A stretch of DNA of 64,000 nt from Pseudonocardia sp. SCN 73-27 (lineage in GTDB: Bacteria; Actinomycetota; Actinomycetes; Mycobacteriales; Pseudonocardiaceae). The notes under the pieces are model-generated. The model was not told the DNA's origin. It worked only from the letters and a program-made list of their open reading frames with translations, and did not search any database. Within the stretch, counting starts at the first letter, position 1; the number at the start of each line of letters is the position of its first letter. Positions 1 to 64,000 of this stretch are shown piece by piece. The DNA lies in NCBI GenBank assembly GCA_001725415.1, contig MEGH01000003.1:166185-230184 (forward strand). Reading direction: 5' to 3'. The position numbers and the translations under genes were made by a program.

Positions 1-702
1 GGCGGACGTGGGTTGGGCGAGATGATCGCGCGCGGTTTTGTCGAGCGCGGCGCCCTGGTCCACATCGTCGGCAGGGATGCGGACCGGCTCGCTGCGACAG
101 CCGAACGCCTCGCCGCACTCGGCAGCTGTCGCGCGATCGCTGCCGATCTCGCGACCCCGGCGGGCATGGACGAGGTGGCCGCCGCACTCGCTGCCGAGGA
201 GCGGGTGCATGTCCTGGTCAACAACGCCGGGGCGAACGCACGCGGAGAGGTCGACACGTACCCGGAGTCGGCCTTCGACGATCTCTTCGCTGTGAACGTC
301 AAACCCGTTTTCGGTCTGGTACAGCGCTTGCTGCCCGCACTTCGCGCTGCCGCGACGCCCGACGAGCCAGCACGCGTCATCAACATCGGCTCGGTCGTCG
401 GGCTCAAGCCGTCCGGTCGCGGCTTCGCCTACTCGACGACGAAAGCAGCCGTCCATGCGTTGACCCAGCACCTCGCCCTGGTTCTCGGCCCCGAGTCGAT
501 CACGGTCAATGCGATCGCGCCCGGACCGTTCGAGACCGACCTGATGGCCGGCCGGATGGCTCCGATCGTCGAGCGCACCGCGCTGAGGCGAGCGGGTACC
601 GATGCCGACCTGATCGGCACGGCCGTCTTCCTGTCGTCACGAGCCGGCGCGTTCGTCCACGGTGTCGTCCTCCCCGTCGACGGAGGCCTGGCGATCGCGT
701 GA
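1..702 (+). CDS. SDR-family oxidoreductase, 5'-truncated by the window edge
   Basis: NAD(P)-dependent short-chain dehydrogenase/reductase. The frame is open from base 1 and the first codons read GGRGLGE, the end of the glycine-rich cofactor loop, so roughly 15-20 residues lie upstream of the window. VNNAG is near codon 74, the catalytic YSTTK near codon 144, and the C-terminus ends in the family-typical VDGG. It converges on the minus-strand catabolic operon that ends at 919 and may belong to another transcription unit entering from the left. The substrate cannot be read from sequence. The 216 bases that follow hold no convincing gene. Confidence 0.9.
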   Translation, partial: GGRGLGEMIARGFVERGALVHIVGRDADRLAATAERLAALGSCRAIAADLATPAGMDEVAAALAAEERVHVLVNNAGANARGEVDTYPESAFDDLFAVNVKPVFGLVQRLLPALRAAATPDEPARVINIGSVVGLKPSGRGFAYSTTKAAVHALTQHLALVLGPESITVNAIAPGPFETDLMAGRMAPIVERTALRRAGTDADLIGTAVFLSSRAGAFVHGVVLPVDGGLAIA

Positions 703-918
703 CCAACCGGCGACCCCGGCGTCATGCCGGCGGCCTGCGGGGCGCGAGCCCGTGGCCCAGTTGGAAACGGCCTTTCCGCGGCTGCCGGATGCCTGCTGGT
801 AGGCCGGCGGCCGGTCGATCCAGGGCGGTGTCGCGCCAGGCCGGCTCCCTCGTGACGCCGGGCCGCACCCCACCGGCTGGGTGGACCGGGGGGCGGGCCC
901 GTCCTTCACGCTGCCGGA

Positions 919-1917
919 TCACCCCAGGGGGAAGACCTTCTGAGCGTTCCCCGACAGCACGGCTGCCTTCTCGTCATCAGACAGGAAGTCGAATCCTTCG
1001 ATGACAGGCCGGATGTCGTCGAAGTCCCGACCGGTTGCCGGGTCCGGCGCAGTGCCGCTCCCCGGGCGTTCGGTGCCGAACAGGCACCTGTCTGCGCCGA
1101 CCGTGCGCAGCAGCAACTCCAGCGACAACGGACTGTGCAGCACGGTGTCGAACCACAGCCGTCGAAGGCTCTCGTCGAAGGTCTCGTTGAGTCGCTGGCC
1201 CTTGTTGAGATTCGGGTGCGCACGCGCCGCGCGCCAACGGCCGATCTGATAGGGAACCGAACCGCCGCCGTGCGCCACGATCAGCTTCAGCTCCGGGTAA
1301 CGGATGAAGACCTCGGAGTTGAGCAGCGACAGGATGGCGATGCTTTCCTCGGTCACGAAGTGCTCACTGTAGGTTTCGCGGCCGTTGCGGCATGCCCCGG
1401 AGTGGATCAGCGCCGGGATACCGAGCTCGATCAGTGCCTCGTACACCGGATACCAGAAAGGGTCGCCCAGGGGTGGAACGGTGCCGATGCCCTCTGCCGG
1501 ATCGGGGTTCAGGACCGCGCCGACGGAGCCGAGGTCGGTGACGGTCTTGCGCAGGTTGTCCGCCCAGTCCTGCGGGGTCAGCTCGAGGGACTGGGGCATG
1601 GCCGCCACCCCGGCGAGGCGACCCGGGAACTGGGCCACCTGCCTGGCGATCGCATCGTTCACCGCGGCAGTCCACCACTCCACGACTCGGGCCGGCGTCG
1701 CCGAGTGAGCGGTGTGGTACGGCCTGGGCGAGATCAGCTGGACATCGGTGCCGACCCCGTCCATCACCGCGATCGTCCGGTCCCCGAAATCCTTGAGACG
1801 GGAGTCGGTCAGACCGGCACCGTTGTGACCGTGCGCACCGCCCGAGCACATCAATTGGGCCTGGTAGGCGTACAGCTCCGCCGGTGCGTTGACGTGGGCG
1901 TGCGCGTCGATGATCAT
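919..1917 (-). CDS. Amidohydrolase, LigJ/ACMSD-like (4-oxalomesaconate hydratase-like)
   Basis: 332 residues, amidohydrolase_2 family. The start at 1917 is set by the N-terminus MIIDAHAH (metal-binding HxH) and a Shine-Dalgarno AGGAG just upstream; it overlaps the stop of the preceding gene as ATGA. It resembles LigJ, the 4-oxalomesaconate hydratase of protocatechuate 4,5-cleavage: NPDP near residue 140, HGGGSVPYQIGR in the second half, FDTVLHSPLSLELL, then LFGTERPGSG and a TGRDFDD segment close to the C-terminus. LigJ adds water to a ring-fission product before aldol cleavage, which fits the RraA-type aldolase genes upstream. A related decarboxylase role is possible. Last gene of the 12-gene operon; a paralogue lies at 10,084-11,178. 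Confidence 0.85.
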   Translation of the reverse strand: MIIDAHAHVNAPAELYAYQAQLMCSGGAHGHNGAGLTDSRLKDFGDRTIAVMDGVGTDVQLISPRPYHTAHSATPARVVEWWTAAVNDAIARQVAQFPGRLAGVAAMPQSLELTPQDWADNLRKTVTDLGSVGAVLNPDPAEGIGTVPPLGDPFWYPVYEALIELGIPALIHSGACRNGRETYSEHFVTEESIAILSLLNSEVFIRYPELKLIVAHGGGSVPYQIGRWRAARAHPNLNKGQRLNETFDESLRRLWFDTVLHSPLSLELLLRTVGADRCLFGTERPGSGTAPDPATGRDFDDIRPVIEGFDFLSDDEKAAVLSGNAQKVFPLG

Positions 1918-3050
1918 CTTGTCTCCTGAGGGGATGAGGCCGGAAGGCCGACCTGATGGCGGAGGACGACCGGCCCACCCGTAACGGCTGATCGCCGCAC
2001 GGCCAGACACAGCTCCAGGGTCGCGACCCCCCACTCGCCCGAGTACGCGATCGAGGGCTCGCCGGTGAGGGCACGATCCAGTTGGTCGAGGACGGCGGCC
2101 CAGCCCGAGGGCTCGGCGGTCACGTCGATCTCGGAAACCCCGTCGGCGTCGAGGACCAGCAGCCCACGAGGTGTCGTCTGCGCGCCACCGCGTTCGAACG
2201 TGGCCACCGTTCGGCCGAACATCGGCGCCGGGTTCGGCGGGGCACCACTGCCGGGCAGGACGAAATGATCGGTCAGCGGCCAGGACGGGGAGATGTCCAC
2301 CGTGCCCGTCTCGCCGACGCCCCATGACGACAGCCGGCTGTCGAACCCGCCGTTGCCCGAGTAGTAGGCAGAGGCCGAGGTCCCGCCGCCGAATATGATC
2401 TGGGCGCTGAACCCGAGCTCGTGTCCCGGGTCGCCGGGGCCGAACAGACTGCCCGCGACAGAGCGCGCATCGCCACCGCAGATCAGCCTCAGCATGTCGA
2501 ACTGGTGAGCGCCCTGACGGAGCAGCAACCCGTTGCCGGAGCTCAGATCGAGATCCTCGGGTGTTCGCCGGCGCTTGTGCCAGTCGGTGTGGCAGCTCGA
2601 TTCGACGCTCAGCAGCTGGCCGAGCGTGGCTTCGGTGACCAACCGGCGAAGTGCGCGGACCGGCGCGTCCAGCGCATGGGTCGCCCCGACGATCAGGACG
2701 ACCCCGGCAGCCCGCGTGGCATCGACGGCTTGTTGCGCAGTCTCCACGTCAGCAGCAAGCGGTTTCTCGCAGACGATGTGCTTCCCGGCCCGCGCGACGA
2801 CGATGACACCTTCGAGGTGGTGGCGTGTCGGGGTGGCGAGGTAGACGGCGCCCACAGCAGGGAGGGCGGCCAGCTCCTCGACGTCGCGGACCACGGCCGC
2901 GGTGGTGTCCCGCGCCGCTCTCTCCCGCGCCGCGGCGTCGCGGTCCGCGACGCCGACCAACTCGAACCGAGGATCGAGCGAGACCGCGTCGGCCATCAGA
3001 CGCCCCGCGACGCCCCATCCGGCGATCCCGACCCCGATGCGGGCGTTCAT
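1914..3050 (-). CDS. Gfo/Idh/MocA-family dehydrogenase (Pht4/LigC-like role proposed)
   Basis: 378 residues. N-terminal Rossmann fold with GIAGWGVAGRL at residues 8-18, then the family motif CEKPLA and a C-terminal GFO_IDH_MocA beta-sheet domain. Start ATG at 3050 overlaps the upstream stop (ATGA), and its own stop overlaps the next start, so it is translationally coupled on both sides. Family members in aromatic catabolism include cis-dihydrodiol dehydrogenases of phthalate pathways and LigC, which oxidises the semialdehyde from protocatechuate 4,5-cleavage. Either step would fit between the Rieske/LigB enzymes and the LigJ-like hydratase of this operon; sequence alone does not decide. Confidence 0.85.
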   Translation of the reverse strand: MNARIGVGIAGWGVAGRLMADAVSLDPRFELVGVADRDAAARERAARDTTAAVVRDVEELAALPAVGAVYLATPTRHHLEGVIVVARAGKHIVCEKPLAADVETAQQAVDATRAAGVVLIVGATHALDAPVRALRRLVTEATLGQLLSVESSCHTDWHKRRRTPEDLDLSSGNGLLLRQGAHQFDMLRLICGGDARSVAGSLFGPGDPGHELGFSAQIIFGGGTSASAYYSGNGGFDSRLSSWGVGETGTVDISPSWPLTDHFVLPGSGAPPNPAPMFGRTVATFERGGAQTTPRGLLVLDADGVSEIDVTAEPSGWAAVLDQLDRALTGEPSIAYSGEWGVATLELCLAVRRSAVTGGPVVLRHQVGLPASSPQETR

Positions 3051-3676
3051 GCGAAGCCGTAGATGTCGAGCGTCGACTCGCCGGCTGCGATCCGCTCCAG
3101 GATCCCGCGTTCCGAGTCCATCCGCTGGGCGGCGCGGTCGCCGACGGCTGCCGCCTCGTCCTGGGCGACGATCACCACTCCGTCGGCGTCTCCGACAACC
3201 ACGTCGCCGGTGTGGACCTCGACTCCACCGACCGTGACAGGCTCGGCAGTACCGCCACCGGCTGGGTCCTTCGCCGTACCCCGCACGCAGAGCCCGCGTG
3301 CGAAGACGGGGAACCCGAGTTCGACCAGTTCGCGACGGTCGCGCACGGACCCGTCGATCACCAGCCCGAGCACTCCCCGCACCCGCGCTGCGGACGCGAG
3401 GATTTCTCCCCAGTAGCCGTAACCCTGTCCGGTGCGGACGCCGCTCACCTCGGCGACGAGGACATCGCCCGGAGAAGCCTCGTAGACCGCGCGATGCAGC
3501 CAGATGTTGTGCCCCTCCGTGAGGCGCACCGTGAAAGCCCGACCGCACAGCCGTGCCGCCGAGTCGAGAGGACGCACCCCCGGGTCCACGACCGTCGCTC
3601 CCGATTCGAGGAGCGTAGCGGCGCTGAACGCGGACACGGCCTCGACCTGCGCCGCCACCGTTGGGGGGGTGCTCAT
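3047..3676 (-). CDS. RraA-family aldolase/decarboxylase, copy 3
   Basis: 209 residues, the typical length for the RraA-like fold (4-hydroxy-4-methyl-2-oxoglutarate / 4-carboxy-4-hydroxy-2-oxoadipate aldolases, often misnamed dimethylmenaquinone methyltransferase). It shows the family signature G-x-I-D-G-x-x-R as LVIDGSVRDRREL and a C-terminal GDVVVGDADGVVI metal-binding-region motif. Start at 3676 overlaps the stop of copy 2 and its stop overlaps the dehydrogenase start. Such aldolases give pyruvate plus oxaloacetate or another pyruvate at the end of protocatechuate/gallate meta-cleavage. It is one of three tandem, clearly divergent copies. Confidence 0.88.
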   Translation of the reverse strand: MSTPPTVAAQVEAVSAFSAATLLESGATVVDPGVRPLDSAARLCGRAFTVRLTEGHNIWLHRAVYEASPGDVLVAEVSGVRTGQGYGYWGEILASAARVRGVLGLVIDGSVRDRRELVELGFPVFARGLCVRGTAKDPAGGGTAEPVTVGGVEVHTGDVVVGDADGVVIVAQDEAAAVGDRAAQRMDSERGILERIAAGESTLDIYGFA

Positions 3677-4338
3677 CGCGCTGCCGTCTGGAGCTGGTGG
3701 TATCCGAGGCGGCGCCGCACCTCGTCGAGGCGCTCACCCGTGGCGGCCGCTTCGCGGATGGCGGTCTCAGCGTCCTCGATCGCGATCGCGACCGCGAGCA
3801 CCTCCTCGGCCTCCCCTGCTGCAATCACCACGACCCCGTCCGCGTCGCCCAGGACCAGGTCGCCTGGATGCACGGTCACCGAGCCCAGCGTCACCGGCAC
3901 CTGCGTCGCGGACAGCCGCACCCGGTCCTTGCCGGTCTGCATGTTCCGGCCCCGGGCCAGCACCGGGTAGCGGAACTCGAGACTGGCGGCGACGTCCCGG
4001 CAGACACCGTGCAGGACCGTCCCCGAGATCCCGCGACGGCTGGCGACCGACGTCAGGATGTCTCCCCAGATCGTGCAGTCCAGCCGGCCGTCGTTGCTCA
4101 GAACCACGACCGAGCCCGGGTCCACGTCGTCGATGAAGTCGCCGACGGTTCCGCCCTGCTCGTCGACAGGTTCGTACTGCCCGGTGTAGGCCGGGCCGCA
4201 GACCCGGAAGGACGGGTCGAACGGGATGATGCCCGGCACCGCTCCTGCACGTCCCAGCTTGTCGAGCGCGTCGGACACCGCTGCCGTCGTGAGGCCGGAC
4301 AGCTGGTCGACCGCCTTCTTCGTCGCCTCAGCGTCCAT
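3673..4338 (-). CDS. RraA-family aldolase/decarboxylase, copy 2
   Basis: 221 residues, middle member of the RraA triplet. Family hallmarks are VSDALDKLG near the N-terminus, GTVLHGVCRDVAASLE in place of the usual G-x-I-D-G-x-x-R loop (Ile-Asp replaced by Leu-His), and GDLVLGDADGVVVIAA. The VLHG substitution in the substrate/metal loop is unusual and may mean altered specificity or a structural role. Its start overlaps the end of copy 1 by 11 bases, and its stop overlaps copy 3 (ATGA). Proposed role is aldol cleavage or oxaloacetate decarboxylation of the ring-fission product. Confidence 0.87.
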   Translation of the reverse strand: MDAEATKKAVDQLSGLTTAAVSDALDKLGRAGAVPGIIPFDPSFRVCGPAYTGQYEPVDEQGGTVGDFIDDVDPGSVVVLSNDGRLDCTIWGDILTSVASRRGISGTVLHGVCRDVAASLEFRYPVLARGRNMQTGKDRVRLSATQVPVTLGSVTVHPGDLVLGDADGVVVIAAGEAEEVLAVAIAIEDAETAIREAAATGERLDEVRRRLGYHQLQTAAR

Positions 4339-4990
4339 GGAGCATCTCCTCGTAGTTGCGGCCGAACACGACGGCCAGGGAGTCGCCGTTCTCCAGACCC
4401 CGCACCATCGCAGCCTCCTTGTCCGCCAGCGACTCCGCTACCGACAGCACTTCGTCGACCCGGTCCGACGGCACGACCACAGCACCCGTGCCGTCGGCGA
4501 GGACGAAGTCCCCGGTACGCACGGCGAGCCCGCCGACCCGAATCGGCTCTCCGACGGTGTCCTCGACGAACCGGCCGCGGGCGGTGAATGGCACCACTGC
4601 GCGAGCGGAGACCGGAAGGCCGAGCTCGCGGATCTCGTCGACATCCCTGCACGCGCCGTCGATCAGGACCCCTCCCAGCTCCCGCAACGTCGCCGCCCGC
4701 GCCAACAGGCCGCCCCAACTCGCGGAGGCAGGTCGCCCTTCGGTCTGCTGCTCGACGCAGATCACCTCTCCCGGCAGCGCCCTGTCCAGCGCCTGCGCAC
4801 CGAGATGGCGGGTCGACGTCCGACCGTCGGCAGGCACCGTTCGCATGGTGATCGCGCGCCCGGCGAGGCGGCTTCCCTCCCATATCGGCAGGATTCCGGC
4901 CACCGCGCCGGCCAGCCCCAGAGAGTCCAGCGCGTCGGAGACCATGCAGGAGTCCAGCGCGAGCAGACGGTCTCGCGTCGTCTCGCTCAT
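4328..4990 (-). CDS. RraA-family aldolase/decarboxylase, copy 1
   Basis: 220 residues. The start ATG at 4990 (MSETTRD) overlaps the stop of the dioxygenase gene as ATGA. It has VSDALDSLG, the canonical loop GGVLIDGACRDVDEI with the Asp/Arg pair expected for divalent-metal and enolate stabilisation, and GDFVLADGTGAVVV, where the usual GDADG is changed to ADGTG. It directly follows the extradiol dioxygenase, as expected for a meta-cleavage lower-pathway aldolase. The three copies differ at catalytic-loop residues, so a division of labour or heteromeric assembly is conceivable. Confidence 0.88.
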   Translation of the reverse strand: MSETTRDRLLALDSCMVSDALDSLGLAGAVAGILPIWEGSRLAGRAITMRTVPADGRTSTRHLGAQALDRALPGEVICVEQQTEGRPASASWGGLLARAATLRELGGVLIDGACRDVDEIRELGLPVSARAVVPFTARGRFVEDTVGEPIRVGGLAVRTGDFVLADGTGAVVVPSDRVDEVLSVAESLADKEAAMVRGLENGDSLAVVFGRNYEEMLHGR

Positions 4991-5958
4991 TCCGGCCTCG
5001 CCCAGGTGAAAAAGCCCATCCCACAGCCCGAACCCGCAGTCGAGCGGTAGGCCGGAACGTAGTCGACGACCTTGCCGGGGATGTCCTTCATCGCGGCGCC
5101 CACCGCGACCCAGTTCCGCAGTTCCGAGCTGCCTTCGGTGAGGCCGGCGTAGGGCAGAGCCGCCAGGTCGTCGTCGTCCTGACGCTCCAGCGCCCGCAGG
5201 ACCCGGCGGTCCAGCTCCTCGTCGATGATCGGGTGGGTCATCCCACCCGAGGCGATCAATGCGACCCGCAGGTCCGAGTCCCATGAGTCGATCGCGGACC
5301 GCAGCCCCCGGCCGAGCCCGACGCAGCGGCGTGGGGTCGGCTGGTTGGGCGGATAGTAAGTGTTGAGCATGATCGGAACCAGCGGGATGCGGGGGTGGCC
5401 CTCGAGCAACCGCCGATACACGAAGGTGAACGCGTGCCCCAATGAGCGGTCCTGGGGCTGCTCCGTGAACTGCCCGACGTCGAACTCGTCCTCGATCAGG
5501 CTCTCGACGAGGTGACGGCCCAGCTCGGGATGCGTGACGTAGGTATCGGTGTCGTCGGCGTGGTAGTAGCGGTAGGCGGACTCCATGGTGGGCGGGTAAC
5601 TCTCGGCGCCCGGCGGACGGTCGTCGAGTGAGGCCCCCCAGAAGATCGCCATCGCCGGCATGATGTCGTCGAGGAAGAGTTCGCGCTGGTCGTCGCCGAT
5701 GACCACGAGCACGTCAGGACGCAGCGCCAGCAGCGCGTCCCGGGACTCCTCCAGTGCGTGTTGACACGCCTCGTACCGGGCCGCCAGCACAGGCGGGACC
5801 AACTCGGTCTCGAGGTCGTCGACCTCTCGCGAGGACGGGATGACGTCAAGCTCGGCGAGACGGGGCTGCTCCAGGTCGCCGTGCGCTCGCCAGCCGCCCG
5901 GCTCGATCGAGAGCTGGGGGCTGTGCGACACGGCGACCCCACCCACGAGTAGCGCCAT
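4987..5958 (-). CDS. LigB-type class III extradiol ring-cleavage dioxygenase
   Basis: 323 residues, LigB superfamily. Residues 11-13 are SHS, with His12 at the position of the first Fe(II)-ligand histidine of LigB; a second candidate His is at 67 and ASGGMTHPIIDEELD supplies the C-terminal region with acidic residues. The catalyst would split an ortho-dihydroxylated aromatic acid next to a hydroxyl using O2. No separate LigA-like alpha subunit is visible in the window and the protein lacks a fused LigA domain, unlike gallate dioxygenase. It starts 1 base after the decarboxylase stop and overlaps RraA copy 1. Confidence 0.85.
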   Translation of the reverse strand: MALLVGGVAVSHSPQLSIEPGGWRAHGDLEQPRLAELDVIPSSREVDDLETELVPPVLAARYEACQHALEESRDALLALRPDVLVVIGDDQRELFLDDIMPAMAIFWGASLDDRPPGAESYPPTMESAYRYYHADDTDTYVTHPELGRHLVESLIEDEFDVGQFTEQPQDRSLGHAFTFVYRRLLEGHPRIPLVPIMLNTYYPPNQPTPRRCVGLGRGLRSAIDSWDSDLRVALIASGGMTHPIIDEELDRRVLRALERQDDDDLAALPYAGLTEGSSELRNWVAVGAAMKDIPGKVVDYVPAYRSTAGSGCGMGFFTWARPE

Positions 5959-5959
5959 C

Positions 5960-6733
5960 TCAAGTCCTCCTCAGGACGTCCGCGCGGTCGCCGAGGGCGA
6001 GGCGGTAATGGTCGAAGGTCCATTCGGCGTAGACCCGGGAGCCGTGCTGGTTGTTCACGAAACCGCCGACCTCCTTGATCTCGTGTTCGTCGAGCTCGAT
6101 CGGGCGCGCGCCGGGCACGGAGTGCAGGCCCAGCGTCAGATCGGCGAGGGCCTCGAGCTTGATTGCACGCACGGTGGCTTCCTGGACGCTCGCACCGACC
6201 GCCACGACGCCGTGGCCCCGCAGCATGCAGGCGTCGGTGTCACCGAGGGTTGCGACGACCTGCTGGCCGAGGTCGGCGGTGCTGATCAGCACGGAGTTGT
6301 CGAACACCGGGACGCCGCGGACCGTGAGTTCCAGCATCCCCGGGTCGTAAGCCCCGACCACCGGACGTAGGGGCAGCGCGAGGATTCCGCAGATGAGCGA
6401 CGAGCGCGGGTGACCGTGCACCACGGAACTGGTCCCGGGACGGGCACGATAGATCTCCGAATGGATCGGCCACTCTCCCGGGAGAATGTAACCGCCCTCG
6501 AGATCGTCATTGGTCGTTTCGAGGTTCACCCGCTTGACGTCGTCGGAGACGGTGAACTCGACCCCCGGGTCCTGCGGCGGGCGGCAACGGACGACGAACT
6601 CGTCGGTTCCCGGGATTCGGGCGCTCACGTGCCCGGTGATCTCCCGGACGCAGCCGGTCCTGGCGAGAATCCGGCACGAGAGAGCGACGAGCTTGCGCAG
6701 CTCCTCGACCTGGGCGTCAGCGCTGCCGCTCAT
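5960..6733 (-). CDS. Class II aldolase/adducin-family protein, likely aromatic decarboxylase
   Basis: 257 residues with the class II aldolase zinc site: HGHPRSS near residue 103, an acidic residue in the IHSEIYRARPG segment, and LRGHGVVAVG near residue 169. In Gram-positive phthalate pathways a protein of this family decarboxylates dihydroxyphthalate to protocatechuate. Beside a phthalate-type Rieske oxygenase and a LigB dioxygenase that is the most economical reading, although a genuine aldolase is not excluded. Start 6733 overlaps the stop of the acyl-CoA synthetase gene (ATGA), so it is translationally coupled. Confidence 0.83.
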   Translation of the reverse strand: MSGSADAQVEELRKLVALSCRILARTGCVREITGHVSARIPGTDEFVVRCRPPQDPGVEFTVSDDVKRVNLETTNDDLEGGYILPGEWPIHSEIYRARPGTSSVVHGHPRSSLICGILALPLRPVVGAYDPGMLELTVRGVPVFDNSVLISTADLGQQVVATLGDTDACMLRGHGVVAVGASVQEATVRAIKLEALADLTLGLHSVPGARPIELDEHEIKEVGGFVNNQHGSRVYAEWTFDHYRLALGDRADVLRRT

Positions 6734-8892
6734 TCGTCCTCCCCGTTCGGGTCCGCCTCGTGACCGGCCGGACCCCGCTCGACCAGTGCCGCAGCGACCT
6801 CGGCCATGTCGGCCGGCTCGGCGAACACCCGCAGGCCATTCCGCGCGAGGACCGCCATACCGTCCTCTGCGGCCGCGCGGGCAACGAGCCAGGACACCAG
6901 CACCGGGACATCCGACCGCGCAACGGCATCGACGATCTCCGAGGCCACGCGGACAGCCTCGTCCCCGGTGATGCTCGTGAGCACCACACAGACCAGGTCC
7001 ACTCCGGGGTCACCGGCTACCGCCGTCACCACCTGACGCAGGGCTCCCGGCGTGAACGCACCCTCCGCGGTGACGTCGAGCGGGTTGTCGACGTGCGCGA
7101 ATGAGGGCAGCACGTCAGCGACAGACGTCACGGTGTCGGCTCCGAGCCGGGCGACCTCGACGCCGCTACCGGACAGAAGATCCGCGGTTGCGCTGCCCGC
7201 GCCGCCCGATGTGGTGACCACCGCGGCCCGGTTTCCCCGGGGCACCGAGGTGTTGCCGAGCGTCCAGGCCGTGGCGAGCAGGGAAGACATCCGGTCGACC
7301 CGGATCGCGCCCTCCTGCCGCAGCACTGTGCGGTAGACCTCCTCGCTCCCGGCGAGTGCCCCGGAGTGCGACGCAACCGCACGGCGCCCGACGTCGGTCG
7401 TCCCGGTCTTGAACACCACCACCGGCTTGCCGGCGTCCCGAGCCGCGCTGAGTGCGGCCCGGAACCGCTGACCGTCCGGCACGCCTTCCAGGAAGATCGC
7501 CAGTGCCGCGGTGGACTTTCGGGCTGCGTAGTACGACAGGTAGTCCGCCACGTCGAGCGTCGCCTGGTTACCGACGGTGACCCAGTCCCCGATCCCGTAT
7601 CCCTCGGCCAGCTCCCGGGAGACAAGGCTGCCGGCGACCGCACCGCTCTGCGCGATGAGGGTGGTGCCGGCCGGGACCAGACCGGCCACATCGACGGCCT
7701 GGCTGAAGGTCGCGGCCATCGGAAGGTGCGCGTTGACCAGACCAATCGTGTTGGGCCCGCACAGAACGGTCGACGAGCCCGCGACGGCCTCCCGCAGGTC
7801 CGCTTCGAGGGCCTTCCCGCCAGGGCCGGCCTCGCCGAACCCCGAGGCGAACACGATCACAGCAGGGACACCCAGCCGGACGCAGTCACGGACCGCCTCG
7901 ACGCTCGCAGCGGCCGGGAGCGATACGCAGACCAGATCGGGTACGTGGGGCAGGTCGGTGAGCGACAGGTAGGTCGGCAGCCCACCGATCTCGCCCCCGG
8001 ACGGGTTGACCGGGTAGACCTCGCCGGGGAATGCGTGGTCGACCAACGACCGCAGGATGCGCCCGCCAGGGCGGGTCGGCGTTCGTGACGCTCCGACGAC
8101 TGCGACGCTGCGAGGCTCGACAAGTGCAGAGAGTTCCGGTGGGGGGCCGGACGGTGCGGCGTCGGCAACCGGCCGCACACGCCCGGCCGCGTCGAGCACG
8201 ACGCAGCTGCCGTCCGCCAGTACACGGACGGGGTTGAGGTCCAGCTCCGCCAGCTCTGGCACCAGTGTCACCATGTCACCCACGGCTGCGACAAGTTCGC
8301 AGAACGCGGTGGTGTCCACCGCGGCAGCACCGCGGAAGCCGTCGAGCAGGGGCGCGCTCCTCAGCGACGAGAGCATCGCGGCGACGTCGGCAGGCGTCAA
8401 CGGAGGCAGGCGGCGTGCGACGTCGCGGAACAGCTCCACAGTCGTCCCGCCGAGGCCGACGACCAGCATCGGACCGAAAACGGCGTCGCGGTCACTGCCC
8501 AGGAACAGGTCCACCCCCGGCGGTGCCATCGGCTGGACGACGACGACGCCGTCCGTCAGGTTGTGCCCGACAAGGCGTGTGGTGAGCCGGTCGTAGGCCG
8601 CGGACGCCTCCCCGGCCGAGGTCACGCCGAGTTCGACGAGGCCGAGCTCTGTCTTGTGCAGCGCACCGTCGGACACCGCTTTGAGGACTACGGCTGCGCC
8701 GGCGCCCAGGGTCTCCTCGGCTGCGGCGGCCGCTTCCACACCGGATCCGACGATGGTGCTCCGCACGAACGGCAGCTCCAGCGGCGCCAGGAGCGCCCGC
8801 ATCGAGTTCTCGCCGAGCTGAGCGGTGCCGAGCCTCGTTGCGTGTTCGCGAATGCCGGCCGGCACCGGGCCGTCGTCGAGCAGAACCTTCAT
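6730..8892 (-). CDS. NDP-forming acyl-CoA synthetase, fused, ATP-grasp domain first
   Basis: 720 residues. An ATP-grasp (succinyl-CoA synthetase beta-like) domain occupies about residues 20-240 and is followed by a CoA-binding domain (VGAS at 266-269) and the flavodoxin-like ligase domains. The phospho-relay histidine is His509 in SHSGALAG. Many bacterial fused relatives have the CoA-binding half first; here the order is reversed. The enzyme would make an acyl-CoA and ADP+Pi from a carboxylate. It lies 13 bases downstream of an acyl-CoA dehydrogenase, suggesting activation then dehydrogenation of a side chain or ring-cleavage fragment. A GGAG Shine-Dalgarno precedes the ATG. Confidence 0.88.
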   Translation of the reverse strand: MKVLLDDGPVPAGIREHATRLGTAQLGENSMRALLAPLELPFVRSTIVGSGVEAAAAAEETLGAGAAVVLKAVSDGALHKTELGLVELGVTSAGEASAAYDRLTTRLVGHNLTDGVVVVQPMAPPGVDLFLGSDRDAVFGPMLVVGLGGTTVELFRDVARRLPPLTPADVAAMLSSLRSAPLLDGFRGAAAVDTTAFCELVAAVGDMVTLVPELAELDLNPVRVLADGSCVVLDAAGRVRPVADAAPSGPPPELSALVEPRSVAVVGASRTPTRPGGRILRSLVDHAFPGEVYPVNPSGGEIGGLPTYLSLTDLPHVPDLVCVSLPAAASVEAVRDCVRLGVPAVIVFASGFGEAGPGGKALEADLREAVAGSSTVLCGPNTIGLVNAHLPMAATFSQAVDVAGLVPAGTTLIAQSGAVAGSLVSRELAEGYGIGDWVTVGNQATLDVADYLSYYAARKSTAALAIFLEGVPDGQRFRAALSAARDAGKPVVVFKTGTTDVGRRAVASHSGALAGSEEVYRTVLRQEGAIRVDRMSSLLATAWTLGNTSVPRGNRAAVVTTSGGAGSATADLLSGSGVEVARLGADTVTSVADVLPSFAHVDNPLDVTAEGAFTPGALRQVVTAVAGDPGVDLVCVVLTSITGDEAVRVASEIVDAVARSDVPVLVSWLVARAAAEDGMAVLARNGLRVFAEPADMAEVAAALVERGPAGHEADPNGEDE

Positions 8893-8905
8893 CGGGACTC
8901 CACGT

Positions 8906-10087
8906 TCACTGTCCTGCCCTGGCTTCCCGCAGGGCGTTGCGCGCGATCAGCACACGGTGGATGTCGTTGGCGCCCTCGACGATCTGGAACACCTTCGCGT
9001 CGCGGTAGGCCCGCGCGACGGGGTATTCCTCGGAGACGCCGTACGCCCCGTGGATCTGGATGGCGTCCGTCGCGACGGACTGTGCGGTGTCGCTGGCGAA
9101 CATCTTCGCGATGCTGGACTCCTGCCGCGCGCGCTCTCCGCGTTCCATCGCGTGTGCGCATTGCTCGGTCAGGAGCCGGGCAGCGCGGATCCCGACCACC
9201 ATCGCGCTGAGCTTGTCCTGGACGAGCTGGAAGTCTGCGATCGGCTGGCCGAACACGATGCGATCCTGCGCGTAGCCGAGGGAGGCATCCAGGCAGGACT
9301 GTGCAAGGCCTACGGCCCGCGAGGCGACGGAGAGGCGGCCTCGCTCGACTGCAGTCATCGCGATGGCGTAGCCCTCCCCCTCCTCACCCAGCAGAGCGTC
9401 CGGGGCGAGCTCGACGTCATCGAAGAGCAACTCGCCCGAGCACAGTGGGCGGAATCCGAGCTTGTTGCGGAAGGGCGCGGTTCTGACACCGGGAGCATCA
9501 GCGGGAACGATGAAGGCGGACAGGCCGTCGCGTCCGAGCGATGGGTCCCGCGTCGCGAACGTCACGAAGAACGATGCGATGTCGAGGTTGGTGATCCAGG
9601 CCTTGGCTCCGCTGAGGACGAAGCCGTCCGCCGTCGTACGGTACCGCGTCTGCGTCCCGGCCACGTCACTGCCGGACCTGGGCTCCGTGACGCCGGCCCC
9701 GCCGAAGATTCGGCCTTCCGCGAGTGGAGTCAGCCAACGGTTCTTCTGGGCGTCGGTCCCGAAGCGCAGCAGGCCGGAGCCTACGAGCGCGGAGGGCATG
9801 CTCATCAGGACGCCGAGGCAGTGATCGACCCGCGAGACCTCCTCGATGATCCGCGCGAACGTCGGATGGTCCAGCCCCAGGCCGCCCCACTCGAGCGGAA
9901 CCGTCCCGCCGAAGAAGCCCAGGTTCGCCATCTCGGCCAGCAGGTCTCGCGGCAGCCGCTCGGCGGCGTCGTAGTCACGCACGAGTGGAGCGACACGCTC
10001 ACGGGCGAACTCACGCACCAGCGCGACGAGCTCGTCGGCGTCGGCCTTGCTGCCGCTCCCGACCTCGGCTTGGGCGGTGCTGGTCAC
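8906..10087 (-). CDS. Acyl-CoA dehydrogenase
   Basis: 393 residues, the usual size of FAD acyl-CoA dehydrogenases. The GTG start at 10,087 overlaps the stop of the upstream amidohydrolase as GTGA. GGAGVTEPRSGSD near residue 130 and the C-terminal QIHGAYGVSEEYPVAR with VEGANDIHRVLIAR are the standard FAD/substrate motifs; the catalytic glutamate is expected in the VEGAND segment. It introduces an alpha,beta double bond into an acyl-CoA and passes electrons to ETF. It is paired with the NDP-forming acyl-CoA synthetase that follows, so it probably acts on that enzyme's product. Confidence 0.9.
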   Translation of the reverse strand: MTSTAQAEVGSGSKADADELVALVREFARERVAPLVRDYDAAERLPRDLLAEMANLGFFGGTVPLEWGGLGLDHPTFARIIEEVSRVDHCLGVLMSMPSALVGSGLLRFGTDAQKNRWLTPLAEGRIFGGAGVTEPRSGSDVAGTQTRYRTTADGFVLSGAKAWITNLDIASFFVTFATRDPSLGRDGLSAFIVPADAPGVRTAPFRNKLGFRPLCSGELLFDDVELAPDALLGEEGEGYAIAMTAVERGRLSVASRAVGLAQSCLDASLGYAQDRIVFGQPIADFQLVQDKLSAMVVGIRAARLLTEQCAHAMERGERARQESSIAKMFASDTAQSVATDAIQIHGAYGVSEEYPVARAYRDAKVFQIVEGANDIHRVLIARNALREARAGQ

Positions 10088-11178
10088 GAGGCCGACGCGG
10101 CGGGTTCGGTGCCGGCAGCCCGCTCGAGGTTCCGGCGAAGCCGCGGGTAGATGTCCAGGGCCGTGTCGCCCAGCATCAGATCGAGGTCCTTCTCGCTGTT
10201 GGCGGGATTGGACCGCAGCACCGCTGCGATGTCGTCCGCCCAGCCCTCGGCCGGCGTCTTCTTGTGCGAACCGTCGCCCGGCCGCTCGGTGCCGAGTACC
10301 ACCCGGTCCGCGCCGATCGCCTGAACAAGGAGTTCCAGCGACTCCGGTGTGTACAGACAGGTGTCGTAGTAGAGCTTGCGGATCGCGTCGTCGAAGGTGC
10401 CCGCGCGACCCGTGCCTTCCCAGTAGGTCCCGCGGAATCGGCCGATCTGGTACGGAATCGCGCCACCGCCGTGCGGAACGACGACCTTGAGATCCGGGAA
10501 GGCGTCGAAGACCTCGGACTGGGCCAGCGACATGACCGCCGTGCTCTCCTCGGAGATGAAGTGCAGGCTCTGGTTCTCCCGCAGCGACACACAGCCCGTC
10601 GAGTGGACCAGCATCGGGAGCTCGTACTCGACCAGCTTCTCGTACAGTGGCCACCAGAACTCGTCGCCGAGGCCCGGTACGTCTTGCGGGGCTCGGCCCT
10701 CGCTGGGGTCCGGGTTGACCAGAACCCCGACGAAGCCGAGCTCGGTGACGCAGCGCTCGAGCTCCTCGAAGACGACGGAGATCGGTTCGTTCCACACGAC
10801 GGGCAAGTTGGCGATGCCCTGGATGCGCTCCGGGTAGAACTCCGACTGCACGGCGATGCAGTCGTTCACGGCCTGGGCCCACCAGTGGACGATGCGAGCC
10901 GGCTTCTCGGAGTGCATGAGGCTGTAGGGCCTCGCCGAGACCAGCTGGACGTCGGTACCGACCCGGTCGAGCCAGGCGATGTGTTCCTCGGCGAAGTGCT
11001 TGAGCTCCTCGGGCGGGATCACCCCGGTGCGCCCGTAGCTCATTCCCTCACGGTGCTCCTCGAAGCCCTTCAGCCTGCGGCCGTAGTGACCGCGCGTACC
11101 GATCAGGAACTCGCGATAGGAGTACAGCTCTGCGGGGGCGACGATGTGACCATGGACGTCGACGACTTTGCGCGGCAT
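10084..11178 (-). CDS. Amidohydrolase, LigJ/ACMSD-like, second copy
   Basis: 364 residues, amidohydrolase_2 family, start ATG at 11,178. Metal ligands include VDVHGH at residues 6-11; downstream are VNPDPSEG, VPHGGGAIPYQIGRFRG and YYDTCLYTPESLELL, then LGTERPGDGSHKKTP, all close to LigJ-type hydratases. It differs from the copy at 919-1917 by a longer N-terminal insert and a 25-residue C-terminal tail. The two copies may serve successive or parallel steps. Its stop overlaps the acyl-CoA dehydrogenase GTG start. The 66 bases separating it from the small upstream gene form the largest gap inside the operon. Confidence 0.85.
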   Translation of the reverse strand: MPRKVVDVHGHIVAPAELYSYREFLIGTRGHYGRRLKGFEEHREGMSYGRTGVIPPEELKHFAEEHIAWLDRVGTDVQLVSARPYSLMHSEKPARIVHWWAQAVNDCIAVQSEFYPERIQGIANLPVVWNEPISVVFEELERCVTELGFVGVLVNPDPSEGRAPQDVPGLGDEFWWPLYEKLVEYELPMLVHSTGCVSLRENQSLHFISEESTAVMSLAQSEVFDAFPDLKVVVPHGGGAIPYQIGRFRGTYWEGTGRAGTFDDAIRKLYYDTCLYTPESLELLVQAIGADRVVLGTERPGDGSHKKTPAEGWADDIAAVLRSNPANSEKDLDLMLGDTALDIYPRLRRNLERAAGTEPAASAS

Positions 11179-11244
11179 TGCTACGGTCCTGTCCTCGTGT
11201 GAAGGGTGGAGCGAGGGGCGCTGGGTGAGCGCTCTCGCCGGACG

Positions 11245-11472
11245 TCAGTTGACGATCACTCGGATGGAGTGACCTGTGGCGATGTGGTGGTCTACCGCCT
11301 CCTGCAGTGTCCGTTCGCCGTTGGCGGCGACCCACGCACAGGAGCCGGCACGACAGGTCGCGACCGGGAGCCACTCTCCGCAGAGCCCGCAGATCCCACC
11401 GACGTCGAGATGCCCGTCGGCGCAGGTCCGGGCCGTCGGATCCACGGACTGGCGGTCCATGACGGGGCTCAA
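11245..11472 (-). CDS. Small Cys/His-rich protein, putative zinc-binding, unknown function
   Basis: 75 residues. The ATG at 11,472 overlaps the Rieske oxygenase stop as ATGA, which together with codon quality supports a real gene. Cysteines fall at 17, 28, 31, 40 and 45 and histidines at 62, 63 and 68. C28-x2-C31 plus C40-x4-C45-x16-H62-x5-H68 looks like one or two small zinc knuckles. I recognise no family. Its position straight after the oxygenase suggests a partner, maturation factor or regulator of that enzyme; it is not a recognisable plant-type or Rieske ferredoxin. Confidence 0.65.
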   Translation of the reverse strand: MSPVMDRQSVDPTARTCADGHLDVGGICGLCGEWLPVATCRAGSCAWVAANGERTLQEAVDHHIATGHSIRVIVN

Positions 11473-12764
11473 TGGGCCGAGGTGACGGCGTCTTGCCCGT
11501 CCGCGATCACCGCGTCGATACGACGCACGAGCTCGGGCAGGCGTTGGCTGTAGCGCGACTGCAGCCGCAGGAAGGAGGCGAACGGGTTGGCGCCCGTCCC
11601 GCTGTCGAGACCGAGCTCCTTCTGCTCCTGGGGAAGGTTGATGACGTAGTCGTCCTCGGGAGCGAGCACGTTCATCACGCTCTCGCCGTTGGCGTTGGCG
11701 TCGAGCTGGGCGCGCAGCAGGTTCCGGTACATCGCGATGCCCTGGTCGGACGAGCTGAGATGCTCGTCATCGCGCGAGGTCCTCCCGCCCTGGGTCACCC
11801 ATACCATCGCGTCCTGGGAGTCGATGGTGTCCATCAGGAAGGATCCATCGGGCCCCTGCAAGGTGACCGGATAAGTGTCGGGCAGGTGCAGGATCTCGTC
11901 GACCTGGTCGGCGAAGCGCTCGGGAACCTCGAACCATTGGTACCAGAAGTGAAGGGTGTGGGTGTCGTCCATCGGTACCCGGATCTGGAAGGAGGCCAGG
12001 CCGTTCCCGCCGACCTTGAGGATGTTCGGGAAGACGACCGGGTGGCCGACACGCCAGTCCTCGTCCTCTTCACTCTGTCCTTCGCGCAGCCGCCGCTTGA
12101 TGATCCCGTACTCGACGAGGTCGAAAGCGATCTTGACGTGGTGGCCACCCAGAACGGTGGGTTCCTTGCCCTCCCGCCCCAGGTGGTAGTTGTAGAGCCG
12201 CCCGTGCAGCCACTCGACATGTGTCGGGTCGAACGAGTTCTCCATGATCTGGAGCCAGTTGCAGGGAATCACCGCATGACCGATGTCGCGGAACTTGCCC
12301 TCGCCTTCCTGCCAGGTGAACAGGTCGAAGCGGGGAAACGCCGGCGGCGGCGCCTCCCCCAGATAGGCGAACACCAGTCCTCCGAGGGCGCGGACCGGGT
12401 AGCCCTTGATGCGGGAGCGCTCGCGCAGCGACGGCGAATCCGGGGTCTGGTTCGGCTGCTCGAGGCACGTACCTTCGCCGTCGAACAGCCAGCCGTGATA
12501 AGGACACCGCAGCCCGCCGTTCTCGGGAAAGCCGTATCCGAGTGACGCCCCACGGTGCGGGCACCGCTCGCTGACGAGGCCGAGGCCGCCGGTGTCGTCG
12601 GCGTACAGCACGAGGTCTTCGCCGAGAATCCTAACGCGCTTGACCGGATTGTCATGGAGGTCGGTCTCAGTGGCCACCGGTAGCCAGTAGCGCCTGTACA
12701 GCTCTCCCATCGGCGTACCAGGGCCGACCTGTGTCAGTCGGTCGTTGAGGTCAGCACGCAGCAT
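11469..12764 (-). CDS. Rieske non-haem iron oxygenase, phthalate 4,5-dioxygenase-type oxygenase component
   Basis: 431 residues. Rieske [2Fe-2S] ligands are Cys68/His70 (CPHRG) and Cys87/His90 (CPYHGW); the mononuclear iron site includes His182 and His187 in NSFDPTHVEWLHG. The N-terminus (VGPGTPMGELYRRYW) is typical of the homo-oligomeric Pht3/aryl-demethylase class, which needs no beta subunit. The reaction is ring dihydroxylation or O-demethylation of an aromatic acid. First gene of the 12-gene operon, with GAGGAG as Shine-Dalgarno and a promoter 75 bases upstream. No FMN/[2Fe-2S] reductase is adjacent; the divergent ferredoxin at 13,282 is a candidate electron donor. Confidence 0.9.
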   Translation of the reverse strand: MLRADLNDRLTQVGPGTPMGELYRRYWLPVATETDLHDNPVKRVRILGEDLVLYADDTGGLGLVSERCPHRGASLGYGFPENGGLRCPYHGWLFDGEGTCLEQPNQTPDSPSLRERSRIKGYPVRALGGLVFAYLGEAPPPAFPRFDLFTWQEGEGKFRDIGHAVIPCNWLQIMENSFDPTHVEWLHGRLYNYHLGREGKEPTVLGGHHVKIAFDLVEYGIIKRRLREGQSEEDEDWRVGHPVVFPNILKVGGNGLASFQIRVPMDDTHTLHFWYQWFEVPERFADQVDEILHLPDTYPVTLQGPDGSFLMDTIDSQDAMVWVTQGGRTSRDDEHLSSSDQGIAMYRNLLRAQLDANANGESVMNVLAPEDDYVINLPQEQKELGLDSGTGANPFASFLRLQSRYSQRLPELVRRIDAVIADGQDAVTSAH

Positions 12765-12838
12765 CGAGACTCCTCACGCGACGATCGCCAGTGGCCGGTC
12801 ACGACAGGCATCCGCGCCATCGGCCACTCTACTGCTAG

Positions 12839-12867
12839 AGGATAATCATAGAACCAACGTCGGTCAA
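12839..12867 (-). promoter_or_regulatory. Promoter of the 12-gene aromatic catabolic operon
   Basis: Read on the minus strand, TTGACC and TATCCT are separated by 17 bases, an excellent sigma70/HrdB-type match in otherwise GC-rich DNA. The predicted transcript starts about 70 bases before the Rieske gene. The -10 region is embedded in an AT-rich ATGATTATCCT element that recurs at other island promoters. Confidence 0.7.
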
Positions 12868-13281
12868 GGCACTCCTCCAGGGCGACCACGGAGCCCTCCG
12901 TCACCCCAGTGGATCGTCGTGAACATGCGCGAAGGTCCTCGTGCGTGCGCCGCGGCCGTGTACCGGAGTCCGCCGTTGGTCCGTCGTTAGCGCGCTACTG
13001 CGCGTCGGCCATATCTAGGTTAATATTGGGAGCGGCCTAGCGCCGTACGTGCCGGCGACCCGGGACACGCCCTGGAACTCCTCGGGGCGGCCCCGCTCCA
13101 GTGCAGCGCCGGTGGACATCGCCGCGCAGCGTTCGCTGGAGCTGTGCACACCTGCCATGCAGGCCCGACGCTCGGAACCGGCTCGTTCGCGACCCCTGCA
13201 GATGCTGCTACTGGCTCGCAGGCGACCACAGACGGGGGTGTGCAGCGTTCGACCCCACGTCTCCCGTACCAGGAGGTACCC
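12868..13281. other. Divergent intergenic region between Rieske operon and ferredoxin
   Basis: No convincing gene here. It contains a 10-base palindrome TAGCGCGCTA at 12,988-12,997 and an AT-rich patch around 13,014-13,026 (ATATCTAGGTTAATATT) that includes a TAATAT -10-like hexamer. That patch is a plausible promoter or operator zone for the rightward ferredoxin-MFS genes, although no good -35 is visible. Confidence 0.4.
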
Positions 13282-13596
13282 ATGCCGTATGTGATCACCG
13301 AAGCCTGCGTCGACGTGATGGACCGCAGCTGCCTGCTGCAGTGTCCGGTGGACTGCATTCACGAGGGGGTGCGGATGCTCTACATCGACCCGGGCGCATG
13401 CATCGACTGTGCCGCGTGCGAGCCGTCGTGCCCGCAGGGCGCCATTCACCTGGACGAAGCGATACCGGCGAACCTCACCAAATACGTCTCGGTGAACGCC
13501 GAGTTCTTCGGATCCGACGAGTTCGGACCGGCCGATCCTCGAACAGGCTGCCCAGCCGGGGACCATCCGGTCGTCGCTGGACTCGCGGCGCGCTGA
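13282..13596 (+). CDS. fdxA: 7Fe ferredoxin ([3Fe-4S][4Fe-4S], FdxA type)
   Basis: 104 residues. Start ATG at 13,282 (MPYVITEAC) is preceded by a perfect AGGAGG six bases upstream, which rules out the longer in-frame start. Cysteines 9, 17 and 50 fit a [3Fe-4S] cluster and 21, 40, 43 and 46 a [4Fe-4S] cluster, as in seven-iron ferredoxins; the extra free cysteine often found at position 12 is Val. It is divergent from the Rieske operon and could feed electrons to it, but seven-iron ferredoxins more often serve P450s and general metabolism. Confidence 0.93.
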   Translation: MPYVITEACVDVMDRSCLLQCPVDCIHEGVRMLYIDPGACIDCAACEPSCPQGAIHLDEAIPANLTKYVSVNAEFFGSDEFGPADPRTGCPAGDHPVVAGLAAR

Positions 13597-13661
13597 TCGC
13601 TCGGGGACGCATCCTCTCCACCCCCGCCACCCGTCGGCACGCATGAGGGGACGACACCTCG

Positions 13662-14873
13662 GTGCAGCCATCTCCCGTTCCCGGCAGCGCATTCGCGTCG
13701 CTGCACGTTCGCAACTTCCGCCTGTACGCGGGCGGTCAGTTCGTGTCGGTGACAGGGCAATGGATGCAGATCGTCGCGTTGACGTTGTTCGTCCTCGACA
13801 CGACCGGCAGCGGCACAGCGGTCGGTCTGGTCGCCTTGTTGCAGTACGGTCCGCTGCTGTTTCTCTCGCCGTGGGCAGGCGCGCTGCTGGAGCGGAGCCG
13901 GAAGTATCGCCTCCTGCTGCTCACCCAGGCGGGCATGGGAGTACTGGCTGCAGGCTTGTGGGTCCTGGCCGCGATGGGAGGGCTTTCGCCGGGCGGAGTC
14001 CTCCTGTACTCGGGACTTTTCGGGCTGCTCCAGGCTTTCGACAACCCGACGCGCCGCGTCTTCGTCTTCGCCATGGTGGGCCCAGGCCTCGTTGCGAACG
14101 CGGTTGCCCTGAACTCGGCGGTGATGGTCTGTGCGCGGTTGGTCGGTCCCGCTGCCGGCGGACTCCTGATCGCCGCCGCCGGGGCACCGTGGTGCCTGTT
14201 CGCCAATGCGGTGTCCTACGTCGCGATCGTGGGCGCCCTCCTTCTCATGCGCCGGGCAGAGCTGCACGAGGACCGGCCCTCGGTCGATCCGGACACCCGA
14301 GGACCGGGCGCGGGGCTTCGATACGCAACAGGGACGCCGCACGTGCTCTGGACCCTGGCGATGACCGGCGTGGTGTCGCTCCTGCTGCAGAACTACCCGG
14401 TGATCATCCCGCTCATCGCTGCTCACGGAGGCTTCAGTGGCCCCGAGGTCGTCGGCCTGCTGTTCAGCGCACTCAGTGTCGGCAGCATTCTGGCGTCTCT
14501 CGTCGTCGCCAAGCTCAGCCGCACCGGATTCCGGTTGGTGACGAGGGTTACCGTGGCGTATGGAGTGATCGCCGTAGGAGCCGCGATCGCCCCGGGGATC
14601 GCGGGCCTGATGGGGGCCCTGGTACTGCTGGGGGCCGTGGACCAGGCGTTCAGTTCCGGATCCAACGCCACGCTGCAACTTGTCGCCGCGCCCGCGTTCC
14701 GGTCCCGGGTGCTCGCGCTGTACTCCGCGCTCTTCCTCGGGGTTCAAGGCCTCAGCGGACTGGGCACCGGTGCTCTCTCGGATCTGATCGGTCCGCGAAC
14801 GGCATTGCTGTCGGCCGGCGTCGCGACCGTCCTGATCGGCGCTGTAGCCGCCTGGGCAGACCGTCCAGCTTGA
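13662..14873 (+). CDS. MFS transporter (EntS/MFS_3-like)
   Basis: 403 residues from GTG at 13,662, with GAGGGG upstream. About ten to twelve hydrophobic segments are evident, and the N-terminal LHVRNFRLYAGGQFVSVTGQW with the loop-2/3 segment ERSRKYR is typical of the MFS_3 group. It probably moves the island's substrate or a toxic intermediate across the membrane; direction cannot be inferred. It follows the ferredoxin gene by 65 bases and shares its orientation. The promoter of the next gene overlaps its stop codon. Confidence 0.87.
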   Translation: MQPSPVPGSAFASLHVRNFRLYAGGQFVSVTGQWMQIVALTLFVLDTTGSGTAVGLVALLQYGPLLFLSPWAGALLERSRKYRLLLLTQAGMGVLAAGLWVLAAMGGLSPGGVLLYSGLFGLLQAFDNPTRRVFVFAMVGPGLVANAVALNSAVMVCARLVGPAAGGLLIAAAGAPWCLFANAVSYVAIVGALLLMRRAELHEDRPSVDPDTRGPGAGLRYATGTPHVLWTLAMTGVVSLLLQNYPVIIPLIAAHGGFSGPEVVGLLFSALSVGSILASLVVAKLSRTGFRLVTRVTVAYGVIAVGAAIAPGIAGLMGALVLLGAVDQAFSSGSNATLQLVAAPAFRSRVLALYSALFLGVQGLSGLGTGALSDLIGPRTALLSAGVATVLIGAVAAWADRPA

Positions 14874-14897
14874 CACAACGCGCACTAACATTATCCT
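14870..14897 (+). promoter_or_regulatory. Promoter for the luciferase-like monooxygenase gene
   Basis: TTGACA (14,870-14,875) and TATCCT (14,892-14,897) are separated by 16 bases. The -35 overlaps the stop codon of the MFS gene. The -10 lies in AACATTATCCT, almost the same AT-rich element as at the Rieske promoter and near 20,465. Confidence 0.7.
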
Positions 14898-15002
14898 CGA
14901 TCTGCGGGCCTGGCAGCGCTGTCTGCGTGGAGATCGCCCCCTTGCTCCCGCTCGGCTCCCGCCATCGTCTCGCACCCCTCTCAGCGAAGTGGGAGTCCAA
15001 GA

Positions 15003-16025
15003 ATGCCGGCCAGCCCTACCCCCGCCCCGGGCACTGCAGTCGTCGGCACCGGCGCCGGTCGCCCGACCTTCGGCCTCTTCCCACCGGTGCTGTACCCCAT
15101 CAACCTGCGCGACTGGGAGATCGACGCCGGACCCGCCGAGGTCAGCGAGATCGGCCGGCTCGCTGATGAACTGGGCTATGCGTTCATCGCCTGCGGCGAC
15201 CACGGTGCGCTGGCGACGAGCGAGCTCGCGCTGTACGGACGTGCTCGTTTTTACGACCCGATCGCCACCCTTGGCTATCTCGCCGCGGCCACCTCGGCCA
15301 TCAAGCTCGTGACGCTCGTGTATCAAGCCCATCTCCGGAGCCCGTTGGTCGCGGCCAAAGAGCTCGCCACCATCGACCATCTCTCCGGGGGCCGACTCAT
15401 CGCCGGTTTCGGTGTCGGTAGCCGCAAGTACGAAGCGGATGCGGCCGGAGTCGACTTCTCCCGACGCGGCGCGATCGTCGACGACCACGTTGCGGCGATG
15501 ATCGCCCTCTGGTCGAACGCAGTGGCCAGCTACGACGGCGAGTACGTCCAGTTCCGAGACCTGATCTGCGAGCCGCGTCCTGTCCAGCTCCCGCGCCCAC
15601 GGATCTGGGTGGGCGGGAATCGGGGTGTCGGGCTGCGCCGTGCCCTGCGACTCGGGGACGGTTGGGCTCCCTTCGGTGCGACCGCCGATCAGATCACCGG
15701 AGTGATCGCAGACGCGGCGGAGACCCCGGAATGGCGCGACCGCGCCGCTGGATTCCAGGTGATTGTTCCGCTCACCCCACTCGGTGGGCGAGCCCCGCGC
15801 GGCGAACCCGCTCCTCTTTTCGACGAACCCAGCGACGAGGCCGCCGAGCGCGCCGCGGAGCGCGTCGCATGGTGGCGCACTCGGGGCGCGACCGACTTCA
15901 TCGTCGACCTTCCCGCTCCGTCACGCGCCGGATTCGACGAGGCGCTGCGGTGGTTCGCCGAGCAAGCCGCTCCCCTCGCCGGCCTGGTGGCCGCATCCCC
16001 GTTCGTCGAAGGAGACAAGCAATGA
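15003..16025 (+). CDS. Luciferase-like (LLM) flavin or F420-dependent monooxygenase/oxidoreductase
   Basis: 340 residues, bacterial-luciferase TIM-barrel family. Typical segments are LADELGYAFIACGDH, the SAIKLVTLVYQ strand, HLSGGRLIAGFGVGS and RIWVGGNRGVGLRRALRLGDGW. The cofactor could be FMNH2 or F420; both occur in actinomycetes. It is transcribed from its own promoter and coupled by ATGA overlap to the following SDR, so the pair likely performs an oxidation plus a dehydrogenation. The substrate is unknown. Confidence 0.87.
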   Translation: MPASPTPAPGTAVVGTGAGRPTFGLFPPVLYPINLRDWEIDAGPAEVSEIGRLADELGYAFIACGDHGALATSELALYGRARFYDPIATLGYLAAATSAIKLVTLVYQAHLRSPLVAAKELATIDHLSGGRLIAGFGVGSRKYEADAAGVDFSRRGAIVDDHVAAMIALWSNAVASYDGEYVQFRDLICEPRPVQLPRPRIWVGGNRGVGLRRALRLGDGWAPFGATADQITGVIADAAETPEWRDRAAGFQVIVPLTPLGGRAPRGEPAPLFDEPSDEAAERAAERVAWWRTRGATDFIVDLPAPSRAGFDEALRWFAEQAAPLAGLVAASPFVEGDKQ

Positions 16026-16960
16026 GCAGCCCCGATCCGACCAGGCCACTAGAAGGGCGCGTCGCACTCGTGACGGGTGCAGGTCGCGGCATCGGGCGGG
16101 CCGAGGCGCTGGCACTGGCGGCGGCCGGTGCTCGGGTCGTCGTCAATGACCTCGGAGGCGCCGAGGGCGGCGTCGGCAGTTCGCAAGGCCCAGCCCAGGA
16201 TGTCGCCCAGGAAATCCGGGAAGCCGGTGGCGAGGCCGTTGCGAACACCGACTCGGTTGCGGAGTGGGCCTCGGCCCAGCGTGTCGTCGCGAGCGCCGTG
16301 GAGTCGTTCGGTCGGCTGGACATTGTCGTCAACAATGCCGGGATCGTCCGCCACCAGATGATCGAGGAGATCGACGAGGCGGACTTCGACGCCACGATCG
16401 CGGTGAACCTCAAGGGCACGTTCGCGATCTGCCGGCACGCGATCCCGGTGCTCCGTGCGGGAGGCTACGGACGAATCATCAACACCGCATCGAATCAATG
16501 GGCTGCCCCGATCGGCAACGCACACTACGCGGCGTCGAAGGGCGGGGTCACCAGCCTGACCTATGACCTGGCCTTCGAACTGCAGCCGGACGGGATCACC
16601 GTCAATGCCGTCGCCCCCTTCGCACTCACCCGAATGACGGCCGATGCGGGCGCCCGCGACGCCGATCTTCAAGCACGTGGCTTGATGGGAGCCACCCGCG
16701 CAGCGGTGAAGGAACCGAGGGCCGATCCGTCGTTGGTGGCACCCATGGTCGTGTACCTCGCGTCCGACGCTGCGGCTGAGATCTCTGGGCGTGTGTTCCG
16801 CGTCGGCGGGCCCAAGATCGGCATCTACGGACATCCCAGCGAGGAACGGACCGTGTTCCGCGACGAGACGGACGGCCCATGGCCCTACGACCAGCTCGCG
16901 GCGCTGCTCCCACGGACCCTTCTGGCGGGCGGGGCGTCTCGAGCGCCGCACCTGCGTTGA
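16022..16960 (+). CDS. SDR-family oxidoreductase with C-terminal extension
   Basis: 312 residues. TGAGRGIGRAEALALA gives the cofactor loop, VVNNAG follows and YAASK is the catalytic pair. The C-terminal 50 residues after the Rossmann core (GRVFRVGGPKIGIYGHPSE onward) are longer than in a classical SDR and resemble the hydroxyacyl-CoA/hydroxysteroid dehydrogenase type. The start overlaps the LLM stop (ATGA). It converges on a stretch of decayed genes. Confidence 0.9.
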   Translation: MSSPDPTRPLEGRVALVTGAGRGIGRAEALALAAAGARVVVNDLGGAEGGVGSSQGPAQDVAQEIREAGGEAVANTDSVAEWASAQRVVASAVESFGRLDIVVNNAGIVRHQMIEEIDEADFDATIAVNLKGTFAICRHAIPVLRAGGYGRIINTASNQWAAPIGNAHYAASKGGVTSLTYDLAFELQPDGITVNAVAPFALTRMTADAGARDADLQARGLMGATRAAVKEPRADPSLVAPMVVYLASDAAAEISGRVFRVGGPKIGIYGHPSEERTVFRDETDGPWPYDQLAALLPRTLLAGGASRAPHLR

Positions 16961-17007
16961 TCCAGGACGGGATCAGGCGGGCCCAGAGGCGCGAGCTCGC
17001 TGCGCCG

Positions 17008-17341
17008 TCATGCGGCTGCCGCCTGAACTTGCAGCTGGTTGCCTCGCTTCGCCATCCAGTACGCCTCGCGACGAGAGCCCGCAGTGGCCTGCACGAACGG
17101 GAGCTCGAGAAGCTCCTCGGCGGCGTCCCGCCGAGCGCCCGCTCCTGCTCCGGCGACAGCCGGGACACCATGCGGTGACCGGCCATGCTCGCGACGACGA
17201 CCCCCGAGCCCCCGGACGAGATGACGGCTGCGAACTCGTCGAGCATGTGCGAGACCCCGAGCGCCCGGACCCCGTCCGGCGGGCGATCGCCGCCCCCATT
17301 CCCCCGGCACCGATGATGACAGCGGCATCCCTTTGCACCAC
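17008..17341 (-). pseudogene. Degenerate SDR gene with frameshifts and an internal deletion
   Basis: Three short stretches in three different frames line up as one SDR. VVQRDAAVIIGAGGMGAAIARR starts at a GTG near 17,341; LDEFAAVISSGGSGVVVASMAGHR runs near 17,243-17,170; EELLELPFVQ and AYWMAKRGNQLQVQAA run down to 17,008. The middle of the Rossmann domain is missing. The YxxxK-equivalent YWMAK survives. It lies just downstream of the broken molybdenum-hydroxylase genes and probably decayed with them. The rest of 16,961-17,450 holds nothing recognisable. Confidence 0.7.
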
Positions 17342-17450
17342 ACCATGCTCGGTCAGGACTCGGCGCAACGCAAGCGGTTGAGACCAATGATGAACCTGAA
17401 TCGCGCACGTTCCATCCACCGTCGACCCGCAGGCCCGGCCTCGGCCACGA

Positions 17451-19582
17451 TCACGGCCGTTCACGACGCTCTCGCAGCGCAATCAGGACCCGATGCGGCG
17501 TGAGAGGTACGTGGCGGACCCGGGCACCAGTGGCCTCCGCGACGGCGTTCGCGACGGCCGGAGCGACCCCGACGTTGACCAACTCACCCACCGAAAGCGG
17601 GCGCTCACCGGTACTGGGATGCGGAGGGAGCGACCGAACTTCCAACGGCGGGACGTCCGCCGCTGAGGCCAGCTTGTAGTCACCGAGGCTGACCGTCGTC
17701 ACGACGCCGTCGTCAACAACGAGGTCCTCGATCAGCGTCTGGCTCAGGCCATAGACGAAGCCACCCTCGAGCTGCCCGCGGTGAGCCACCTCGTTGATCA
17801 CCCGACCCGTATCGGCGATGACCGCGGCTCCGAGCACGTCCAGCTCACCCGTCTCGCGGTCCACGAGCACCTCGACCGCGACGGCTCCATGGCTGCGCGG
17901 GTCGGGTGCCGCCGGCGTCCGCCACCCGACCGCGACCGTGCCCTCGGCCTTCACCGCCTCACCGCCTTGCTCGGCGATGCGTCGGAGGATCCAGTCGTCT
18001 GGCGGCGAGTCGGGCCGCCCCCCGAGCCGGCGTTCGAGCTCCGCGCAGGCCTCGACGACGGCCTGACCCGCCACGGCCGTGACGCGGCTGGCCCCGGCTC
18101 CCCCGTCCACGAGTGCAGGGTCCGCGCCGGCGGAGACCGCGCGTACCCGAACGTGACCGGAGGCGATCCCCAGCGTCTCTGCGGCGAATAGGCGAAAGAC
18201 CTCGTAACTCCCTGCGCCCTGGTCCGCGACTGCCATCTCGATCTCCACCCCCGAGGGGTGTGCGGTCGCCCGAACCGTCGTGTGTCCCGGCCCCGTGTCA
18301 CGAAAGGTCAGCGCGACACCGATCCCGGAACCGGGCACCTTCGTACTGCGCCAGCCGGTGACAACGTCGGTCAGCTCCTCGACGACGCGCCGAACGCGAT
18401 CGTCGGCTGCATTGGCGCACGAAGGTCGAGTGGATCGACACCGATACGGGCGGCGATCATGTCGATCTGGGATTCGGCCGAGAAGATGGCCTGGAACTCG
18501 CCCGGTGAGCGTACGTGCCCGCCCGGCAGCGTGTTGCTGTAGTAGCTGGTGCATATCTCGCGGCGGTTGGCTACCGCGTACGACGCGAACGGGGCGTGCA
18601 CGACCGGGACGACGATCATGGGCGCGGCCTTGACCCCACCGAACGCGCCGCCGTCCAGCTCGCTGTAGGCATCCAGGGCGGCGAGTGTCTTGCCGGACAC
18701 CGCCGTGCGGAGCCGGATGCGCATCGGGTGCCGGGCGGAGGTGGTGGCGAGCTCGTCGTCATAGGTCATGGTGTGCCGCACGGGACGCCCGGTCCGGGCG
18801 GCCAGCAGGTAGCAGGCCACCTCCGCGAACGCGAAGCCCTTCGACCCGAAATCCCCACCGATCGGAGCCAGGTGCACCCGGATCTGCTCGACGGGCAGTC
18901 CTGAGACCGCAGCGATCCAGCGCCTCAGCCCATAGGGCTCCTTGTGGGTGGCCCACACGTCGACGTGGTCCGGGCCGACGGCGACGATGCACGCGTGGGG
19001 CTCGAGCGGTGCGGCGTGGCTGCGGCCTGCGGTGAACTCGTCCTCGAAGACGGTCTCGGCCTGCGCGATTCCCGAAGCCGCGTCCCCCTCGGCTGAGCGC
19101 CACACACCTTGCGCATTCGGCGCGGGCCGGTCCGGCACGGCACCGACGTACTCCTCGTAGCGCGGATGGATCGCATCACCGGGTGCGGCAGCTGCCGCGT
19201 CCAGGCCCAGAAGGGCCGGTCGTTCCTCGTAGTCGACGTCGATGAGCAGCGCAGCCTCCCGCGCCGCCGCACGGGTCTCCGCCGCGACTGCCACCCGCTG
19301 CCCGGCGAACCGCACCTCGCCTGCAGCCAGGACCGGATAGTCGAGCAGCGCCCGGCCGACCAGGATCTCGCCGATGTCATCAGCAGTGATCACATCGACA
19401 ACCCCGGGAACCTGCCTTGCCGCAGCGGTGTCGATCCTGGCGATGCGGGCCGACGGGACAGGTGAGTAGGTGAACGCCATGTGCAACGCGCCCGGGACCC
19501 GCACGTCGCCGACGTAGGTCGCTCCTCCGCTCACCCGACCCCAGCCGCCGGCGGTCGATCCGCGCCCAGGGGTACGGCTCAT
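17451..19582 (-). pseudogene. Molybdenum hydroxylase large subunit (CoxL/XdhB type), frameshifted
   Basis: The first part, from ATG 19,582 (MSRTPGRGSTAGG), carries the ald_Xan_dh N-terminal domain and the start of the molybdopterin-binding domain (PIGGDFGSKG) and runs to a stop at 18,371. The C-terminal 330 or so residues continue in another frame from about 18,400 to 17,451 and include GAGSYEVFRLFAAETLG and VGVAPAVANAVAEATG. The break follows DPLDLR, with part of the sequence apparently lost. The start overlaps the medium-subunit stop (ATGA). Such enzymes hydroxylate N-heterocycles or aldehydes; this copy looks inactive unless the break is a sequencing error. Confidence 0.75.
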
Positions 19583-20361
19583 CGCAGTCCTCCGACCCGT
19601 GTGTCGGCGGCCAACGCCCGGTCGAGGGCGCGGCGCACCATCACTCCCGCCATTTCGCGTTTGTAGTCGGCATCGCCACGGTGGTCCGTACTCGGTGAGA
19701 GGGTCGCTGCGACCGCGTCGGCCACACCCACATACCGGTCGGAGGCCGCGATGGGCCTGCCCACCAGGACATCCGCTGCGCCGGTGCAGACGACCGGAAC
19801 AGGTCCGACGGCGCCGCACACGACGCGGGCCTGCGATGACCGCGTTGTCCCCCGACCCCTCGACCCGCAGGCGCACCCCGGCGCTCACCGTGGCGTAGTC
19901 GTCCGCGGTGACAGGCAGAAACTTGATGTAGGAAGCCCGCTCGTTCGGGTCGAGGGCAGGGACCACGATGCGGGTGATCAGCTCGCCCTGCTCGAGGACG
20001 GTCGACATCGGACCGTCGCCGAGGTCGGTCACCGGCAGCCGACGGCTCCCGGCGGGGCCTACGGTAAGGACATCCGCCCCGAGCGCCGCCAGCAAGACGG
20101 GGGGTCCTGCGCCGGCTCGGCGAGCGCGAGGTTGCCCCCGACCGTGCCCCAGTTCCGGACCCGGACGTTTCCGATGTGGGCGAACATTGCTGCTGCTGCC
20201 GGGAGTTCGTCGCGCAGCAACGGGTCGGCGGCAAGCCGGGCGTGTGAGGTCGCAGCCCCCAGCTCCAGGGTTGCGCCGTCCGTTCCTCGCGTGACGCCCC
20301 GTAGGCCCGGAACGTCGCCGATCGCGATCAGGTGCCGCCCGGACACCAGCCCGAGGTTGCT
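19579..20361 (-). pseudogene. Molybdenum hydroxylase FAD-binding subunit (CoxM type), truncated and twice frameshifted
   Basis: Homology runs through three frames: HLIAIGDVPGLRGVTRG to NWGTVGGNLALAEPAQDPP, then LAALGADVLTVG to DYATVSAGVRLRVEG, then ARVVCGAVGPVP to the stop at 19,579. The first switch falls in a C run (six bases near 20,098-20,103 on the plus strand read as G), the second near 19,835. About 45-50 N-terminal residues, including the first FAD-binding loop, are missing because the gene is fused to the coxS start. Confidence 0.75.
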
Positions 20362-20432
20362 CTCGGGACGCCGTTGACGGTCGCGGTAACGGGGACCACC
20401 CCGACCGACCGTGGGGCAGCGTCGTCGCTCAT
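20328..20432 (-). pseudogene. Molybdenum hydroxylase [2Fe-2S] subunit (CoxS type), N-terminal stub
   Basis: Begins with ATG 20,432 behind a strong GGAGG. The reading VTATVNGVPR matches the first beta-strand of CoxS-type ferredoxin subunits. After about 27 residues the sequence jumps into the FAD subunit out of frame and stops at 20,328. All eight cluster cysteines are therefore absent. The intact Shine-Dalgarno shows that this was the first gene of a coxS-coxM-coxL operon before deletion. Confidence 0.65.
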
Positions 20433-20532
20433 GCTCCGCCTCCTTTCAGCCATCGCTGGTCCCAACATTATCCTATTCACGGCTCCAGCGGTGGGGACGG
20501 GAAAATCAGGAACTGGTCCGGCGGGCCGCACG

Positions 20533-21432
20533 TCATGACGGGTCCTGCAATGACGAACCGCCTCCGCCGGGAACGTCGAGCCATTCGAACGGCACCTCCG
20601 AACGCCGGCTGGACACCATCGCCTGCGGTACAGCGGTCCCTCCCACCGGCCGCCCCCACCCGGAAATGTCTGGATCAAGTGGGGAACGGTCGCCGGGACC
20701 GCTGTTCCACGCGTGGGAGCCTTCCGCCGCCAGCAGGAACCGCGCCAGAGCGCGGGCCTGCACCGGATGGTGCGAACACGCCGACACGGCCAGGTAGAGC
20801 ACCGCCGCAGTGAAAGGCTCGGGCTTCGTCCAGGCGATCGCGGCACCGGCGGCCTGGAACGGCAGAACGGCCTGCAACGGCATGCATGGAGCGGCGAGCG
20901 CCACCCCCGCTTCGACGGCCTCCGCTGCGGCCCTCCCGTCGGGAACGACAACGGACTGCCCGGCGAGGCGACGGAGATAGCTCTCCCCGAAGGCCGCCGC
21001 GAGCGTCTCCCTGAGCTCCGAGGATGCCTGCCCTGTCGCGCGTGGGTCCTTCACGGCGACCTTCCCGGCGAACACCGGGGTGATGAGGTCCGCCCAGGTC
21101 GGTGGAGCATCGAGGGTCGCCGTCGAGTAGCAGATCCCCAGCACGCTCAGCCCGACCGCAGCGAACCCTGCGGCGTCATTCCCCATCGGTGTCAGGCCAA
21201 GTCCGGCACGTCCCCACGGAAGAAGCAACCCTCGACGGGCGGCATCGACGAGGAATGCGGGATCAGGGTCGACGTAGACGTCGAACCCGTCAGGGTCGTC
21301 GGCCAGGGCGGCCCGTGCACGCACAGGCGGCAGGGACACGCATTCCACGGGTAGGCCCGTCACCAGGGTGAATATCGCGCAGGCACGGCGCGCAGGCGCC
21401 ACGGGTGTCGTGGTGAGTAACCGCAGGATCAT
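20533..21432 (-). CDS. Solute-binding-protein-fold protein without signal peptide (SBP_bac_6-like)
   Basis: 299 residues. The sequence resembles type II periplasmic binding proteins of the Fe(III)/thiamine group (VFAGKVAVKDPRATGQASSE; VVVPDGRAAAEAVEAG), yet the N-terminus MILRLLTTTPVAPARRA is neither a Sec signal nor a lipobox. The start overlaps the MLE stop (ATGA), so synthesis is coupled to a cytoplasmic enzyme. No matching permease or ATPase is adjacent. It may be a cytoplasmic enzyme or sensor on this fold; the Pht5-type dihydroxyphthalate decarboxylases offer a precedent for a catalytic relative. A decayed cox operon follows 100 bases downstream. Confidence 0.75.
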   Translation of the reverse strand: MILRLLTTTPVAPARRACAIFTLVTGLPVECVSLPPVRARAALADDPDGFDVYVDPDPAFLVDAARRGLLLPWGRAGLGLTPMGNDAAGFAAVGLSVLGICYSTATLDAPPTWADLITPVFAGKVAVKDPRATGQASSELRETLAAAFGESYLRRLAGQSVVVPDGRAAAEAVEAGVALAAPCMPLQAVLPFQAAGAAIAWTKPEPFTAAVLYLAVSACSHHPVQARALARFLLAAEGSHAWNSGPGDRSPLDPDISGWGRPVGGTAVPQAMVSSRRSEVPFEWLDVPGGGGSSLQDPS

Positions 21433-22571
21433 CGCACTCGGTCCCGACCCGTGCCGTCGACAACAATGGATTCACCCGTGCGTAGGGCCGCGAGCCGGTC
21501 GGGGTCGATGCAGAAGCCGAACCCCGGGCCATCCGGAACGGTCAGTTCGCCGTCCGAGACCTGCGGCGGATCGACGACGATGTCCTCGGCCATGTCGTCG
21601 AACATCAACAGCTCGGCCGGGTGGCGGACCGTCCACGCACCCGACGCGGCAACCGCCGCCGTCGCGAACGTTCCGGCCGCGCCCTCCCCGGACGAGCCGA
21701 CGAGAACCTCGGCGCCGAACGCTTCCGCCACGTCGCGGATTCGTGACGAGCCGCGCGCGGCGGTTCGGGCCGGTTTGATGCTGATCATGGTCGACGCACC
21801 CGCGAGCAGCGCACCGAACGCAGACTCGGGGTCGGCGCACGTCTCGTCGCCCAGGACCGGGATCGGGCAGTTCGCCACGAACCGGGTGCGGCTCGGCCGG
21901 CCGCCCGCATCGCAGGGCTCCTCGACCCACGCGAGCTCGGCGTCGCGAGTCCGCTCGATGAAGCTGCGTGCCTGTGCTGGCGAGTAAGCGCGATTCGCGT
22001 CCGCGTACAGCAGGGCCGTGTCGCCCACGGCGGACCGGACGTGGTTGGTGATCGCGGCATCGCGTGCCAGGTCGACTCCCACTTTGAGCTTGAACGCATT
22101 CACCCCGAAGCGTTCGCGGGCCTGTACGGCCTCGGCAGCGACTGCGGCGGGTTCGCCCCAGCTGAGCAACGCCGCACAGGGAACCCGCTGCGCGAACCCA
22201 CCGAGCAGCCGATAGCACGGCTCCCCGAGAGCGCGGCCGTACGCGTCGAGGACTGCGAGTTCGACCGCACTCCGCGCGGCAGGGTTCGCCGCAGTGAGCC
22301 GGACTCGGTGCAGCAGCTCGTCGAGCCGACCTGGGTCCGTGTCCACGACCTGGACCGCGAAGATGTCGCGGACAGCGCAGAGCACCGACGTCATCGTCTC
22401 GCCACCGGGATTCCACGGTTGTGGACTCGCCTCCCCGTAGCCGGTGAACTCGCCGTCGATCGTGACCGCGACGAGAAGATGTTCGTGCTCGGTCACGGCC
22501 CCGTAGCGGGAGACGATCGGTTCCTTGCGCGGCAACGCGAAGGGGGTCAGCTCAACGCGGGTCACCCTCAT
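21429..22571 (-). CDS. Enolase-superfamily enzyme (mandelate racemase/muconate lactonizing type), copy A
   Basis: 380 residues from ATG 22,571 (MRVTRVELTPFALP). The MLE-subgroup residues are all visible: Lys161-x-Lys163 (FKLKVGV), Asp191 (YADANRAY), Glu218 (VEEP), Asp242-Glu243 (LGDET) and Lys266 (SIKPAR). Reactions of the subgroup include cycloisomerisation of muconates, dipeptide epimerisation and syn-dehydration; the substrate cannot be chosen from motifs. It is coupled by ATGA overlaps to an SDR upstream and the SBP-fold gene downstream. A paralogue, also fused in expression to an SDR, lies at 36,376-37,497. Confidence 0.9.
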   Translation of the reverse strand: MRVTRVELTPFALPRKEPIVSRYGAVTEHEHLLVAVTIDGEFTGYGEASPQPWNPGGETMTSVLCAVRDIFAVQVVDTDPGRLDELLHRVRLTAANPAARSAVELAVLDAYGRALGEPCYRLLGGFAQRVPCAALLSWGEPAAVAAEAVQARERFGVNAFKLKVGVDLARDAAITNHVRSAVGDTALLYADANRAYSPAQARSFIERTRDAELAWVEEPCDAGGRPSRTRFVANCPIPVLGDETCADPESAFGALLAGASTMISIKPARTAARGSSRIRDVAEAFGAEVLVGSSGEGAAGTFATAAVAASGAWTVRHPAELLMFDDMAEDIVVDPPQVSDGELTVPDGPGFGFCIDPDRLAALRTGESIVVDGTGRDRVR

Positions 22572-23386
22572 TCCGGGATCAACGCCGTGCCGAGCCCACC
22601 GTCGACGGTGAGCGTCTGTCCGGTGATGTAGGAAGCGAGGTCGGACGCCAGGAACGTCACTGCGTGGGCGACGTCCTCGGGAGTTCCCGGCCGGCCCAGC
22701 GGTGCGACGCTGAACCGGGTCCGCGTGTTGTGTGCCTGCTCCGGCGGGGTGCTCGGCGCTTCGGCGTTGCGTGGGGTGAAGATCATCCCGGGGCACACCG
22801 CGTTGATCGTGATCCCCGACCTGGCGACGTCGATCGCGACATTGCGGGTGAACCCTATGATCCCGGCCTTCGTCGCAGAGTATGCCGAGCGATGCCGCAC
22901 CCCGCGGAACGCGCCGATCGACGCGATGTTCACGATCCGGCCCCAGCCGGCGGCGCGCATGTACGGGACCGCCGAGCGCGTCATGAGGAAGGTCCCCAGC
23001 AGGTTGGTGTCCTGCTGGAGCGCAAACGCCTCCGGCGGGATGTCCGCGATGTCGACTCCCGACGCGCCGTGCGGTGCCGCCGCATTGTTGACCAGCACGT
23101 CACAGCTCCCGAGTTCTTCGACACACAGCGCGACCACGGCGGCACAGGCCTCCGGATCGCGGACGTCGGCGGCGGCAGTGAGCACCGTCCCGCCCGTCGC
23201 GCGTACCTCGCGGGCCACCGCCTCGACCTCATCGGCGGTTCCACCGGTCGGCGCCGCCAGGTCGATCACCGCGACCGCGGCACCGGCACGAGCGAGTTCG
23301 CCGGCGATTGCGGCGCCGATGCCTCCGAGGCGGCCGGCGCCGGTGACGACGGCGACGCGGCCGTCGAGCGACAGGGTGGGACGCAC
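22568..23386 (-). CDS. SDR-family oxidoreductase
   Basis: 272 residues from GTG 23,386, chosen because GAGGAG sits five bases upstream and the protein then starts just before LDGRVAVVTGAG. An ATG at 23,416 overlapping the hydantoinase-B stop (ATGA) is an alternative giving 10 more residues. Motifs are TGAGRLGGIGAAIA, VNNAA, YSATK and a C-terminal TVDGG, all canonical. It is coupled to MLE copy A; this SDR-MLE arrangement recurs at 35,591-37,497, pointing to a two-step oxidation and enolization module. Confidence 0.9.
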   Translation of the reverse strand: MRPTLSLDGRVAVVTGAGRLGGIGAAIAGELARAGAAVAVIDLAAPTGGTADEVEAVAREVRATGGTVLTAAADVRDPEACAAVVALCVEELGSCDVLVNNAAAPHGASGVDIADIPPEAFALQQDTNLLGTFLMTRSAVPYMRAAGWGRIVNIASIGAFRGVRHRSAYSATKAGIIGFTRNVAIDVARSGITINAVCPGMIFTPRNAEAPSTPPEQAHNTRTRFSVAPLGRPGTPEDVAHAVTFLASDLASYITGQTLTVDGGLGTALIPE

Positions 23387-23412
23387 GGTGTCTCCTCGCG
23401 TTGGTGGCGCGG

Positions 23413-25578
23413 TCATGCCCGGGTATCGAGGCTGTCCTCGAGCAGCCGGAGATTGCCGAGGCGGTGCCAACGCTCACGCGAGGTCGACCGCAGACAGGCC
23501 TGGCATTTCACGACGAGCTCCCAGCCGTTCTCGGCCAACACCGGATAGCGCGCGAGTCGCGCGGCCCCGCAACGCCCGCACGCACCGCCGACCGGTTCGC
23601 GCTCGACGTGACGTGCCGATGCAACCGGTGCAGTGGTCACCTGGGCTGAAGCCGGCTCGCGCGGGGCCGAGCGAAGCTGCGCGGTGCGCTCCTCGTCGAC
23701 CCGAAGTCCTTCGGGGTCGCTCTCGACGTCGCCCACGACCACCACGCGATAGTCACGAGCAGCCCCGTCGACGCTCACGTAGCCGTCCCGCACGTCACGC
23801 AGGACCCGCTCGGGTTCCCGGTCCAGAGGATCACCCCAGCCGCCGCCGCCACAGCTGACGAACCGCGTCACGACATCCGCATCCGCCCGCCATGCTCCCC
23901 GCGCTCCCCAGTGGACATATGTTCCCGTCGGGTGCGGTCGTGACGTCGTCGGGTCGACCATGCCGGTGATCGGCACACTGCCGTCGAAACTCGTGGCACC
24001 CGTGCCGGCGCGCAGGGTGTCGGCATCGAGCGACCTGCCCTCCCACATCCACACCCCGGCCAGCCCGCCGTCGCCGCCACCGTGCACTCCGCGGCCGTTC
24101 GGCGTGCGCGTCCTGGGCACGCACACGTGGTGCTCGACACCGGTCGCCCAGTAGGAGTCCTTCACGAGCCCGGTGCCGCCCCGGTTCTGCCCTGCGCCGG
24201 CCGAGTCGATGAGGTGCTCCTTGCGCAGCACGAAGACGGGTGCGCCGGCCTCGACCGACTCCACAGGCGGGTCGTAGTAGTTCGTCCAGTACCCCAGTTG
24301 CGCGCTGTCGGCATCACCCACGTCGCAGGCACCCCACCCACCAGACGGACTCATGGTGGTGACGAACTGCTGCCCGCCGGCACCCCTCCCGACGGCGTCG
24401 TGAAGGTAGGGACGGGTCTCGCCCGCCACGCCGCGGGCGCCGAGGGCCGGATTGAGCGCCTCCCGGATCGCGGCGAAACCACTGGACATCGGCTCGTAGT
24501 ACAGGTGAACCGGCCCCTCCGGCGGCTCAGCGCTGGCGATCGTGCCTGACGGGAGGACGATGTCGACGGATCTGATGGTCGCCGACGTCGACGGGGCGGA
24601 TGGCGCAAGCAGGTACTTGAATGCGAGCAGCACGATCGTCTTCACGTCCGGCCACGCGCAGTTGATCGACGTCGCGGCCTGACGGGACGTGCCGCTGAAG
24701 TCCACCTCGGCGTGGCTGCCGACCTTGCGGATCGTGACTGCGACGCGGTAGGCGGTGTCAGGGTCGACGCCGTCGCAGTCGATGTCGTCGAAACCCTCGT
24801 ACACCCCGTCGGGCAGCTTCTCGAGCGCAACCCGGACGGACTCGTCCGCGGCGTCGCAGCGGTAGCGGATCGCTCCTTCGTAGGCTGCTCGTCCGTACCG
24901 CTGGACTGTCTCCATGATCAGGGTCTCGCCGAACGACAGCGACTGATGGATCGTCTGCATGTCGGGTAACAGCAGCATCCCGTGACGGGCGTTGTCGAGG
25001 ATCAGCGCGAAAGTTGCACGGACCGGATGGTCCGCCGCGTAGAGCAGCATCGGTGGGACGACGAGCCCGTTCTCATAGACGTCACGCTTCATGCCGGAGA
25101 GCCCGCCGGGCACGGACCCACCCATATCGATCATGTGGGCCCTAATCACCAGGGTCGACACCAACCGGCCGTCCACGAAGACCGGTCTGATGAAGCAGAT
25201 GTCGTTGACGTGTGTGCCCGCCCGATAAGGGTCGTTGCTGATCAAGACGTCTCCGGGCTGCAGCCGGTCCGCCCCGAACTCGTCGACGATGTTCGCGGCG
25301 GCCTCCCGCATCGTTCCGATGTACACCGGCAACGTCTTGGACACGGCAGGCGTCGCGAAGACCAGGTCCGGACCCGCGGTCAACGCGGCGGAGAAGTCCA
25401 TGTAGTCGCGGAAGCTGGGAGAGAACGCGTTCGTCATGAGCTTCTCCGAGACGTGGTCGATCACGTACTCGAAGCGGCTCACCAGCACAGTGGCCGTGAA
25501 CCGGTCCGTGCTGTAGCGGGCCGCGAACTCCGCCTCCGACAGGTCGCGGAGCCGGGTTGTGCCCTCCGTGCGTGCCAT
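23413..25578 (-). CDS. Hydantoinase B/oxoprolinase-family subunit with C-terminal zinc-ribbon-like tail
   Basis: 721 residues from ATG 25,578 with a GAGGAG site. HyuB-family motifs include GDVLISNDPYRAGTHVND near residue 110, GGSVPGG, and SCGGGGWGDPLDREPE near 590. Beyond the usual HyuB end, the last 60 residues contain CGRCG and, 20 residues on, CQACL, a CxxC pair typical of a zinc ribbon. Partners of HyuA are 5-oxoprolinases, N-methylhydantoinases and the acetone/acetophenone carboxylases; the carboxylases use an additional metal-binding subunit, so the tail favours a carboxylase-like assembly. ATP-dependent, cytoplasmic. Confidence 0.9.
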   Translation of the reverse strand: MARTEGTTRLRDLSEAEFAARYSTDRFTATVLVSRFEYVIDHVSEKLMTNAFSPSFRDYMDFSAALTAGPDLVFATPAVSKTLPVYIGTMREAAANIVDEFGADRLQPGDVLISNDPYRAGTHVNDICFIRPVFVDGRLVSTLVIRAHMIDMGGSVPGGLSGMKRDVYENGLVVPPMLLYAADHPVRATFALILDNARHGMLLLPDMQTIHQSLSFGETLIMETVQRYGRAAYEGAIRYRCDAADESVRVALEKLPDGVYEGFDDIDCDGVDPDTAYRVAVTIRKVGSHAEVDFSGTSRQAATSINCAWPDVKTIVLLAFKYLLAPSAPSTSATIRSVDIVLPSGTIASAEPPEGPVHLYYEPMSSGFAAIREALNPALGARGVAGETRPYLHDAVGRGAGGQQFVTTMSPSGGWGACDVGDADSAQLGYWTNYYDPPVESVEAGAPVFVLRKEHLIDSAGAGQNRGGTGLVKDSYWATGVEHHVCVPRTRTPNGRGVHGGGDGGLAGVWMWEGRSLDADTLRAGTGATSFDGSVPITGMVDPTTSRPHPTGTYVHWGARGAWRADADVVTRFVSCGGGGWGDPLDREPERVLRDVRDGYVSVDGAARDYRVVVVGDVESDPEGLRVDEERTAQLRSAPREPASAQVTTAPVASARHVEREPVGGACGRCGAARLARYPVLAENGWELVVKCQACLRSTSRERWHRLGNLRLLEDSLDTRA

Positions 25579-25606
25579 TGCCGTCCCTTCTCCTCCTCGG
25601 TTCACG

Positions 25607-27628
25607 TCAGGCGATCCGCAGCTCACCGACAGGACCGACCCGGCAGGTCCGACCGGCCGGCACGAAGGTGGTCGACATCGGCTCCCGGACGACCGCCGGG
25701 CCGCTCAGGACGTCACCGGGTAGCAGCTCGGAGCGCGCAAAGATGTGTGCGTCGACGTCGGTGTCGTACATGTGTCGCAACGTCGTGACCCCGATCGGGA
25801 TCGGGCCGGTACCGTCCATGCGCTCGGGGAGCAGCGGGAACTCGATCTTGTCCACGGGAACGGTGACCTGAACCCGCAGCGTCACGACTTCGACCGGGAT
25901 CTCCGGGAACGAGTTCCCGTTGCGGCGGGCGTACTCCGCGTGGAACCCGGCGATCAGGCCGGCTACCGCCCCAGCGTCCACCTGCCCGTCGACCGGGACG
26001 AACGGCGTCTCCCAACTCTGCCCGTGGAGCCGCCCGTCGAATGCCCTTGTGACGGTCCTGTTCGACTCGTCACCGCCGATCCGGTCGAGCAGGGCGGCTT
26101 CCATCTCGGTGAAGGCTTCCTCGATCCCGTCGGCCGAGTCCGTCGAAAGGAGCCGGTACGCCGAGCGGCTGTCGGAGTACACCGTGTCGGTGCTCAACAA
26201 CCCCAGAGCGCTGAACGAGCCCGGGTGTGGAGGCACCACGACACCGCGCAAGCCGGTTCGTCCCAACAGCGACGGGAGGATCATCGGGCCCGCAGCGCCG
26301 TAGGCGAACAACGTGTAGTCCCGCGGATCGACGCCGTGCTTCAGCGCGATCGTGAAGATGCCTTCCTCGACATTGTGCAGTCCGATCTCCCATGCCGCAC
26401 GAATGCGCTGCGAGAGGTCGAGCGGGGTGTCGAGCTGCTCGAAAGCCTCGACCGCCCGGTCGGGCGCGAGCTTCACCTGACCGTCGGCGAAGCCGCCGGC
26501 ATCGATCAGCCCCATGAGCAGGCACGCGTCCGTCGTCGTCGGCAGCTCGCCTCCCGCGTCGTAGCAGGCGGGGCCCGGCACCGCTCCTGCGCTGTCGGGC
26601 CCGACGCAGACCTCACCCAATGCGTTGATCGACACGACGCTGCCGCCTCCGGCCCCAAGGGTGGAGATGTCGGTCGTCAGAGAGTTGATGACCAGGTCGT
26701 GCTCGATCTCGAACGACACATTGCGATACGCGGCGCCGCCGGTGATCACGCTGATGTCACACGAGGTGCCGCCGACGTCGGCGCAAAGGATGTCCTGGAC
26801 GTCGATCACCGCACCCAGGGTCGCGCTCGCGGCGGTCCCCGCAGCCGGACCGGCGAACACGATGCGGAAGGGCTGGCGCATGGCGAAGTCGGCGGAGACC
26901 AACGTCGCCGCCGAGTCGGCGTAGTTCAGCACGCCGGTGAATCCGAGCTCCGCGAGGCCCACCCGGAGCCGATCGGTGTAATCGGTGTAGATCAGCTTCA
27001 TCAGCACGTCGACCACGGTCGTCGACGCCCGTGCGTACTCCTTCGCCAGCGGGGAGACGTCCGAGGAGATCGAGACCGCGACGTCGCCGAGCCGCTCGCG
27101 CACCAACTCCCGCAGCCGGCGTTCGTGTCCGCCGTCCGCATACGCATTGAGCAGGCAGATCGCCACGCCCTCGACCCCGCACCGGCCGAGGACGTCGATC
27201 TGCGCACGGGCCTGGTCCTCGTCGAGTGGGACGACGACACGGCCATCAGGTCCCCGACGCTCGATGACGCCCCGCCGCAGGTACCGGGCGACAAGCGGGT
27301 GCTGGGAGTCGGAGAAGGCCCGACGCCACCGCGGATCGGTCACGGCCTCGCGCGGCCGGATCAACCGGCCATGATCGAGCATGTCGCGGTGGCCCTGTGT
27401 GGTGAGGAAGCCGACCTTGGGCAACCTGCGAGTGATGATCGAGTTCAGACCGTGAGTGCTCGCGTGCTGGAACGCCGCGGCGTCCTGCACCCCGATCCGG
27501 CGTGCTGCCTCGAGTACCCCGGCATGGGGTTCGTGAGTTCGCGTCGCCACTTTGGCCACGACGATCCGGCCCTCGCGCAGGGCCACAACATCGGTGAAGG
27601 TGCCACCCACGTCGACTGCGATGGTCAT
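25607..27628 (-). CDS. Hydantoinase A/oxoprolinase-family subunit (ATP-binding)
   Basis: 673 residues from ATG 27,628 (MTIAVDVGG), with GAGGAG upstream. Residues 5-12 DVGGTFTD and a second phosphate loop DVGGTSCDISV near 290 are the acetate-kinase-fold ATP site shared by HyuA, 5-oxoprolinase and acetone carboxylase beta/AcxA proteins. GAAGPMILPSLLGRTGL and GSFSALGLL are further family motifs. It probably phosphorylates the substrate carbonyl or bicarbonate, and HyuB completes the reaction. It lies 28 bases upstream of HyuB and 28 downstream of an SDR in the same operon. Confidence 0.92.
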   Translation of the reverse strand: MTIAVDVGGTFTDVVALREGRIVVAKVATRTHEPHAGVLEAARRIGVQDAAAFQHASTHGLNSIITRRLPKVGFLTTQGHRDMLDHGRLIRPREAVTDPRWRRAFSDSQHPLVARYLRRGVIERRGPDGRVVVPLDEDQARAQIDVLGRCGVEGVAICLLNAYADGGHERRLRELVRERLGDVAVSISSDVSPLAKEYARASTTVVDVLMKLIYTDYTDRLRVGLAELGFTGVLNYADSAATLVSADFAMRQPFRIVFAGPAAGTAASATLGAVIDVQDILCADVGGTSCDISVITGGAAYRNVSFEIEHDLVINSLTTDISTLGAGGGSVVSINALGEVCVGPDSAGAVPGPACYDAGGELPTTTDACLLMGLIDAGGFADGQVKLAPDRAVEAFEQLDTPLDLSQRIRAAWEIGLHNVEEGIFTIALKHGVDPRDYTLFAYGAAGPMILPSLLGRTGLRGVVVPPHPGSFSALGLLSTDTVYSDSRSAYRLLSTDSADGIEEAFTEMEAALLDRIGGDESNRTVTRAFDGRLHGQSWETPFVPVDGQVDAGAVAGLIAGFHAEYARRNGNSFPEIPVEVVTLRVQVTVPVDKIEFPLLPERMDGTGPIPIGVTTLRHMYDTDVDAHIFARSELLPGDVLSGPAVVREPMSTTFVPAGRTCRVGPVGELRIA

Positions 27629-27656
27629 CGTTCTCCTCGTCCGTGGGTGCAGGCCG

Positions 27657-28640
27657 TCACGACCATGCACCGACCATCCGTGCCATGTACTCGATCTCGT
27701 CGTAGACGCTGCGCACGACGACGTGCTCGTCGGTCGCGAGGATGTCCGTCATCCGCGCGGCGACGTCCTCGACCTCGACGCCGTACGGCGACGGGGCGAT
27801 CCAGCCTCGCGTCTCGATCATCAAGACACGCGCGAACCGCCCGCAGCCGGCCGCGAAGATCTCTCCCGACGTCGCACACGCTGCGCTCGCCAGATGGACC
27901 ACGAGCGGAGCCACCGCCTCGGGCGGTTTGATCTCGCGGACCGCCGCGGCCACACCTGGCGCCAGCCGCGCAGCGTGCTCCGCCGCGGCGGCGGAGACGG
28001 CGGCAGCCCTGGCCGGGTCCTCCGCCGCGCTCGGGTCGGACTGTCGGATGTCCGTGGCCGCCTGGGGCAACACCACGTTGACACGGATCCCTGACGGCTC
28101 GCCCTCGCACGCCAAGGCACGACCCAGCCCGACGACCGCGGCCTTCGACGCAGCGTAGTTGGCCGCGGCCGCGATCCCGAACATCGCCGATGAGCCGGTC
28201 AGCACCACCCGCCCCCGACCGGTTGCACGCAACAACGGCCACGCCGCGCGCGTGATGTGGAACGGCCCTGCCAGGTGTAGCGCGACGAGATCGTCGAGCG
28301 TCTGAGCGGTCTGCTCGGTGATCGCGCCGTTGCGCATGGTCCCCGCGTTGTGGACCACGGCGTGGACCGTGCCGAAATGGTCGACCGCGGAGCCGATGAG
28401 GCGCTCGGCATCGTCGGGGTCGCCGACGGGGACAGCAGCCGCCACCGCCTCCCCGCCTTGGCTGCGGATCTCCGCGGCCACGCCCTCGGCGTGTGCGGGC
28501 CGTCGTGCGTTCACCACGACACGGGCGCCCCGCGCTGCCAGCGCGAGCGCATAGGCGCGCCCGAGCCCCCGGCCCGCCCCGGTGACGACGATGACGTCGC
28601 CGTCGAGGCGGACCGGTGGTGGCGCCGGGGAGTCGATCAC
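27657..28640 (-). CDS. SDR-family oxidoreductase, long (MFE-2 hydroxyacyl-CoA dehydrogenase-like)
   Basis: 327 residues from GTG 28,640, which overlaps the solute-binding-protein stop as GTGA. TGAGRGLGRAYALALAARGA, VHNAG, YAASK and a C-terminal GCGRFARVLMIETRGW extension resemble the dehydrogenase domain of multifunctional beta-oxidation enzymes. It may oxidise a hydroxyl group of the imported compound or its CoA ester. Placement between the importer and the HyuAB pair supports an early catabolic step. Confidence 0.9.
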   Translation of the reverse strand: MIDSPAPPPVRLDGDVIVVTGAGRGLGRAYALALAARGARVVVNARRPAHAEGVAAEIRSQGGEAVAAAVPVGDPDDAERLIGSAVDHFGTVHAVVHNAGTMRNGAITEQTAQTLDDLVALHLAGPFHITRAAWPLLRATGRGRVVLTGSSAMFGIAAAANYAASKAAVVGLGRALACEGEPSGIRVNVVLPQAATDIRQSDPSAAEDPARAAAVSAAAAEHAARLAPGVAAAVREIKPPEAVAPLVVHLASAACATSGEIFAAGCGRFARVLMIETRGWIAPSPYGVEVEDVAARMTDILATDEHVVVRSVYDEIEYMARMVGAWS

Positions 28641-29785
28641 GCCGCGCCCGGCACGCGCCAGACGGTGCGGAACAGCTGCTGGTAGTTGGTCGGGTAGTCC
28701 GGGGTGGAGGTGATCGAGGCGGTGTTGTCCTTGGTGAACACCGAGACGCCTGCCACCTGCGGCTGGTCGACGGGCTTGCCGGTGTCGAGCGCACGCAGCG
28801 CGGAGTCGAACGCCGACCACGCCAGCACGACCGGGGAGCCCCCGGACCACATGGAGTTGGTGCCGTCCTTCAGGCCGGCAATCGCGCCGGCATCGGGCCC
28901 GACGCCGAAAATCTTCACCCCGGAAAGGTTCGCCTGCTTGATCGCGGTGGCGAGTCCCTTGTTCAGGCCGCTGTTGTTCAGGTAGAGGTACTTCGTCGTC
29001 GGCGAGGACTGCAGGGCTCCGATGATGCTGCCCGTCCCCTGGGTGGTCCCGATGTCCTTGGGCTGGATCTCGCTGTAGGTCACCCGGCACGACGGGCACT
29101 GGGACTTGAAGAGCTCCTGCATCCGGTCGGTCGTGACCTTGAGGATCGGGAAGCCGGCCAGGTTGACGATGAGAACGTCTGCTGTGCAACCGGAATCCGC
29201 CATCGCCCACTGCGCGGCGATCTCGCCGTTGAGCTGCTGCGGCTTCACGTTGAGTGCGCCGGCGCCGAAGCCGGGCACCTCCCGCGGCGGGCTCACGGTC
29301 GAGTTGATCTCGACGAGGATCCCGGCGGCCTTCGCTGCGGCGATCTGCTTGTCGAAGGTCTCCGGCTCCCGGCCCGCGGCCATGATCACGTCGGGCCGGG
29401 CGGCGATGGCCTGGTCGAACTTCTCGGCGAAGTCCGGAGGCGTGCCGTTGAACGAGATTCCTTCCGCTGTCCACCCGACGGCCTCCGCTGCGCCCTTGGT
29501 CGCTTCGAAACCGAGGACGTCGTTCGGAATCTGAGCGTTGAAGATCTTGATGACCTTGCCGCCGGTCTTGGGGGCCTTGCTCAGCGGGGTGAAGTCCGGC
29601 GGCAGAGTCGTGGGAGGGCTCGCGTAGCCGGCCATGAAGCTGCGTGCCGCCGAGACGCACTCAGGTGAGCCGGTCGCGCCCCCCGACGGCGCCGACGAGG
29701 GTGCTCCGCTGCACGAGGCCAGCGTGATCGCGCAGACGCCGATCGCGGCTAGGGCGAGACGCAGCCTGGCTGGTGAGGAGGACAT
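28637..29785 (-). CDS. Ribose-type ABC transporter substrate-binding lipoprotein
   Basis: 382 residues from ATG 29,785 with AAAGGA upstream. The N-terminus MSSSPARLRLALAAIGVCA has a hydrophobic core ending in a LASC lipobox, so it is a lipid-anchored extracellular protein. The body matches RbsB/Peripla_BP_4 (GKVIKIFNAQIPNDVLGFE, YLYLNNSGLNKGLATAIKQANL). The operon contents suggest that it captures a non-sugar, perhaps a cyclic or aromatic acid, but this is inference. Confidence 0.92.
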   Translation of the reverse strand: MSSSPARLRLALAAIGVCAITLASCSGAPSSAPSGGATGSPECVSAARSFMAGYASPPTTLPPDFTPLSKAPKTGGKVIKIFNAQIPNDVLGFEATKGAAEAVGWTAEGISFNGTPPDFAEKFDQAIAARPDVIMAAGREPETFDKQIAAAKAAGILVEINSTVSPPREVPGFGAGALNVKPQQLNGEIAAQWAMADSGCTADVLIVNLAGFPILKVTTDRMQELFKSQCPSCRVTYSEIQPKDIGTTQGTGSIIGALQSSPTTKYLYLNNSGLNKGLATAIKQANLSGVKIFGVGPDAGAIAGLKDGTNSMWSGGSPVVLAWSAFDSALRALDTGKPVDQPQVAGVSVFTKDNTASITSTPDYPTNYQQLFRTVWRVPGAA

Positions 29786-29868
29786 CCGCACGTCCTTTCT
29801 GGGGGGAACAACAGTCGCCGATGCGGTACACGGCGGCCGGTGGGAACGATCGGAGGTGACTTGCCCGG

Positions 29869-30906
29869 TCATCGTCGGGCGCGTCGGCGCAGCGCGCGCT
29901 GGGACAGGCCGACTGCGAGGATCAGCGCGATTCCGTTGAACAGGTCGCTGATCCACGGGTTCCCGGGGAACTGCAGCTGGAGGCCCTTCACACCGATCGC
30001 CAGCAAGTAGATCGCGACCAGTGTGCCGATCACGTTGAACCGGCCCGGCTTGATCTGGGTCGAGCCGAGGAACGCCGCCGCGAACGCGGGTAGCAGGAAC
30101 GGGTCACCTGCGCCGAACGACGCCGCACCCTGTTGCATCGTGTAGAGAACCCCGGCCAACGACGCGACCACGCCCGAGATGATCAGTCCGATCCACTGGT
30201 AGCGGACGATCTTGATACCGGCGAGTCGGCACGCTTCCGAGTTGGCGCCGATGGCGTAGAAGTAGCGCCCCAGAGGTGTGTGCTCGAGTACGACGTAGAG
30301 GACCGCCGCGAGCGCGATGAGGTAGTACACCGACACCGGGACCGTCAGCACCGTTGCCGAGCCGACGGACTTGAAGGTCTCGTCGATGCCGTCGTAGATG
30401 TCCTCGCCACGCACGAGCAGGAAGCTCAATGCGGCGAGGATCGACATCGTGCCGAGGGTTCCGATGACCGCCTCGACATGCCAGCGGGTGACGATGACCG
30501 CATTGACCACGCCGATGAGCCCCCCGACCAGGAGGGTCGACGCGACGGCAAGGACCCAGTCGACGTCATGGACAGACTGAAGCCAGCCGACGAAGCTCGC
30601 CGCGAACGACATGTTCGCCGCGATAGAGACGTCGAAGACGCCACAGATCAGGGCGGTCATCAGCCCGAGGGTGAGGATGCCGGTGATCGCCTGGCTGGAG
30701 GCGATCACCCGTGCGACGTCGACGCTGCGGAAGACGGGAACGGTCAGGAGGTAGGCGATGATGAGGGCGACCGCGACGTACACACCCGAGAAGCGGGCGA
30801 GCCCGAAGTCCGTGCGGCGTTGTTGCCAGGTTGCCTTCTCCCCCGGCGGCACCCGCGTCGGGGGGCCGGAGGGGAGAGTGGTCATGGACGAGCCGTGGGG
30901 CGGCAA
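29869..30906 (-). CDS. Ribose-type ABC transporter permease (RbsC-like)
   Basis: 345 residues with 8-10 hydrophobic segments, BPD_transp_2 family. The TTG at 30,906 is preferred because GAGGTGA lies five bases upstream; the ATG at 30,885 has no ribosome site. Signature segments are GVFDVSIAANMSFAASFVG, HTPLGRYFYAIGANSEACRLAGI and GSTQIKPGRFNVIGT. The conserved arrangement ATPase-permease-binding protein marks a complete importer. It follows the ATPase stop by 4 bases. Confidence 0.9.
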   Translation of the reverse strand: MPPHGSSMTTLPSGPPTRVPPGEKATWQQRRTDFGLARFSGVYVAVALIIAYLLTVPVFRSVDVARVIASSQAITGILTLGLMTALICGVFDVSIAANMSFAASFVGWLQSVHDVDWVLAVASTLLVGGLIGVVNAVIVTRWHVEAVIGTLGTMSILAALSFLLVRGEDIYDGIDETFKSVGSATVLTVPVSVYYLIALAAVLYVVLEHTPLGRYFYAIGANSEACRLAGIKIVRYQWIGLIISGVVASLAGVLYTMQQGAASFGAGDPFLLPAFAAAFLGSTQIKPGRFNVIGTLVAIYLLAIGVKGLQLQFPGNPWISDLFNGIALILAVGLSQRALRRRARR

Positions 30907-30910
30907 TGCG

Positions 30911-32506
30911 TCACCTCGCGTCCTTGCGGTCCGGAACGGCCGACTCAGTGCCGAGGCTCTCCTCGGTCAGGCGGCGCAGATTCACATCAGGTCCGAGCAG
31001 TTCGGCGACGACCTCGCCGTTTCGCAGCACGAGCACCCGTCGGCACAGGCTCTCGAGCTCCTCGTTGTCCGAGGAGCACACGAGCACCGTGCCGCCCGCT
31101 TCGCTGTAGCGGGCGATCTGGCGATGGATGTCGGCCTTCGCGGCGACGTCGACGCCTTGGGTGGGCTCGTCGAGCAACAGCACGTCCGGCTCGATCATCA
31201 GGCACTTGGCCAGGACGACCTTCTGCTGGTTCCCACCGGAAAGGGTTTCGACGCCGGCCTCGAGCCCAGGGGTCTTCACCCCGAGCCGTTCGATCCATGC
31301 CTGCGCGGTCCGCCGCTCCGCGTTGCGGCGGACCAGCAGGAACCGAAGCAACGTCCGCAGGCTCGGCAGGGTGAGGTTCTCCCGCACCGACAGATCCCGG
31401 ATCACACCACGCCTGAGCCTGTCGGCGGGAACGAGAGCCAGGCCCTGCCGCACCGACTGATCCGGCCTACCCGGCGGAAGCCAGCGGCTGCCGACCGTGA
31501 TCTGCCCGGTCCGCGCCTTGCCCCCGAAGACGAGGTCGCACAGCTCTTCGCGACCCGATCCGGCGATTCCCGCGACCCCCAGCAGCTCGCCCTTGCGGAC
31601 CTGCAGGTCGAGACCGGACACGGTGTGTCCACCGACTCCGATCAGGTCGAGCACGACTTCCGCGGCCGACTCGGCGTTCGTGTCGGTGTCGGTGTCGGTG
31701 TTCGTGGCGTTCAGGACGTCGTCGACCTGGGCGATGTTCGTCATCTTCTCGACGATGTCGCGCCGGGTCAGGTCCGCGACCGGCCATGGGCCAAGGGCAG
31801 CCCCATCACGTAGCACCGTCACGCGATCGGCGATGCGGAAGATCTCGCCCAGGCGGTGCGACACGTACAGGACCGCAGTACCCCGGGCACGGACCTTCGT
31901 CACCAGGTCGAGCAGGTGCTCGACGTCGGGTGCGGGCATGGCGCTGGTCGGCTCGTCGAGGACGAGCACCGATACGGCCGTCTCTGCGCCTTGGAGCGCC
32001 CGCGCGATCGCCACGACCGTCTGCTCCACCACCGACAGGTTGGCGACCGGTTCGCGCACGTCGAAGTCGTGGCCGAACGAGCGGATCGCCTCCTTCGCCA
32101 GCGTCTCGTGCTCGCGCCAGTCGATGAGACCGAGTGGCGTTCGTGAGTAGCCGAAGCCGAGGCTGAGGTTCTCGACCGCGCCGAGCTGGCCTACGAGGCC
32201 GAGATCCTGGTGGACGAACCGCAGCCCGGCACGGTGCGAGTCCGCCGCGTCACCGAGCCGCAGGGGCTCGCCTGACACGGTCGCGGCGCAGCCGGGGTCA
32301 GGCGTGTGGAATCCGGCGAGTACTTTGATGAGGGTCGACTTACCTGAACCGTTCTGCCCGACGAGCGCGTGGACCTCGCCGGGGCGGATATCGAGGTCGA
32401 CCTGGCGCAGCGCACGGGTCCCGCCAAAGGTCTTGCTGAGCTGCTGGATGGCCAGAGCGTCCGGAGAGTCCACCGCAGTCGCCGGCGATCCGCCTGCGGG
32501 TGTCAC
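30911..32506 (-). CDS. Ribose-type ABC transporter ATPase, two nucleotide-binding domains (RbsA-like)
   Basis: 531 residues from GTG 32,506. Domain 1 has Walker A GQNGSGKST at 50-58, a degenerate signature LSVVEQ and Walker B VLVLDEPTSA. Domain 2 has a Walker A lacking lysine (GIAGSGREEL), the canonical signature LSGGNQQ and Walker B LLLDEPTQGVD, exactly as in RbsA proteins. The linker contains a TDTDTDT stretch encoded by a perfect hexamer repeat. It energises uptake for the operon. Confidence 0.93.
   Translation of the reverse strand: MTPAGGSPATAVDSPDALAIQQLSKTFGGTRALRQVDLDIRPGEVHALVGQNGSGKSTLIKVLAGFHTPDPGCAATVSGEPLRLGDAADSHRAGLRFVHQDLGLVGQLGAVENLSLGFGYSRTPLGLIDWREHETLAKEAIRSFGHDFDVREPVANLSVVEQTVVAIARALQGAETAVSVLVLDEPTSAMPAPDVEHLLDLVTKVRARGTAVLYVSHRLGEIFRIADRVTVLRDGAALGPWPVADLTRRDIVEKMTNIAQVDDVLNATNTDTDTDTNAESAAEVVLDLIGVGGHTVSGLDLQVRKGELLGVAGIAGSGREELCDLVFGGKARTGQITVGSRWLPPGRPDQSVRQGLALVPADRLRRGVIRDLSVRENLTLPSLRTLLRFLLVRRNAERRTAQAWIERLGVKTPGLEAGVETLSGGNQQKVVLAKCLMIEPDVLLLDEPTQGVDVAAKADIHRQIARYSEAGGTVLVCSSDNEELESLCRRVLVLRNGEVVAELLGPDVNLRRLTEESLGTESAVPDRKDAR
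31680..31703. repeat. GTGTCG hexamer tandem repeat in the ABC ATPase linker
   Basis: Three perfect GTGTCG units followed by a degenerate fourth (GTGTTC), encoding alternating Asp-Thr residues on the minus strand between the two ATPase domains. Copy-number change would lengthen the linker by two residues without a frameshift. Confidence 0.6.
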
Positions 32507-32551
32507 GGCCCCGCTCCGGTGCGGGTGCGCGAACGCATCGGCGCGAACACG

Positions 32552-33382
32552 TCAGGATCCGCCCGTCGCGGGGTCGTAGACGACCGGAAATGCGGGGTGG
32601 TCGAGCGGCTTTCCGGCGACGAGCTCGCCGCTGGCGACGTACTCGTCGGTGTAGACCGACGGGATGCCGAGCAGCGGAGCGTCGGCGGGTAGATAGGCAC
32701 AGATGTAGGCCCAACGCGGGTCCTGGCTGAGGTTCTGCGGCGCACCGTGGACAGCGAAGGAGACGTGTGCGGTCGCGTCACCCGGCTGATAGGTCAATGG
32801 CTCGGAGAGCGGAAGTCGGTTGATCTGGGGCCAGTCCTCCAACGGCTGATAGAGCTCGCCGAGCTTGTGCGAGCCGTCCCGGTACCGCATCGTGCCCATC
32901 TCAGGGGTGTTCTCCGTCAGCGAGATCCAGAAGCTGACGCAGTTGGTGCGCACGAGTCGGACGTCCTGATGCCAGACAGTCACGTCGTTTCCGGCAACGG
33001 TCGTCTCCATGTCCTTCGGGAGCTTCACCGCGATGAGGTCACTGTGGTACCGCATCCGCATGTCCCTGCCGAGCAGCAGGGCCGCGTTACGGCCGAGCTG
33101 CGGGCAGAGCGCTACCTGCGCGCAGATGTCCGACTCGAACGCGCCGCGGTAGTAGTTCGCGAAGTTCGCGTTCTCGCGCCGTGAGTAGCCGGCGCGCCCG
33201 GCTTCCTTCTCGGTACCCTCGAACGCTGGTCCGACGAACGACCGTCCAGTCTCGAGCAGCCGCTCGACAACATCCGGCGGAACGAGGCCGGGCAGGAACG
33301 TCCAGCCCCGTTCCTCGATGTCGGATACCTCGTCGGGAGTGACCTCCCGGATGCCGACACCAGTACGCGTGTCCGCAGTCAT
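32552..33382 (-). CDS. Phytanoyl-CoA dioxygenase (PhyH)-family Fe(II)/2-oxoglutarate oxygenase
   Basis: 276 residues from ATG 33,382 with GGAGG upstream. The iron triad is visible as His138-x-Asp140 (WHQD) and a distal histidine near 212 (VHGAPQN), with the 2-oxoglutarate-binding arginine in the following DPRWAY region. The enzyme should hydroxylate an unactivated carbon or remove a substituent. As first gene of the operon it probably performs the opening oxidation of the imported compound, or acts on a precursor. Confidence 0.88.
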   Translation of the reverse strand: MTADTRTGVGIREVTPDEVSDIEERGWTFLPGLVPPDVVERLLETGRSFVGPAFEGTEKEAGRAGYSRRENANFANYYRGAFESDICAQVALCPQLGRNAALLLGRDMRMRYHSDLIAVKLPKDMETTVAGNDVTVWHQDVRLVRTNCVSFWISLTENTPEMGTMRYRDGSHKLGELYQPLEDWPQINRLPLSEPLTYQPGDATAHVSFAVHGAPQNLSQDPRWAYICAYLPADAPLLGIPSVYTDEYVASGELVAGKPLDHPAFPVVYDPATGGS

Positions 33383-33456
33383 CCGTCCTCCGAAAGCTGG
33401 GGGGATCCGGCTGAGGCCGTCACCACCGTGTGATTGGGTTCATGATTATAAGGAGG

Positions 33457-33485
33457 TATATAGTCCGGTTTGCAAGCCCGGTCAA
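33457..33485 (-). promoter_or_regulatory. Promoter of the PhyH-ABC-HyuAB-MLE operon
   Basis: On the minus strand TTGACC, a 17-base spacer and TATATA form a near-consensus promoter about 75 bases upstream of the PhyH start. Just downstream is ATAATCAT, the inverse of the ATGATTAT element found at the Rieske promoter. Confidence 0.75.
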
Positions 33486-33507
33486 GGACGGCGCGGAGTA
33501 GTGGCCC

Positions 33508-35520
33508 TCAGCGAATCCGAAGGCCGGCGGCCCTCCCGGAGCGCAGGGCACCATCGAGATCCCGGCTGTCGGCGGCGTCTCCGACAAGGACGCCGGGCAG
33601 CGACCTGGCGGTGAGCGCCTCGTGCAGCAACCGGCGCGGAGCGCGGACGCACACAGCGACGACGCGGTCCGCCAGGGCCCTGTGGCTGGTGCGGTACTCG
33701 CCGTGCAGAGCCGCGGTGGCGAGGTCCCCGTACTCGACGATGTCTGGCAGGACCTGGTTGATTGTCCGGCCACCGGCGAAGGTGAGAGCCGGCGACGACC
33801 GCATCCGCCGCCACAGTGCTTCACGTTGCAGCGTGCCCGCGATACGCGGGGCCGGATCGTCGAAGCTCGACAACCACAGGACCGTGGAGCCGCCCGCGAG
33901 AAGATGCTCCACGACGCCGACAGCAGACATGTCGCCGACATCGTCGAAGACGACGACGCGCTCCGGTCGGCCGGCGGGCGTCGCCAGTATCCACTCACCG
34001 GTGACGACGTGTGGCGACTCGGCACCGGGCACGACGAAACCCGGGCGTCCGCGCTGCGTGAGAACGCCCGCAGACGACCCCGTGGCCAGCACCACGGCGT
34101 CCGTGTCGAGAACCGCCAGGTCCCGATGCCCGACCGGTGATGACAAGGCGACGTCGACGCCCGTCCGTGCCAACTCGTCGCGCAGGTGCTCCACCAGCGC
34201 CGCGATCTCCGAACGACCGGGGGCCAGGGCGGCGACGCCGGCCTGACCCCCCAACCTGTCCGACCCCTCGAGCAGCGTCACATCATGACCCCGCAACGCT
34301 GCCGCTCGAGCCGCCTCCATCCCCGCGACGCCGCCACCGATCACCGTCACACGCCGCCCGTGTCTCGCACGTCCCGGCAACGCGCGAGAGTGCGACCCTT
34401 CCGCTCCGGCCGCGGGATTGACGGTGCAGCCGACCAGCCCGTCGTTGAACCGGCCGCCGATGCACGCCTGGTTGCAGGCGATGCACGGCCGAACCTCGTG
34501 GGAACGGCCCGCCAGTGTCAGCGTGACCAGCTGCGGGTCCGCGATCTGTGCCCGCACCATCGACACGAGATCGCACGAGCCAGAAGCAAGCACCGCCTCG
34601 GCACGGGCGAGCGTCGGGATCCGGCCGCCGACGACCACCGGGACACCAACGCCATGCGCGACGGGAAGTGCCAGCGGCAGCTGATATCCGATCGGCTCGT
34701 CCATCGGCGCAGAGATCTTCTCGGGCGCGTAATAGGAACCGAGGGAGAGATTGACCAGGTCGACGACACCGCGCTCCGCGAGCCGGCGCGTGACATGAGC
34801 GGCATCCGCAGGGGTCGCGCCGCCGGTCACGGACTCGGAGACACTGAGCCGCACCGCCACCACGAACCATGATGGCACCGCGGCCCGGACCGCTGCGAGC
34901 ACGTCCGTCGCCATTCGTGCACGCCGGTCGGCGTCACCGCCGTAGTCATCGGTGCGAAGGTTCGTGAGCGGGGAGAGGAACTGGCCGAGCAGGAACCCGT
35001 GCCCGAGCTGCACCTCCACGCCGGCGAGACCGGCATCTGCGCAGCGCGCCGCCGCGGTCGCGAAGGCGCCGACGACGTGGTCGATCATCGCCGCGGTCAT
35101 CGAGGTGGGCGTGCGTCCGTCGGGGGCGACGACCCCGGACGGAGACCAGGATGGTGATCCATCGCGCATCGTCCGCAGAGCACCCGGATGATAAAGCTGC
35201 TGCAGGACCGGAGTGTGGTGCCGGCCGCACGCATCCGCCAGCCGACCCCAGCCCTCGCCCGCGTCAGGCCGGTCCGCATACAGCGTCGCCGAGACATCCG
35301 AGGTCACGGCGGCGGCCTCGAGAACGGTGAGACCGGTACCGCCCCGAGCCCTGGCCTCGTGGTAAGCCACGAGTCGGTCGCCGATGCCGTCTCGTGCGAA
35401 GCCGGTCACGTGCGCAGAGAACACCACCCGGTTGCGCAGGGTCATCCCTCGCACCGTCAGCGGCCGCGTCAACAGAGGCGTTGCGACCGCAACACCGGGC
35501 GACATCGCCTCTTGAGCCAT
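33508..35520 (-). CDS. Old-yellow-enzyme-family NADH:flavin oxidoreductase / dienoyl-CoA-reductase-like, FMN-FeS-FAD
   Basis: 670 residues. The FMN TIM barrel spans about 1-340 (VEVQLGHGFLLGQFLSP includes the usual active-site His), four cysteines at 346, 349, 353 and 365 (CIACNQAC...C) bind [4Fe-4S], and a Rossmann FAD/NAD domain begins at VIGGGVAGMEAA near 394. This is the architecture of 2,4-dienoyl-CoA reductase and trimethylamine dehydrogenase-type enzymes; it would reduce an activated C=C or oxidise an amine. It has no co-oriented neighbour and is divergent from the SDR-MLE pair at 35,591. Confidence 0.92.
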   Translation of the reverse strand: MAQEAMSPGVAVATPLLTRPLTVRGMTLRNRVVFSAHVTGFARDGIGDRLVAYHEARARGGTGLTVLEAAAVTSDVSATLYADRPDAGEGWGRLADACGRHHTPVLQQLYHPGALRTMRDGSPSWSPSGVVAPDGRTPTSMTAAMIDHVVGAFATAAARCADAGLAGVEVQLGHGFLLGQFLSPLTNLRTDDYGGDADRRARMATDVLAAVRAAVPSWFVVAVRLSVSESVTGGATPADAAHVTRRLAERGVVDLVNLSLGSYYAPEKISAPMDEPIGYQLPLALPVAHGVGVPVVVGGRIPTLARAEAVLASGSCDLVSMVRAQIADPQLVTLTLAGRSHEVRPCIACNQACIGGRFNDGLVGCTVNPAAGAEGSHSRALPGRARHGRRVTVIGGGVAGMEAARAAALRGHDVTLLEGSDRLGGQAGVAALAPGRSEIAALVEHLRDELARTGVDVALSSPVGHRDLAVLDTDAVVLATGSSAGVLTQRGRPGFVVPGAESPHVVTGEWILATPAGRPERVVVFDDVGDMSAVGVVEHLLAGGSTVLWLSSFDDPAPRIAGTLQREALWRRMRSSPALTFAGGRTINQVLPDIVEYGDLATAALHGEYRTSHRALADRVVAVCVRAPRRLLHEALTARSLPGVLVGDAADSRDLDGALRSGRAAGLRIR

Positions 35521-35590
35521 CGCCGCGATACTAGTCTAATGATGATCCTGTTGGTAGCGGTCGCTGCGCTGCATGGAGAAAGGGGGCCGC
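35521..35590. promoter_or_regulatory. Short divergent promoter region, OYE / SDR-MLE
   Basis: Only 70 bases separate the two starts. The AT-rich core at 35,529-35,549 (ATACTAGTCTAATGATGATC) must hold promoter elements for both directions and contains an ATGATGATCC variant of the island's recurring element. No clean -35 is visible. Confidence 0.45.
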
Positions 35591-36379
35591 ATGGGCCTTC
35601 TCGATGATCGGGTAGTCCTCGTCACCGGCGCCGCCCGAGGACTGGGACGGGCCATGGCCGAGCAAGTGGTGGCTGAGGGTGCGCTCTGCGTCGTCACCGA
35701 CGTGACCGACGAGGCCGGACAGAGCGCGGCGAACACGATCGGGTCGCAGGCGCACTACTACCGACTCGATGTCACCCGCGTCGACGAGTGGCACGCTGTC
35801 GTCGCCGACGTGCAGGACCGTTTCGGCCCGGTCACCGGACTGCTCAACAACGCCGCGATCTCCTCGGTCGACGGGAGACCGTCCGATTTCGCGACCGTTC
35901 CGCTCGACGACGTACGGCGGGTCCTGGAGGTCAACGTGCTGGGCGCCTGCGCAGGTATCCAGGCGGTCGTCCCGTCGATGACCGCCGCGGGGGGTGGGTC
36001 GATCGTGAACCTGTCCTCCACGGGCGGTCTCCGCGCAGTCGGCGGATTCGGGCCCTATGCGACCAGCAAGTTTGCCGTCAGGGGGATGACCAAGGCATTC
36101 GCGGCCGAGCTCGGAGAGCGCGGGATCAGGGTCAACTCGCTGCACCCCGGCCACATCGACACGCCCATGCGGCGCGCCGCGATCGAGAAGGATCCGTCGA
36201 TCGGGCGAGCCCGGCTTTCCAAGCCGCTCGCGCGCGATGGGATGCCTGTGGAGATCGCACACCTGGCTACGTTCCTGCTCTCCGACCGCTCCGGCTACTG
36301 CACGGGAGCCGAGTTCGTCGCCGACGGCGGCCTCCTCGCTGGAACAAGACCGGCTGCATCGCCGGCGAGCACCCTGTGA
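35591..36379 (+). CDS. SDR-family oxidoreductase
   Basis: 262 residues from ATG 35,591 (MGLLDDRVVLVTG), preceded by GAGAAAGGGGG; an ATG at 35,573 lies on the other side of that ribosome site and is unlikely. TGAARGLGRAMAEQV, LNNAA, YATSK and FVADGG are canonical. GTGA overlap couples it to the MLE gene downstream, repeating the arrangement at 21,429-23,386. Confidence 0.92.
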   Translation: MGLLDDRVVLVTGAARGLGRAMAEQVVAEGALCVVTDVTDEAGQSAANTIGSQAHYYRLDVTRVDEWHAVVADVQDRFGPVTGLLNNAAISSVDGRPSDFATVPLDDVRRVLEVNVLGACAGIQAVVPSMTAAGGGSIVNLSSTGGLRAVGGFGPYATSKFAVRGMTKAFAAELGERGIRVNSLHPGHIDTPMRRAAIEKDPSIGRARLSKPLARDGMPVEIAHLATFLLSDRSGYCTGAEFVADGGLLAGTRPAASPASTL

Positions 36380-37497
36380 TCGTCACCGAGGTCGAGATCG
36401 TCCCCTGCGCCGTTCCGCGCCGTGAGCCGATCAAGACCGTCTTCGGGACACTAGCCGCGCACGATCACGTCGTCGTCGCCGTGCGGCTCGACAGTGGAGA
36501 GTGCGGCTACGGAGAGGCCAGCCCACTGCCCTGGAACGGCGGCGAGACCGTCGCATCGGTGACCGCGATCCTCGGCCAGCATTTCGGGCCCCTCGCGCTC
36601 GGCCATGACGTCCGACGCCCGGCGCAGTTGCAGGATGCCTTGGACCGCACCACGTTCACTGCCAATCCCTCCGCGCGGGCAGCACTCGAACTCGCGCTGC
36701 TGGACGCCCGAGGTCGCGCCCTGCGCGTCCCGTCACGCCATCTGCTCGGAGGGTTCGCAGATTCGGTCCGAGCCACGGCCATCCTCGGATCCGGCAGCCC
36801 GAGCGTGGTTGCAGAGGAGGCCGCGACCTACCAGGCGACGGTCGGCGTCACTTCCTTCAAGATCAAAGTCGGTCTCGGCTTGCGAGCGGACGTCGAGCTG
36901 GTGCGGACCGTCCGCGAGGCGGTCGGGCCCCGTGCGGTGATCTATGCCGACGCCAACCAGGCCTACACCGCGCAGGAGGCGCTGGCGTTCCTGCAGTCGC
37001 TCGGCGACGCCAGGCTCGACTGGTTCGAGGAACCGTGCCCGGTCGCGGCGGCTTCGGCCCGGAGAACCCTCGTGGCCTCGTCGCCGGTACCGGTCCTCGC
37101 CGACGAGACATGCGGCGACGTGGACACCGCCGTCACCTCGGTCCTCGGCGGCCTCTCGACGATGCTGTCGGTGAAGCCCGCTCGAACCGGCGTGTCCCGG
37201 TCTCTGCAGCTGGCTGAGTTCTGCCGGTCGACCGGCACTCCTGCCATCATCGGCTCGACCGGAGAGACTGCCCTCGGTGTGTACGGGTCGGCAGCCGTCG
37301 CGGCGTCGTCGGGCTGGACGGCGGCCAGGCCCGCAGAGCTCCTCATGCATCGTGACCTTGCCGTCGACCTCGCACCGCGGCCTGTCGTCGCCGACGGCGT
37401 CCTCCATCTGCCCGATTCGAACGGTCTGGGCCCCGACGTCGACCGGGCGGCACTCGACGCGGTCACGACCGCCGCCCCGACCGTGTTGCAGCATTGA
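36376..37497 (+). CDS. Enolase-superfamily enzyme (MLE/mandelate racemase type), copy B
   Basis: 373 residues from GTG 36,376. It retains Lys162/Lys164 (FKIKVGL), Asp192 (YADANQAY), Glu218 (EEP), Asp243-Glu244 (LADET) and Lys267 (SVKPAR), so it is probably active. It aligns along its whole length with copy A (shared CGYGEASP/TGYGEASP, LLGGFA, ADETC/GDETC, MxSxKPART), pointing to duplication with divergence. The two copies might handle stereoisomers or successive lactones. It converges on the capA-like gene with 25 bases between stops. Confidence 0.9.
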   Translation: MIVTEVEIVPCAVPRREPIKTVFGTLAAHDHVVVAVRLDSGECGYGEASPLPWNGGETVASVTAILGQHFGPLALGHDVRRPAQLQDALDRTTFTANPSARAALELALLDARGRALRVPSRHLLGGFADSVRATAILGSGSPSVVAEEAATYQATVGVTSFKIKVGLGLRADVELVRTVREAVGPRAVIYADANQAYTAQEALAFLQSLGDARLDWFEEPCPVAAASARRTLVASSPVPVLADETCGDVDTAVTSVLGGLSTMLSVKPARTGVSRSLQLAEFCRSTGTPAIIGSTGETALGVYGSAAVAASSGWTAARPAELLMHRDLAVDLAPRPVVADGVLHLPDSNGLGPDVDRAALDAVTTAAPTVLQH

Positions 37498-37522
37498 GGT
37501 CAGCGTTCCCCGTGACCGCCGG

Positions 37523-38644
37523 TCAGCCGACGACGTACACCGCGTCCTCGCCCGCCTCGAACTTCGTCTCGAACCCGACTTCGGCGCTGATCCGCTGCTG
37601 GTAGCCGGCCACCTCGACGAAACGTGGGTCCCCGCTCCGCAACGGCTCGGGCTGGCCGGAGGGATTGATCAGGCACGGCACGAACGAGGTCGCGACGACC
37701 TGTCCGTTCTCGATCCGAGCCTGCGCAATCACGGTCTGGCGGGCCGCCGGGTGATAGGGATACGTCGGATAGTCCGGGTAGTAGGTGATCGCGTACTCGG
37801 GGTTGTGTCGCTTCATGTCCTTGACGCGCTCGGTGCTGATCGTCGGTAGGTGCACGTCCATGACGAAGTTCCCCAGCCCATGGAAGATCGTCTTCCCGCG
37901 ATAGACCTCGATCCCCTTGAGAATGTGCTGGTGGTGGCCGACCACGAGGTCTGCCCCGGCGTCGATCGCCGCTCGGCCCCACTCCGACTCGTAGTCGGCC
38001 ACGATCGCCGGGGTGAAATGCAGACCCCAGTGCGGCGTGACGATCACGACGTCGGCCTGCTCACGGGCCCTCGCGATGTCCTCACGAAGCATCTCGAGCG
38101 ACGAGTGCTCGACATATGTATTCATACGCGCGGCGCATCCGGGCTGTTCACCCTCGGTCATCGCATAGTGCGTGGCGACGCGCAGTGGCACGCACCCGGG
38201 CTTGCCAGGGCCTGCCTCGTACCCGGGGAACAGGATCGACGAATAGCCGAGGAACGCCACCCGCGTCCCGTTGCGTTCCACGACCGCCGGCTTCCGGGCG
38301 GCCGCGAGATCCTCCCCCGCCCCGCAGGTTGCGATCCCGTGCTCGTGCAAGTGGCGCATCGTCGCGCGGAATGCGTCGTAGCCGGCGTCCATGTGGTGGT
38401 TGTTCGCGTAGGACATCACGTCGAAGCCGGCCCACGCGAGCCCGTCCACCTGCTCCGGACCAGCCCACACCACGCCCCTCGTCGCGGGATTCGGCGACCC
38501 GATCTCGGAGTAACTCGATTCGCAGTTGCCGAAGGTGATGTCGGCGGCCCGGAGAATCGGCTGGACCAACTCGAACGCCGTCCGCGGTTCCTTCCTGTCA
38601 AGGATCACGTCCCCGACAGCACAGACGGTCAGTTTGTCGCTCAT
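37523..38644 (-). CDS. CapA/PGA_cap-family metallophosphoesterase-like protein
   Basis: 373 residues from ATG 38,644 with AAAGGAA upstream. The PGA_cap domain shows AVGDVILDR at 9-17, FGNCESS, MSYANNHHMDAG, TPHWGLHF and VVGHHQHILKGIEVYRGKTIFHGLGNF, the metal-binding motifs of the calcineurin-like fold. There is no signal peptide or transmembrane helix, unlike CapA proteins of capsule synthesis, so a cytoplasmic catabolic role is more likely here. The reaction is unknown. It is divergent from the regulator at 38,754. Confidence 0.88.
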   Translation of the reverse strand: MSDKLTVCAVGDVILDRKEPRTAFELVQPILRAADITFGNCESSYSEIGSPNPATRGVVWAGPEQVDGLAWAGFDVMSYANNHHMDAGYDAFRATMRHLHEHGIATCGAGEDLAAARKPAVVERNGTRVAFLGYSSILFPGYEAGPGKPGCVPLRVATHYAMTEGEQPGCAARMNTYVEHSSLEMLREDIARAREQADVVIVTPHWGLHFTPAIVADYESEWGRAAIDAGADLVVGHHQHILKGIEVYRGKTIFHGLGNFVMDVHLPTISTERVKDMKRHNPEYAITYYPDYPTYPYHPAARQTVIAQARIENGQVVATSFVPCLINPSGQPEPLRSGDPRFVEVAGYQQRISAEVGFETKFEAGEDAVYVVG

Positions 38645-38753
38645 AGACGGAGTTCCTTTCTGCGTTCAGCGCGGTTCCGAGGCGTGTACGAGAACCCCGG
38701 AAGCCCGGGATGCACTACAGTTATCATTGTTGCCCTACTAGGAAGGCTCGCTC
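38645..38753. promoter_or_regulatory. Divergent regulatory region, CapA-like gene / GntR regulator
   Basis: Contains ACAGTTATCATTGT at 38,717-38,730, a partly palindromic AT-rich site with a TATCAT -10-like core. It lies immediately upstream of the regulator's Shine-Dalgarno, a likely spot for autoregulation. Its reverse complement contains ATGATAA, similar to elements at the other island promoters. Confidence 0.45.
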
Positions 38754-39554
38754 GTGGAACGTCAACAGCAGAGCGGCAGCTCCGAAGGGACGGCCGAGAG
38801 GACGCCCCGCCGCCGCCCCGAGAGCCGTCGGGCACACAAGGTTGCGCTCACCATCGCGCAGCAGATCGTTGACGACATCACCGAAGGCGATCTCGGTCCT
38901 GGCACGAAGCTCGCCAGCGAGCGCGAGATGCTCGAGCGGTTCTCCGCCGGGCGTGGGACATTGCGCGAATCGCTCCGCTTCCTCGAGATGAGCGGCGCCA
39001 TTGCTGTCAAGGCGGGTCCTCACGGTGGCCCCATCGTCGGTGATCCTGACGGCGAGGACCTGGCCCGCGTCCTCGGTCTCTTCCTCCAGCTGCGGCGTGT
39101 CCCGTTCAAGGCGATCGTCGACGCCCGCGAGATCCTCGAGCCGGAGCTCGCCGGGCTCGCCGCCGAGCGAGGCTCGGACAGCCAGCTCGCCGATATCGGG
39201 GATTCGATCGAGGGGATGCAGGCATTTCTCGACGACGAGCGCAACTTCCTGGCGGAGAACGATCACTTCCATGCCGCGGTCGCGTCCGCCGCTGGCAACG
39301 AGCTCTTCGCGCTGGTCATTGCCTCCATGCACACGATTACCGACGGCGTCCCGCTCGGCCTCAGCTACGAGCTGTCCCGGCGGGAGTCCGTCCTGCGCTC
39401 CCACGAAGAGATCTTCGAGTCCATCAAGACTCGGGATGCCGAGGGGGCGCGATGGGCGATGCGCAAACACATGCGGCGTTTCACTGCCCGTGTGTCGACG
39501 GACTTCCCGGCGGCCTACGAGAAGCCCCTTCGCTGGCGTGATCTGGCCCCGTGA
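38754..39554 (+). CDS. GntR-family transcriptional regulator, FadR/FCD subfamily
   Basis: 266 residues from GTG 38,754 with AGGAAGG nine bases upstream. The winged helix spans about residues 30-95 (GTKLASEREMLERFSAGRGTLRESLRFLEMSG), and an all-helical FCD ligand domain follows, with the metal/ligand-binding histidines expected in NDHFHAAVASAAGNE and SHEEIFESIKTRD. It is the only regulator inside the island and so the prime candidate to control its operons in response to a carboxylic acid intermediate. Confidence 0.93.
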   Translation: MERQQQSGSSEGTAERTPRRRPESRRAHKVALTIAQQIVDDITEGDLGPGTKLASEREMLERFSAGRGTLRESLRFLEMSGAIAVKAGPHGGPIVGDPDGEDLARVLGLFLQLRRVPFKAIVDAREILEPELAGLAAERGSDSQLADIGDSIEGMQAFLDDERNFLAENDHFHAAVASAAGNELFALVIASMHTITDGVPLGLSYELSRRESVLRSHEEIFESIKTRDAEGARWAMRKHMRRFTARVSTDFPAAYEKPLRWRDLAP

Positions 39555-39922
39555 CTGCTGGCACCCTGCCGTATCCACCTTGGTGGTGGCGACGGTCCAC
39601 GCGGGGAGCGATGAGCGGCCGACGGGGGCCACGGATGCAGCCGCGTCCAGCCCGCCCATCGAAGTCACCTCGATCCATCGCCCGCTCTAACTATTACCCT
39701 ATAAGAAGCAACTGTAGATGTGGTGCCGACGGCCCGGTGTGTCCTCGCGGGGCCCGGCCACGGCGCCGGTCCACGCAGACGGACACGTGAGCGGCTTGTG
39801 AGACCGGGCTCCGAATGACTGGCCGAGCTCGACCGGACATCCGAGACCCACGCGCACCCGCTCCGGCGCCCGGTAGCGCGCACCGGCCCACCGGCGACGC
39901 CGGTGGTCACTGATGCGCCCTG
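39555..39922. other. Intergenic stretch at the right edge of the island
   Basis: No supportable gene. Contains an AT-rich patch at 39,689-39,712 (CTAACTATTACCCTATAAGAAG) of unclear role. It leads directly into the transposase relic. Confidence 0.4.
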
Positions 39923-40090
39923 AATGCCCTCACCATCGTCGGCGACGGCGCCGCGTTCCCCACGCCGGCCACCTCGCCGCCTACACAGGCGTGGCCCCGG
40001 TGACCCGCCGCTCCGGCGCTCGATCAAGGGCGAGCCGCGTTCCCGGCGCGAGAACCACGCGCTGAAGTCCGCGCTGTTCTTCGGCCTCGC
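39923..40090 (+). mobile_element. IS110-family transposase relic (C-terminal fragment)
   Basis: Three frames give consecutive pieces of the Transposase_20 C-terminal domain: NALTIVGDGAAFPTP, then GHLAAYTGVAPVTRRSG, then RRSIKGEPRSRRENHALKSALFFGLA. Together they match the conserved tail of IS110/IS116/IS902 transposases, about 55 residues long, broken by two frameshifts. Neither N-terminal DEDD domain nor element ends are present. It lies at the junction between catabolic and housekeeping DNA. Confidence 0.7.
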
Positions 40091-40140
40091 AGTCTCGCCC
40101 ACCCGACCAGATCACGCCGTTCACGACCGTCGTCCGGACC

Positions 40141-40656
40141 TCAGCTCAGGGCGCAGGACGCGGTGCCGCGGTAATGCGCCTGGTCCCAGGTCGTGGCGTC
40201 GAAGGTGATCTCCAACCGGCCGTCACGGACCGTGGCGACCGCGGTGGCCTTGCCCGTGCGGCCGTCGGAGGCGGTGTAGTCGGTGCCGTAGTCCGAGCCG
40301 GCCTTCGTCGAGTTCCAGCTCATCCGGACCTCGCCGGGACCGTCGCCGACCGGGGTCTCGATGAACAGGCCCTCGATCGTCTCGGCGGCCGCGTCGGCGG
40401 GGCCGAAGGAGAGGGTGGCGCGGCCGGCGTCGCTGCTGCATCGGGTGACGTCGGCGGCGGTCGTCGCGGTGATGGTGTGGGTGCCGACGCGGGTGGCCAT
40501 GCGACCGTCGGTGACGACGTCGATGGTGGCGGTCGCGAGGGCGGCCGGGGCGGGCACCGGGGCGGATGCTCCGGCGGTCGGGGTGGAGCAGGCGGCGGCG
40601 GAGGCGGCGAGGATCAGGGCGGGGACGACGAGGAGCGTCTTCTCGGCGGTGCGCAT
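40141..40656 (-). CDS. Putative lipoprotein, unknown function
   Basis: 171 residues from ATG 40,656 (MRTAEKTLLVVPALILAAS), a lipoprotein signal ending AASAAAC, then a Pro/Ala-rich linker and a beta-rich domain with one Cys pair (TRCSS ... TASCALS). It resembles small secreted lipoproteins of mycobacteria and relatives (LpqH-like), with no assigned function. The frame stays open far upstream, but the lipobox fixes the start. No Shine-Dalgarno is visible, so translation may be leaderless. Confidence 0.75.
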   Translation of the reverse strand: MRTAEKTLLVVPALILAASAAACSTPTAGASAPVPAPAALATATIDVVTDGRMATRVGTHTITATTAADVTRCSSDAGRATLSFGPADAAAETIEGLFIETPVGDGPGEVRMSWNSTKAGSDYGTDYTASDGRTGKATAVATVRDGRLEITFDATTWDQAHYRGTASCALS

Positions 40657-40829
40657 GGGAGGAACGCTACGAATCCGGCGGTCCCAGAAGCAGGGTGCGG
40701 ACAGGCAGGTCGGGGGTGGTGTCCACACCCGCGTCCGGTGCGGACAGTACGAGCGGCGGGGCCGCACGACCCGACGTACGTCGGTTGTCGACGCCAGAGA
40801 CTTCTCCGGACGACGGCCGGTACAAGTGG

Positions 40830-41061
40830 GGCCGCCCTCTCCACCACCACGCTGGGCGTCACGCCCGCGCAGGCCTCGACCCTCGCCGGACGGGAGTTCT
40901 TCCCGCAGCTCATCTCCGGCCCGTTCGCGCACGGCCTCACCCCCGCGCTCGGTTTCGCCGCCGCCGCGTGTCTGGTCGCGGCCGTCGCGTCGGTGCTGCG
41001 CGGCGGGAGGTACCACTGGAGCGAGCCCGACCCAGCTCCGCGGGCCGCCGCGAACGTCTGA
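40830..41061 (+). pseudogene. C-terminal remnant of a drug-efflux MFS transporter
   Basis: The frame ending at 41,061 reads LAGREFFPQLISGPFAHGLTPALGFAAAACLVAAVASVLRGGRYHW (given here in parts: LAGREFFPQLIS, GPFAHGLTPALG, FAAAACLVAAVASVLRGGRY). This looks like the last extracellular loop and final transmembrane helix of EmrB/QacA-type permeases. Nothing upstream encodes the other helices; the preceding 170 bases have no match. It is therefore a truncated relic, probably left by the rearrangement that placed the island here. Confidence 0.55.
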
Positions 41062-41073
41062 CACGCTGCGGAG

Positions 41074-42285
41074 GTGTTCGGCTTCCACGCCTCGACGATC
41101 CGTCTCGACAACGGCTGGTTCGTCGCATTCGTGCTGGTCGTGGCGGTGTTCCTGGTCGCGCTCGTGCCGTGGCGCTGGGACGCGTGGCGCCGCCGCCGCA
41201 CCTGGCGCAGCGTCACGACGGTCGTCGCCGTCGTCGGGGTCGTCGTCGCCACCGCGGCGGGCGCCAACTACCTCGGCTCCTTCTACCCGACGCTCGGCTC
41301 GCTGCTCGGCTCGTCCGGCAACCCCGGCGAGGGCACCCACGCCGACATCGGACCCGACGGCGTCGACCTCGCCGCCGCCATGCCGGTCATCGCCGCCCGC
41401 AGCGCCGAGGGCCACGGCACCGTCCTGCACATGGTCTTCCACGGCGACCGCTCCGGCATCACCCGCGACGCCGACATCTACCTCCCTGCCGGCTACACCG
41501 ATCCCGCCGACGCCGCCGTCCACTACCCCGTCGTCGAGTGGCTCCCCGGTTTCCCCGGCGAACCGCGCGAGGTCGTCGCCCTCTTCGGCGTCACCGACCT
41601 CATCGACGCCGCCATCGCCGACCACCGCATGCCGCCCGCGATCGTGCTCGTCCCCGACATCAACGGCGAACCCCGCTTCGGCCACGACGAGGAATGTGTC
41701 GACGCCCAGCGCGGCGCCGCCGACGACACCTACCTGACGACGGACCTGCGCGACTGGGCGCAGAAGACGCTGCGGGTGCGCCCGGAGCGGGAGGCGTGGG
41801 CGCTGTCGGGCTGGTCGTCGGGCGGGTACTGCGCCATGAACCTGGCCCTGCGCCACCCCGACATGTACTCGATCGCGATCAGCCAGTCCGGCTACGACCG
41901 CACCCCCGACGACATCGTCACCGGCGACCTCTTCGCCGGCCGCGCCGACCTGTCGGCCGCCAACGACGTCGTCGCCCACCTGCGCGACCACCCCGCCCCG
42001 ACCGCGATCCTCGCCACCGCGGGCGCCGACGAGGCCGACGAGCAGGCCGCCCTCGCGCGGCTCCGCGCCGCCGTCGTTCCGCCCGTCACGCTGACGACGC
42101 ACACCTTCCCCGGCGGCGGGCACAACCAGGTCGCCGTCCGCGCCCAGCTGCCGGCGCTGGTCGACTGGCTGGGCCGCCGGCTCCCCGCCCCCGTCGCCCC
42201 GAGCAGTCCCCCCGACGGCACCCAGGTCCACCCGCCCGCCGCAGTGGACCCGCCCACACTCCCGGTACCCGACCCACCCCTGTGA
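41074..42285 (+). CDS. Membrane-anchored alpha/beta-hydrolase, esterase D/antigen 85-like
   Basis: 403 residues from GTG 41,074 with GGAG adjacent. Two N-terminal hydrophobic segments (about 13-35 and 48-68) anchor it, and the catalytic domain faces outside. The nucleophile is Ser in GWSSGGYC near residue 250, with a late acid and the histidine in GGGHNQVAV near 352. PF00756-type enzymes include esterases and mycolyltransferases. The C-terminal tail is Pro-rich. It ends at a strong bidirectional terminator. Confidence 0.85.
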   Translation: MFGFHASTIRLDNGWFVAFVLVVAVFLVALVPWRWDAWRRRRTWRSVTTVVAVVGVVVATAAGANYLGSFYPTLGSLLGSSGNPGEGTHADIGPDGVDLAAAMPVIAARSAEGHGTVLHMVFHGDRSGITRDADIYLPAGYTDPADAAVHYPVVEWLPGFPGEPREVVALFGVTDLIDAAIADHRMPPAIVLVPDINGEPRFGHDEECVDAQRGAADDTYLTTDLRDWAQKTLRVRPEREAWALSGWSSGGYCAMNLALRHPDMYSIAISQSGYDRTPDDIVTGDLFAGRADLSAANDVVAHLRDHPAPTAILATAGADEADEQAALARLRAAVVPPVTLTTHTFPGGGHNQVAVRAQLPALVDWLGRRLPAPVAPSSPPDGTQVHPPAAVDPPTLPVPDPPL

Positions 42286-42352
42286 GCGCCCCGCATTCAT
42301 GCGGGAAGACCGGCGCCGCCGCTCATGGACGGACGGCAGGCCTCCGGCCCTC

Positions 42353-42392
42353 GTGAGTGGCGTTATTGGCCATAGCCAATAACGCCACTCAC
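42353..42392. terminator. Perfect 18-bp-stem hairpin between convergent genes
   Basis: Arms GTGAGTGGCGTTATTGGC and its exact complement GCCAATAACGCCACTCAC flank the loop CATA. It sits between the esterase and gnd stops and can terminate in both directions. It belongs to a family of related palindromes also present at 50,740 and 55,610. Confidence 0.85.
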
Positions 42393-42396
42393 GGGT

Positions 42397-43830
42397 TCAG
42401 TCGGTGCGGACCTCGGTGCCGTCCTGGGCCCAGCGTGTGTGGAAGGCGCCTTCCTCGTCGATGCGCTGGTAGGTGTGGGCGCCGAAGAAGTCGCGCAGGC
42501 CCTGGATGAGGTTGGCGGGGCCGCGCTCGCGGCGGTAGCCGTCGTAGTAGCTCAGGCTCGACGAGAACGCCGGGATGGCGACGCCCTGCTCCGTCGCGGT
42601 CACGACCACCCGCCGCCAGGCGTCCTGCGCGTCGGCGACGGCCTCGGTGAAGTACGGGACCATCAGCAGGTTGTCGAGGTCGGGGTGCTCGGCGTAGGCG
42701 TCACGGATCCGGTTGAGGAACTGCGCCCGGATGATGCAGCCGCCCCGCCAGATGGTGGCCATCTCGCCCAGGTGGAGGTCCCAGTCGTTCTGCACCGATG
42801 CGGCCCGCATCTGGGCGAAGCCCTGGGCGTAGGCGACGACCTTGGAGGCGTAGAGCGCCTGCCGGATGTCGTCGACCAGGCTCTCGTCGACCTTCCTGCT
42901 GGGCGTCGGGCCAGCGAGGGTCTTCGCGGCGGCGGCGCGTTCGCTGCGCAGCGCGGAGAGGCCGCGGGCGAAGACCGCCTCGGTGATGCCGGTGAGCGGG
43001 ATGCCCAGGCCGAGGGCGTCGATGGCGGTCCAGGTGCCGGTGCCCTTCTGCCCGGCCTGGTCGACGATGACGTCGACGAGGGGGCCGCCGGTCTTCTCGT
43101 CGACCTTGGCGAGGACCTTGCCGGTGATCTCGATGAGGAACGACTCGAGGTCGCCGGTGTTCCATTCCTCGAAGATCTTGCCGATGGCGGGGGCGTCGAG
43201 CCCGACGACGTGGGTGAGCAGGTCGTAGGCCTCGACGATGAGCTGCATGTCGGCGTACTCGATGCCGTTGTGCACCATCTTCACGTAGTGCCCGGCGCCG
43301 CCGGGTCCGACGTGGACGACGCAGGGCGTGCCGTCCACCTTCGCGGCGATGGCCTCGAAGATCTCCTCGACCTCGGCGTAGGCCTCGGGGTCGCCGCCAG
43401 GCATGATGCTCGGCCCGAGCAGCGCGCCCTCCTCGCCGCCGGAGACGCCGACGCCCATGAAGCGGATGCCGTTGGCCTCGCACTCGGCGGTGCGGCGGAC
43501 GGTGTCGGGGAAGTGGGAGTTGCCGGCGTCGATGATGATGTCGCCCTTGTCGAGCAGGGGCGTGAGCTCTTCGATGACGCTGTCGACGGGCTTGCCCGCC
43601 TTGACCATGACGATGATGCGGCGCGGTGTCTCGAGCGCGTCGACGAACTCCTCCAGCGACTGGGTGCCGGTGAAGTCGCCCGCGCCTCCGAACTGCTCGA
43701 TGAACTCAGTGGTCTTCGACCCGGTGCGGTTGTGGACCGCGACGGCCACGCCGCGGCTCGCGATGTTGCGGGCCAGGTTCGCGCCCATCACCGCCAGCCC
43801 GGTGACCCCGATCCGGCTCTGTCCCGCCAT
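42397..43830 (-). CDS. gnd: 6-phosphogluconate dehydrogenase, decarboxylating
   Basis: 477 residues, full length for the long-form enzyme. The N-terminal NAD(P) fold GVTGLAVMGANLARNIASRG is followed by VSGGEEGALLGPSIMPGG, the catalytic HVGPGGAGHYVKMVHNGIEY (Lys and His/Asn) and the dimer-tail HTYQRID(E/D)EGAFHTRW. It makes ribulose 5-phosphate and NADPH in the oxidative pentose-phosphate path. Monocistronic; stop preceded by the hairpin terminator. Confidence 0.97.
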   Translation of the reverse strand: MAGQSRIGVTGLAVMGANLARNIASRGVAVAVHNRTGSKTTEFIEQFGGAGDFTGTQSLEEFVDALETPRRIIVMVKAGKPVDSVIEELTPLLDKGDIIIDAGNSHFPDTVRRTAECEANGIRFMGVGVSGGEEGALLGPSIMPGGDPEAYAEVEEIFEAIAAKVDGTPCVVHVGPGGAGHYVKMVHNGIEYADMQLIVEAYDLLTHVVGLDAPAIGKIFEEWNTGDLESFLIEITGKVLAKVDEKTGGPLVDVIVDQAGQKGTGTWTAIDALGLGIPLTGITEAVFARGLSALRSERAAAAKTLAGPTPSRKVDESLVDDIRQALYASKVVAYAQGFAQMRAASVQNDWDLHLGEMATIWRGGCIIRAQFLNRIRDAYAEHPDLDNLLMVPYFTEAVADAQDAWRRVVVTATEQGVAIPAFSSSLSYYDGYRRERGPANLIQGLRDFFGAHTYQRIDEEGAFHTRWAQDGTEVRTD

Positions 43831-43946
43831 CGTTCGCTCCTTGTCCGTCGGTACCCCTGCGTCGTTACCTGCCGATCATCCTGCCCGTTCCGCAGCCCGG
43901 TACGAACCGCCGTGTGGCGTCCGCGACGCCGGTAGCGTCCGGCGGT

Positions 43947-44705
43947 ATGTACGAGGTGGTGCTGCTCCGGCACGGCGAGACACTCGGGTACGACGGTGAT
44001 CATGGTCTGACGCCGCGGGGTGAGGAGCAGGCACGGGCCCGGGGGAAGGCGTTGGCGGCGGAGATCGCGCCGGGTGCGCGGGTGCTGATGCCGCATGCGC
44101 GGACGTCGCGGGCGACGGCGACGGCGGTGACGTTGCGGGCGGCGCTGGTGGCCGAGGGTGTCGACGAGTCGGTGCTGGGCGAGCTGTACGCGGAGCCGCA
44201 CTTCGACAACCTGCGGTTCTCGCTGGACGGGGAGGTCGTCGACACGTCGGTGGCGGTGGCGGCGCGGCTGGCGCTGCCCGAGGGGCACGACGACGACTGG
44301 GTCCGGGAGTACGACCGGTTCGACAGCGACTACCGCGAGGTCGCGGCCGCGGGTGGGCCGATCGAGTTCTGGGTGCACGAGCCGACGGTGTACTTCGAGC
44401 CGCCGCAGCTGGCGGTGCTGCGGACGTGGCTGGGGATCGAGGCGCTGGGCGCCCGTCTCCGCGACGCGGGGGCGGAGCTCGCCCTCGTCTGCACCCACTC
44501 GGCTCCGATGCGCGCGTTCGCCGCGACGACGTTCGGGGTCGACCTCGGCGAGCCGGAGAACCTGGAGCCGATCCGCATCCGGGTCGAGGAAGGCGTGGAC
44601 GACTGCACCGCACGTGTCGACTACCGCGACCGCACGGTCACCACACGGATCCCGCAGCCGCCCGCCTGGATCGACCGCGCGTGGCTGGACTCCTACGGAC
44701 GTTGA
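43947..44705 (+). CDS. Histidine-phosphatase (phosphoglycerate mutase-like) family protein
   Basis: 252 residues from ATG 43,947 (MYEVVLLRHGET). The RHG catalytic motif at residues 8-10 and a second histidine in LVCTHSAPMRAFA support the fold. The central insert (residues about 60-160) is larger than in simple cofactor-dependent mutases. The substrate is unknown. It lies between gnd and the SCO1664-family gene, divergent from gnd. Confidence 0.85.
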   Translation: MYEVVLLRHGETLGYDGDHGLTPRGEEQARARGKALAAEIAPGARVLMPHARTSRATATAVTLRAALVAEGVDESVLGELYAEPHFDNLRFSLDGEVVDTSVAVAARLALPEGHDDDWVREYDRFDSDYREVAAAGGPIEFWVHEPTVYFEPPQLAVLRTWLGIEALGARLRDAGAELALVCTHSAPMRAFAATTFGVDLGEPENLEPIRIRVEEGVDDCTARVDYRDRTVTTRIPQPPAWIDRAWLDSYGR

Positions 44706-44730
44706 CCCAGGAGCGCTGAACAGCACCCTC

Positions 44731-45525
44731 CTAGAACGCCGGCCACGGGATCGCCGGCCCGTAGCCCGAGGGCTCCGGGTACCGCGGCGCGGCGAGCAAC
44801 CTGTCGACACGTGAGGTCAGGGCCGCGACCTCGCTGAGCGTGATGTGCTCGTTGAGCGTGTCGGCCAGCCCGCCGTCGAGCGCGCTGCGCAGCTTCTCCA
44901 GACCGGCCACGACCGCGCCCGGCAGGTCGTCGCCGACCCATCCCCACAGCACGGTGCGCAGCTTCTCCTCGACGTGCATCGTCAGCCCGTGGTCGACGCC
45001 GTAGACGCGACCGTCGACCCCGGCGAGGACGTGCCCGCCCTTGCGGTCGGCGTTGTTGGCGACGACGTCGAAGGCGGCCATGGCGGCGAGCTGCGGGTCG
45101 TCGGCATGGACGAGAACGGCGGGGTCGCCGGCGCCGTCGCGGGCCCGCAGGACGCGCTTCCACCCCTTGGGCACCTTCTTCGGCGCGCAGACGTCGATCA
45201 GCTCGCGCTCGTCGGTGTCGACCCAGACCTGCAGCATGCCGGGGCCGAAGGGGCCGTTCTCGCGCAGGATCGTGGGCGGCACGACGTGCAGCTCCGACGC
45301 CTCGGACACCAGGAACGCGGCGACCTCACGGCCGGCGAGGGTGCCGTCGGGGAAGTCCCACAGCGGGCGTTCGCCCCGCACCGGCTTGTAGACGCACTCC
45401 AGCTCGGTGCCGTCGAGCGCGATCGTCCCGAACAGGGTGGTATTGGAGGCGTCGACGAGGCGGCCGGTGATGTCGATCTTTCCGACGGTGAGCACCTCGT
45501 GCACCGCCGGGTCGCGAAGGTCCAC
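44731..45525 (-). CDS. SCO1664-family protein (PI3/4-kinase-like fold), unknown function
   Basis: 264 residues. The segments TLFGTIALDGTELECVYKPVRGERPLWDFPDGTLA and AAFDVVANNADRKGGHVL with GVDHGLTMHVEEKLRTVLWGW match the actinobacterial SCO1664 family, whose conserved NNxDRK and DHG positions look like a kinase-type catalytic loop and metal site. It normally lies beside DUF3090 and MSMEG_4193-family genes in the mycothiol-ligase (mshC) neighbourhood; mshC itself is not in the window on this side. It follows DUF3090 by 9 bases. Confidence 0.9.
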   Translation of the reverse strand: MDLRDPAVHEVLTVGKIDITGRLVDASNTTLFGTIALDGTELECVYKPVRGERPLWDFPDGTLAGREVAAFLVSEASELHVVPPTILRENGPFGPGMLQVWVDTDERELIDVCAPKKVPKGWKRVLRARDGAGDPAVLVHADDPQLAAMAAFDVVANNADRKGGHVLAGVDGRVYGVDHGLTMHVEEKLRTVLWGWVGDDLPGAVVAGLEKLRSALDGGLADTLNEHITLSEVAALTSRVDRLLAAPRYPEPSGYGPAIPWPAF

Positions 45526-45534
45526 GTGCGGGCG

Positions 45535-46104
45535 TCAGTCGGTCATCGGGGAACGCTGGTGGAACCCGTTGAGCCGCACGCACACGTGGCCGGCGGGGTC
45601 GAGCGGTTCGGCACACAGCGGGCAGGGCGCCCGCCCGGCCGAGACGACGAGCTCGGCGCGCTCGGCGAACGCTTTGGCCTGCGGCGGCGAGAGGAACACG
45701 CGCAGTGCGTCGGGGCCCTCGTCGGTGTCGTCGAGGACGACCGACTCGTCGACCTCCTCCTCGGTCACCGCGAGCAGCTCGACGACGATCGACCGGGTGT
45801 CGGCGTCCCAGCCCAGGCCCATGGTGCCGACGCGGAACTCCTCCTCCAGCGGCACGGCGAGCGGGTCGGTGTCGGGGTCCCCGCCGGTGGGGGCGGGCAG
45901 CTCCTGGCCGAAGCGGCGGTTGACCTCCTGCAGCAGGGCGGCGATGCGCTCGGCGAGGACGGAGACCTGCTGCTTCTCCAGCAGCACGCTGATGGTACGG
46001 GCCTGCTCGGCGGCCTGGAGGTAGAACGACCGGTCGCCGGGCTCGCCGACGGTGCCCGCGACGAAGCGCTCGGGCCGGCGGAAGACGTGGATGACGCGTG
46101 ACAT
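45535..46104 (-). CDS. DUF3090-family protein
   Basis: 189 residues from ATG 46,104 (MSRVIHVFRRPERFVAGTVG). The C-terminus carries CPLCAEPLDPAGHVCVRLNG, a CxxC...H..C zinc-binding pattern typical of DUF3090. The function is unknown; the family is confined to Actinobacteria and travels with the two flanking genes, implying a common pathway. Operonic with the phosphatase upstream (70-base gap) and the SCO1664-family gene downstream. Confidence 0.9.
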   Translation of the reverse strand: MSRVIHVFRRPERFVAGTVGEPGDRSFYLQAAEQARTISVLLEKQQVSVLAERIAALLQEVNRRFGQELPAPTGGDPDTDPLAVPLEEEFRVGTMGLGWDADTRSIVVELLAVTEEEVDESVVLDDTDEGPDALRVFLSPPQAKAFAERAELVVSAGRAPCPLCAEPLDPAGHVCVRLNGFHQRSPMTD

Positions 46105-46174
46105 GGCACCTCCGAGAGTAGGCCACCTGCCCACGGCGGGCACACCCGTGACGGGACGGACACCCGCCGGTGGG

Positions 46175-46870
46175 TCAGGTGGAGCCGCCGACGACGGCGT
46201 CGGAACTGCGCTTGGTGGACCTGCGGCGCCGCGGCTTGGGCGGCACGATGCCTGCGAGGTCGCCCCCGAGGTCGTTGACCTTGGCGACGAACGGGCGGGT
46301 ATCGGTGTAGTGCACGACGCTCACCGAGCAGGTGTCGACCATGATCCGCTGGAAGTTGTCCAGGTGGGTGGCCAGGGCGTCGGCCAGCACGGACTTGATG
46401 ACGTCACCGTGGCTGCACGCGAGCCACACCGCACTCGGGCCGTGCTGCTCGGCGATGCGGGCGCCGTGCGCGCGGACGGCCGCGACCGCCCGGGCCTGCA
46501 TGCCGGCGAGGCCCTCGCCGCCGGGGAACACCGCCGCCGACGGGTGGGCCTGCACGACCTTCCACAGCGGTTCCTTGGCCAGCGTCTTGAGCGAGCCGCC
46601 CGTCCAGTCGCCGTAGTCGACCTCGGACAGCTCGTCCTCGACGGTCGGCACGAGCTTGCGGTCGATCGCGAGCGGCTCGACGGTCTGGCGGCAGCGGGTC
46701 ATCGGCGAGGTGACGATCTCGGCGATCGGGATGCCCGCGAGCCGCTCCACCACCTTCTCGGCCTGACCGAGGCCGGTCTCGTCGAGCTCCACGCCGGGGC
46801 TGCGCCCGGCCAGTACGCCGGCCGCGTTGGCCGACGACCGGCCGTGCCGCAGCAGGATCAAGGTCGTCAC
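46175..46870 (-). CDS. MSMEG_4193-family histidine phosphatase
   Basis: 231 residues. LILLRHGRSSANAAGVLAGR holds the RHG active site, TRCRQTVEPL and LACSHGDVIKSVL the remaining phosphate-pocket residues. The C-terminal KPRRRRSTKRSSD tail is basic. Member of the conserved block with uppP, DUF3090 and the SCO1664 family. It may dephosphorylate a small metabolite. Confidence 0.92.
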   Translation of the reverse strand: MTTLILLRHGRSSANAAGVLAGRSPGVELDETGLGQAEKVVERLAGIPIAEIVTSPMTRCRQTVEPLAIDRKLVPTVEDELSEVDYGDWTGGSLKTLAKEPLWKVVQAHPSAAVFPGGEGLAGMQARAVAAVRAHGARIAEQHGPSAVWLACSHGDVIKSVLADALATHLDNFQRIMVDTCSVSVVHYTDTRPFVAKVNDLGGDLAGIVPPKPRRRRSTKRSSDAVVGGST

Positions 46871-46909
46871 CGCACCGACCCTACGTGTGCCGGGCGGGCC
46901 GGCGCCCTT

Positions 46910-47731
46910 CTAGGTCGCGGAGACCGCGCCGATCGCGAGTGCCGCGAAGAGCGCCACACCCAGCGCGATGCGGTAGGCCACGAACACGTACACGGTGTTG
47001 TTCTGCACGTACTTGAGCAGCCAGGCGATGATCACGTAGCCGACGGCGAACGCGATGATGGTGCCGACGACCATCTGCGGGCCGCTCGTCAGGCCGGACT
47101 CCGTGACGTCGCCGATCTGGAACAGGCCCGCCGCGACGACCGCGGGGATGGCGAGCAGGAACGAGTAGCGGACGGCGGCGGGCCGGTCGAGGCCGAGCGC
47201 GAGGCCTGCGGTGATCGTGCCGCCCGACCGTGACACCCCCGGGATCAGCGCCAGCGCCTGCGCGAACCCGAGGACGATGCCGTCACGGACGGTGAGCTGG
47301 CCGAGCGGGCGGTTCTGCTTGCCGTAGCGCTCGGCCAGGCCGAGCAGGATGCCGAACACGACCATCGTCGTCGCGACGATCCACAGGTTGCGGGCGACCG
47401 TCTCGATGGAGTCCTTGAACAGGAAGCCGAGGATGCTGATCGGAACGGTGCCGATGATCACCAGCCAGGCGAGACGGTAGTCGTTGGTGGCGCGCACCTC
47501 GGCGTTGGTGAAGCCGCGGAACCACGTCTTCACGAGGTTCCAGATGTCCTTCGCGAAGTAGATCAGGACGGCCGCCTCCGTCCCCAGCTGGGAGACGGCG
47601 GTGAACGCGGCACCGGGGTCGTTGCCGAAGAACGCCCCGGACACGATCCGCAGGTGCGCCGACGACGAGATCGGGAGGAACTCCGTCAGCCCCTGGACGA
47701 CGCTCAGGACGACGACCTCGAACCAGCTCAC
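46910..47731 (-). CDS. uppP: Undecaprenyl-diphosphate phosphatase
   Basis: 273 residues from GTG 47,731. It has UppP motif 1 ([14 protein letters not shown], residues 15-28) and motif 2 ([14 protein letters not shown]), with seven or eight membrane helices. It recycles the C55 lipid carrier for peptidoglycan synthesis and confers bacitracin tolerance. A frame continues upstream to 49,603, but the family start is clear. Divergent from the aldo/keto reductase gene. Confidence 0.96.
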
Positions 47732-47812
47732 GAACCTGCTCCACACCGGTAGGACGACACGGCGAGGCACCGTACCGGGGGCTCCTGAGGAGGCTGCCAA
47801 TAGGCTGACCCG

Positions 47813-48757
47813 GTGCGGCGCAGACAGGTCGGGACCAGCGGCCTCCAGGTGTCCCGGATCGGCCTGGGCACGATGACCTGGGGCGACGACACCGACCTCG
47901 AGGCTGCGACCGACCAGCTCGTCACGTTCGTCGACGCGGGCGGCAGCCTCGTCGAGACGTGCGACGCCTACGCCGACGGCGCGGCCCAGGAGATCCTCGG
48001 CGAGGTGATGACGGACTCGGTGCCGCGCGAGGACGTGGTGATCTCCGCGCGGGGAGGGCTGCCCGGCGGTGCCTCCGGCGACCTCGGGGCGCGCGGTGCG
48101 CTGCTCGACGCGCTCGACGCGTCGCTGCGCAGGCTGCGGGTCGACCACGTCGACCTGTGGCAGCTGCCCGGCTGGGACGCCGCGGTGCCGCTGGAGGAGA
48201 CGTTGTCGGCGGTGCAGGTCGCGGTGATGTCGGGCAAGGCCCGCTACGCCGGGCTCGTCGGGCCGTCGGGCTGGCAGCTGGCGACGGTCGTCGAGAAGGC
48301 CCGCACGACGTCCGGTGTCGCGGTCCCCGTCGCGGCGCAGGTCGAGTACTCGCTGCTCACGCGTGGCGTCGAGGTGGAGCTCGTGCCCGCCGCCGAGCAC
48401 CACGGACTCGGGCTCGTCGCCTGGGCGCCGCTGGGTCGTGGCGTCCTCACCGGCAAGTACGTCGAGGGCACCCCGGCCGACTCGCGGGCCGCGTCGGCGG
48501 TGCTGGCGCCCTACGTCGAGGCACGCCGCAACGAGCGGTCCGCCCGCATCGTCCAGTCGGTCCTCACCGCCGCCGACGGGCTCGGCACCTCCCCGCTCGC
48601 CGTCGCGCTGGCGTGGGTGCGTGACCGGCCCGGTGTCGCGTCCGCGGTCGTCGGGGCCCGCGACGGCGCCCAGCTCGCGGCGTCGCTGGCCACCGAGAAG
48701 GTGGAGCTGCCCGCGGAGATCCGCGCAGCCCTCGACGACGTCAGCATCCCGATCTGA
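47813..48757 (+). CDS. Aldo/keto reductase-family protein with altered catalytic residues
   Basis: 314 residues from GTG 47,813. The TIM-barrel framework is intact ([44 protein letters not shown]), and Asp and Tyr of the tetrad survive in CDAYADG. But the usual catalytic Lys position reads VVISARGG (Arg) and the His position reads QLPGWD (Pro), while the GVSNYS cofactor segment reads GLVGPS. It may be a regulatory or binding pseudoenzyme, or use another mechanism. Confidence 0.85.
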
Positions 48758-48913
48758 CGGCCCGTGCGGACCGAATCGACCCTGGCCGCGGGTGCTCGTC
48801 CGCGCATATGGTGAACAGCACGTCATCCGGCGTTCACCCGGTGGAGACGTCGTCGGGCAGGGCCCGGCGTGGGCACGACCGGGCAGTCTGTCCGAGGGCA
48901 AGGAGGTGGGCCG

Positions 48914-49150
48914 GTGGCGTCGACCGGCACGGCTGCGCAGGAAACAGGAGATGCCGACGGGGACTGGGAGTACCGCCCCGTCCATCTGCCCGGGGACGTG
49001 ACCCGGCTGACGGCGGCGGTACGACTGGCCATCCAGGCCGAGTCGGGCGGCTGGGAGCTCTCCCGCGTCAGGCTCTACCCGGGCGGGGTGCGGAAGGTCT
49101 GGCTGCGGCGCAAACGCTCCCTGTCGATGCTCCCCGAACCCACGTTCTGA
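48914..49150 (+). CDS. DUF5703-family small protein
   Basis: 78 residues from GTG 48,914, with AGGAGG seven to eight bases upstream. The core [15 protein letters not shown] and [16 protein letters not shown] followed by KVWLRRK matches an actinobacterial family of about 70-residue proteins of unknown function. It lies downstream of the aldo/keto reductase and upstream of a phosphodiesterase-like gene. Confidence 0.8.
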
Positions 49151-49259
49151 CCCCGGTTGCGGCGGAGTTCTCACCCGTGCGGGGCGCACGTCGTCTGTAA
49201 TACATGCTTGCCGTGCGCCGATGATCCTGTGAACCAGCTGTGTGTTCAGGGGGATCACA

Positions 49260-50726
49260 TTGGCACGCACCACCACCGGGGGCGGGCGTCCCGGCGCCCG
49301 GGCGCTGCTCGTCGAGTTCAACGAGCTCAGCCCGACCCTGCTCGAGCGCTTCATCACGGCCGGGTACCTGCCGCACTTCCGGGCGTTCCGCGACTCCTCG
49401 GTCGTGTACACCACCGACGCGGGTGAGGACGCCCCGAACCTCGAGCCCTGGATCCAGTGGCCGACGGTGCACAGCGGCGTGCCGTTCGCCGAGCACGGTG
49501 TCTTCGCCCTCGGCGAGGGCCGCGAGAAGCTGACGCGGCCGCTGCTCGGCGACGTGCTGTCGGCCGCCGGCATCCCCGTCGGCGTCTTCGGGTCGATGAA
49601 CACCGGCTACAGCCGCCGCCCCGGCGAGGCCGGCTACGTCGTCCCCGATCCCTGGGACGTCGACGGTGTGGCGTTCCCGCAGTCGCTGCAGCCGTTCTAC
49701 GAGACGGTGTCGTGGGCGGTGCAGGAGTCCTCGCGCAACGGCCTGCCGGGCGCCGGGCAGCTCGCCCGGTTCGCCGCGTTCCTGGTGCGCAGCGGCCTGC
49801 GTCCCGCCACCGTCGCGGCGGCGGTACGCCAGCTCGTCGACGAGCGCCGCGTCGGCGGCGTCGCCTGGCGACGCGCCTCGGTCCTCGACGACCTGTCGTA
49901 CGACGTGTTCCGCACCCTGAACCGCCGCCACGGCGTCCGGTTCGCGACGTTCTTCTCCAACAGCACCGCCCATTACCAGCACTACTACTGGCGCGACATG
50001 GAACCGGAGCTGTTCGAGGAGGTCGGCGACGGCGCCCACGCCGACGCCGTCCTGCACGGCTACCAGCGCATGGACGCCCTGCTGGGCCGGATCATGGCCG
50101 ACGAGCCCGACTCGCTGCTCGTCCTCGCCACCGCGCTGTCGCAGGAGCCGTGGGCCGAGTCGGCCAAGCGCACCTTCCGCCCCCGCGACTTCGACGCGCT
50201 CTTCGCCTTCGCCAGGATCCGCGGCGCCGTCGCGAAGCCGATGATGGCCGAGCAGTTCGTCGTCGAGCTGCCCTCCCCGGAGGCCGCGGCCGACGCCCGG
50301 CAGAAGCTCCACGCGTTGACCATCGACGGCACCCGCGCGCTCAACGCCGACCTCGACGGCCGCCGCCTGCAGGTCGGCTGCCGCAGCGACGTCGGCCGCG
50401 AGGGCGCCACGCTCGCGGGCGGGGCCGGAGGTACCTCGCGATCGTTCGACGAGCTCTTCTACCCGATCCACACCACTCGCAGTGGCCGGCACAGCCGCGA
50501 CGGCGCCCTGTGGTTCCGCACCGGCGCGCACCGCGTCGTCGAGGGCCGGGTGGCGCTCACCGACATCGCGCCGACGATCCTCGACCACTTCGGCGTCGCC
50601 GCCCCCGAGCACATGCGGGGCGACGTGCTGCCGCTCTACCGGACCCCCGAGGTCCCGGCCCAGCGCACCCGCCCGCTCTCGTCGCTGCGCGGGTCCCGGC
50701 CGGTGGGCGTCCCGCAGCCCCGCTGA
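49260..50726 (+). CDS. Alkaline-phosphatase-superfamily protein (type I phosphodiesterase-like)
   Basis: 488 residues if translation begins at TTG 49,260 behind AGGGGGA; a GTG at 49,242 in the same frame would add six residues. [20 protein letters not shown] opens the fold and [21 protein letters not shown] has the nucleophile-region Thr; the metal-binding pair toward the C-terminus reads [13 protein letters not shown]. It lacks a signal peptide. Members act on phosphodiesters or sulfate esters; here the substrate is unknown. It is followed by a hairpin terminator. Confidence 0.82.
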
Positions 50727-50739
50727 CCGCGACGGCCCT

Positions 50740-50778
50740 GTGAGCGGCATGGTCGCTATGACGACCATTGCCACTCAC
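50740..50778. terminator. Imperfect palindrome/terminator between convergent genes
   Basis: Left arm GTGAGCGGCATGGTCGC and right arm ACGACCATTGCCACTCAC pair with one bulged base around the loop TATG. Second member of the GTGAGYGGC palindrome family, lying between convergent stops at 50,726 and 50,795. Confidence 0.75.
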
Positions 50779-50794
50779 GACCTCTCCGGCGCGC

Positions 50795-51778
50795 CTAGGG
50801 GGCCAGCACGACCTTGCCGACGGTGCCGCGCGACCCCAGCCGCCGCAGCGCCTCCTTGACCTCGGTCAACGGGAGCTCGGCGCCGACCAGGGGCTCGATG
50901 AGCCGCTTGCCCCACAGCTCCTCGATCTCGTCCTGCCACGGCTGGATCAGCTCGGGCTTCATGGTCCGGTAGTAGCCCCAATGCACGCCGACGACCGAGT
51001 AGTTCTTGATCAGGACGTGGTTGGTCGGGGCGTCGGCGATCCGCCCGCCCGCGAAGCCGATCACCAGGATGCGGCCCTCGAACGCGGCGATCCGTCGCGA
51101 CGCGTCGAAGACGTCCCCGCCGACGGGGTCGTAGATCACGTCCGCGCCGCGCCCGCCGGTGAGGTCCTTCACGGCGGCGACCAGGTCGACGCCGCGGTAG
51201 TCGACGACGTCGTCGCAGCCCACCGATCTCGCGACCTCGCACTTCTCCGCGCCGCCCGCCGTCCCGATGACCCGCGCGCCCAGGGCCTTGCCCAGCTGCA
51301 CCGCCGCGGTCCCGACACCACCCGCCGCCGCGTGCACGAGCAGCGTCTCGCCCTCCTGCAACTGGCCGCGGTGCTTCAGCGCGCACCAGCCGGTCTGGTA
51401 GGTGATCAGCAGCCCGGCGGCCTGCGCCGGCGTCATCCCCTCGGGCCAGCGGAACGTCGCGACGTCGGGCAGCAGCGACACCTCCGCGTAGCCGCCCTGA
51501 CCCAGGACCGGGAGCCCGACGACGCGGTCGCCCACCGCGAACCGCGCGCCCTCACCCGCGGCGACGACCTCGCCCGCGACCTCCATGCCCGGCACGAACG
51601 GCAGCGGCGGCTTCTCCTGGTACTTGCCCTGGCAGGCCAGGATGTCGGGGAAGTTGCAGGCCGCGGCGTGCACGCGCACCGCCACCTGGCCGGGCCCGGG
51701 GACCGGTTCCGGGATGTCCTCGTGCCAGGTGAGGACGTCGTCCGGGTCACCGTTCTCGTGGACCTGCCAACCGCGCAT
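50795..51778 (-). CDS. NADPH:quinone oxidoreductase, medium-chain (zinc-independent MDR)
   Basis: 327 residues from ATG 51,778, overlapping the SDR stop as TGATG. GroES-like domain with VRVHAAACNFPDILACQG and PFVPGMEVAGEVVAAG, then a Rossmann domain with HAAAGGVGTAAVQLGKALGA. The zinc ligands of alcohol dehydrogenases are absent. It reduces quinones or enoyl substrates with NADPH. The SDR just upstream may supply or use its substrate. Final gene of a three-gene leftward run. Confidence 0.92.
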   Translation of the reverse strand: MRGWQVHENGDPDDVLTWHEDIPEPVPGPGQVAVRVHAAACNFPDILACQGKYQEKPPLPFVPGMEVAGEVVAAGEGARFAVGDRVVGLPVLGQGGYAEVSLLPDVATFRWPEGMTPAQAAGLLITYQTGWCALKHRGQLQEGETLLVHAAAGGVGTAAVQLGKALGARVIGTAGGAEKCEVARSVGCDDVVDYRGVDLVAAVKDLTGGRGADVIYDPVGGDVFDASRRIAAFEGRILVIGFAGGRIADAPTNHVLIKNYSVVGVHWGYYRTMKPELIQPWQDEIEELWGKRLIEPLVGAELPLTEVKEALRRLGSRGTVGKVVLAP

Positions 51779-52548
51779 CAATGCTGCTCCCAACTGACCT
51801 CGGGGGCCCGGCGTCCGCCCGCCGGGCCGGGGACGCCACGGAACCCGTAGGCCCCGGGCTCGCGACCGGGCTGGACGAACCAGCACTCACCGGGCGCGCC
51901 GTCTTCGATGATTGCCGCGACGGCGGCGGCGACGTCGGCGGCACCCAGGAGCGGGAAGTCGCCGAAGTCGTTGCGCGCGTTCGCGATCAGGGCCGTGTCG
52001 GTGTAGCCGGGGCACACGGCGGCCACCCGGATGCCCTCCTGCGCGAGAGCGGGCGCCGCGGCGCGGACGTAGCCGACGACGGCGTGCTTGGTCAGCGTGT
52101 ACAGCGGATCGCCCGCGTGCGGCACCAACCCCGCCAGCGACGCCGTGGCGACGACGACCCCGCCGCCCGCCCGGCGCAACGCCGGCACCGCCGCGTTCAG
52201 CCCGAACACCACGTGGTCGACGTTCACGCCCACGATGCGGCGGTAGGCGTCGACATCCAGGTCGGTGACACCGTTCTGCCCGGACGTCATGCCCGCGTTG
52301 AGCAGCACGACGTCGAGCCGGCCGAACGCGTCCTCCGCCGCCGCGACGGCCTCGGCCATCGCCGCGGGTGCCGACACGTCCGTCGCCCACGGCAGCCCGC
52401 CCACCTCGTCGCTGATGCGGCGCGCGCCCACCTCGTCGCGGTCGACGACGGCCACCCGGGCGCCCGCACCGGCGAGCATCCGCACCGCGGCCTCGCCGAT
52501 GCCCGACGCACCGCCGGTGACGAGCGCGGCCTTTCCTCCGAGATCCAC
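51778..52548 (-). CDS. SDR-family oxidoreductase
   Basis: 256 residues from GTG 52,548 with GGAGGA upstream. TGGASGIGEAAVRMLAGAGA, LLNAG, YTLTK and the PGYTDT segment are canonical. After the core the tail WFVQPGREPGAYGFRGVPG is Pro/Gly-rich. Translationally coupled with the quinone reductase downstream and 16 bases from the M20 peptidase stop upstream. Confidence 0.92.
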   Translation of the reverse strand: MDLGGKAALVTGGASGIGEAAVRMLAGAGARVAVVDRDEVGARRISDEVGGLPWATDVSAPAAMAEAVAAAEDAFGRLDVVLLNAGMTSGQNGVTDLDVDAYRRIVGVNVDHVVFGLNAAVPALRRAGGGVVVATASLAGLVPHAGDPLYTLTKHAVVGYVRAAAPALAQEGIRVAAVCPGYTDTALIANARNDFGDFPLLGAADVAAAVAAIIEDGAPGECWFVQPGREPGAYGFRGVPGPAGGRRAPEVSWEQH

Positions 52549-52564
52549 GTCGATCTCCTCCGGC

Positions 52565-53881
52565 TCAGCTGTTCTGCAGGAACGTGTCCAGGACGCGGGT
52601 ACCGAACTCCAGGGCGTCGATCGGGACGCGCTCGTCGATGCCGTGGAACAGCGACGCGAAGTCGAGGTCCGGGGGCAGCCGCAGCGGCGCGAACCCGTAG
52701 CAGCGCATGCCGAGCTTGAAGAAGGACTTCGCGTCGGTCCCGCCCGAGAGCATGTACGGGATCGCCTTCGAGCCCGGGTCCTCGGTCTGCAGCGCGGCCG
52801 CCATGGCCTCGACGAGCGGGCCCTCGAACGGCGTCTCCACCGGCGGCAGCTCCGTCACCCACTCACGCGTGACGTCCGGGCCGATCAGCTCGTCGACCTC
52901 CCGCAGGAACGCCTCCTGCCGGCCCGGCAGAACGCGGCAGTCGATGACCGCCTCCGCCGTCGACGGGATCACGTTCGCCTTGTAGCCGGCGTGCAGCATC
53001 GTCGGGTTCGCCGTGTCGCGCACCGTGGCGCCGACGATGCGCGCCAACGGCCCCAGCTTCGCCAGCGACCCTTCCAGGTCGTCCTCCGGGAACTCGAGCC
53101 CGGTGATGTCGCGCATCGAGGCCAGGAACTCCCGCACCGTGTCGGTGAGCACCAGCGGGAACGTGTGGTTGCCCAGCCGTGCAACGGCTTCCGCGACGCG
53201 GGTGACGGCGTTGTCGTCGTGGAGGAACGAGCCGTGCCCCGGCCTCCCCCTGGCGCGCAGGCGCATCCAGGCGATGCCCTTCTCCGCCGCCTCGATCAGG
53301 TAGACCCGCTGGTCCTCCCCCAGCGTCAGCGAGAACCCGCCCACCTCACCGACCGCTTCGGTGCAGCCCTCGAACAGGTCGGGCCGGTTCTCGATCAGCC
53401 ACTGGGCCCCGTACTTGCCGCCTGCCTCCTCGTCGGCGACGAACGCGAACACGATGTCGCGCGGCGGGACGACGCCCTCACGCTTGAACCGGCGGGCGAC
53501 GGCGATCGTCATCGCCACCATGTCCTTCATGTCGACGGCCCCGCGCCCCCACACGTAGCCGTCCTGCACCGCACCCGAGAACGGGTGCACCGACCACTCG
53601 CCGGGGTCGGCCGGCACGACGTCGAGGTGGCCGTGGACGAGCAGCGCGCCCCGTTCCCGGTCGGCACCCTCCAGGCGACAGAACACGTTGCTGCGGCCCG
53701 GGGCACCCGAGTCGAGGACCTCGACCTCGTAGCCGACCTCCGACAGCTTGGCCGCCACGTACTCGGCGGCCTGCCGTTCCCCGACGACCGTCGCCGGGTC
53801 GCCGGTGTTGGAGGTGTCGATCCGGATGAGTTCGGAGGCGAGCTGGACCACCTCGTCGACAGCGGAGTTCTGGCCGGTCAT
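52565..53881 (-). CDS. M20-family metallopeptidase (dipeptidase/deacylase-like)
   Basis: 438 residues. Zinc-site motifs are VHGHLDVVPAD near 82, GRGAVDMKD near 113 and ADEEAGGKYGAQW near 148, with a dimerisation domain from about 195 and a late GGTDAKSFF. Close to ArgE/DapE and M20/peptidase-T-like proteins of Actinobacteria; the substrate may be N-acyl amino acids or peptides. First gene of the M20-SDR-quinone reductase run. Confidence 0.92.
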   Translation of the reverse strand: MTGQNSAVDEVVQLASELIRIDTSNTGDPATVVGERQAAEYVAAKLSEVGYEVEVLDSGAPGRSNVFCRLEGADRERGALLVHGHLDVVPADPGEWSVHPFSGAVQDGYVWGRGAVDMKDMVAMTIAVARRFKREGVVPPRDIVFAFVADEEAGGKYGAQWLIENRPDLFEGCTEAVGEVGGFSLTLGEDQRVYLIEAAEKGIAWMRLRARGRPGHGSFLHDDNAVTRVAEAVARLGNHTFPLVLTDTVREFLASMRDITGLEFPEDDLEGSLAKLGPLARIVGATVRDTANPTMLHAGYKANVIPSTAEAVIDCRVLPGRQEAFLREVDELIGPDVTREWVTELPPVETPFEGPLVEAMAAALQTEDPGSKAIPYMLSGGTDAKSFFKLGMRCYGFAPLRLPPDLDFASLFHGIDERVPIDALEFGTRVLDTFLQNS

Positions 53882-53969
53882 GGCGATCTTCCTACCATCG
53901 CCGGTCCGGTGACGGGGCCCGGATGTGGGTGGTCTATCCTTTGCTGCGTCGCGGTGATCGCGGCGGCAA

Positions 53970-54054
53970 GTCCGAGTGGCGGAATGGCAGACGCGCTAGC
54001 TTGAGGTGCTAGTGCCCTTTAACGGGCGTGGGGGTTCAAGTCCCCCCTCGGACA
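53970..54054 (+). tRNA. tRNA-Leu (anticodon GAG)
   Basis: Acceptor arms GTCCGAG and CTCGGAC enclose a class II tRNA of 85 bases. The anticodon stem CTAGC/GCTAG holds loop TTGAGGT with GAG at 54,003-54,005. A long variable arm (GCCC...GGGC) and the T-loop GTTCAAG are present. CCA is not encoded. It decodes CUC/CUU leucine codons. Confidence 0.97.
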
Positions 54055-54078
54055 CTTTCAGAACGACTTCCCTCCGGC

Positions 54079-54762
54079 TCATCTGAAGCGGCCGAAGCTG
54101 GTCGAGGATCCCTCGATCGTCATCGTGGTGGGGATCATGGCCGTCGGTACCTGGGGCCAGCCCTTGGGCGAGTCCTCCCATTCCTCCCCGCGACCCCACG
54201 CCGTCAGGTCGAGCACGCCCGTCGTGAAGGTGAGGCCGTCGATCCCGCGCGACGTCGTCGCGTAGGTGAGGTGGACGGCGTCGTCGACCCTCAGGAACGC
54301 CGAGAGCTGGAACCCGCCTCCGGCCCCGGTGTCGGAGGTCCAGCTCGTCCCGTGGGACGACGCGTACGGCAGCGTCCAGCCCCGCCGTGCCCAGTAGGCG
54401 TCGAGCTGCGGGAGCGGCATGTCGGACACCACCCGGAACGCGACGCCGTTCTCCGCCAACAGCTGCGGCGCCGAGGCGGGCATGTTGTCGGTGAACCAGG
54501 TGCAGCCCGGGCAGAAGTGGTCGGGGCCGTTGTCCATGAACTGGTAGACGACGAGCCGGTCGTGCCCGTCGAACAGCTCGGCGAGTGTACGGGGGCCGTC
54601 AGGTGTGGCGAAGTCGCAGGAGGCGACGGGGGTCATCGGCAGCCGGCGCCGGCGGGCGGCGACGGCGTCGAGCGCGCGGCGCACCTCCTTCTCGGCGACG
54701 AGCAGCTCCTCGCGGGCCGACGCCCATTCCTGTGGGTCGACGATCGTCGGTGTTGTTGTCAT
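54079..54762 (-). CDS. DUF899-family thioredoxin-like protein
   Basis: 227 residues. The N-terminal helical segment ASAREELLVAEKEVRRALDA and the core LVVYQFMDNGPDHFCPGCTW with GWTLPYASSHGTSW match DUF899, a predicted thioredoxin-fold family; CPGC may act as a redox pair. It ends a three-gene operon (SRPBCC-ArsR-DUF899) with ATGA overlaps, so it is controlled by the ArsR regulator. The stop is 25 bases from the tRNA. Confidence 0.9.
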   Translation of the reverse strand: MTTTPTIVDPQEWASAREELLVAEKEVRRALDAVAARRRRLPMTPVASCDFATPDGPRTLAELFDGHDRLVVYQFMDNGPDHFCPGCTWFTDNMPASAPQLLAENGVAFRVVSDMPLPQLDAYWARRGWTLPYASSHGTSWTSDTGAGGGFQLSAFLRVDDAVHLTYATTSRGIDGLTFTTGVLDLTAWGRGEEWEDSPKGWPQVPTAMIPTTMTIEGSSTSFGRFR

Positions 54763-55109
54763 CGTGGGTCTCCTCGGTTCTCCAGGTGCTCCTTGAGGGC
54801 GGCGAGCGGGCCGTCCCAGTCGCGGGCGAGCGCAGCCAGGAACTGCTGCGCCACCTGCATCGGCGCCGATCGCAGCCGATACCGGACCCGGCGCCGCTCC
54901 CCCGGCTCGGCCGTCACCAGACCGGCGTCGGCGAGCAGGCCGAGGTGCTTGGCGATGGCCTGCCGCGAGATGGGCAGCCGCGTCGCGAGGTCGGTGGCCG
55001 TCGACGGGCCCTCCGCCGCGAGCGAGGCCAGCAGCGCGCGGCGGCTCGGGTCGGCCAGGGCGGCGAAGACCTGTTCAGCGACCGCCTCGGCGTCGTCGTG
55101 CAGTCTCAT
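54759..55109 (-). CDS. ArsR-family transcriptional repressor
   Basis: 116 residues from ATG 55,109. The winged helix covers about 15-85 (FAALADPSRRALLASLAAEGPSTATDLA, then PISRQAIAKHLGLLADAGLV). There is no metal-binding CxC motif, as in ArsR members that pair with SRPBCC (AHSA1) proteins and regulate their own operon. Overlaps both neighbours by ATGA. The likely operators are the two 16-base inverted repeats at 55,550-55,590. Confidence 0.93.
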   Translation of the reverse strand: MRLHDDAEAVAEQVFAALADPSRRALLASLAAEGPSTATDLATRLPISRQAIAKHLGLLADAGLVTAEPGERRRVRYRLRSAPMQVAQQFLAALARDWDGPLAALKEHLENRGDPR

Positions 55110-55534
55110 GCGGCCAGGTAGTCGACCAGCTCGCCCAGCTCGGCGGCCCAGCCCTTGGTGTGCTCGTCGTACTCGGTGCGGCGGACGTCGTCGGGGAGCT
55201 GCGCGAACCCGGTCTCGACGACGGTCAGCCGCGTCCCGGCGCCCGCCGCCACGAGGGTGAACTCGACGTAGGTGCGGCGCGGGTCGTCGACGCCCAGGCC
55301 CTGGTTGCTCCAGGTGAAGCCGAACACCGCCGGCTCCTCGACGCGTTCGACCCGCATCTCGGTGTGGTGCCCGCCGTCCCAGCCCATCGACGCCGCGCCG
55401 CCGGGCCGCAGGTCGATCTTCGCCTCCTGCCCGAACCAGGCGGCGAGACCGTCGGCGGTGGTGAGTGCGGACCAGACGTCGGCGGGCGGGCGCGAGATGT
55501 CGACGGTGCGCTCGATGCGATCGGGGAATGCCAT
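55106..55534 (-). CDS. SRPBCC/AHSA1-domain protein
   Basis: 142 residues from ATG 55,534 with TAGGAGG upstream. The AHSA1/START-like fold is shown by IERTVDISRPPADVWSALTTADGLAAWFGQEA and the terminal ELGELVDYLAA. It binds a hydrophobic ligand or acts as a chaperone-like helper. First gene of the ArsR operon. Confidence 0.9.
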   Translation of the reverse strand: MAFPDRIERTVDISRPPADVWSALTTADGLAAWFGQEAKIDLRPGGAASMGWDGGHHTEMRVERVEEPAVFGFTWSNQGLGVDDPRRTYVEFTLVAAGAGTRLTVVETGFAQLPDDVRRTEYDEHTKGWAAELGELVDYLAA

Positions 55535-55549
55535 CGTTCCTCCTAAGTA

Positions 55550-55595
55550 GCAACTGAACGGTTGCAATATTATGGCAACTGTTGAGTTGCGTCAA
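55550..55595 (-). promoter_or_regulatory. Promoter with two ArsR-type operators
   Basis: On the minus strand TTGACG, 17 bases and TAATAT form the promoter (-35 at 55,590-55,595, -10 at 55,567-55,572). Two related inverted repeats bracket the -10: GCAACTGAACGGTTGC (55,550-55,565) and GCAACTGTTGAGTTGC (55,575-55,590), centres 25 bases apart. Repressor binding at both would block polymerase. Confidence 0.75.
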
Positions 55596-55609
55596 CGGAG
55601 TCGAGGGTC

Positions 55610-55649
55610 GTGAGCGGCAATGGTCGCCATCGCGACCATTGCCGCTCAC
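55610..55649. repeat. Perfect 18-bp palindrome in a divergent promoter region
   Basis: GTGAGCGGCAATGGTCGC and its exact complement flank the loop CATC. It is the third copy of the family seen at 42,353 and 50,740, but here it sits between divergent genes, so it cannot serve as an ordinary terminator for either one. Confidence 0.8.
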
Positions 55650-55695
55650 GGGTGTATGGGCGAGACTGCCTACCAACCGTCCGGAAGGTGTATCG

Positions 55696-57234
55696 ATGCC
55701 CGCGACCACGCTCGGCGAGCTGCTGGAACGTCGCACCGCCGAGCGGCCCGGAGCCGAGGCGGTGGTCTTCCCCGACCGCGCGACGACCTACGCCGAGCTG
55801 GCCGAACGCACCCGCCGGTTCGCGCGTGGGCTGGCAGGGCTCGGGGTCGGGAAGGGCGACCGTGTCGGCATCCTGCTGCCGGCGTCGGCAGACCTGCTGG
55901 CCGTCCTGATCGGCGCGACGCACCTCGGCGCGATCGCGGTGCCGATCAATGCCCGCTTCCGGGCCGTGGAGCTCGCAGGGATCGTCGTGCACTCGGGGAT
56001 GCGGGTGCTCGTCACGGACGCCTCGCACGAGCACTCGCTCCCCGCCGACGCCCCCGAGCTGGAGCACGTCGTCGTCCTGGGCCGCGACGAGCTGCCGGAT
56101 GCCGACCCCGGCGACACGACGATCACGCCGGACGACACCGCGGTGATCGTCTACACCTCCGGCACGACGGCGGCGCCCAAGGGCGCGATGCTCCCGCACT
56201 CGGCGCTGACCGGGCTGGCGGGCGGCATCGTCGAGCGGATGCGGCTGACGTCCGACGACCGGGTGTGGACGGCGATCCCGCTGTTCCACGGCGGCGGCCT
56301 GACGTTCGCGTTCTCGTGCCTCACCGCGGGCGCGCCGTTCGTGCATCCCGGCCACTTCGACCCGTCGACGACACTGGAGTACCTCACCGAGCAGCGCGTC
56401 ACCGTCGCGCTCGCGGCGTTCGAGACGATCTGGATGCCGGTGCTCGACCGGCCCGACTTCGCCGACTTCGACCTGTCCCGCGTCAGGGTCGTGATGGCCG
56501 TCGGCGTGCCGGAACGGTTGCGCGACATGGCGTCGCGGCTGCCGCAGGCGGTGCACGTGTCATGTGTGGCGATGACGGAGTCGTCGGCGTTCCTGACGCT
56601 GAACCGGCTCGACGACCCTGCCGACGCCCGCGCCACGACGGGCGGGCATCCGATGCCGGGCATGGAGTGCCGCGTCGTCGACCCGGAGACGGGTCGCGAC
56701 CAGCCGCCCGGCACCCCCGGTGAGCTGCTGTTCCGCGGCCCCAACGCCTTCACGGGGTACTTCCGCGATCCGGAGCACACGGCGTCGGTGATCGACGCCG
56801 ACGGCTGGTTCCACAGCGGCGACCTGGTCGTGGCCGACGACGAGGGCCGGTTGACGTTCCGGTCGCGGCTCAAGGACATGCTCAAGGTCGGCGGGGAGAA
56901 CGTGGCGGCGGCCGAGGTGGAGGACCACCTGCTGCGCCATCCCGCGGTCGCCGTCGTCGCGGTGGTGGCGGCACCGGACGCGCGGTACGTCGAGGTCCCG
57001 GCGGCGTACGTGCAGCTTCGCGACGGCGCGGAGGCGTCGGAGAAGGAGCTGATCGACTTCTGCCTCGGCCGGATCGCGACGTACCGGGTGCCGCGCTACG
57101 TCCGGTTCGTCGACGGGCCGGCCGACTGGCCGATGTCCGGCACGAAGATCAAGAAGTACGTCCTCCGGGAGCGGATCGCGGCCGAGCTCGACGCCGCGGG
57201 GATCACGGAGGCGCCGAAACCGGTCGTCGCCTAG
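55696..57234 (+). CDS. Acyl-CoA synthetase (AMP-forming, ANL superfamily)
   Basis: 512 residues from ATG 55,696 with GGAAGG upstream. The A3 motif is YTSGTTAAPKGAM, A5 carries the MTESS adenylate-binding segment and the hinge region reads SRLKDMLKVGGENVAAAE; the A10 lysine is in SGTKIKK. It activates a carboxylic acid to the CoA ester. A close relative is at 61,017, and the remains of a third lie at 60,442. Its stop overlaps the stop of the convergent PPOX gene. Confidence 0.93.
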   Translation: MPATTLGELLERRTAERPGAEAVVFPDRATTYAELAERTRRFARGLAGLGVGKGDRVGILLPASADLLAVLIGATHLGAIAVPINARFRAVELAGIVVHSGMRVLVTDASHEHSLPADAPELEHVVVLGRDELPDADPGDTTITPDDTAVIVYTSGTTAAPKGAMLPHSALTGLAGGIVERMRLTSDDRVWTAIPLFHGGGLTFAFSCLTAGAPFVHPGHFDPSTTLEYLTEQRVTVALAAFETIWMPVLDRPDFADFDLSRVRVVMAVGVPERLRDMASRLPQAVHVSCVAMTESSAFLTLNRLDDPADARATTGGHPMPGMECRVVDPETGRDQPPGTPGELLFRGPNAFTGYFRDPEHTASVIDADGWFHSGDLVVADDEGRLTFRSRLKDMLKVGGENVAAAEVEDHLLRHPAVAVVAVVAAPDARYVEVPAAYVQLRDGAEASEKELIDFCLGRIATYRVPRYVRFVDGPADWPMSGTKIKKYVLRERIAAELDAAGITEAPKPVVA

Positions 57235-57725
57235 CCTCCGCGGCCGTCGCCGGCGACTCGACGGGAGTCGTGCGACTGCGGCACCCCCACGATCGCGACC
57301 CGCACGACGACGCGCCGCGGGCTGTCCAGCAGCGTCAGCAGACGTTCCTGCCCGGTCGGGGCGAGCCGCGCGGCGAGCAGGGGCAGCACCCGGTCGAGGG
57401 TCTCCCGGTCGCGGTGCACGGTGGCGCGCCCCTTGATGCGAACCATGCGCCGCCCGGGCAGGTCGGTGCCCGCGTTGCTGATCACCATGCCGACCCGCGG
57501 GTCGCGTTCGACGGCGGCGACGTGCGCACGGCCGGTCACCGCGGTCAGCCAGAAGCCGTCGTCGACGTAGAGGTGGCTCATCGTGACACCGGCGGGCCAG
57601 CCGTCGGCGTCGGTGAACAGGAAGGTGCACTCCCGCGCGGCCGTCGCCAGTTCCTCCAGCCCGGAGTCGGCGAGCCGGGCCTGCCGCATGTCCTCCAGGT
57701 CGGAGACGCCGACGCGGTCCGCCAT
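57231..57725 (-). CDS. Pyridoxamine-5'-phosphate-oxidase-like flavin/F420-binding protein
   Basis: 164 residues from ATG 57,725, overlapping the SDR stop (TGATG). The split beta-barrel is indicated by ECTFLFTDADGWPAGVTMSHLYVDDGFWLTA and DPRVGMVISN followed by the RMVRIKGRATV strand. In actinomycetes such PPOX-class proteins bind FMN or F420 and reduce varied substrates. Last gene of the NDMA-ADH, NTF2, NTF2, SDR, PPOX operon. Confidence 0.87.
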   Translation of the reverse strand: MADRVGVSDLEDMRQARLADSGLEELATAARECTFLFTDADGWPAGVTMSHLYVDDGFWLTAVTGRAHVAAVERDPRVGMVISNAGTDLPGRRMVRIKGRATVHRDRETLDRVLPLLAARLAPTGQERLLTLLDSPRRVVVRVAIVGVPQSHDSRRVAGDGRGG

Positions 57726-58498
57726 CACAGAAGTGTCGAGTCGGGGCCGCCCGCGTCGACCTGGATCCGCTGGCCCGTCAGGTAGTCGGCATCCGCCGAC
57801 GCCAGGAAGGCCACGACGCCGGCCACGTCGTCGGGACGCGCCACCCGGCCGAACGGGTACGAGGGGTCGAGCTCCTCGATCGTGCGCCCCGCGGCCGCGG
57901 CGGCGAGCCGTTGCCCCATGTCGGTGGCGACGAGCCCCGGCGCGACGATGTTGACCCGCACCCCGTGGCCGCGTTCCTCGCGGGCGAGGGTGCGCGCCGC
58001 GGCCTCCAGCGCGGCCTTCGCCATCGTGTACGCGGCCCCGTTCGGCGGCGTCTCGCCGACGATCGAGCTGGAGATGACGACGACGTCGGACCGCTCGCAC
58101 GTCCGCATCCCCGGCAGCAGGAGCCGGATCAGCTCCAGCGGGCCGAGGGTGTGCACGCGCAGCAGCCGCAGGTACTCCTCGGGGCCGGTGTCGGCGATCG
58201 CGGTGCCGCGGCTGGCGGTGCCGGCGTTGGAGACGAGGAGGTCGACGGTGCCGAGGTCGTCACCGATCGCACTGAGCATCGCGGCAACGGCGTCGGTGTC
58301 GTCGACCGCCGCCTGGTAGGCCTTCGCACACCCACCGGAGGCGGTGATCGCGGCGACGACCTCGTCGGCCGCGGCGGCGTCACGGCGGTAGTTGACGGCG
58401 ACCGTCGCGCCGTCGTCCGCGAGCCGCCGGGCGATCCCGCGGCCGACGCCGCGGGATCCCCCGGTGACCAGCGCGACCCGGCCCTCGAGGTCGGTCAC
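57725..58498 (-). CDS. SDR-family oxidoreductase
   Basis: 257 residues from GTG 58,498 (GTGA overlap with the preceding NTF2-like gene). TGGSRGVGRGIARRLADDGA, VSNAG, YTMAK and IQVDAGG are canonical. It is part of a tightly coupled operon whose members (two NTF2-like proteins, an NDMA-type alcohol dehydrogenase, and formerly an acyl-CoA ligase) suggest side-chain or steroid-like alcohol catabolism. Confidence 0.92.
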   Translation of the reverse strand: MTDLEGRVALVTGGSRGVGRGIARRLADDGATVAVNYRRDAAAADEVVAAITASGGCAKAYQAAVDDTDAVAAMLSAIGDDLGTVDLLVSNAGTASRGTAIADTGPEEYLRLLRVHTLGPLELIRLLLPGMRTCERSDVVVISSSIVGETPPNGAAYTMAKAALEAAARTLAREERGHGVRVNIVAPGLVATDMGQRLAAAAAGRTIEELDPSYPFGRVARPDDVAGVVAFLASADADYLTGQRIQVDAGGPDSTLL

Positions 58499-58887
58499 GA
58501 CGACGGCGTCAGGGCCGACTGGAACAGGAGCGGATCGAAGAACTCCGCCACCTGCGTCAGCTCGCCGTCCCGGACGGAGAAACGGGAGATGTAGGTGTTC
58601 CGGTAGGGCTTGCCGGTGGGCAGCATCGTGCAGTCGCTGCGGTACTCGGCGACGAACTCGCCGTCGTCGGCGAGCGGGCTGATCACCACGTCCTGGAATG
58701 CAGGCGGCGTGATCAGGTCGGGGAAGCCCGCATACAACGCGAGCGCCGCGGCGCGCCCCTCGGTGCGTTTCGGCACCGGGTCGGGGGCGAACGGCAGCCG
58801 GATCACGACGTCGTCGGCGAACAGGTCGCCGAGCGCGTCGATGTCGAGCCGGTTCATGATCTCGATGTAGCGCTCCACCTCTTTCAC
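58495..58887 (-). CDS. NTF2/SnoaL-like protein
   Basis: 130 residues from GTG 58,887, coupled on both ends by GTGA overlaps. The cone-shaped NTF2 fold is shown by EIMNRLDIDALGDLFADDVVIRLPFAP and YISRFSVRDGELTQVAEFFDPL. Such proteins isomerise, hydrate or simply bind small cyclic molecules. Confidence 0.85.
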   Translation of the reverse strand: MKEVERYIEIMNRLDIDALGDLFADDVVIRLPFAPDPVPKRTEGRAAALALYAGFPDLITPPAFQDVVISPLADDGEFVAEYRSDCTMLPTGKPYRNTYISRFSVRDGELTQVAEFFDPLLFQSALTPSS

Positions 58888-59312
58888 GCGTCGAAGCCCT
58901 CCATCTCCGGCGCGGTGAGCGGGGAGATGGCGCGGCCGGCGATCTTCCAGGTGTCGCCGGTGCGCCGGTAGACGTCCTCGTTGAGCGCGATGGCCCGGAT
59001 CGAGGCGCCGCTCTTGGTCTTGCCCTCGGCGAAGACGTAGTTGGTGCCGTGGGCGTCGTCGGGCCCGTCGAACTCGATGACGTGGTTGGTGATGATGTGG
59101 AACTGCTCGGCCATCGAGGCGGAGTCGGCCTCGAAGAACCCGAGGATCTCGGCGGAACCCTCGAACCGCTTGAGGCCGACGGCGGTGGCGTCCCAGTAGG
59201 CGTCGTCGGTGTAGGCGGACAAGGCTTCCTGCGGCCGGAAGAGGTCGAGGCCGCGGGCGTAGAGGTGGGTGGCGTGGATGATCTGCTGGATGTCCGTGGC
59301 GCGGTCGCTCAT
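58884..59312 (-). CDS. NTF2/SnoaL-like protein, second copy
   Basis: 142 residues from ATG 59,312. The start IQQIIHATHLYARGLDLF and the ALNEDVYRRTGDTWKIAGRAISP segment are typical of SnoaL_4 proteins found with dehydrogenases in Actinobacteria. It is 11 bases from the alcohol dehydrogenase stop and overlaps the first NTF2-like gene (GTGA). The function is probably related to the same substrate. Confidence 0.87.
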   Translation of the reverse strand: MSDRATDIQQIIHATHLYARGLDLFRPQEALSAYTDDAYWDATAVGLKRFEGSAEILGFFEADSASMAEQFHIITNHVIEFDGPDDAHGTNYVFAEGKTKSGASIRAIALNEDVYRRTGDTWKIAGRAISPLTAPEMEGFDA

Positions 59313-59323
59313 GGCAGGGCCTC

Positions 59324-60445
59324 TCAGTCGTCGTACATGATCACGCCGCGGAGGTTCTTGCCCTCCTGCATGTCGACGAACGCCTGGTTGATGTCGTCGA
59401 GCGTGTAGGTGCGGGTGATGAGCTCGTCGAGCTTCAGCTGCCCGGAGCGGTAGAGCTCGCAGAGCAGCGGGATGTCGTTGCGCGAGTTGGTGGTGCCGTA
59501 GAGGGAGCCCTGCAGGCGCTTGCCCGACATGGCGAACGTGAACAGGTCGAACTCGACGTCGCGCTGCAGGATCGGCGCCGCCGAGGTGAGCACGATGACG
59601 CCGCCGCGACGGGTCATCTCCTGCGCAGGGTTCATCAGGTTCCCGTGCGCCACACCGACGGTGATGATGACGCGGTCGGCGCCCTGGCCGTTGGTCAGCT
59701 GCGAGACGAGCGTGGCGGCCTCCTCGTAGGAGCCGACGGCGTGGGTCGCGCCGAACTCCTGGGCCTGTTCCTGCTTGAACGGCACCGGGTCGACGGCGAT
59801 GATCGTCCCGGCGCCCTTGAGGCGCGCCCCCTGCACGGCGTTGATTCCCACGCCGCCGATCCCGACGATCACGACGATGTCGCCGAGCTGCATGTCCGCG
59901 GCGTACACCGACGATCCCCAGCCGGTGGGGACGCCGCAGCCGATCAGCGCCGCCTTGTCGAGCGGGATGTCCTTGTCGATCTTGATCGTGGCGTCGACCG
60001 GGGCACAGACGTAGGGCGAGAACGTCCCGAGGAACGACATGCAGCCGACGCCCTTGTCCCCCGCGTGGACCCGGTGGGTGCCGTCGGGGGCGTAGCCGGC
60101 GAGCACGCCCGCGCCGAGCTCGCACATGTTGGAACGGCCCGAAACGCACATCTTGCACTTCCCGCACGAGGGCAGGAACGAGAGCACGACGTGGTCGCCG
60201 ACATCGAGGTTGTCGACCTCCGGGCCCACCTCGGTGACGACGCCGGCGCCCTCGTGCCCGCCCAGTACCGGCGCCCAGGGCAGCGGGATCACCCCGTCGT
60301 CGAGGTGCTGGTCGGAGTGGCAGACCCCGGACGCCGCCAGCTTGACCATCACCTCGCGGCGTTTCGGCGCGTCGATCTCGATCTCCTCGACGCTCCACCC
60401 GGAGTTCGTGCCGGGCTCCCAGAGCAGTGCACCTTTGGTCTTCAC
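59324..60445 (-). CDS. NDMA-dependent alcohol dehydrogenase (zinc MDR)
   Basis: 373 residues from GTG 60,445, overlapping the stop of a truncated ligase (GTGA). The catalytic zinc region reads GVCHSDQHLDDG and GGHEGAGVV; the structural zinc cysteines are CGKCKMCVSGRSNMC. A GIGGVG nucleotide loop follows. In this family the cofactor is tightly bound and N,N-dimethyl-4-nitrosoaniline serves as artificial acceptor in assays; the natural acceptor is thought to be mycofactocin in many species. The substrate is likely a primary alcohol. Confidence 0.93.
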   Translation of the reverse strand: MKTKGALLWEPGTNSGWSVEEIEIDAPKRREVMVKLAASGVCHSDQHLDDGVIPLPWAPVLGGHEGAGVVTEVGPEVDNLDVGDHVVLSFLPSCGKCKMCVSGRSNMCELGAGVLAGYAPDGTHRVHAGDKGVGCMSFLGTFSPYVCAPVDATIKIDKDIPLDKAALIGCGVPTGWGSSVYAADMQLGDIVVIVGIGGVGINAVQGARLKGAGTIIAVDPVPFKQEQAQEFGATHAVGSYEEAATLVSQLTNGQGADRVIITVGVAHGNLMNPAQEMTRRGGVIVLTSAAPILQRDVEFDLFTFAMSGKRLQGSLYGTTNSRNDIPLLCELYRSGQLKLDELITRTYTLDDINQAFVDMQEGKNLRGVIMYDD

Positions 60446-60591
60446 GCGCGTTCCTTCCCGTCGACGAGCTCGGCGGTGATCCGCTCCCGCAGCGGACCCT
60501 TCTGGATCTTGGTGGCGGACATCGGCCACTCCGTGACGAAGCGGACGTGGCGGGGAACCGTGAACCGGGCGGGCACCGCGGCGCAGTGCTC
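60442..60591 (-). pseudogene. C-terminal remnant of an AMP-forming acyl-CoA ligase
   Basis: About 49 codons ending at 60,442 read PARFTVPRHVRFVTEWPMS and ATKIQKGPLRERITAELV, the last subdomain of ANL ligases with the A10 lysine, but the remaining 460 residues are missing. The stop still overlaps the alcohol dehydrogenase start (GTGA), so a complete ligase once preceded that gene in the operon. Confidence 0.75.
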
Positions 60592-60596
60592 CTGGA

Positions 60597-60683
60597 GCTG
60601 CCATCGGCGCCGGCGTCCGCGGCGGCGACGGCCGCGATCAGCCCCGCCCCACCGGTGCCGAGCACACAGACACGGGCGGCCAT
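60597..60683 (-). pseudogene. N-terminal remnant of an FAD-dependent oxidoreductase
   Basis: From ATG 60,683 the sequence reads MAARVCVLGTGGAGLIAAVA and ends after about 29 residues, a classic FAD-binding beta-alpha-beta start of the 3-ketosteroid dehydrogenase/succinate dehydrogenase flavoprotein type. It then runs into the ligase remnant in another frame. The two fragments mark a single deletion that removed most of both genes. Confidence 0.65.
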
Positions 60684-60708
60684 GGCACACCTCCGGGGAC
60701 GTCATCGT

Positions 60709-60726
60709 CTACCGGTCGTTTGGTAG
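60709..60726. promoter_or_regulatory. Putative operator, inverted repeat CTACC-N8-GGTAG
   Basis: CTACCGGTCGTTTGGTAG, 26 bases before the flavoprotein remnant start. Each half conforms to CGNYYGGTAG read outward. The same half-site occurs at 60,990-60,999 before the divergent acyl-CoA ligase. This looks like a TetR-type operator, but no regulator gene is within the window nearby. Confidence 0.6.
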
Positions 60727-60734
60727 TGACGAGG

Positions 60735-60945
60735 TTAGCAAGCCCTCTGCACGGAGGCCACCCCTTCGACGACCCGCACCCGCGCGCCGCCACGCACGAC
60801 GTCGAGCCACACCGCGCACTCGACCGCCCGGTGCCGCGTTCGGGATCGGCCGGAGCGCCGACGACGTCGCGCACCAGGTGGTCGACGTACTCCTCGACAC
60901 GGAAGCAGCCGCCGGGGAAGCGATGTCCCACTCCTGCCGACATGC
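60735..60945 (-). other. Divergent intergenic region, possible small gene relic
   Basis: Nothing firmly identifiable. A minus-strand frame beginning near 60,945 (MSAGVGHRFPGGCFRVEEYV) followed by a different frame ending at 60,735 (AVWLDVVRGGARVRVVEG) has plausible codon use and may be a frameshifted small gene. No family was recognised. Confidence 0.25.
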
Positions 60946-60980
60946 CGGCTCCCTTGCCGTCCGAGGACGCTCCACGATAG

Positions 60981-60999
60981 CTTGTCAAACGATTGGTAG
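60981..60999. promoter_or_regulatory. Putative operator upstream of acyl-CoA ligase
   Basis: CTTGTCAAACGATTGGTAG shares CAAACGA-N2-GGTAG with the reverse complement of the site at 60,709-60,726. It lies 18 bases before the ligase start, so binding would block transcription or initiation. Confidence 0.5.
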
Positions 61000-61016
61000 A
61001 CAGCCGGAGGCCGCGC

Positions 61017-62579
61017 ATGACGACCGTCCCCGATCTGCTCGACCGCCGTGCCGTCGACAGCCCCGACCAGGGCGTCGTCTTCCCCGACGCGCGCATGACC
61101 TACCCCGAGCTGGCCGTGGCGTCGCGCGTCGCGGCCCGCGCCCTGCACGCCCACGGCGTCCGCGCGGGCGACAGCGTCGGGCTGCTGCTGCCCGGCCGGC
61201 TCGACAGCGTCCTGTGGTGGCTCGCCGCCGCGCGGATCGGCGCCGTCACCGTGCCGATCAACGTGCGGCTGAAGGCCCGCGAGCTGGCCTACATGATCGA
61301 GAACTCCGACATGGTCGTACTGCTGGCCGCGGCGGAGTTCGCGCCCGTGCTGGCCGACGTGGCAGCCCCGCGGCTGCGCACGATCGTCTCTCTCGACGCC
61401 GACACCCCGCCGGGCTGGACCTCGCGCGCCGAACTGGAGTCTCGGCTGTCGCCGGAGGCGGATGCTGCCGGCAGGGTCGCATCCGAGGACCCGGTCGTCA
61501 TGCTCTACACCTCCGGGACGACGTCGCGTCCCCGCGGCTGCCTGCACAGCCACGCATCGCTCGTCGAGGAGGGCGAGGCCGTCACCGAACGCCTCGGCCT
61601 GCGACCCGACGACCGCTTCTGGACCCCGCTGCCGATGTTCCACTGCGGCGGCTTCGACGTCGCCGTGAGCGCGATGGCCGGACGCTGCGGCATGGTCCAC
61701 GTCGGCACCTTCGAGCCCGCCCGGGCCCTGGCCCAGCTCGCCGACGAACGCTGCACCGTCGGGTTCCCGGCCTTCGACACGATCTGGGTGCCCGTGCTCG
61801 ACCATCCCTCGTTCCCCGACACCGACCTGTCCGCGTTGCGGATGGTCCTCAACGTCGGCAGTCCCGAACGGATGCGGTCGATGCAGGCGCGGCTCCCGCA
61901 CGTCGTGCAGATGTCGTGCACCGGGTCGACCGAGTCGTTCGGGTTCTGCTGCATGGGCTCCCCCGACGACCCCGCCGAGGTCCGCGCCACCACCTGCGGG
62001 CGCCCGTTGCGGCACATGCAGGCGCGGGTCGTCGACCCGGAGACGGGCGTCGACGTGGCGCCGGGAACGCCGGGCGAGTTCCGGTTCCGCGGCGGCTCGC
62101 GCTTCATGCGCTACCACCGCGACGACGCACTGACCGCCGAGCGGATCGACGCCGACGGCTGGTACTCGTCGGGCGATCTCGTCGTCGCCGACGCCGAGGG
62201 CCGCATCGCGTTCGTGTCGCGGCTCAAGGACATGCTCAAGGTCGGCGGGGAGAACGTCGCCGCCGCCGAGCTCGAGGGCTTCCTCAGCGAGCACCCGGCC
62301 GTAGGGCTCGTCCAGGTCGTCGCCGCCCCCGACGCCCACTACGGCGAGGTGCCCGCCGCGTTCGTCCAGCTCCGCGTGGGCGCGACCGCCACCGAGGACG
62401 AACTGATCGACTTCTGCCGCGGCTCCATCGCCGGGTTCAAGGTGCCGCGCTACGTGCGGTTCGTCGACGAGTGGCCGATGTCGGGGACGAAGGTCCAGAA
62501 GTTCCGACTGCGCGACGCGCTCGCCGCCGAGCTCTCCGCCGCCGGCGTCACCGAGGCCCCGCGTCCCACCCCGGCGTGA
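61017..62579 (+). CDS. Acyl-CoA synthetase (AMP-forming, ANL superfamily)
   Basis: 520 residues from ATG 61,017 (MTTVPDLLDRRAV) with GGAGG six bases upstream. Motifs are YTSGTTSRPRGCLHSH (A3), GSTESFGF, DGWYSSGDLVV and SRLKDMLKVGGENVAAAELE; the A10 lysine region reads SGTKVQKFRLRD. It is strongly similar to the ligase at 55,696 throughout, pointing to paralogues. Divergent from the alcohol dehydrogenase operon and sharing putative operators with it. Confidence 0.93.
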   Translation: MTTVPDLLDRRAVDSPDQGVVFPDARMTYPELAVASRVAARALHAHGVRAGDSVGLLLPGRLDSVLWWLAAARIGAVTVPINVRLKARELAYMIENSDMVVLLAAAEFAPVLADVAAPRLRTIVSLDADTPPGWTSRAELESRLSPEADAAGRVASEDPVVMLYTSGTTSRPRGCLHSHASLVEEGEAVTERLGLRPDDRFWTPLPMFHCGGFDVAVSAMAGRCGMVHVGTFEPARALAQLADERCTVGFPAFDTIWVPVLDHPSFPDTDLSALRMVLNVGSPERMRSMQARLPHVVQMSCTGSTESFGFCCMGSPDDPAEVRATTCGRPLRHMQARVVDPETGVDVAPGTPGEFRFRGGSRFMRYHRDDALTAERIDADGWYSSGDLVVADAEGRIAFVSRLKDMLKVGGENVAAAELEGFLSEHPAVGLVQVVAAPDAHYGEVPAAFVQLRVGATATEDELIDFCRGSIAGFKVPRYVRFVDEWPMSGTKVQKFRLRDALAAELSAAGVTEAPRPTPA

Positions 62580-62700
62580 CCGGCACCCGCGTGACCGGCG
62601 TCCCGGGCCAGGCAAGCTCACGGCAAACAGTTCGGAAGCGACTGTCCAATCACAGCCCGGCATGCCGTTGACCGGGCGATGACCCGGTAGCGTCATCCCC

Positions 62701-62949
62701 ATGAACGACGCGACCGTGCCCCTCCGAGCGGCGACCCCCCGGCGCAGCCCCGCCTTCGCCATCGCCGTCACGTGGGCCCTGGCCGCGATCGTCACCCTCT
62801 GCGTCGCCGCCGAGACGCGCATCGGCCCGGTGATCCTGAAGCTCACCCCGAAGCACGGCGTGCACATGGGCGACCTCGCGGTGTTCTTCGGCTGCACCGC
62901 GATCGCGCTCGTCGTCACCGCGGCGCTCCTGTCCCGCCCACGCCGCTGA
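62701..62949 (+). CDS. Small two-helix membrane protein, unknown
   Basis: 82 residues from ATG 62,701. Hydrophobic segments at about 19-37 and 59-77 form a hairpin with a short loop (RIGPVILKLTPKHGVHMGD) between them and a basic C-terminus. I recognise no family. Codon usage fits a real actinobacterial gene. Confidence 0.65.
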   Translation: MNDATVPLRAATPRRSPAFAIAVTWALAAIVTLCVAAETRIGPVILKLTPKHGVHMGDLAVFFGCTAIALVVTAALLSRPRR

Positions 62950-63015
62950 CCGCCGGACGCTGATCGTCTCCAAACGAGACGTCACCCGGCGGGAGTTCCC
63001 GCTACGGTGCCGCTC

Positions 63016-63297
63016 ATGGCGGCCGACATCGACGTCCTCGACGCCCTGAACAACGTCCCCGCCCTGCGCGGCGCGCAGGTGTGGGAGATCGTCCGGTGCT
63101 GCCGCGCGTTCCGGGAGCATCCCGACGGGGGTGACCAGACCGTGGAGATCGAGATCAGCTCCGACGGCGCGGGGCGGTACATGGTCGTCGCCACCGACAT
63201 CGCGCGCGGCCTCACCGCCCAGGGCGTCCCCATGCCCGGACTGAACGGCGCGGTCAACATGGTGCCCTGGTACATGCTCGACGACCCCGCGTCGTGA
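63016..63297 (+). CDS. Conserved-looking hypothetical protein
   Basis: 93 residues from ATG 63,016 (MAADIDVLDALNNVPALRG); a GTG at 63,007 would add three. Cytoplasmic, mixed alpha/beta, with two adjacent cysteines (RCCRAF) and a C-terminal PWYMLDD. I do not recognise it. It precedes the sixA-like gene by 40 bases and may share its transcript. Confidence 0.6.
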   Translation: MAADIDVLDALNNVPALRGAQVWEIVRCCRAFREHPDGGDQTVEIEISSDGAGRYMVVATDIARGLTAQGVPMPGLNGAVNMVPWYMLDDPAS

Positions 63298-63337
63298 CAG
63301 CGGGCAGACAGCCCGCCGCTGCGGGAGGATCACGACC

Positions 63338-63820
63338 ATGAGCGACCGCCGGCTCGTGATCCTGCGACACTCCAAATCGGACTGGTCGGTGGACGCACCC
63401 GACCACGCCCGCCCACTCAACGTGCGCGGGCGCCGCGACGGCCCCGAGGCCGGGCGCTGGCTGCGGATGAACGTCGGCACCCCCGACGCCGTGATCTGCT
63501 CCTCGTCGACCCGGACCCGCCAGACCTGGGAGCTCGCGTCCGCCGCGCTGCGCGAACCGCCGGAACCGGAGTTCACCGACGACGTCTACGACGCCTCCGC
63601 CGTGCAGTTGCTCGAGGTCGTCCGGGGCCTGCCAGACTCGGCCGCCTGTGTGCTGCTCATCGGCCACAACCCGGGCGTCGAGGACCTGACGACGCTGCTC
63701 GCCGGCGAGTACCTGCCCATGACGACGTCGGCCGTCGCGGTGCTGGCCTGGCCCGGATCATGGAGCCACGTCGGCCTGCACCCCGCCACGCTCGAGGCGC
63801 ACGCCGTCCCCCGCGGCTGA
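63338..63820 (+). CDS. sixA: SixA-type histidine phosphatase
   Basis: 160 residues. LVILRHSKSDW has the catalytic RH pair at 10-11 (RHS instead of RHG is usual in SixA proteins), VICSSSTRTRQTW provides the phosphate pocket and LLIGHNPGVEDL the second histidine. SixA members dephosphorylate phosphohistidine on relay or PTS proteins. Confidence 0.9.
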   Translation: MSDRRLVILRHSKSDWSVDAPDHARPLNVRGRRDGPEAGRWLRMNVGTPDAVICSSSTRTRQTWELASAALREPPEPEFTDDVYDASAVQLLEVVRGLPDSAACVLLIGHNPGVEDLTTLLAGEYLPMTTSAVAVLAWPGSWSHVGLHPATLEAHAVPRG

Positions 63821-63852
63821 CCCGGACGAGGACGACCGCCAACCTCACCCCG

Positions 63853-64000
63853 GTGACGTTCACCGAGACCGTCGTCGCCCCACCTGCCACGGGCTGCAGC
63901 CGCGCCGACATCTCCGTCACCCTGACCGCGCCGGCGACGGTCGCCCCGAACGGCACCGTCCAGGCGGTGGTCACCGTCCGCAACAACGGTCCGTTCGACG
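63853..64000 (+). CDS. Possible secreted/surface protein fragment, DUF11-like repeat, cut by window end
   Basis: An open plus-strand frame reads VTFTETVVAPPATGCSRA and then SVTLTAPATVAPNGTV and VTVRNNGP, the pattern of DUF11/CARDB-type beta-sandwich repeats of surface proteins. No signal peptide precedes it (nearest in-frame start GTG 63,853), so the gene start is unclear or lost; it continues beyond the window. Confidence 0.4.
   Translation, partial: MTFTETVVAPPATGCSRADISVTLTAPATVAPNGTVQAVVTVRNNGPFD

Follow-up and report, generated by a model that had tools for sequence, protein, structure and literature searches.

A twelve-gene actinomycete operon with phthalate-type upper enzymes and a putative LigY-type hydrolytic lower pathway for a carboxylated aromatic

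Which compound is degraded by a compact run of twelve genes in the soil-type actinomycete Pseudonocardia sp. SCN 73-27, and by what route is the ring dismantled? The original prediction described an operon for an aromatic acid, in which phthalate-type chemistry yields protocatechuate that is then degraded by 4,5-cleavage. Our analysis of the window (the whole stretch of 64 000 nt) upholds the twelve-gene set, the phthalate-type upper part and the CoA-activation genes, but not the protocatechuate 4,5-cleavage proposed for the lower half. We consider it reasonably likely that the operon joins a phthalate-type upper part to a LigY-type hydrolytic lower part acting on a carboxylated aromatic, with every reaction predicted from sequence. 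The operon would probably oxidize its substrate, open the ring and cut the product to an acid and pyruvate.

Operon organization and upper-pathway enzymes

Twelve minus-strand ORFs fill positions 919–12764:

919..1917, minus strand: LigY_B, LigY-type C–C hydrolase, core-module form (PDB 6e6i/5vn5, 290 bits, versus ≤179 for OMA hydratases)
1914..3050, minus strand: Gfo/Idh dehydrogenase, dihydroxyphthalate-dehydrogenase-like (PDB 7wzd, 171.7 bits)
3047..3676, minus strand: RraA3, nearest to HMG/CHA (LigK-type) aldolases (PDB 3noj, 115.6 bits; LigK clade)
3673..4338, minus strand: RraA2 (motif D-X20-RD)
4328..4990, minus strand: RraA1 (motif G-X20-RD-X2-E)
4987..5958, minus strand: LigB-type class III extradiol dioxygenase (PF02900, 67.6 bits; alignments)
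5960..6733, minus strand: class II aldolase-family decarboxylase, PhtC type (NF053537, 211.5 bits, cut-off 200)
6730..8892, minus strand: NDP-forming acyl-CoA synthetase (PF13549/PF13607/PF13380)
8906..10087, minus strand: acyl-CoA dehydrogenase (Pfam; 78 % in L027 and L028)
10084..11178, minus strand: LigY_A, LigY-type amidohydrolase (PDB LigY, 274 bits, versus ≤158 for OMA hydratases)
11245..11460, minus strand: small Cys/His-rich protein of 71 aa without known family (L027 and L028 orthologues, 55–57 %)
11469..12764, minus strand: Rieske oxygenase alpha subunit, 431 aa, phthalate-dioxygenase-like (PF00355, 68.4 bits; PF19301 LigXa_C, 44.7 bits, cut-off 27)

The claim that most junctions overlap is correct for seven of the 11 (six 4 nt ATGA/GTGA overlaps and one of 11 nt); the remaining four are gaps of 1, 8, 13 and 66 nt. 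A search for the same gene order in other actinomycetes found it complete in Amycolatopsis eburnea and Streptomyces brasiliensis, and the operon is thus collinear across three genera. Orthologues of all 12 ORFs, the small one included, lie collinearly in loci L027 and L028 (the latter the Streptomyces copy) at 55–85 % identity, so that the twelve ORFs are genes and not chance, as originally proposed. The 71 aa ORF had no match in Pfam at 0.001 and no homologue among plasmids at 0.01. Genes outside the operon were called by a codon-score script.

By family, the upper half copies phthalate chemistry, and its best matches are indeed phthalate-pathway enzymes. The Rieske protein is closest in the PDB to a putative phthalate 4,5-dioxygenase (7fhr, 160.9 bits, residues 2–192). 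The Gfo/Idh enzyme is closest to 4,5-dihydroxyphthalate dehydrogenase, with 172 bits to 7wzd versus 56 to PmdC, which rules out identity as a LigC semialdehyde dehydrogenase. The decarboxylase passes the NCBIfam cut-off for the 3,4-dihydroxyphthalate decarboxylase PhtC. In two alphaproteobacterial loci (L151 and L152), homologues of the Rieske, Gfo and PhtC proteins adjoin LigY and LigB genes. The operon thus shares three enzyme families with phthalate degradation (4,5-dioxygenase and Gfo/Idh dihydrodiol dehydrogenase; PhtC of the 3,4-route), but differs from it in having no reductase inside and a lower pathway other than the usual protocatechuate cleavage. The missing reductase partner, remarked on in the original prediction, is a feature of the operon itself: the reductase near the Streptomyces copy has three homologues elsewhere in the Pseudonocardia genome (44–48 %), nearly full length on contigs C39 and C5 and covering residues 62–331 on C99, with further pieces on C31.

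Two further genes, for an NDP-forming synthetase and an acyl-CoA dehydrogenase, were noted at the outset as additions to the expected pathway. They are real operon members, because both are kept in L027 and L028 and homologues are present in the divergent locus L133. CoA-activation or β-oxidation genes also accompany other modules: an AMP-ligase in L013, and an acyl-CoA dehydrogenase, CoA-transferases, an enoyl-CoA hydratase and a thiolase in L015.

Lower-pathway enzymes and their recurrence in other phyla

The two amidohydrolases had been taken for LigJ-like hydratases. Bit scores, phylogeny and alignment positions together rule out a LigJ-like OMA hydratase identity for both. In a quick tree with SH-aLRT support only, SYK-6 LigY is nested in a clade containing both proteins (96, 26 rows) and LigJ falls outside (100, 6 rows); a plasmid protein taken as LigI is a very distant outgroup, and one very long outgroup branch drew a long-branch warning there. 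At eight alignment positions (LigY 67, 73, 148, 187, 194, 197, 273 and 284), the three LigY_A rows match the remaining 23 rows of the LigY clade, and none of the six LigJ-clade rows does. The zinc ligands, which we take to be H6, H8, H179 and E282, are kept in LigY_A and LigY_B, but LigJ keeps them too and they are non-diagnostic. The PDC hydrolase LigI is not named among the 40 PDB matches listed for LigY_B or the six for LigY_A at 1e-20. Among the matches listed, LigY_A orthologues occur only in twelve-gene operons. To our knowledge, LigY chemistry is known from one lignin-dimer pathway only. The SYK-6 enzyme acts on a biphenyl product according to the portion of PMC6874591 available to us, and PDB structure names likewise give this substrate. 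We infer that the LigY-type enzymes of the operon would perform C–C hydrolysis of a meta-cleavage product.

The predicted ring-opening enzyme belongs to a diverged LigB family. The two-His-one-Glu iron site of class III extradiol dioxygenases (in LigB presumably H12, H61 and E242) is altered in the window protein, which has Gln91 at the place of His61. Among 93 aligned family members, the window protein included, this place is Gln in 89 and His in four, and the equivalents of His12 and Glu242 are kept. No LigA domain match was found in the LigB-type enzyme. Among the papers listed by a search of mostly non-subscription literature, none describes Gln as an iron ligand of LigB-type enzymes.

The three RraA proteins form three old clades, of which RraA3 alone groups with LigK (100/100, in a tree whose bootstrap had not settled). 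RraA3 scores below both curated LigK cut-offs (138.3 versus 304.5 and 159.6 versus 179). The metal-site motif of HMG/CHA aldolases of the RraA fold, which we take to be D-X20-R-D or G-X20-R-D-X2-E/D, is present in all 26 RraA1 proteins and in 22 of 23 RraA2 proteins (one incomplete). In RraA3 the motif position is D or E in 19/19, and the window protein has E rather than the exact motif. Of the 27 fetched loci with RraA1 or RraA2, drawn from the best 80 of 484 relatives, 20 have both.

The accessible part of PMC12673573 depicts SYK-6 converting CHPD to HMG and then to two pyruvates, with the hydration step marked 'NI' (not identified). RraA1 and RraA2 are candidates for this step, and no further report of a CHPD hydratase was found among the papers listed from the mostly non-subscription literature searched. 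Tentatively, and with less confidence than in the overall route, we suggest a cross-phylum module in which RraA1 and RraA2 would constitute a new hydratase/isomerase for the CHPD-to-HMG conversion, perhaps as a mixed oligomer with RraA3, behind dioxygenases with a His-Gln-Glu iron site.

A core of LigB-type dioxygenase, LigY and RraA1–3 recurs across several phyla: the loci found come from Actinomycetota, Pseudomonadota, Bacillota and Chloroflexota and include one SAR202 genome. These are the best 80 of 484 relatives, those most similar to the window (alignment A2), and counts over them are not prevalences. A search of genome contigs with a single LigB protein gave no match. The placement of the LigY clade within a multi-phylum module suggests a wide, uncharacterized route for carboxylated aromatics, and the module offers both candidate enzymes for the SYK-6 step and a family of dioxygenases in which one iron-site residue is altered. 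A RidA gene is present in 10 of 18 core modules elsewhere but not in the window operon, so the chemistry may differ between them. RidA as a hint of an amino-aromatic substrate was dropped, as the operon lacks the gene. Plasmids pNL1 and pLA1 carry LigY, RidA, RraA1 and RraA2 together, and the parts of the plasmids covered have no annotated LigB or RraA3 gene, which implies that the chemistry of the module may be wider than the model proposed here.

Proposed route and alternatives

In the favoured reading, the Rieske oxygenase, with a reductase encoded elsewhere, would dihydroxylate the ring (O-demethylation being the alternative), the Gfo/Idh enzyme would restore aromaticity, and the PhtC-like enzyme would remove a carboxylate to give a catechol. 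After ring opening by the LigB-type enzyme, LigY-type C–C hydrolysis would release R-COOH and a 4-carboxy-2-hydroxypentadienoate-like (CHPD) fragment, which the RraA proteins would convert to pyruvate, and the synthetase and acyl-CoA dehydrogenase would begin β-oxidation of the released acid as its CoA ester. LigI, LigU and LigA are absent from the operon, as first noted; with a lower route that is probably hydrolytic, they need no replacement.

Some observations count against this model. It leaves LigY_A, which has Gln where LigY has Tyr190, without a separate step of its own, and phthalate-like upper enzymes alone do not demand a C-substituted ring. The missing RidA gene, the plasmid gene sets, the RraA3 scores below the LigK cut-offs and the lack of a one-mismatch motif excess in G962 also weigh against it.

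Catechol meta-cleavage has a hydrolytic branch, and an equivalent branch for protocatechuate is the strongest competitor, although we regard it as unlikely. Here phthalate would be the substrate and protocatechuate the catechol, and LigY would free formate from the semialdehyde, leaving the same CHPD fragment; if true, this branch would replace LigC, LigI, LigU and LigJ together. The phthalate-type families of the upper enzymes and an operon devoid of LigC-, LigI- and LigJ-like enzymes are consistent with it, but it leaves the synthetase and acyl-CoA dehydrogenase without a role, and the biphenyl substrate of SYK-6 LigY and a LigB-type enzyme with a changed iron ligand and no LigA domain match argue against it.

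Less probable still is a true DDVA-like pathway for lignin biphenyls, in which the Rieske protein would act as a LigXa-type O-demethylase. LigZ is the LigB-superfamily dioxygenase of the LigXa-LigZ-LigY pathway of Sphingobium lignivorans SYK-6, with which the operon shares that superfamily, the LigXa_C domain of the Rieske protein, a LigY-clade hydrolase and, by expectation, the CHPD product and a pyruvate aldolase step. It differs in belonging to another phylum and in its two LigY, three RraA and CoA-activation genes, and the known DDVA route has no step for the Gfo/Idh and PhtC enzymes. No LigW-like 5-carboxyvanillate decarboxylase was found in a search covering the operon (LigW structures reach about 43 bits to LigY_B), and the phthalate-type best match of the Rieske protein also disfavours this pathway (a weak point, with no LigXa structure among the matches).

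Ordinary 4,5-cleavage by LigJ hydratases and RraA aldolases, with phthalate converted to protocatechuate and missing steps encoded elsewhere, is the lower half originally proposed, and we now judge it very improbable. The phthalate-type upper enzymes agree with it, the LigK-clade placement of RraA3 and a LigB-superfamily enzyme are points in common with the LigABCIUJK pathway, and contig C4 of the same genome (L001) encodes another LigB homologue with the His ligand. However, both amidohydrolases fall outside the LigJ- and LigI-like enzymes, the Gfo/Idh enzyme does not resemble LigC, the dioxygenase is of another family, and the operon has no LigA domain. A 4-hydroxypyridine-type route (KpiC) was set aside, its amidohydrolase being of a different family.

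The favoured combination would make the operon a variant of a DDVA-like route, set apart by three aldolase-like genes and an altered iron-site residue. We found no description of this variant or of the twelve-gene set among the papers listed from the mostly non-subscription literature searched.

Promoter motif and surrounding catabolic genes

Outside the coding region, four features bear on regulation:

12839..12867, minus strand: promoter-like site of the operon, TTGACC-17-TATCCT, containing the 13-mer motif CTATGATTATCCT at 12839–12851
14885..14897, plus strand: second motif copy with one mismatch, 105 bp ahead of the LLM gene
15003..16025, plus strand: luciferase-like (LLM) F420/flavin oxidoreductase (TIGR03619, 201.5 bits, cut-off 166.9)
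38754..39554, plus strand: GntR/FCD regulator (Pfam)

The single promoter expected ahead of the operon would correspond to the promoter-like site at 12867–12839. A scan of 12400–13700 gave two promoter-like sites versus 0.1 expected, the second within the Rieske gene. In the two other genera, counterparts of CTATGATTATCCT precede the operon by 75–80 bp. Exact sites number two, six and three in the three genomes, versus none in each for the reversed control; one, two and one of these were used to define the motif, leaving one, four and two independent sites. They span ≤37 kb in genome G961 and ≤24 kb in G962. Allowing one mismatch, there were nine sites versus one control in G000 and nine versus two in G961, with no excess in G962 (four versus four). 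The sites at C3:154827 and C13:9802 have no called gene downstream in the right direction.

The operon forms part of a catabolic island with an ABC importer, a P450, a Zn-alcohol dehydrogenase, the LLM oxidoreductase and a Mo-hydroxylase, with GntR regulators nearby. The motif, shared by part of the island promoters, suggests a tie between the operon and this larger island. The LLM oxidoreductase, with homologues within the L028 operon (52 %) and in G961 (72 %), is a probable regulon member. Homologues of the GntR/FCD protein adjoin the L027 and L028 operons (67–71 %), and it is a candidate regulator of the operon.

Conservation of the twelve-gene operon

The families encoded by the operon were assigned from Pfam and NCBIfam.
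919-12764, minus strand, twelve-ORF operon

The 5′ part of the operon encodes a Rieske oxygenase, a 71 aa Cys/His-rich protein without a Pfam match, the amidohydrolase LigY_A, an acyl-CoA dehydrogenase and an NDP-forming acyl-CoA synthetase. A PhtC-like class II aldolase, a LigB-type dioxygenase, three RraA-fold proteins (RraA1, RraA2 and RraA3), a Gfo/Idh dehydrogenase and a second amidohydrolase, LigY_B, follow in that order. Genes overlap by 4 nt at six of the 11 junctions, and by 11 nt at one.

GTDB species contigs were scanned, and the best 80 of 484 relatives were compared. Two of these 80, from Amycolatopsis eburnea (L027) and Streptomyces brasiliensis (L028), carried all twelve genes in identical order. 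Identity to the window was highest for LigY_A (83-85%), the acyl-CoA dehydrogenase (78%), LigB (75%), LigY_B (74%) and the Rieske protein (72-75%), intermediate for RraA2 (65-66%), PhtC (65%), RraA1 (63-65%) and the synthetase (62-64%), and lowest for RraA3 (57-60%), Gfo (56-57%) and the small ORF (55-57%). The L028 operon is interrupted by one additional gene, for a luciferase-like (LLM) oxidoreductase 52% identical to that at window 15003-16025. Among 62 genomes of the genus, no LigY_A match above 54% was found outside the window's own genome, and across 394 sampled genomes of the class the best such match reached 49%. The full sets in L027 and L028, combined with these weak matches, suggest that the operon is probably an accessory set that travels between genera. 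The operon is real, conserved and of a known general kind; the assembly of its lower pathway is new.

Enzymes of the upper and lower pathways

The original prediction of a phthalate-type upper pathway was borne out by family. The Rieske protein has a LigXa_C domain and a putative phthalate 4,5-dioxygenase as its top PDB match, the class II aldolase decarboxylase scores above the PhtC cut-off, and the Gfo/Idh protein is nearest to 4,5-dihydroxyphthalate dehydrogenase (172 bits). It is far from PmdC, the counterpart of LigC, at 56 bits. Homologues of Rieske, Gfo and PhtC also accompany LigY and LigB in two genomes from the class of a Bradyrhizobium (L151 and L152), and 7/11 genomes of their family have a homologue of SYK-6 LigY at E ≤1e-100.

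The predicted lower pathway, 4,5-cleavage with LigJ-like hydratases, did not stand. Both amidohydrolases match LigY (PDB 5vn5, 6e6i), the C-C hydrolase of the SYK-6 biphenyl route, better than OMA hydratases, the class of LigJ (LigY_A, 274 versus ≤158 bits; LigY_B, 290 versus ≤179 bits). A quick 44-row tree nested SYK-6 LigY, adjacent to a Polymorphobacter plasmid protein (L021), in a 26-row clade that contains both amidohydrolases (SH-aLRT 96); LigJ lies in a separate clade (SH-aLRT 100). Eight alignment positions are uniform across the LigY clade, LigY_A rows included, and differ in all six LigJ-clade rows. At the position of LigY Tyr190, LigY_A and its two orthologues have Gln, and the other 23 clade rows agree among themselves. 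LigY_A could be a second hydrolase acting on a different product.

The dioxygenase matches PF02900, and its best PDB match is protocatechuate 4,5-dioxygenase. Its Gln91 aligned in both alignments with LigB His61, an iron ligand. After one of 94 proteins was removed for length, the alignment of 93 (window included) had Gln in this column in 89 and His in four, two of which (L021_19776 and L096_4859) are distant, at 28-29% identity. The equivalents of His12, His195 and Glu242 are each retained in 92/93. Gln is also found in three remoter plasmid homologues (L024-L026), and His in plasmid LigAB, the own genome's L001-L003 and 1b4u. Gln-type LigB dioxygenases are also present on Chloroflexota contigs (L037, L040, L042-L047, L049, L053-L055), with no RraA/LigY core beside them in the stretches compared, several of which are short.

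The three RraA proteins formed separate groups in a 70-row tree (RraA1, 100/98; RraA2, 99/98; RraA3, 100/100), each including Actinomycetota, Pseudomonadota, Chloroflexota and Bacillota; the aldolase LigK of Pseudarthrobacter falls within the RraA3 group. RraA1 and RraA2 co-occur in 20 of the 27 loci having either one. All three retain residues of the RraA metal-site motifs, which reportedly originate from Mazurkewich 2014.

Gene content, conservation, family placement and the shared promoter motif are observed; we infer every reaction and the substrate. SYK-6 LigY is described as releasing 5-carboxyvanillate and a 4-carboxy-2-hydroxypentadienoate fragment, CHPD (PMC6874591). PMC12673573 has CHPD hydrated to HMG, which is then split into two pyruvates; it gives the SYK-6 hydratase as not identified, and proposes a mannonate dehydratase for this hydration in Paenibacillus. 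RraA1 and RraA2 may act at the CHPD hydration, because they are conserved genes otherwise without a role. The synthetase and dehydrogenase of the operon, together with comparable genes of other modules, suggest that the acid released by hydrolysis would become a CoA ester.

The core module in other bacteria

We surveyed 88 loci, namely the best 80 of 484 and eight picked for containing a LigB homologue. LigB, RraA1, RraA2 and a LigY-like gene occurred together in 18, with RraA3 in 15 of these, counts that do not represent prevalence, given the short length of many loci and the choice of the 80 as those most similar. A RidA gene, absent from the window operon, is present in ten of the 18 modules (L013, L015, L020, L022, L031, L032, L038, L059, L066 and L083); in another, L069, the amidohydrolase lies outside the LigY clade of the quick tree. 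Five extra loci (L129-L133) were picked by LigY match; four contain LigB and LigY along with RraA1-3, and the fifth is a short contig. L133 combines the core with Rieske, Gfo, NDP-forming synthetase, acyl-CoA dehydrogenase and a reductase with NAD-binding and C-terminal 2Fe-2S domains, in a gene order different from that of the window. Own genome included, LigB homologues were found in 3/249 sampled genomes of the order (E ≤1e-30) and 3/396 of the phylum (1e-40).

A second, diverged module with beta-oxidation genes lies on contig C31 of the own genome (L015). Adjoining it is a reductase gene in two pieces, one containing a TAG (L015 10942-11430; G000:C31:29942-30430). The sphingomonad plasmids pNL1 (L124 12001-14833) and pLA1 (L125 10001-12821) carry LigY, RidA, RraA1 and RraA2, and no annotated LigB or RraA3 gene in the stretches compared. 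Ring-hydroxylating dioxygenase genes adjoin these four, and RraA2 is annotated as a diguanylate cyclase.

Promoter motif and catabolic island

All three genera have the 13-mer CTATNATTANCCT at a distance of 74-80 bp upstream of their Rieske gene. The motif pattern was derived from these three sites and the site before the L027 GntR gene, so these four sites are not independent. With up to one mismatch, the window has two sites versus 0.01 expected, one at the operon and the other preceding the LLM gene by 105 bp. Exact sites number two in the own genome (44 kb apart on contig C3), six in the Amycolatopsis genome (within 37 kb) and three in the Streptomyces genome (within 24 kb), and the reversed control gave none in each; with one mismatch there are nine (control 1), nine (control 2) and four (control 4), respectively. 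Among the genes downstream of sites are those of the operon and those for a P450, a GntR regulator and a PrpB/PEP-mutase family lyase, the last scoring under its curated cut-offs. Two sites lack such a gene.

Shared between the island and Amycolatopsis are a P450 (78%), a Zn-alcohol dehydrogenase (86%), ABC importer genes (74-85%), the LLM oxidoreductase (72%), two SDRs (70 and 77%) and a Mo-hydroxylase (61%). The Mo-hydroxylase large subunit is split into two ORFs in the window (17451-19534, minus strand), and is a single ORF of 702-708 aa at C13:1575-3701 of the own genome and in the Amycolatopsis genome. The minus-strand region at window 22568-33382 is also catabolic, with a hydantoinase A/B pair, ABC importer genes, SDRs and a PhyH gene.
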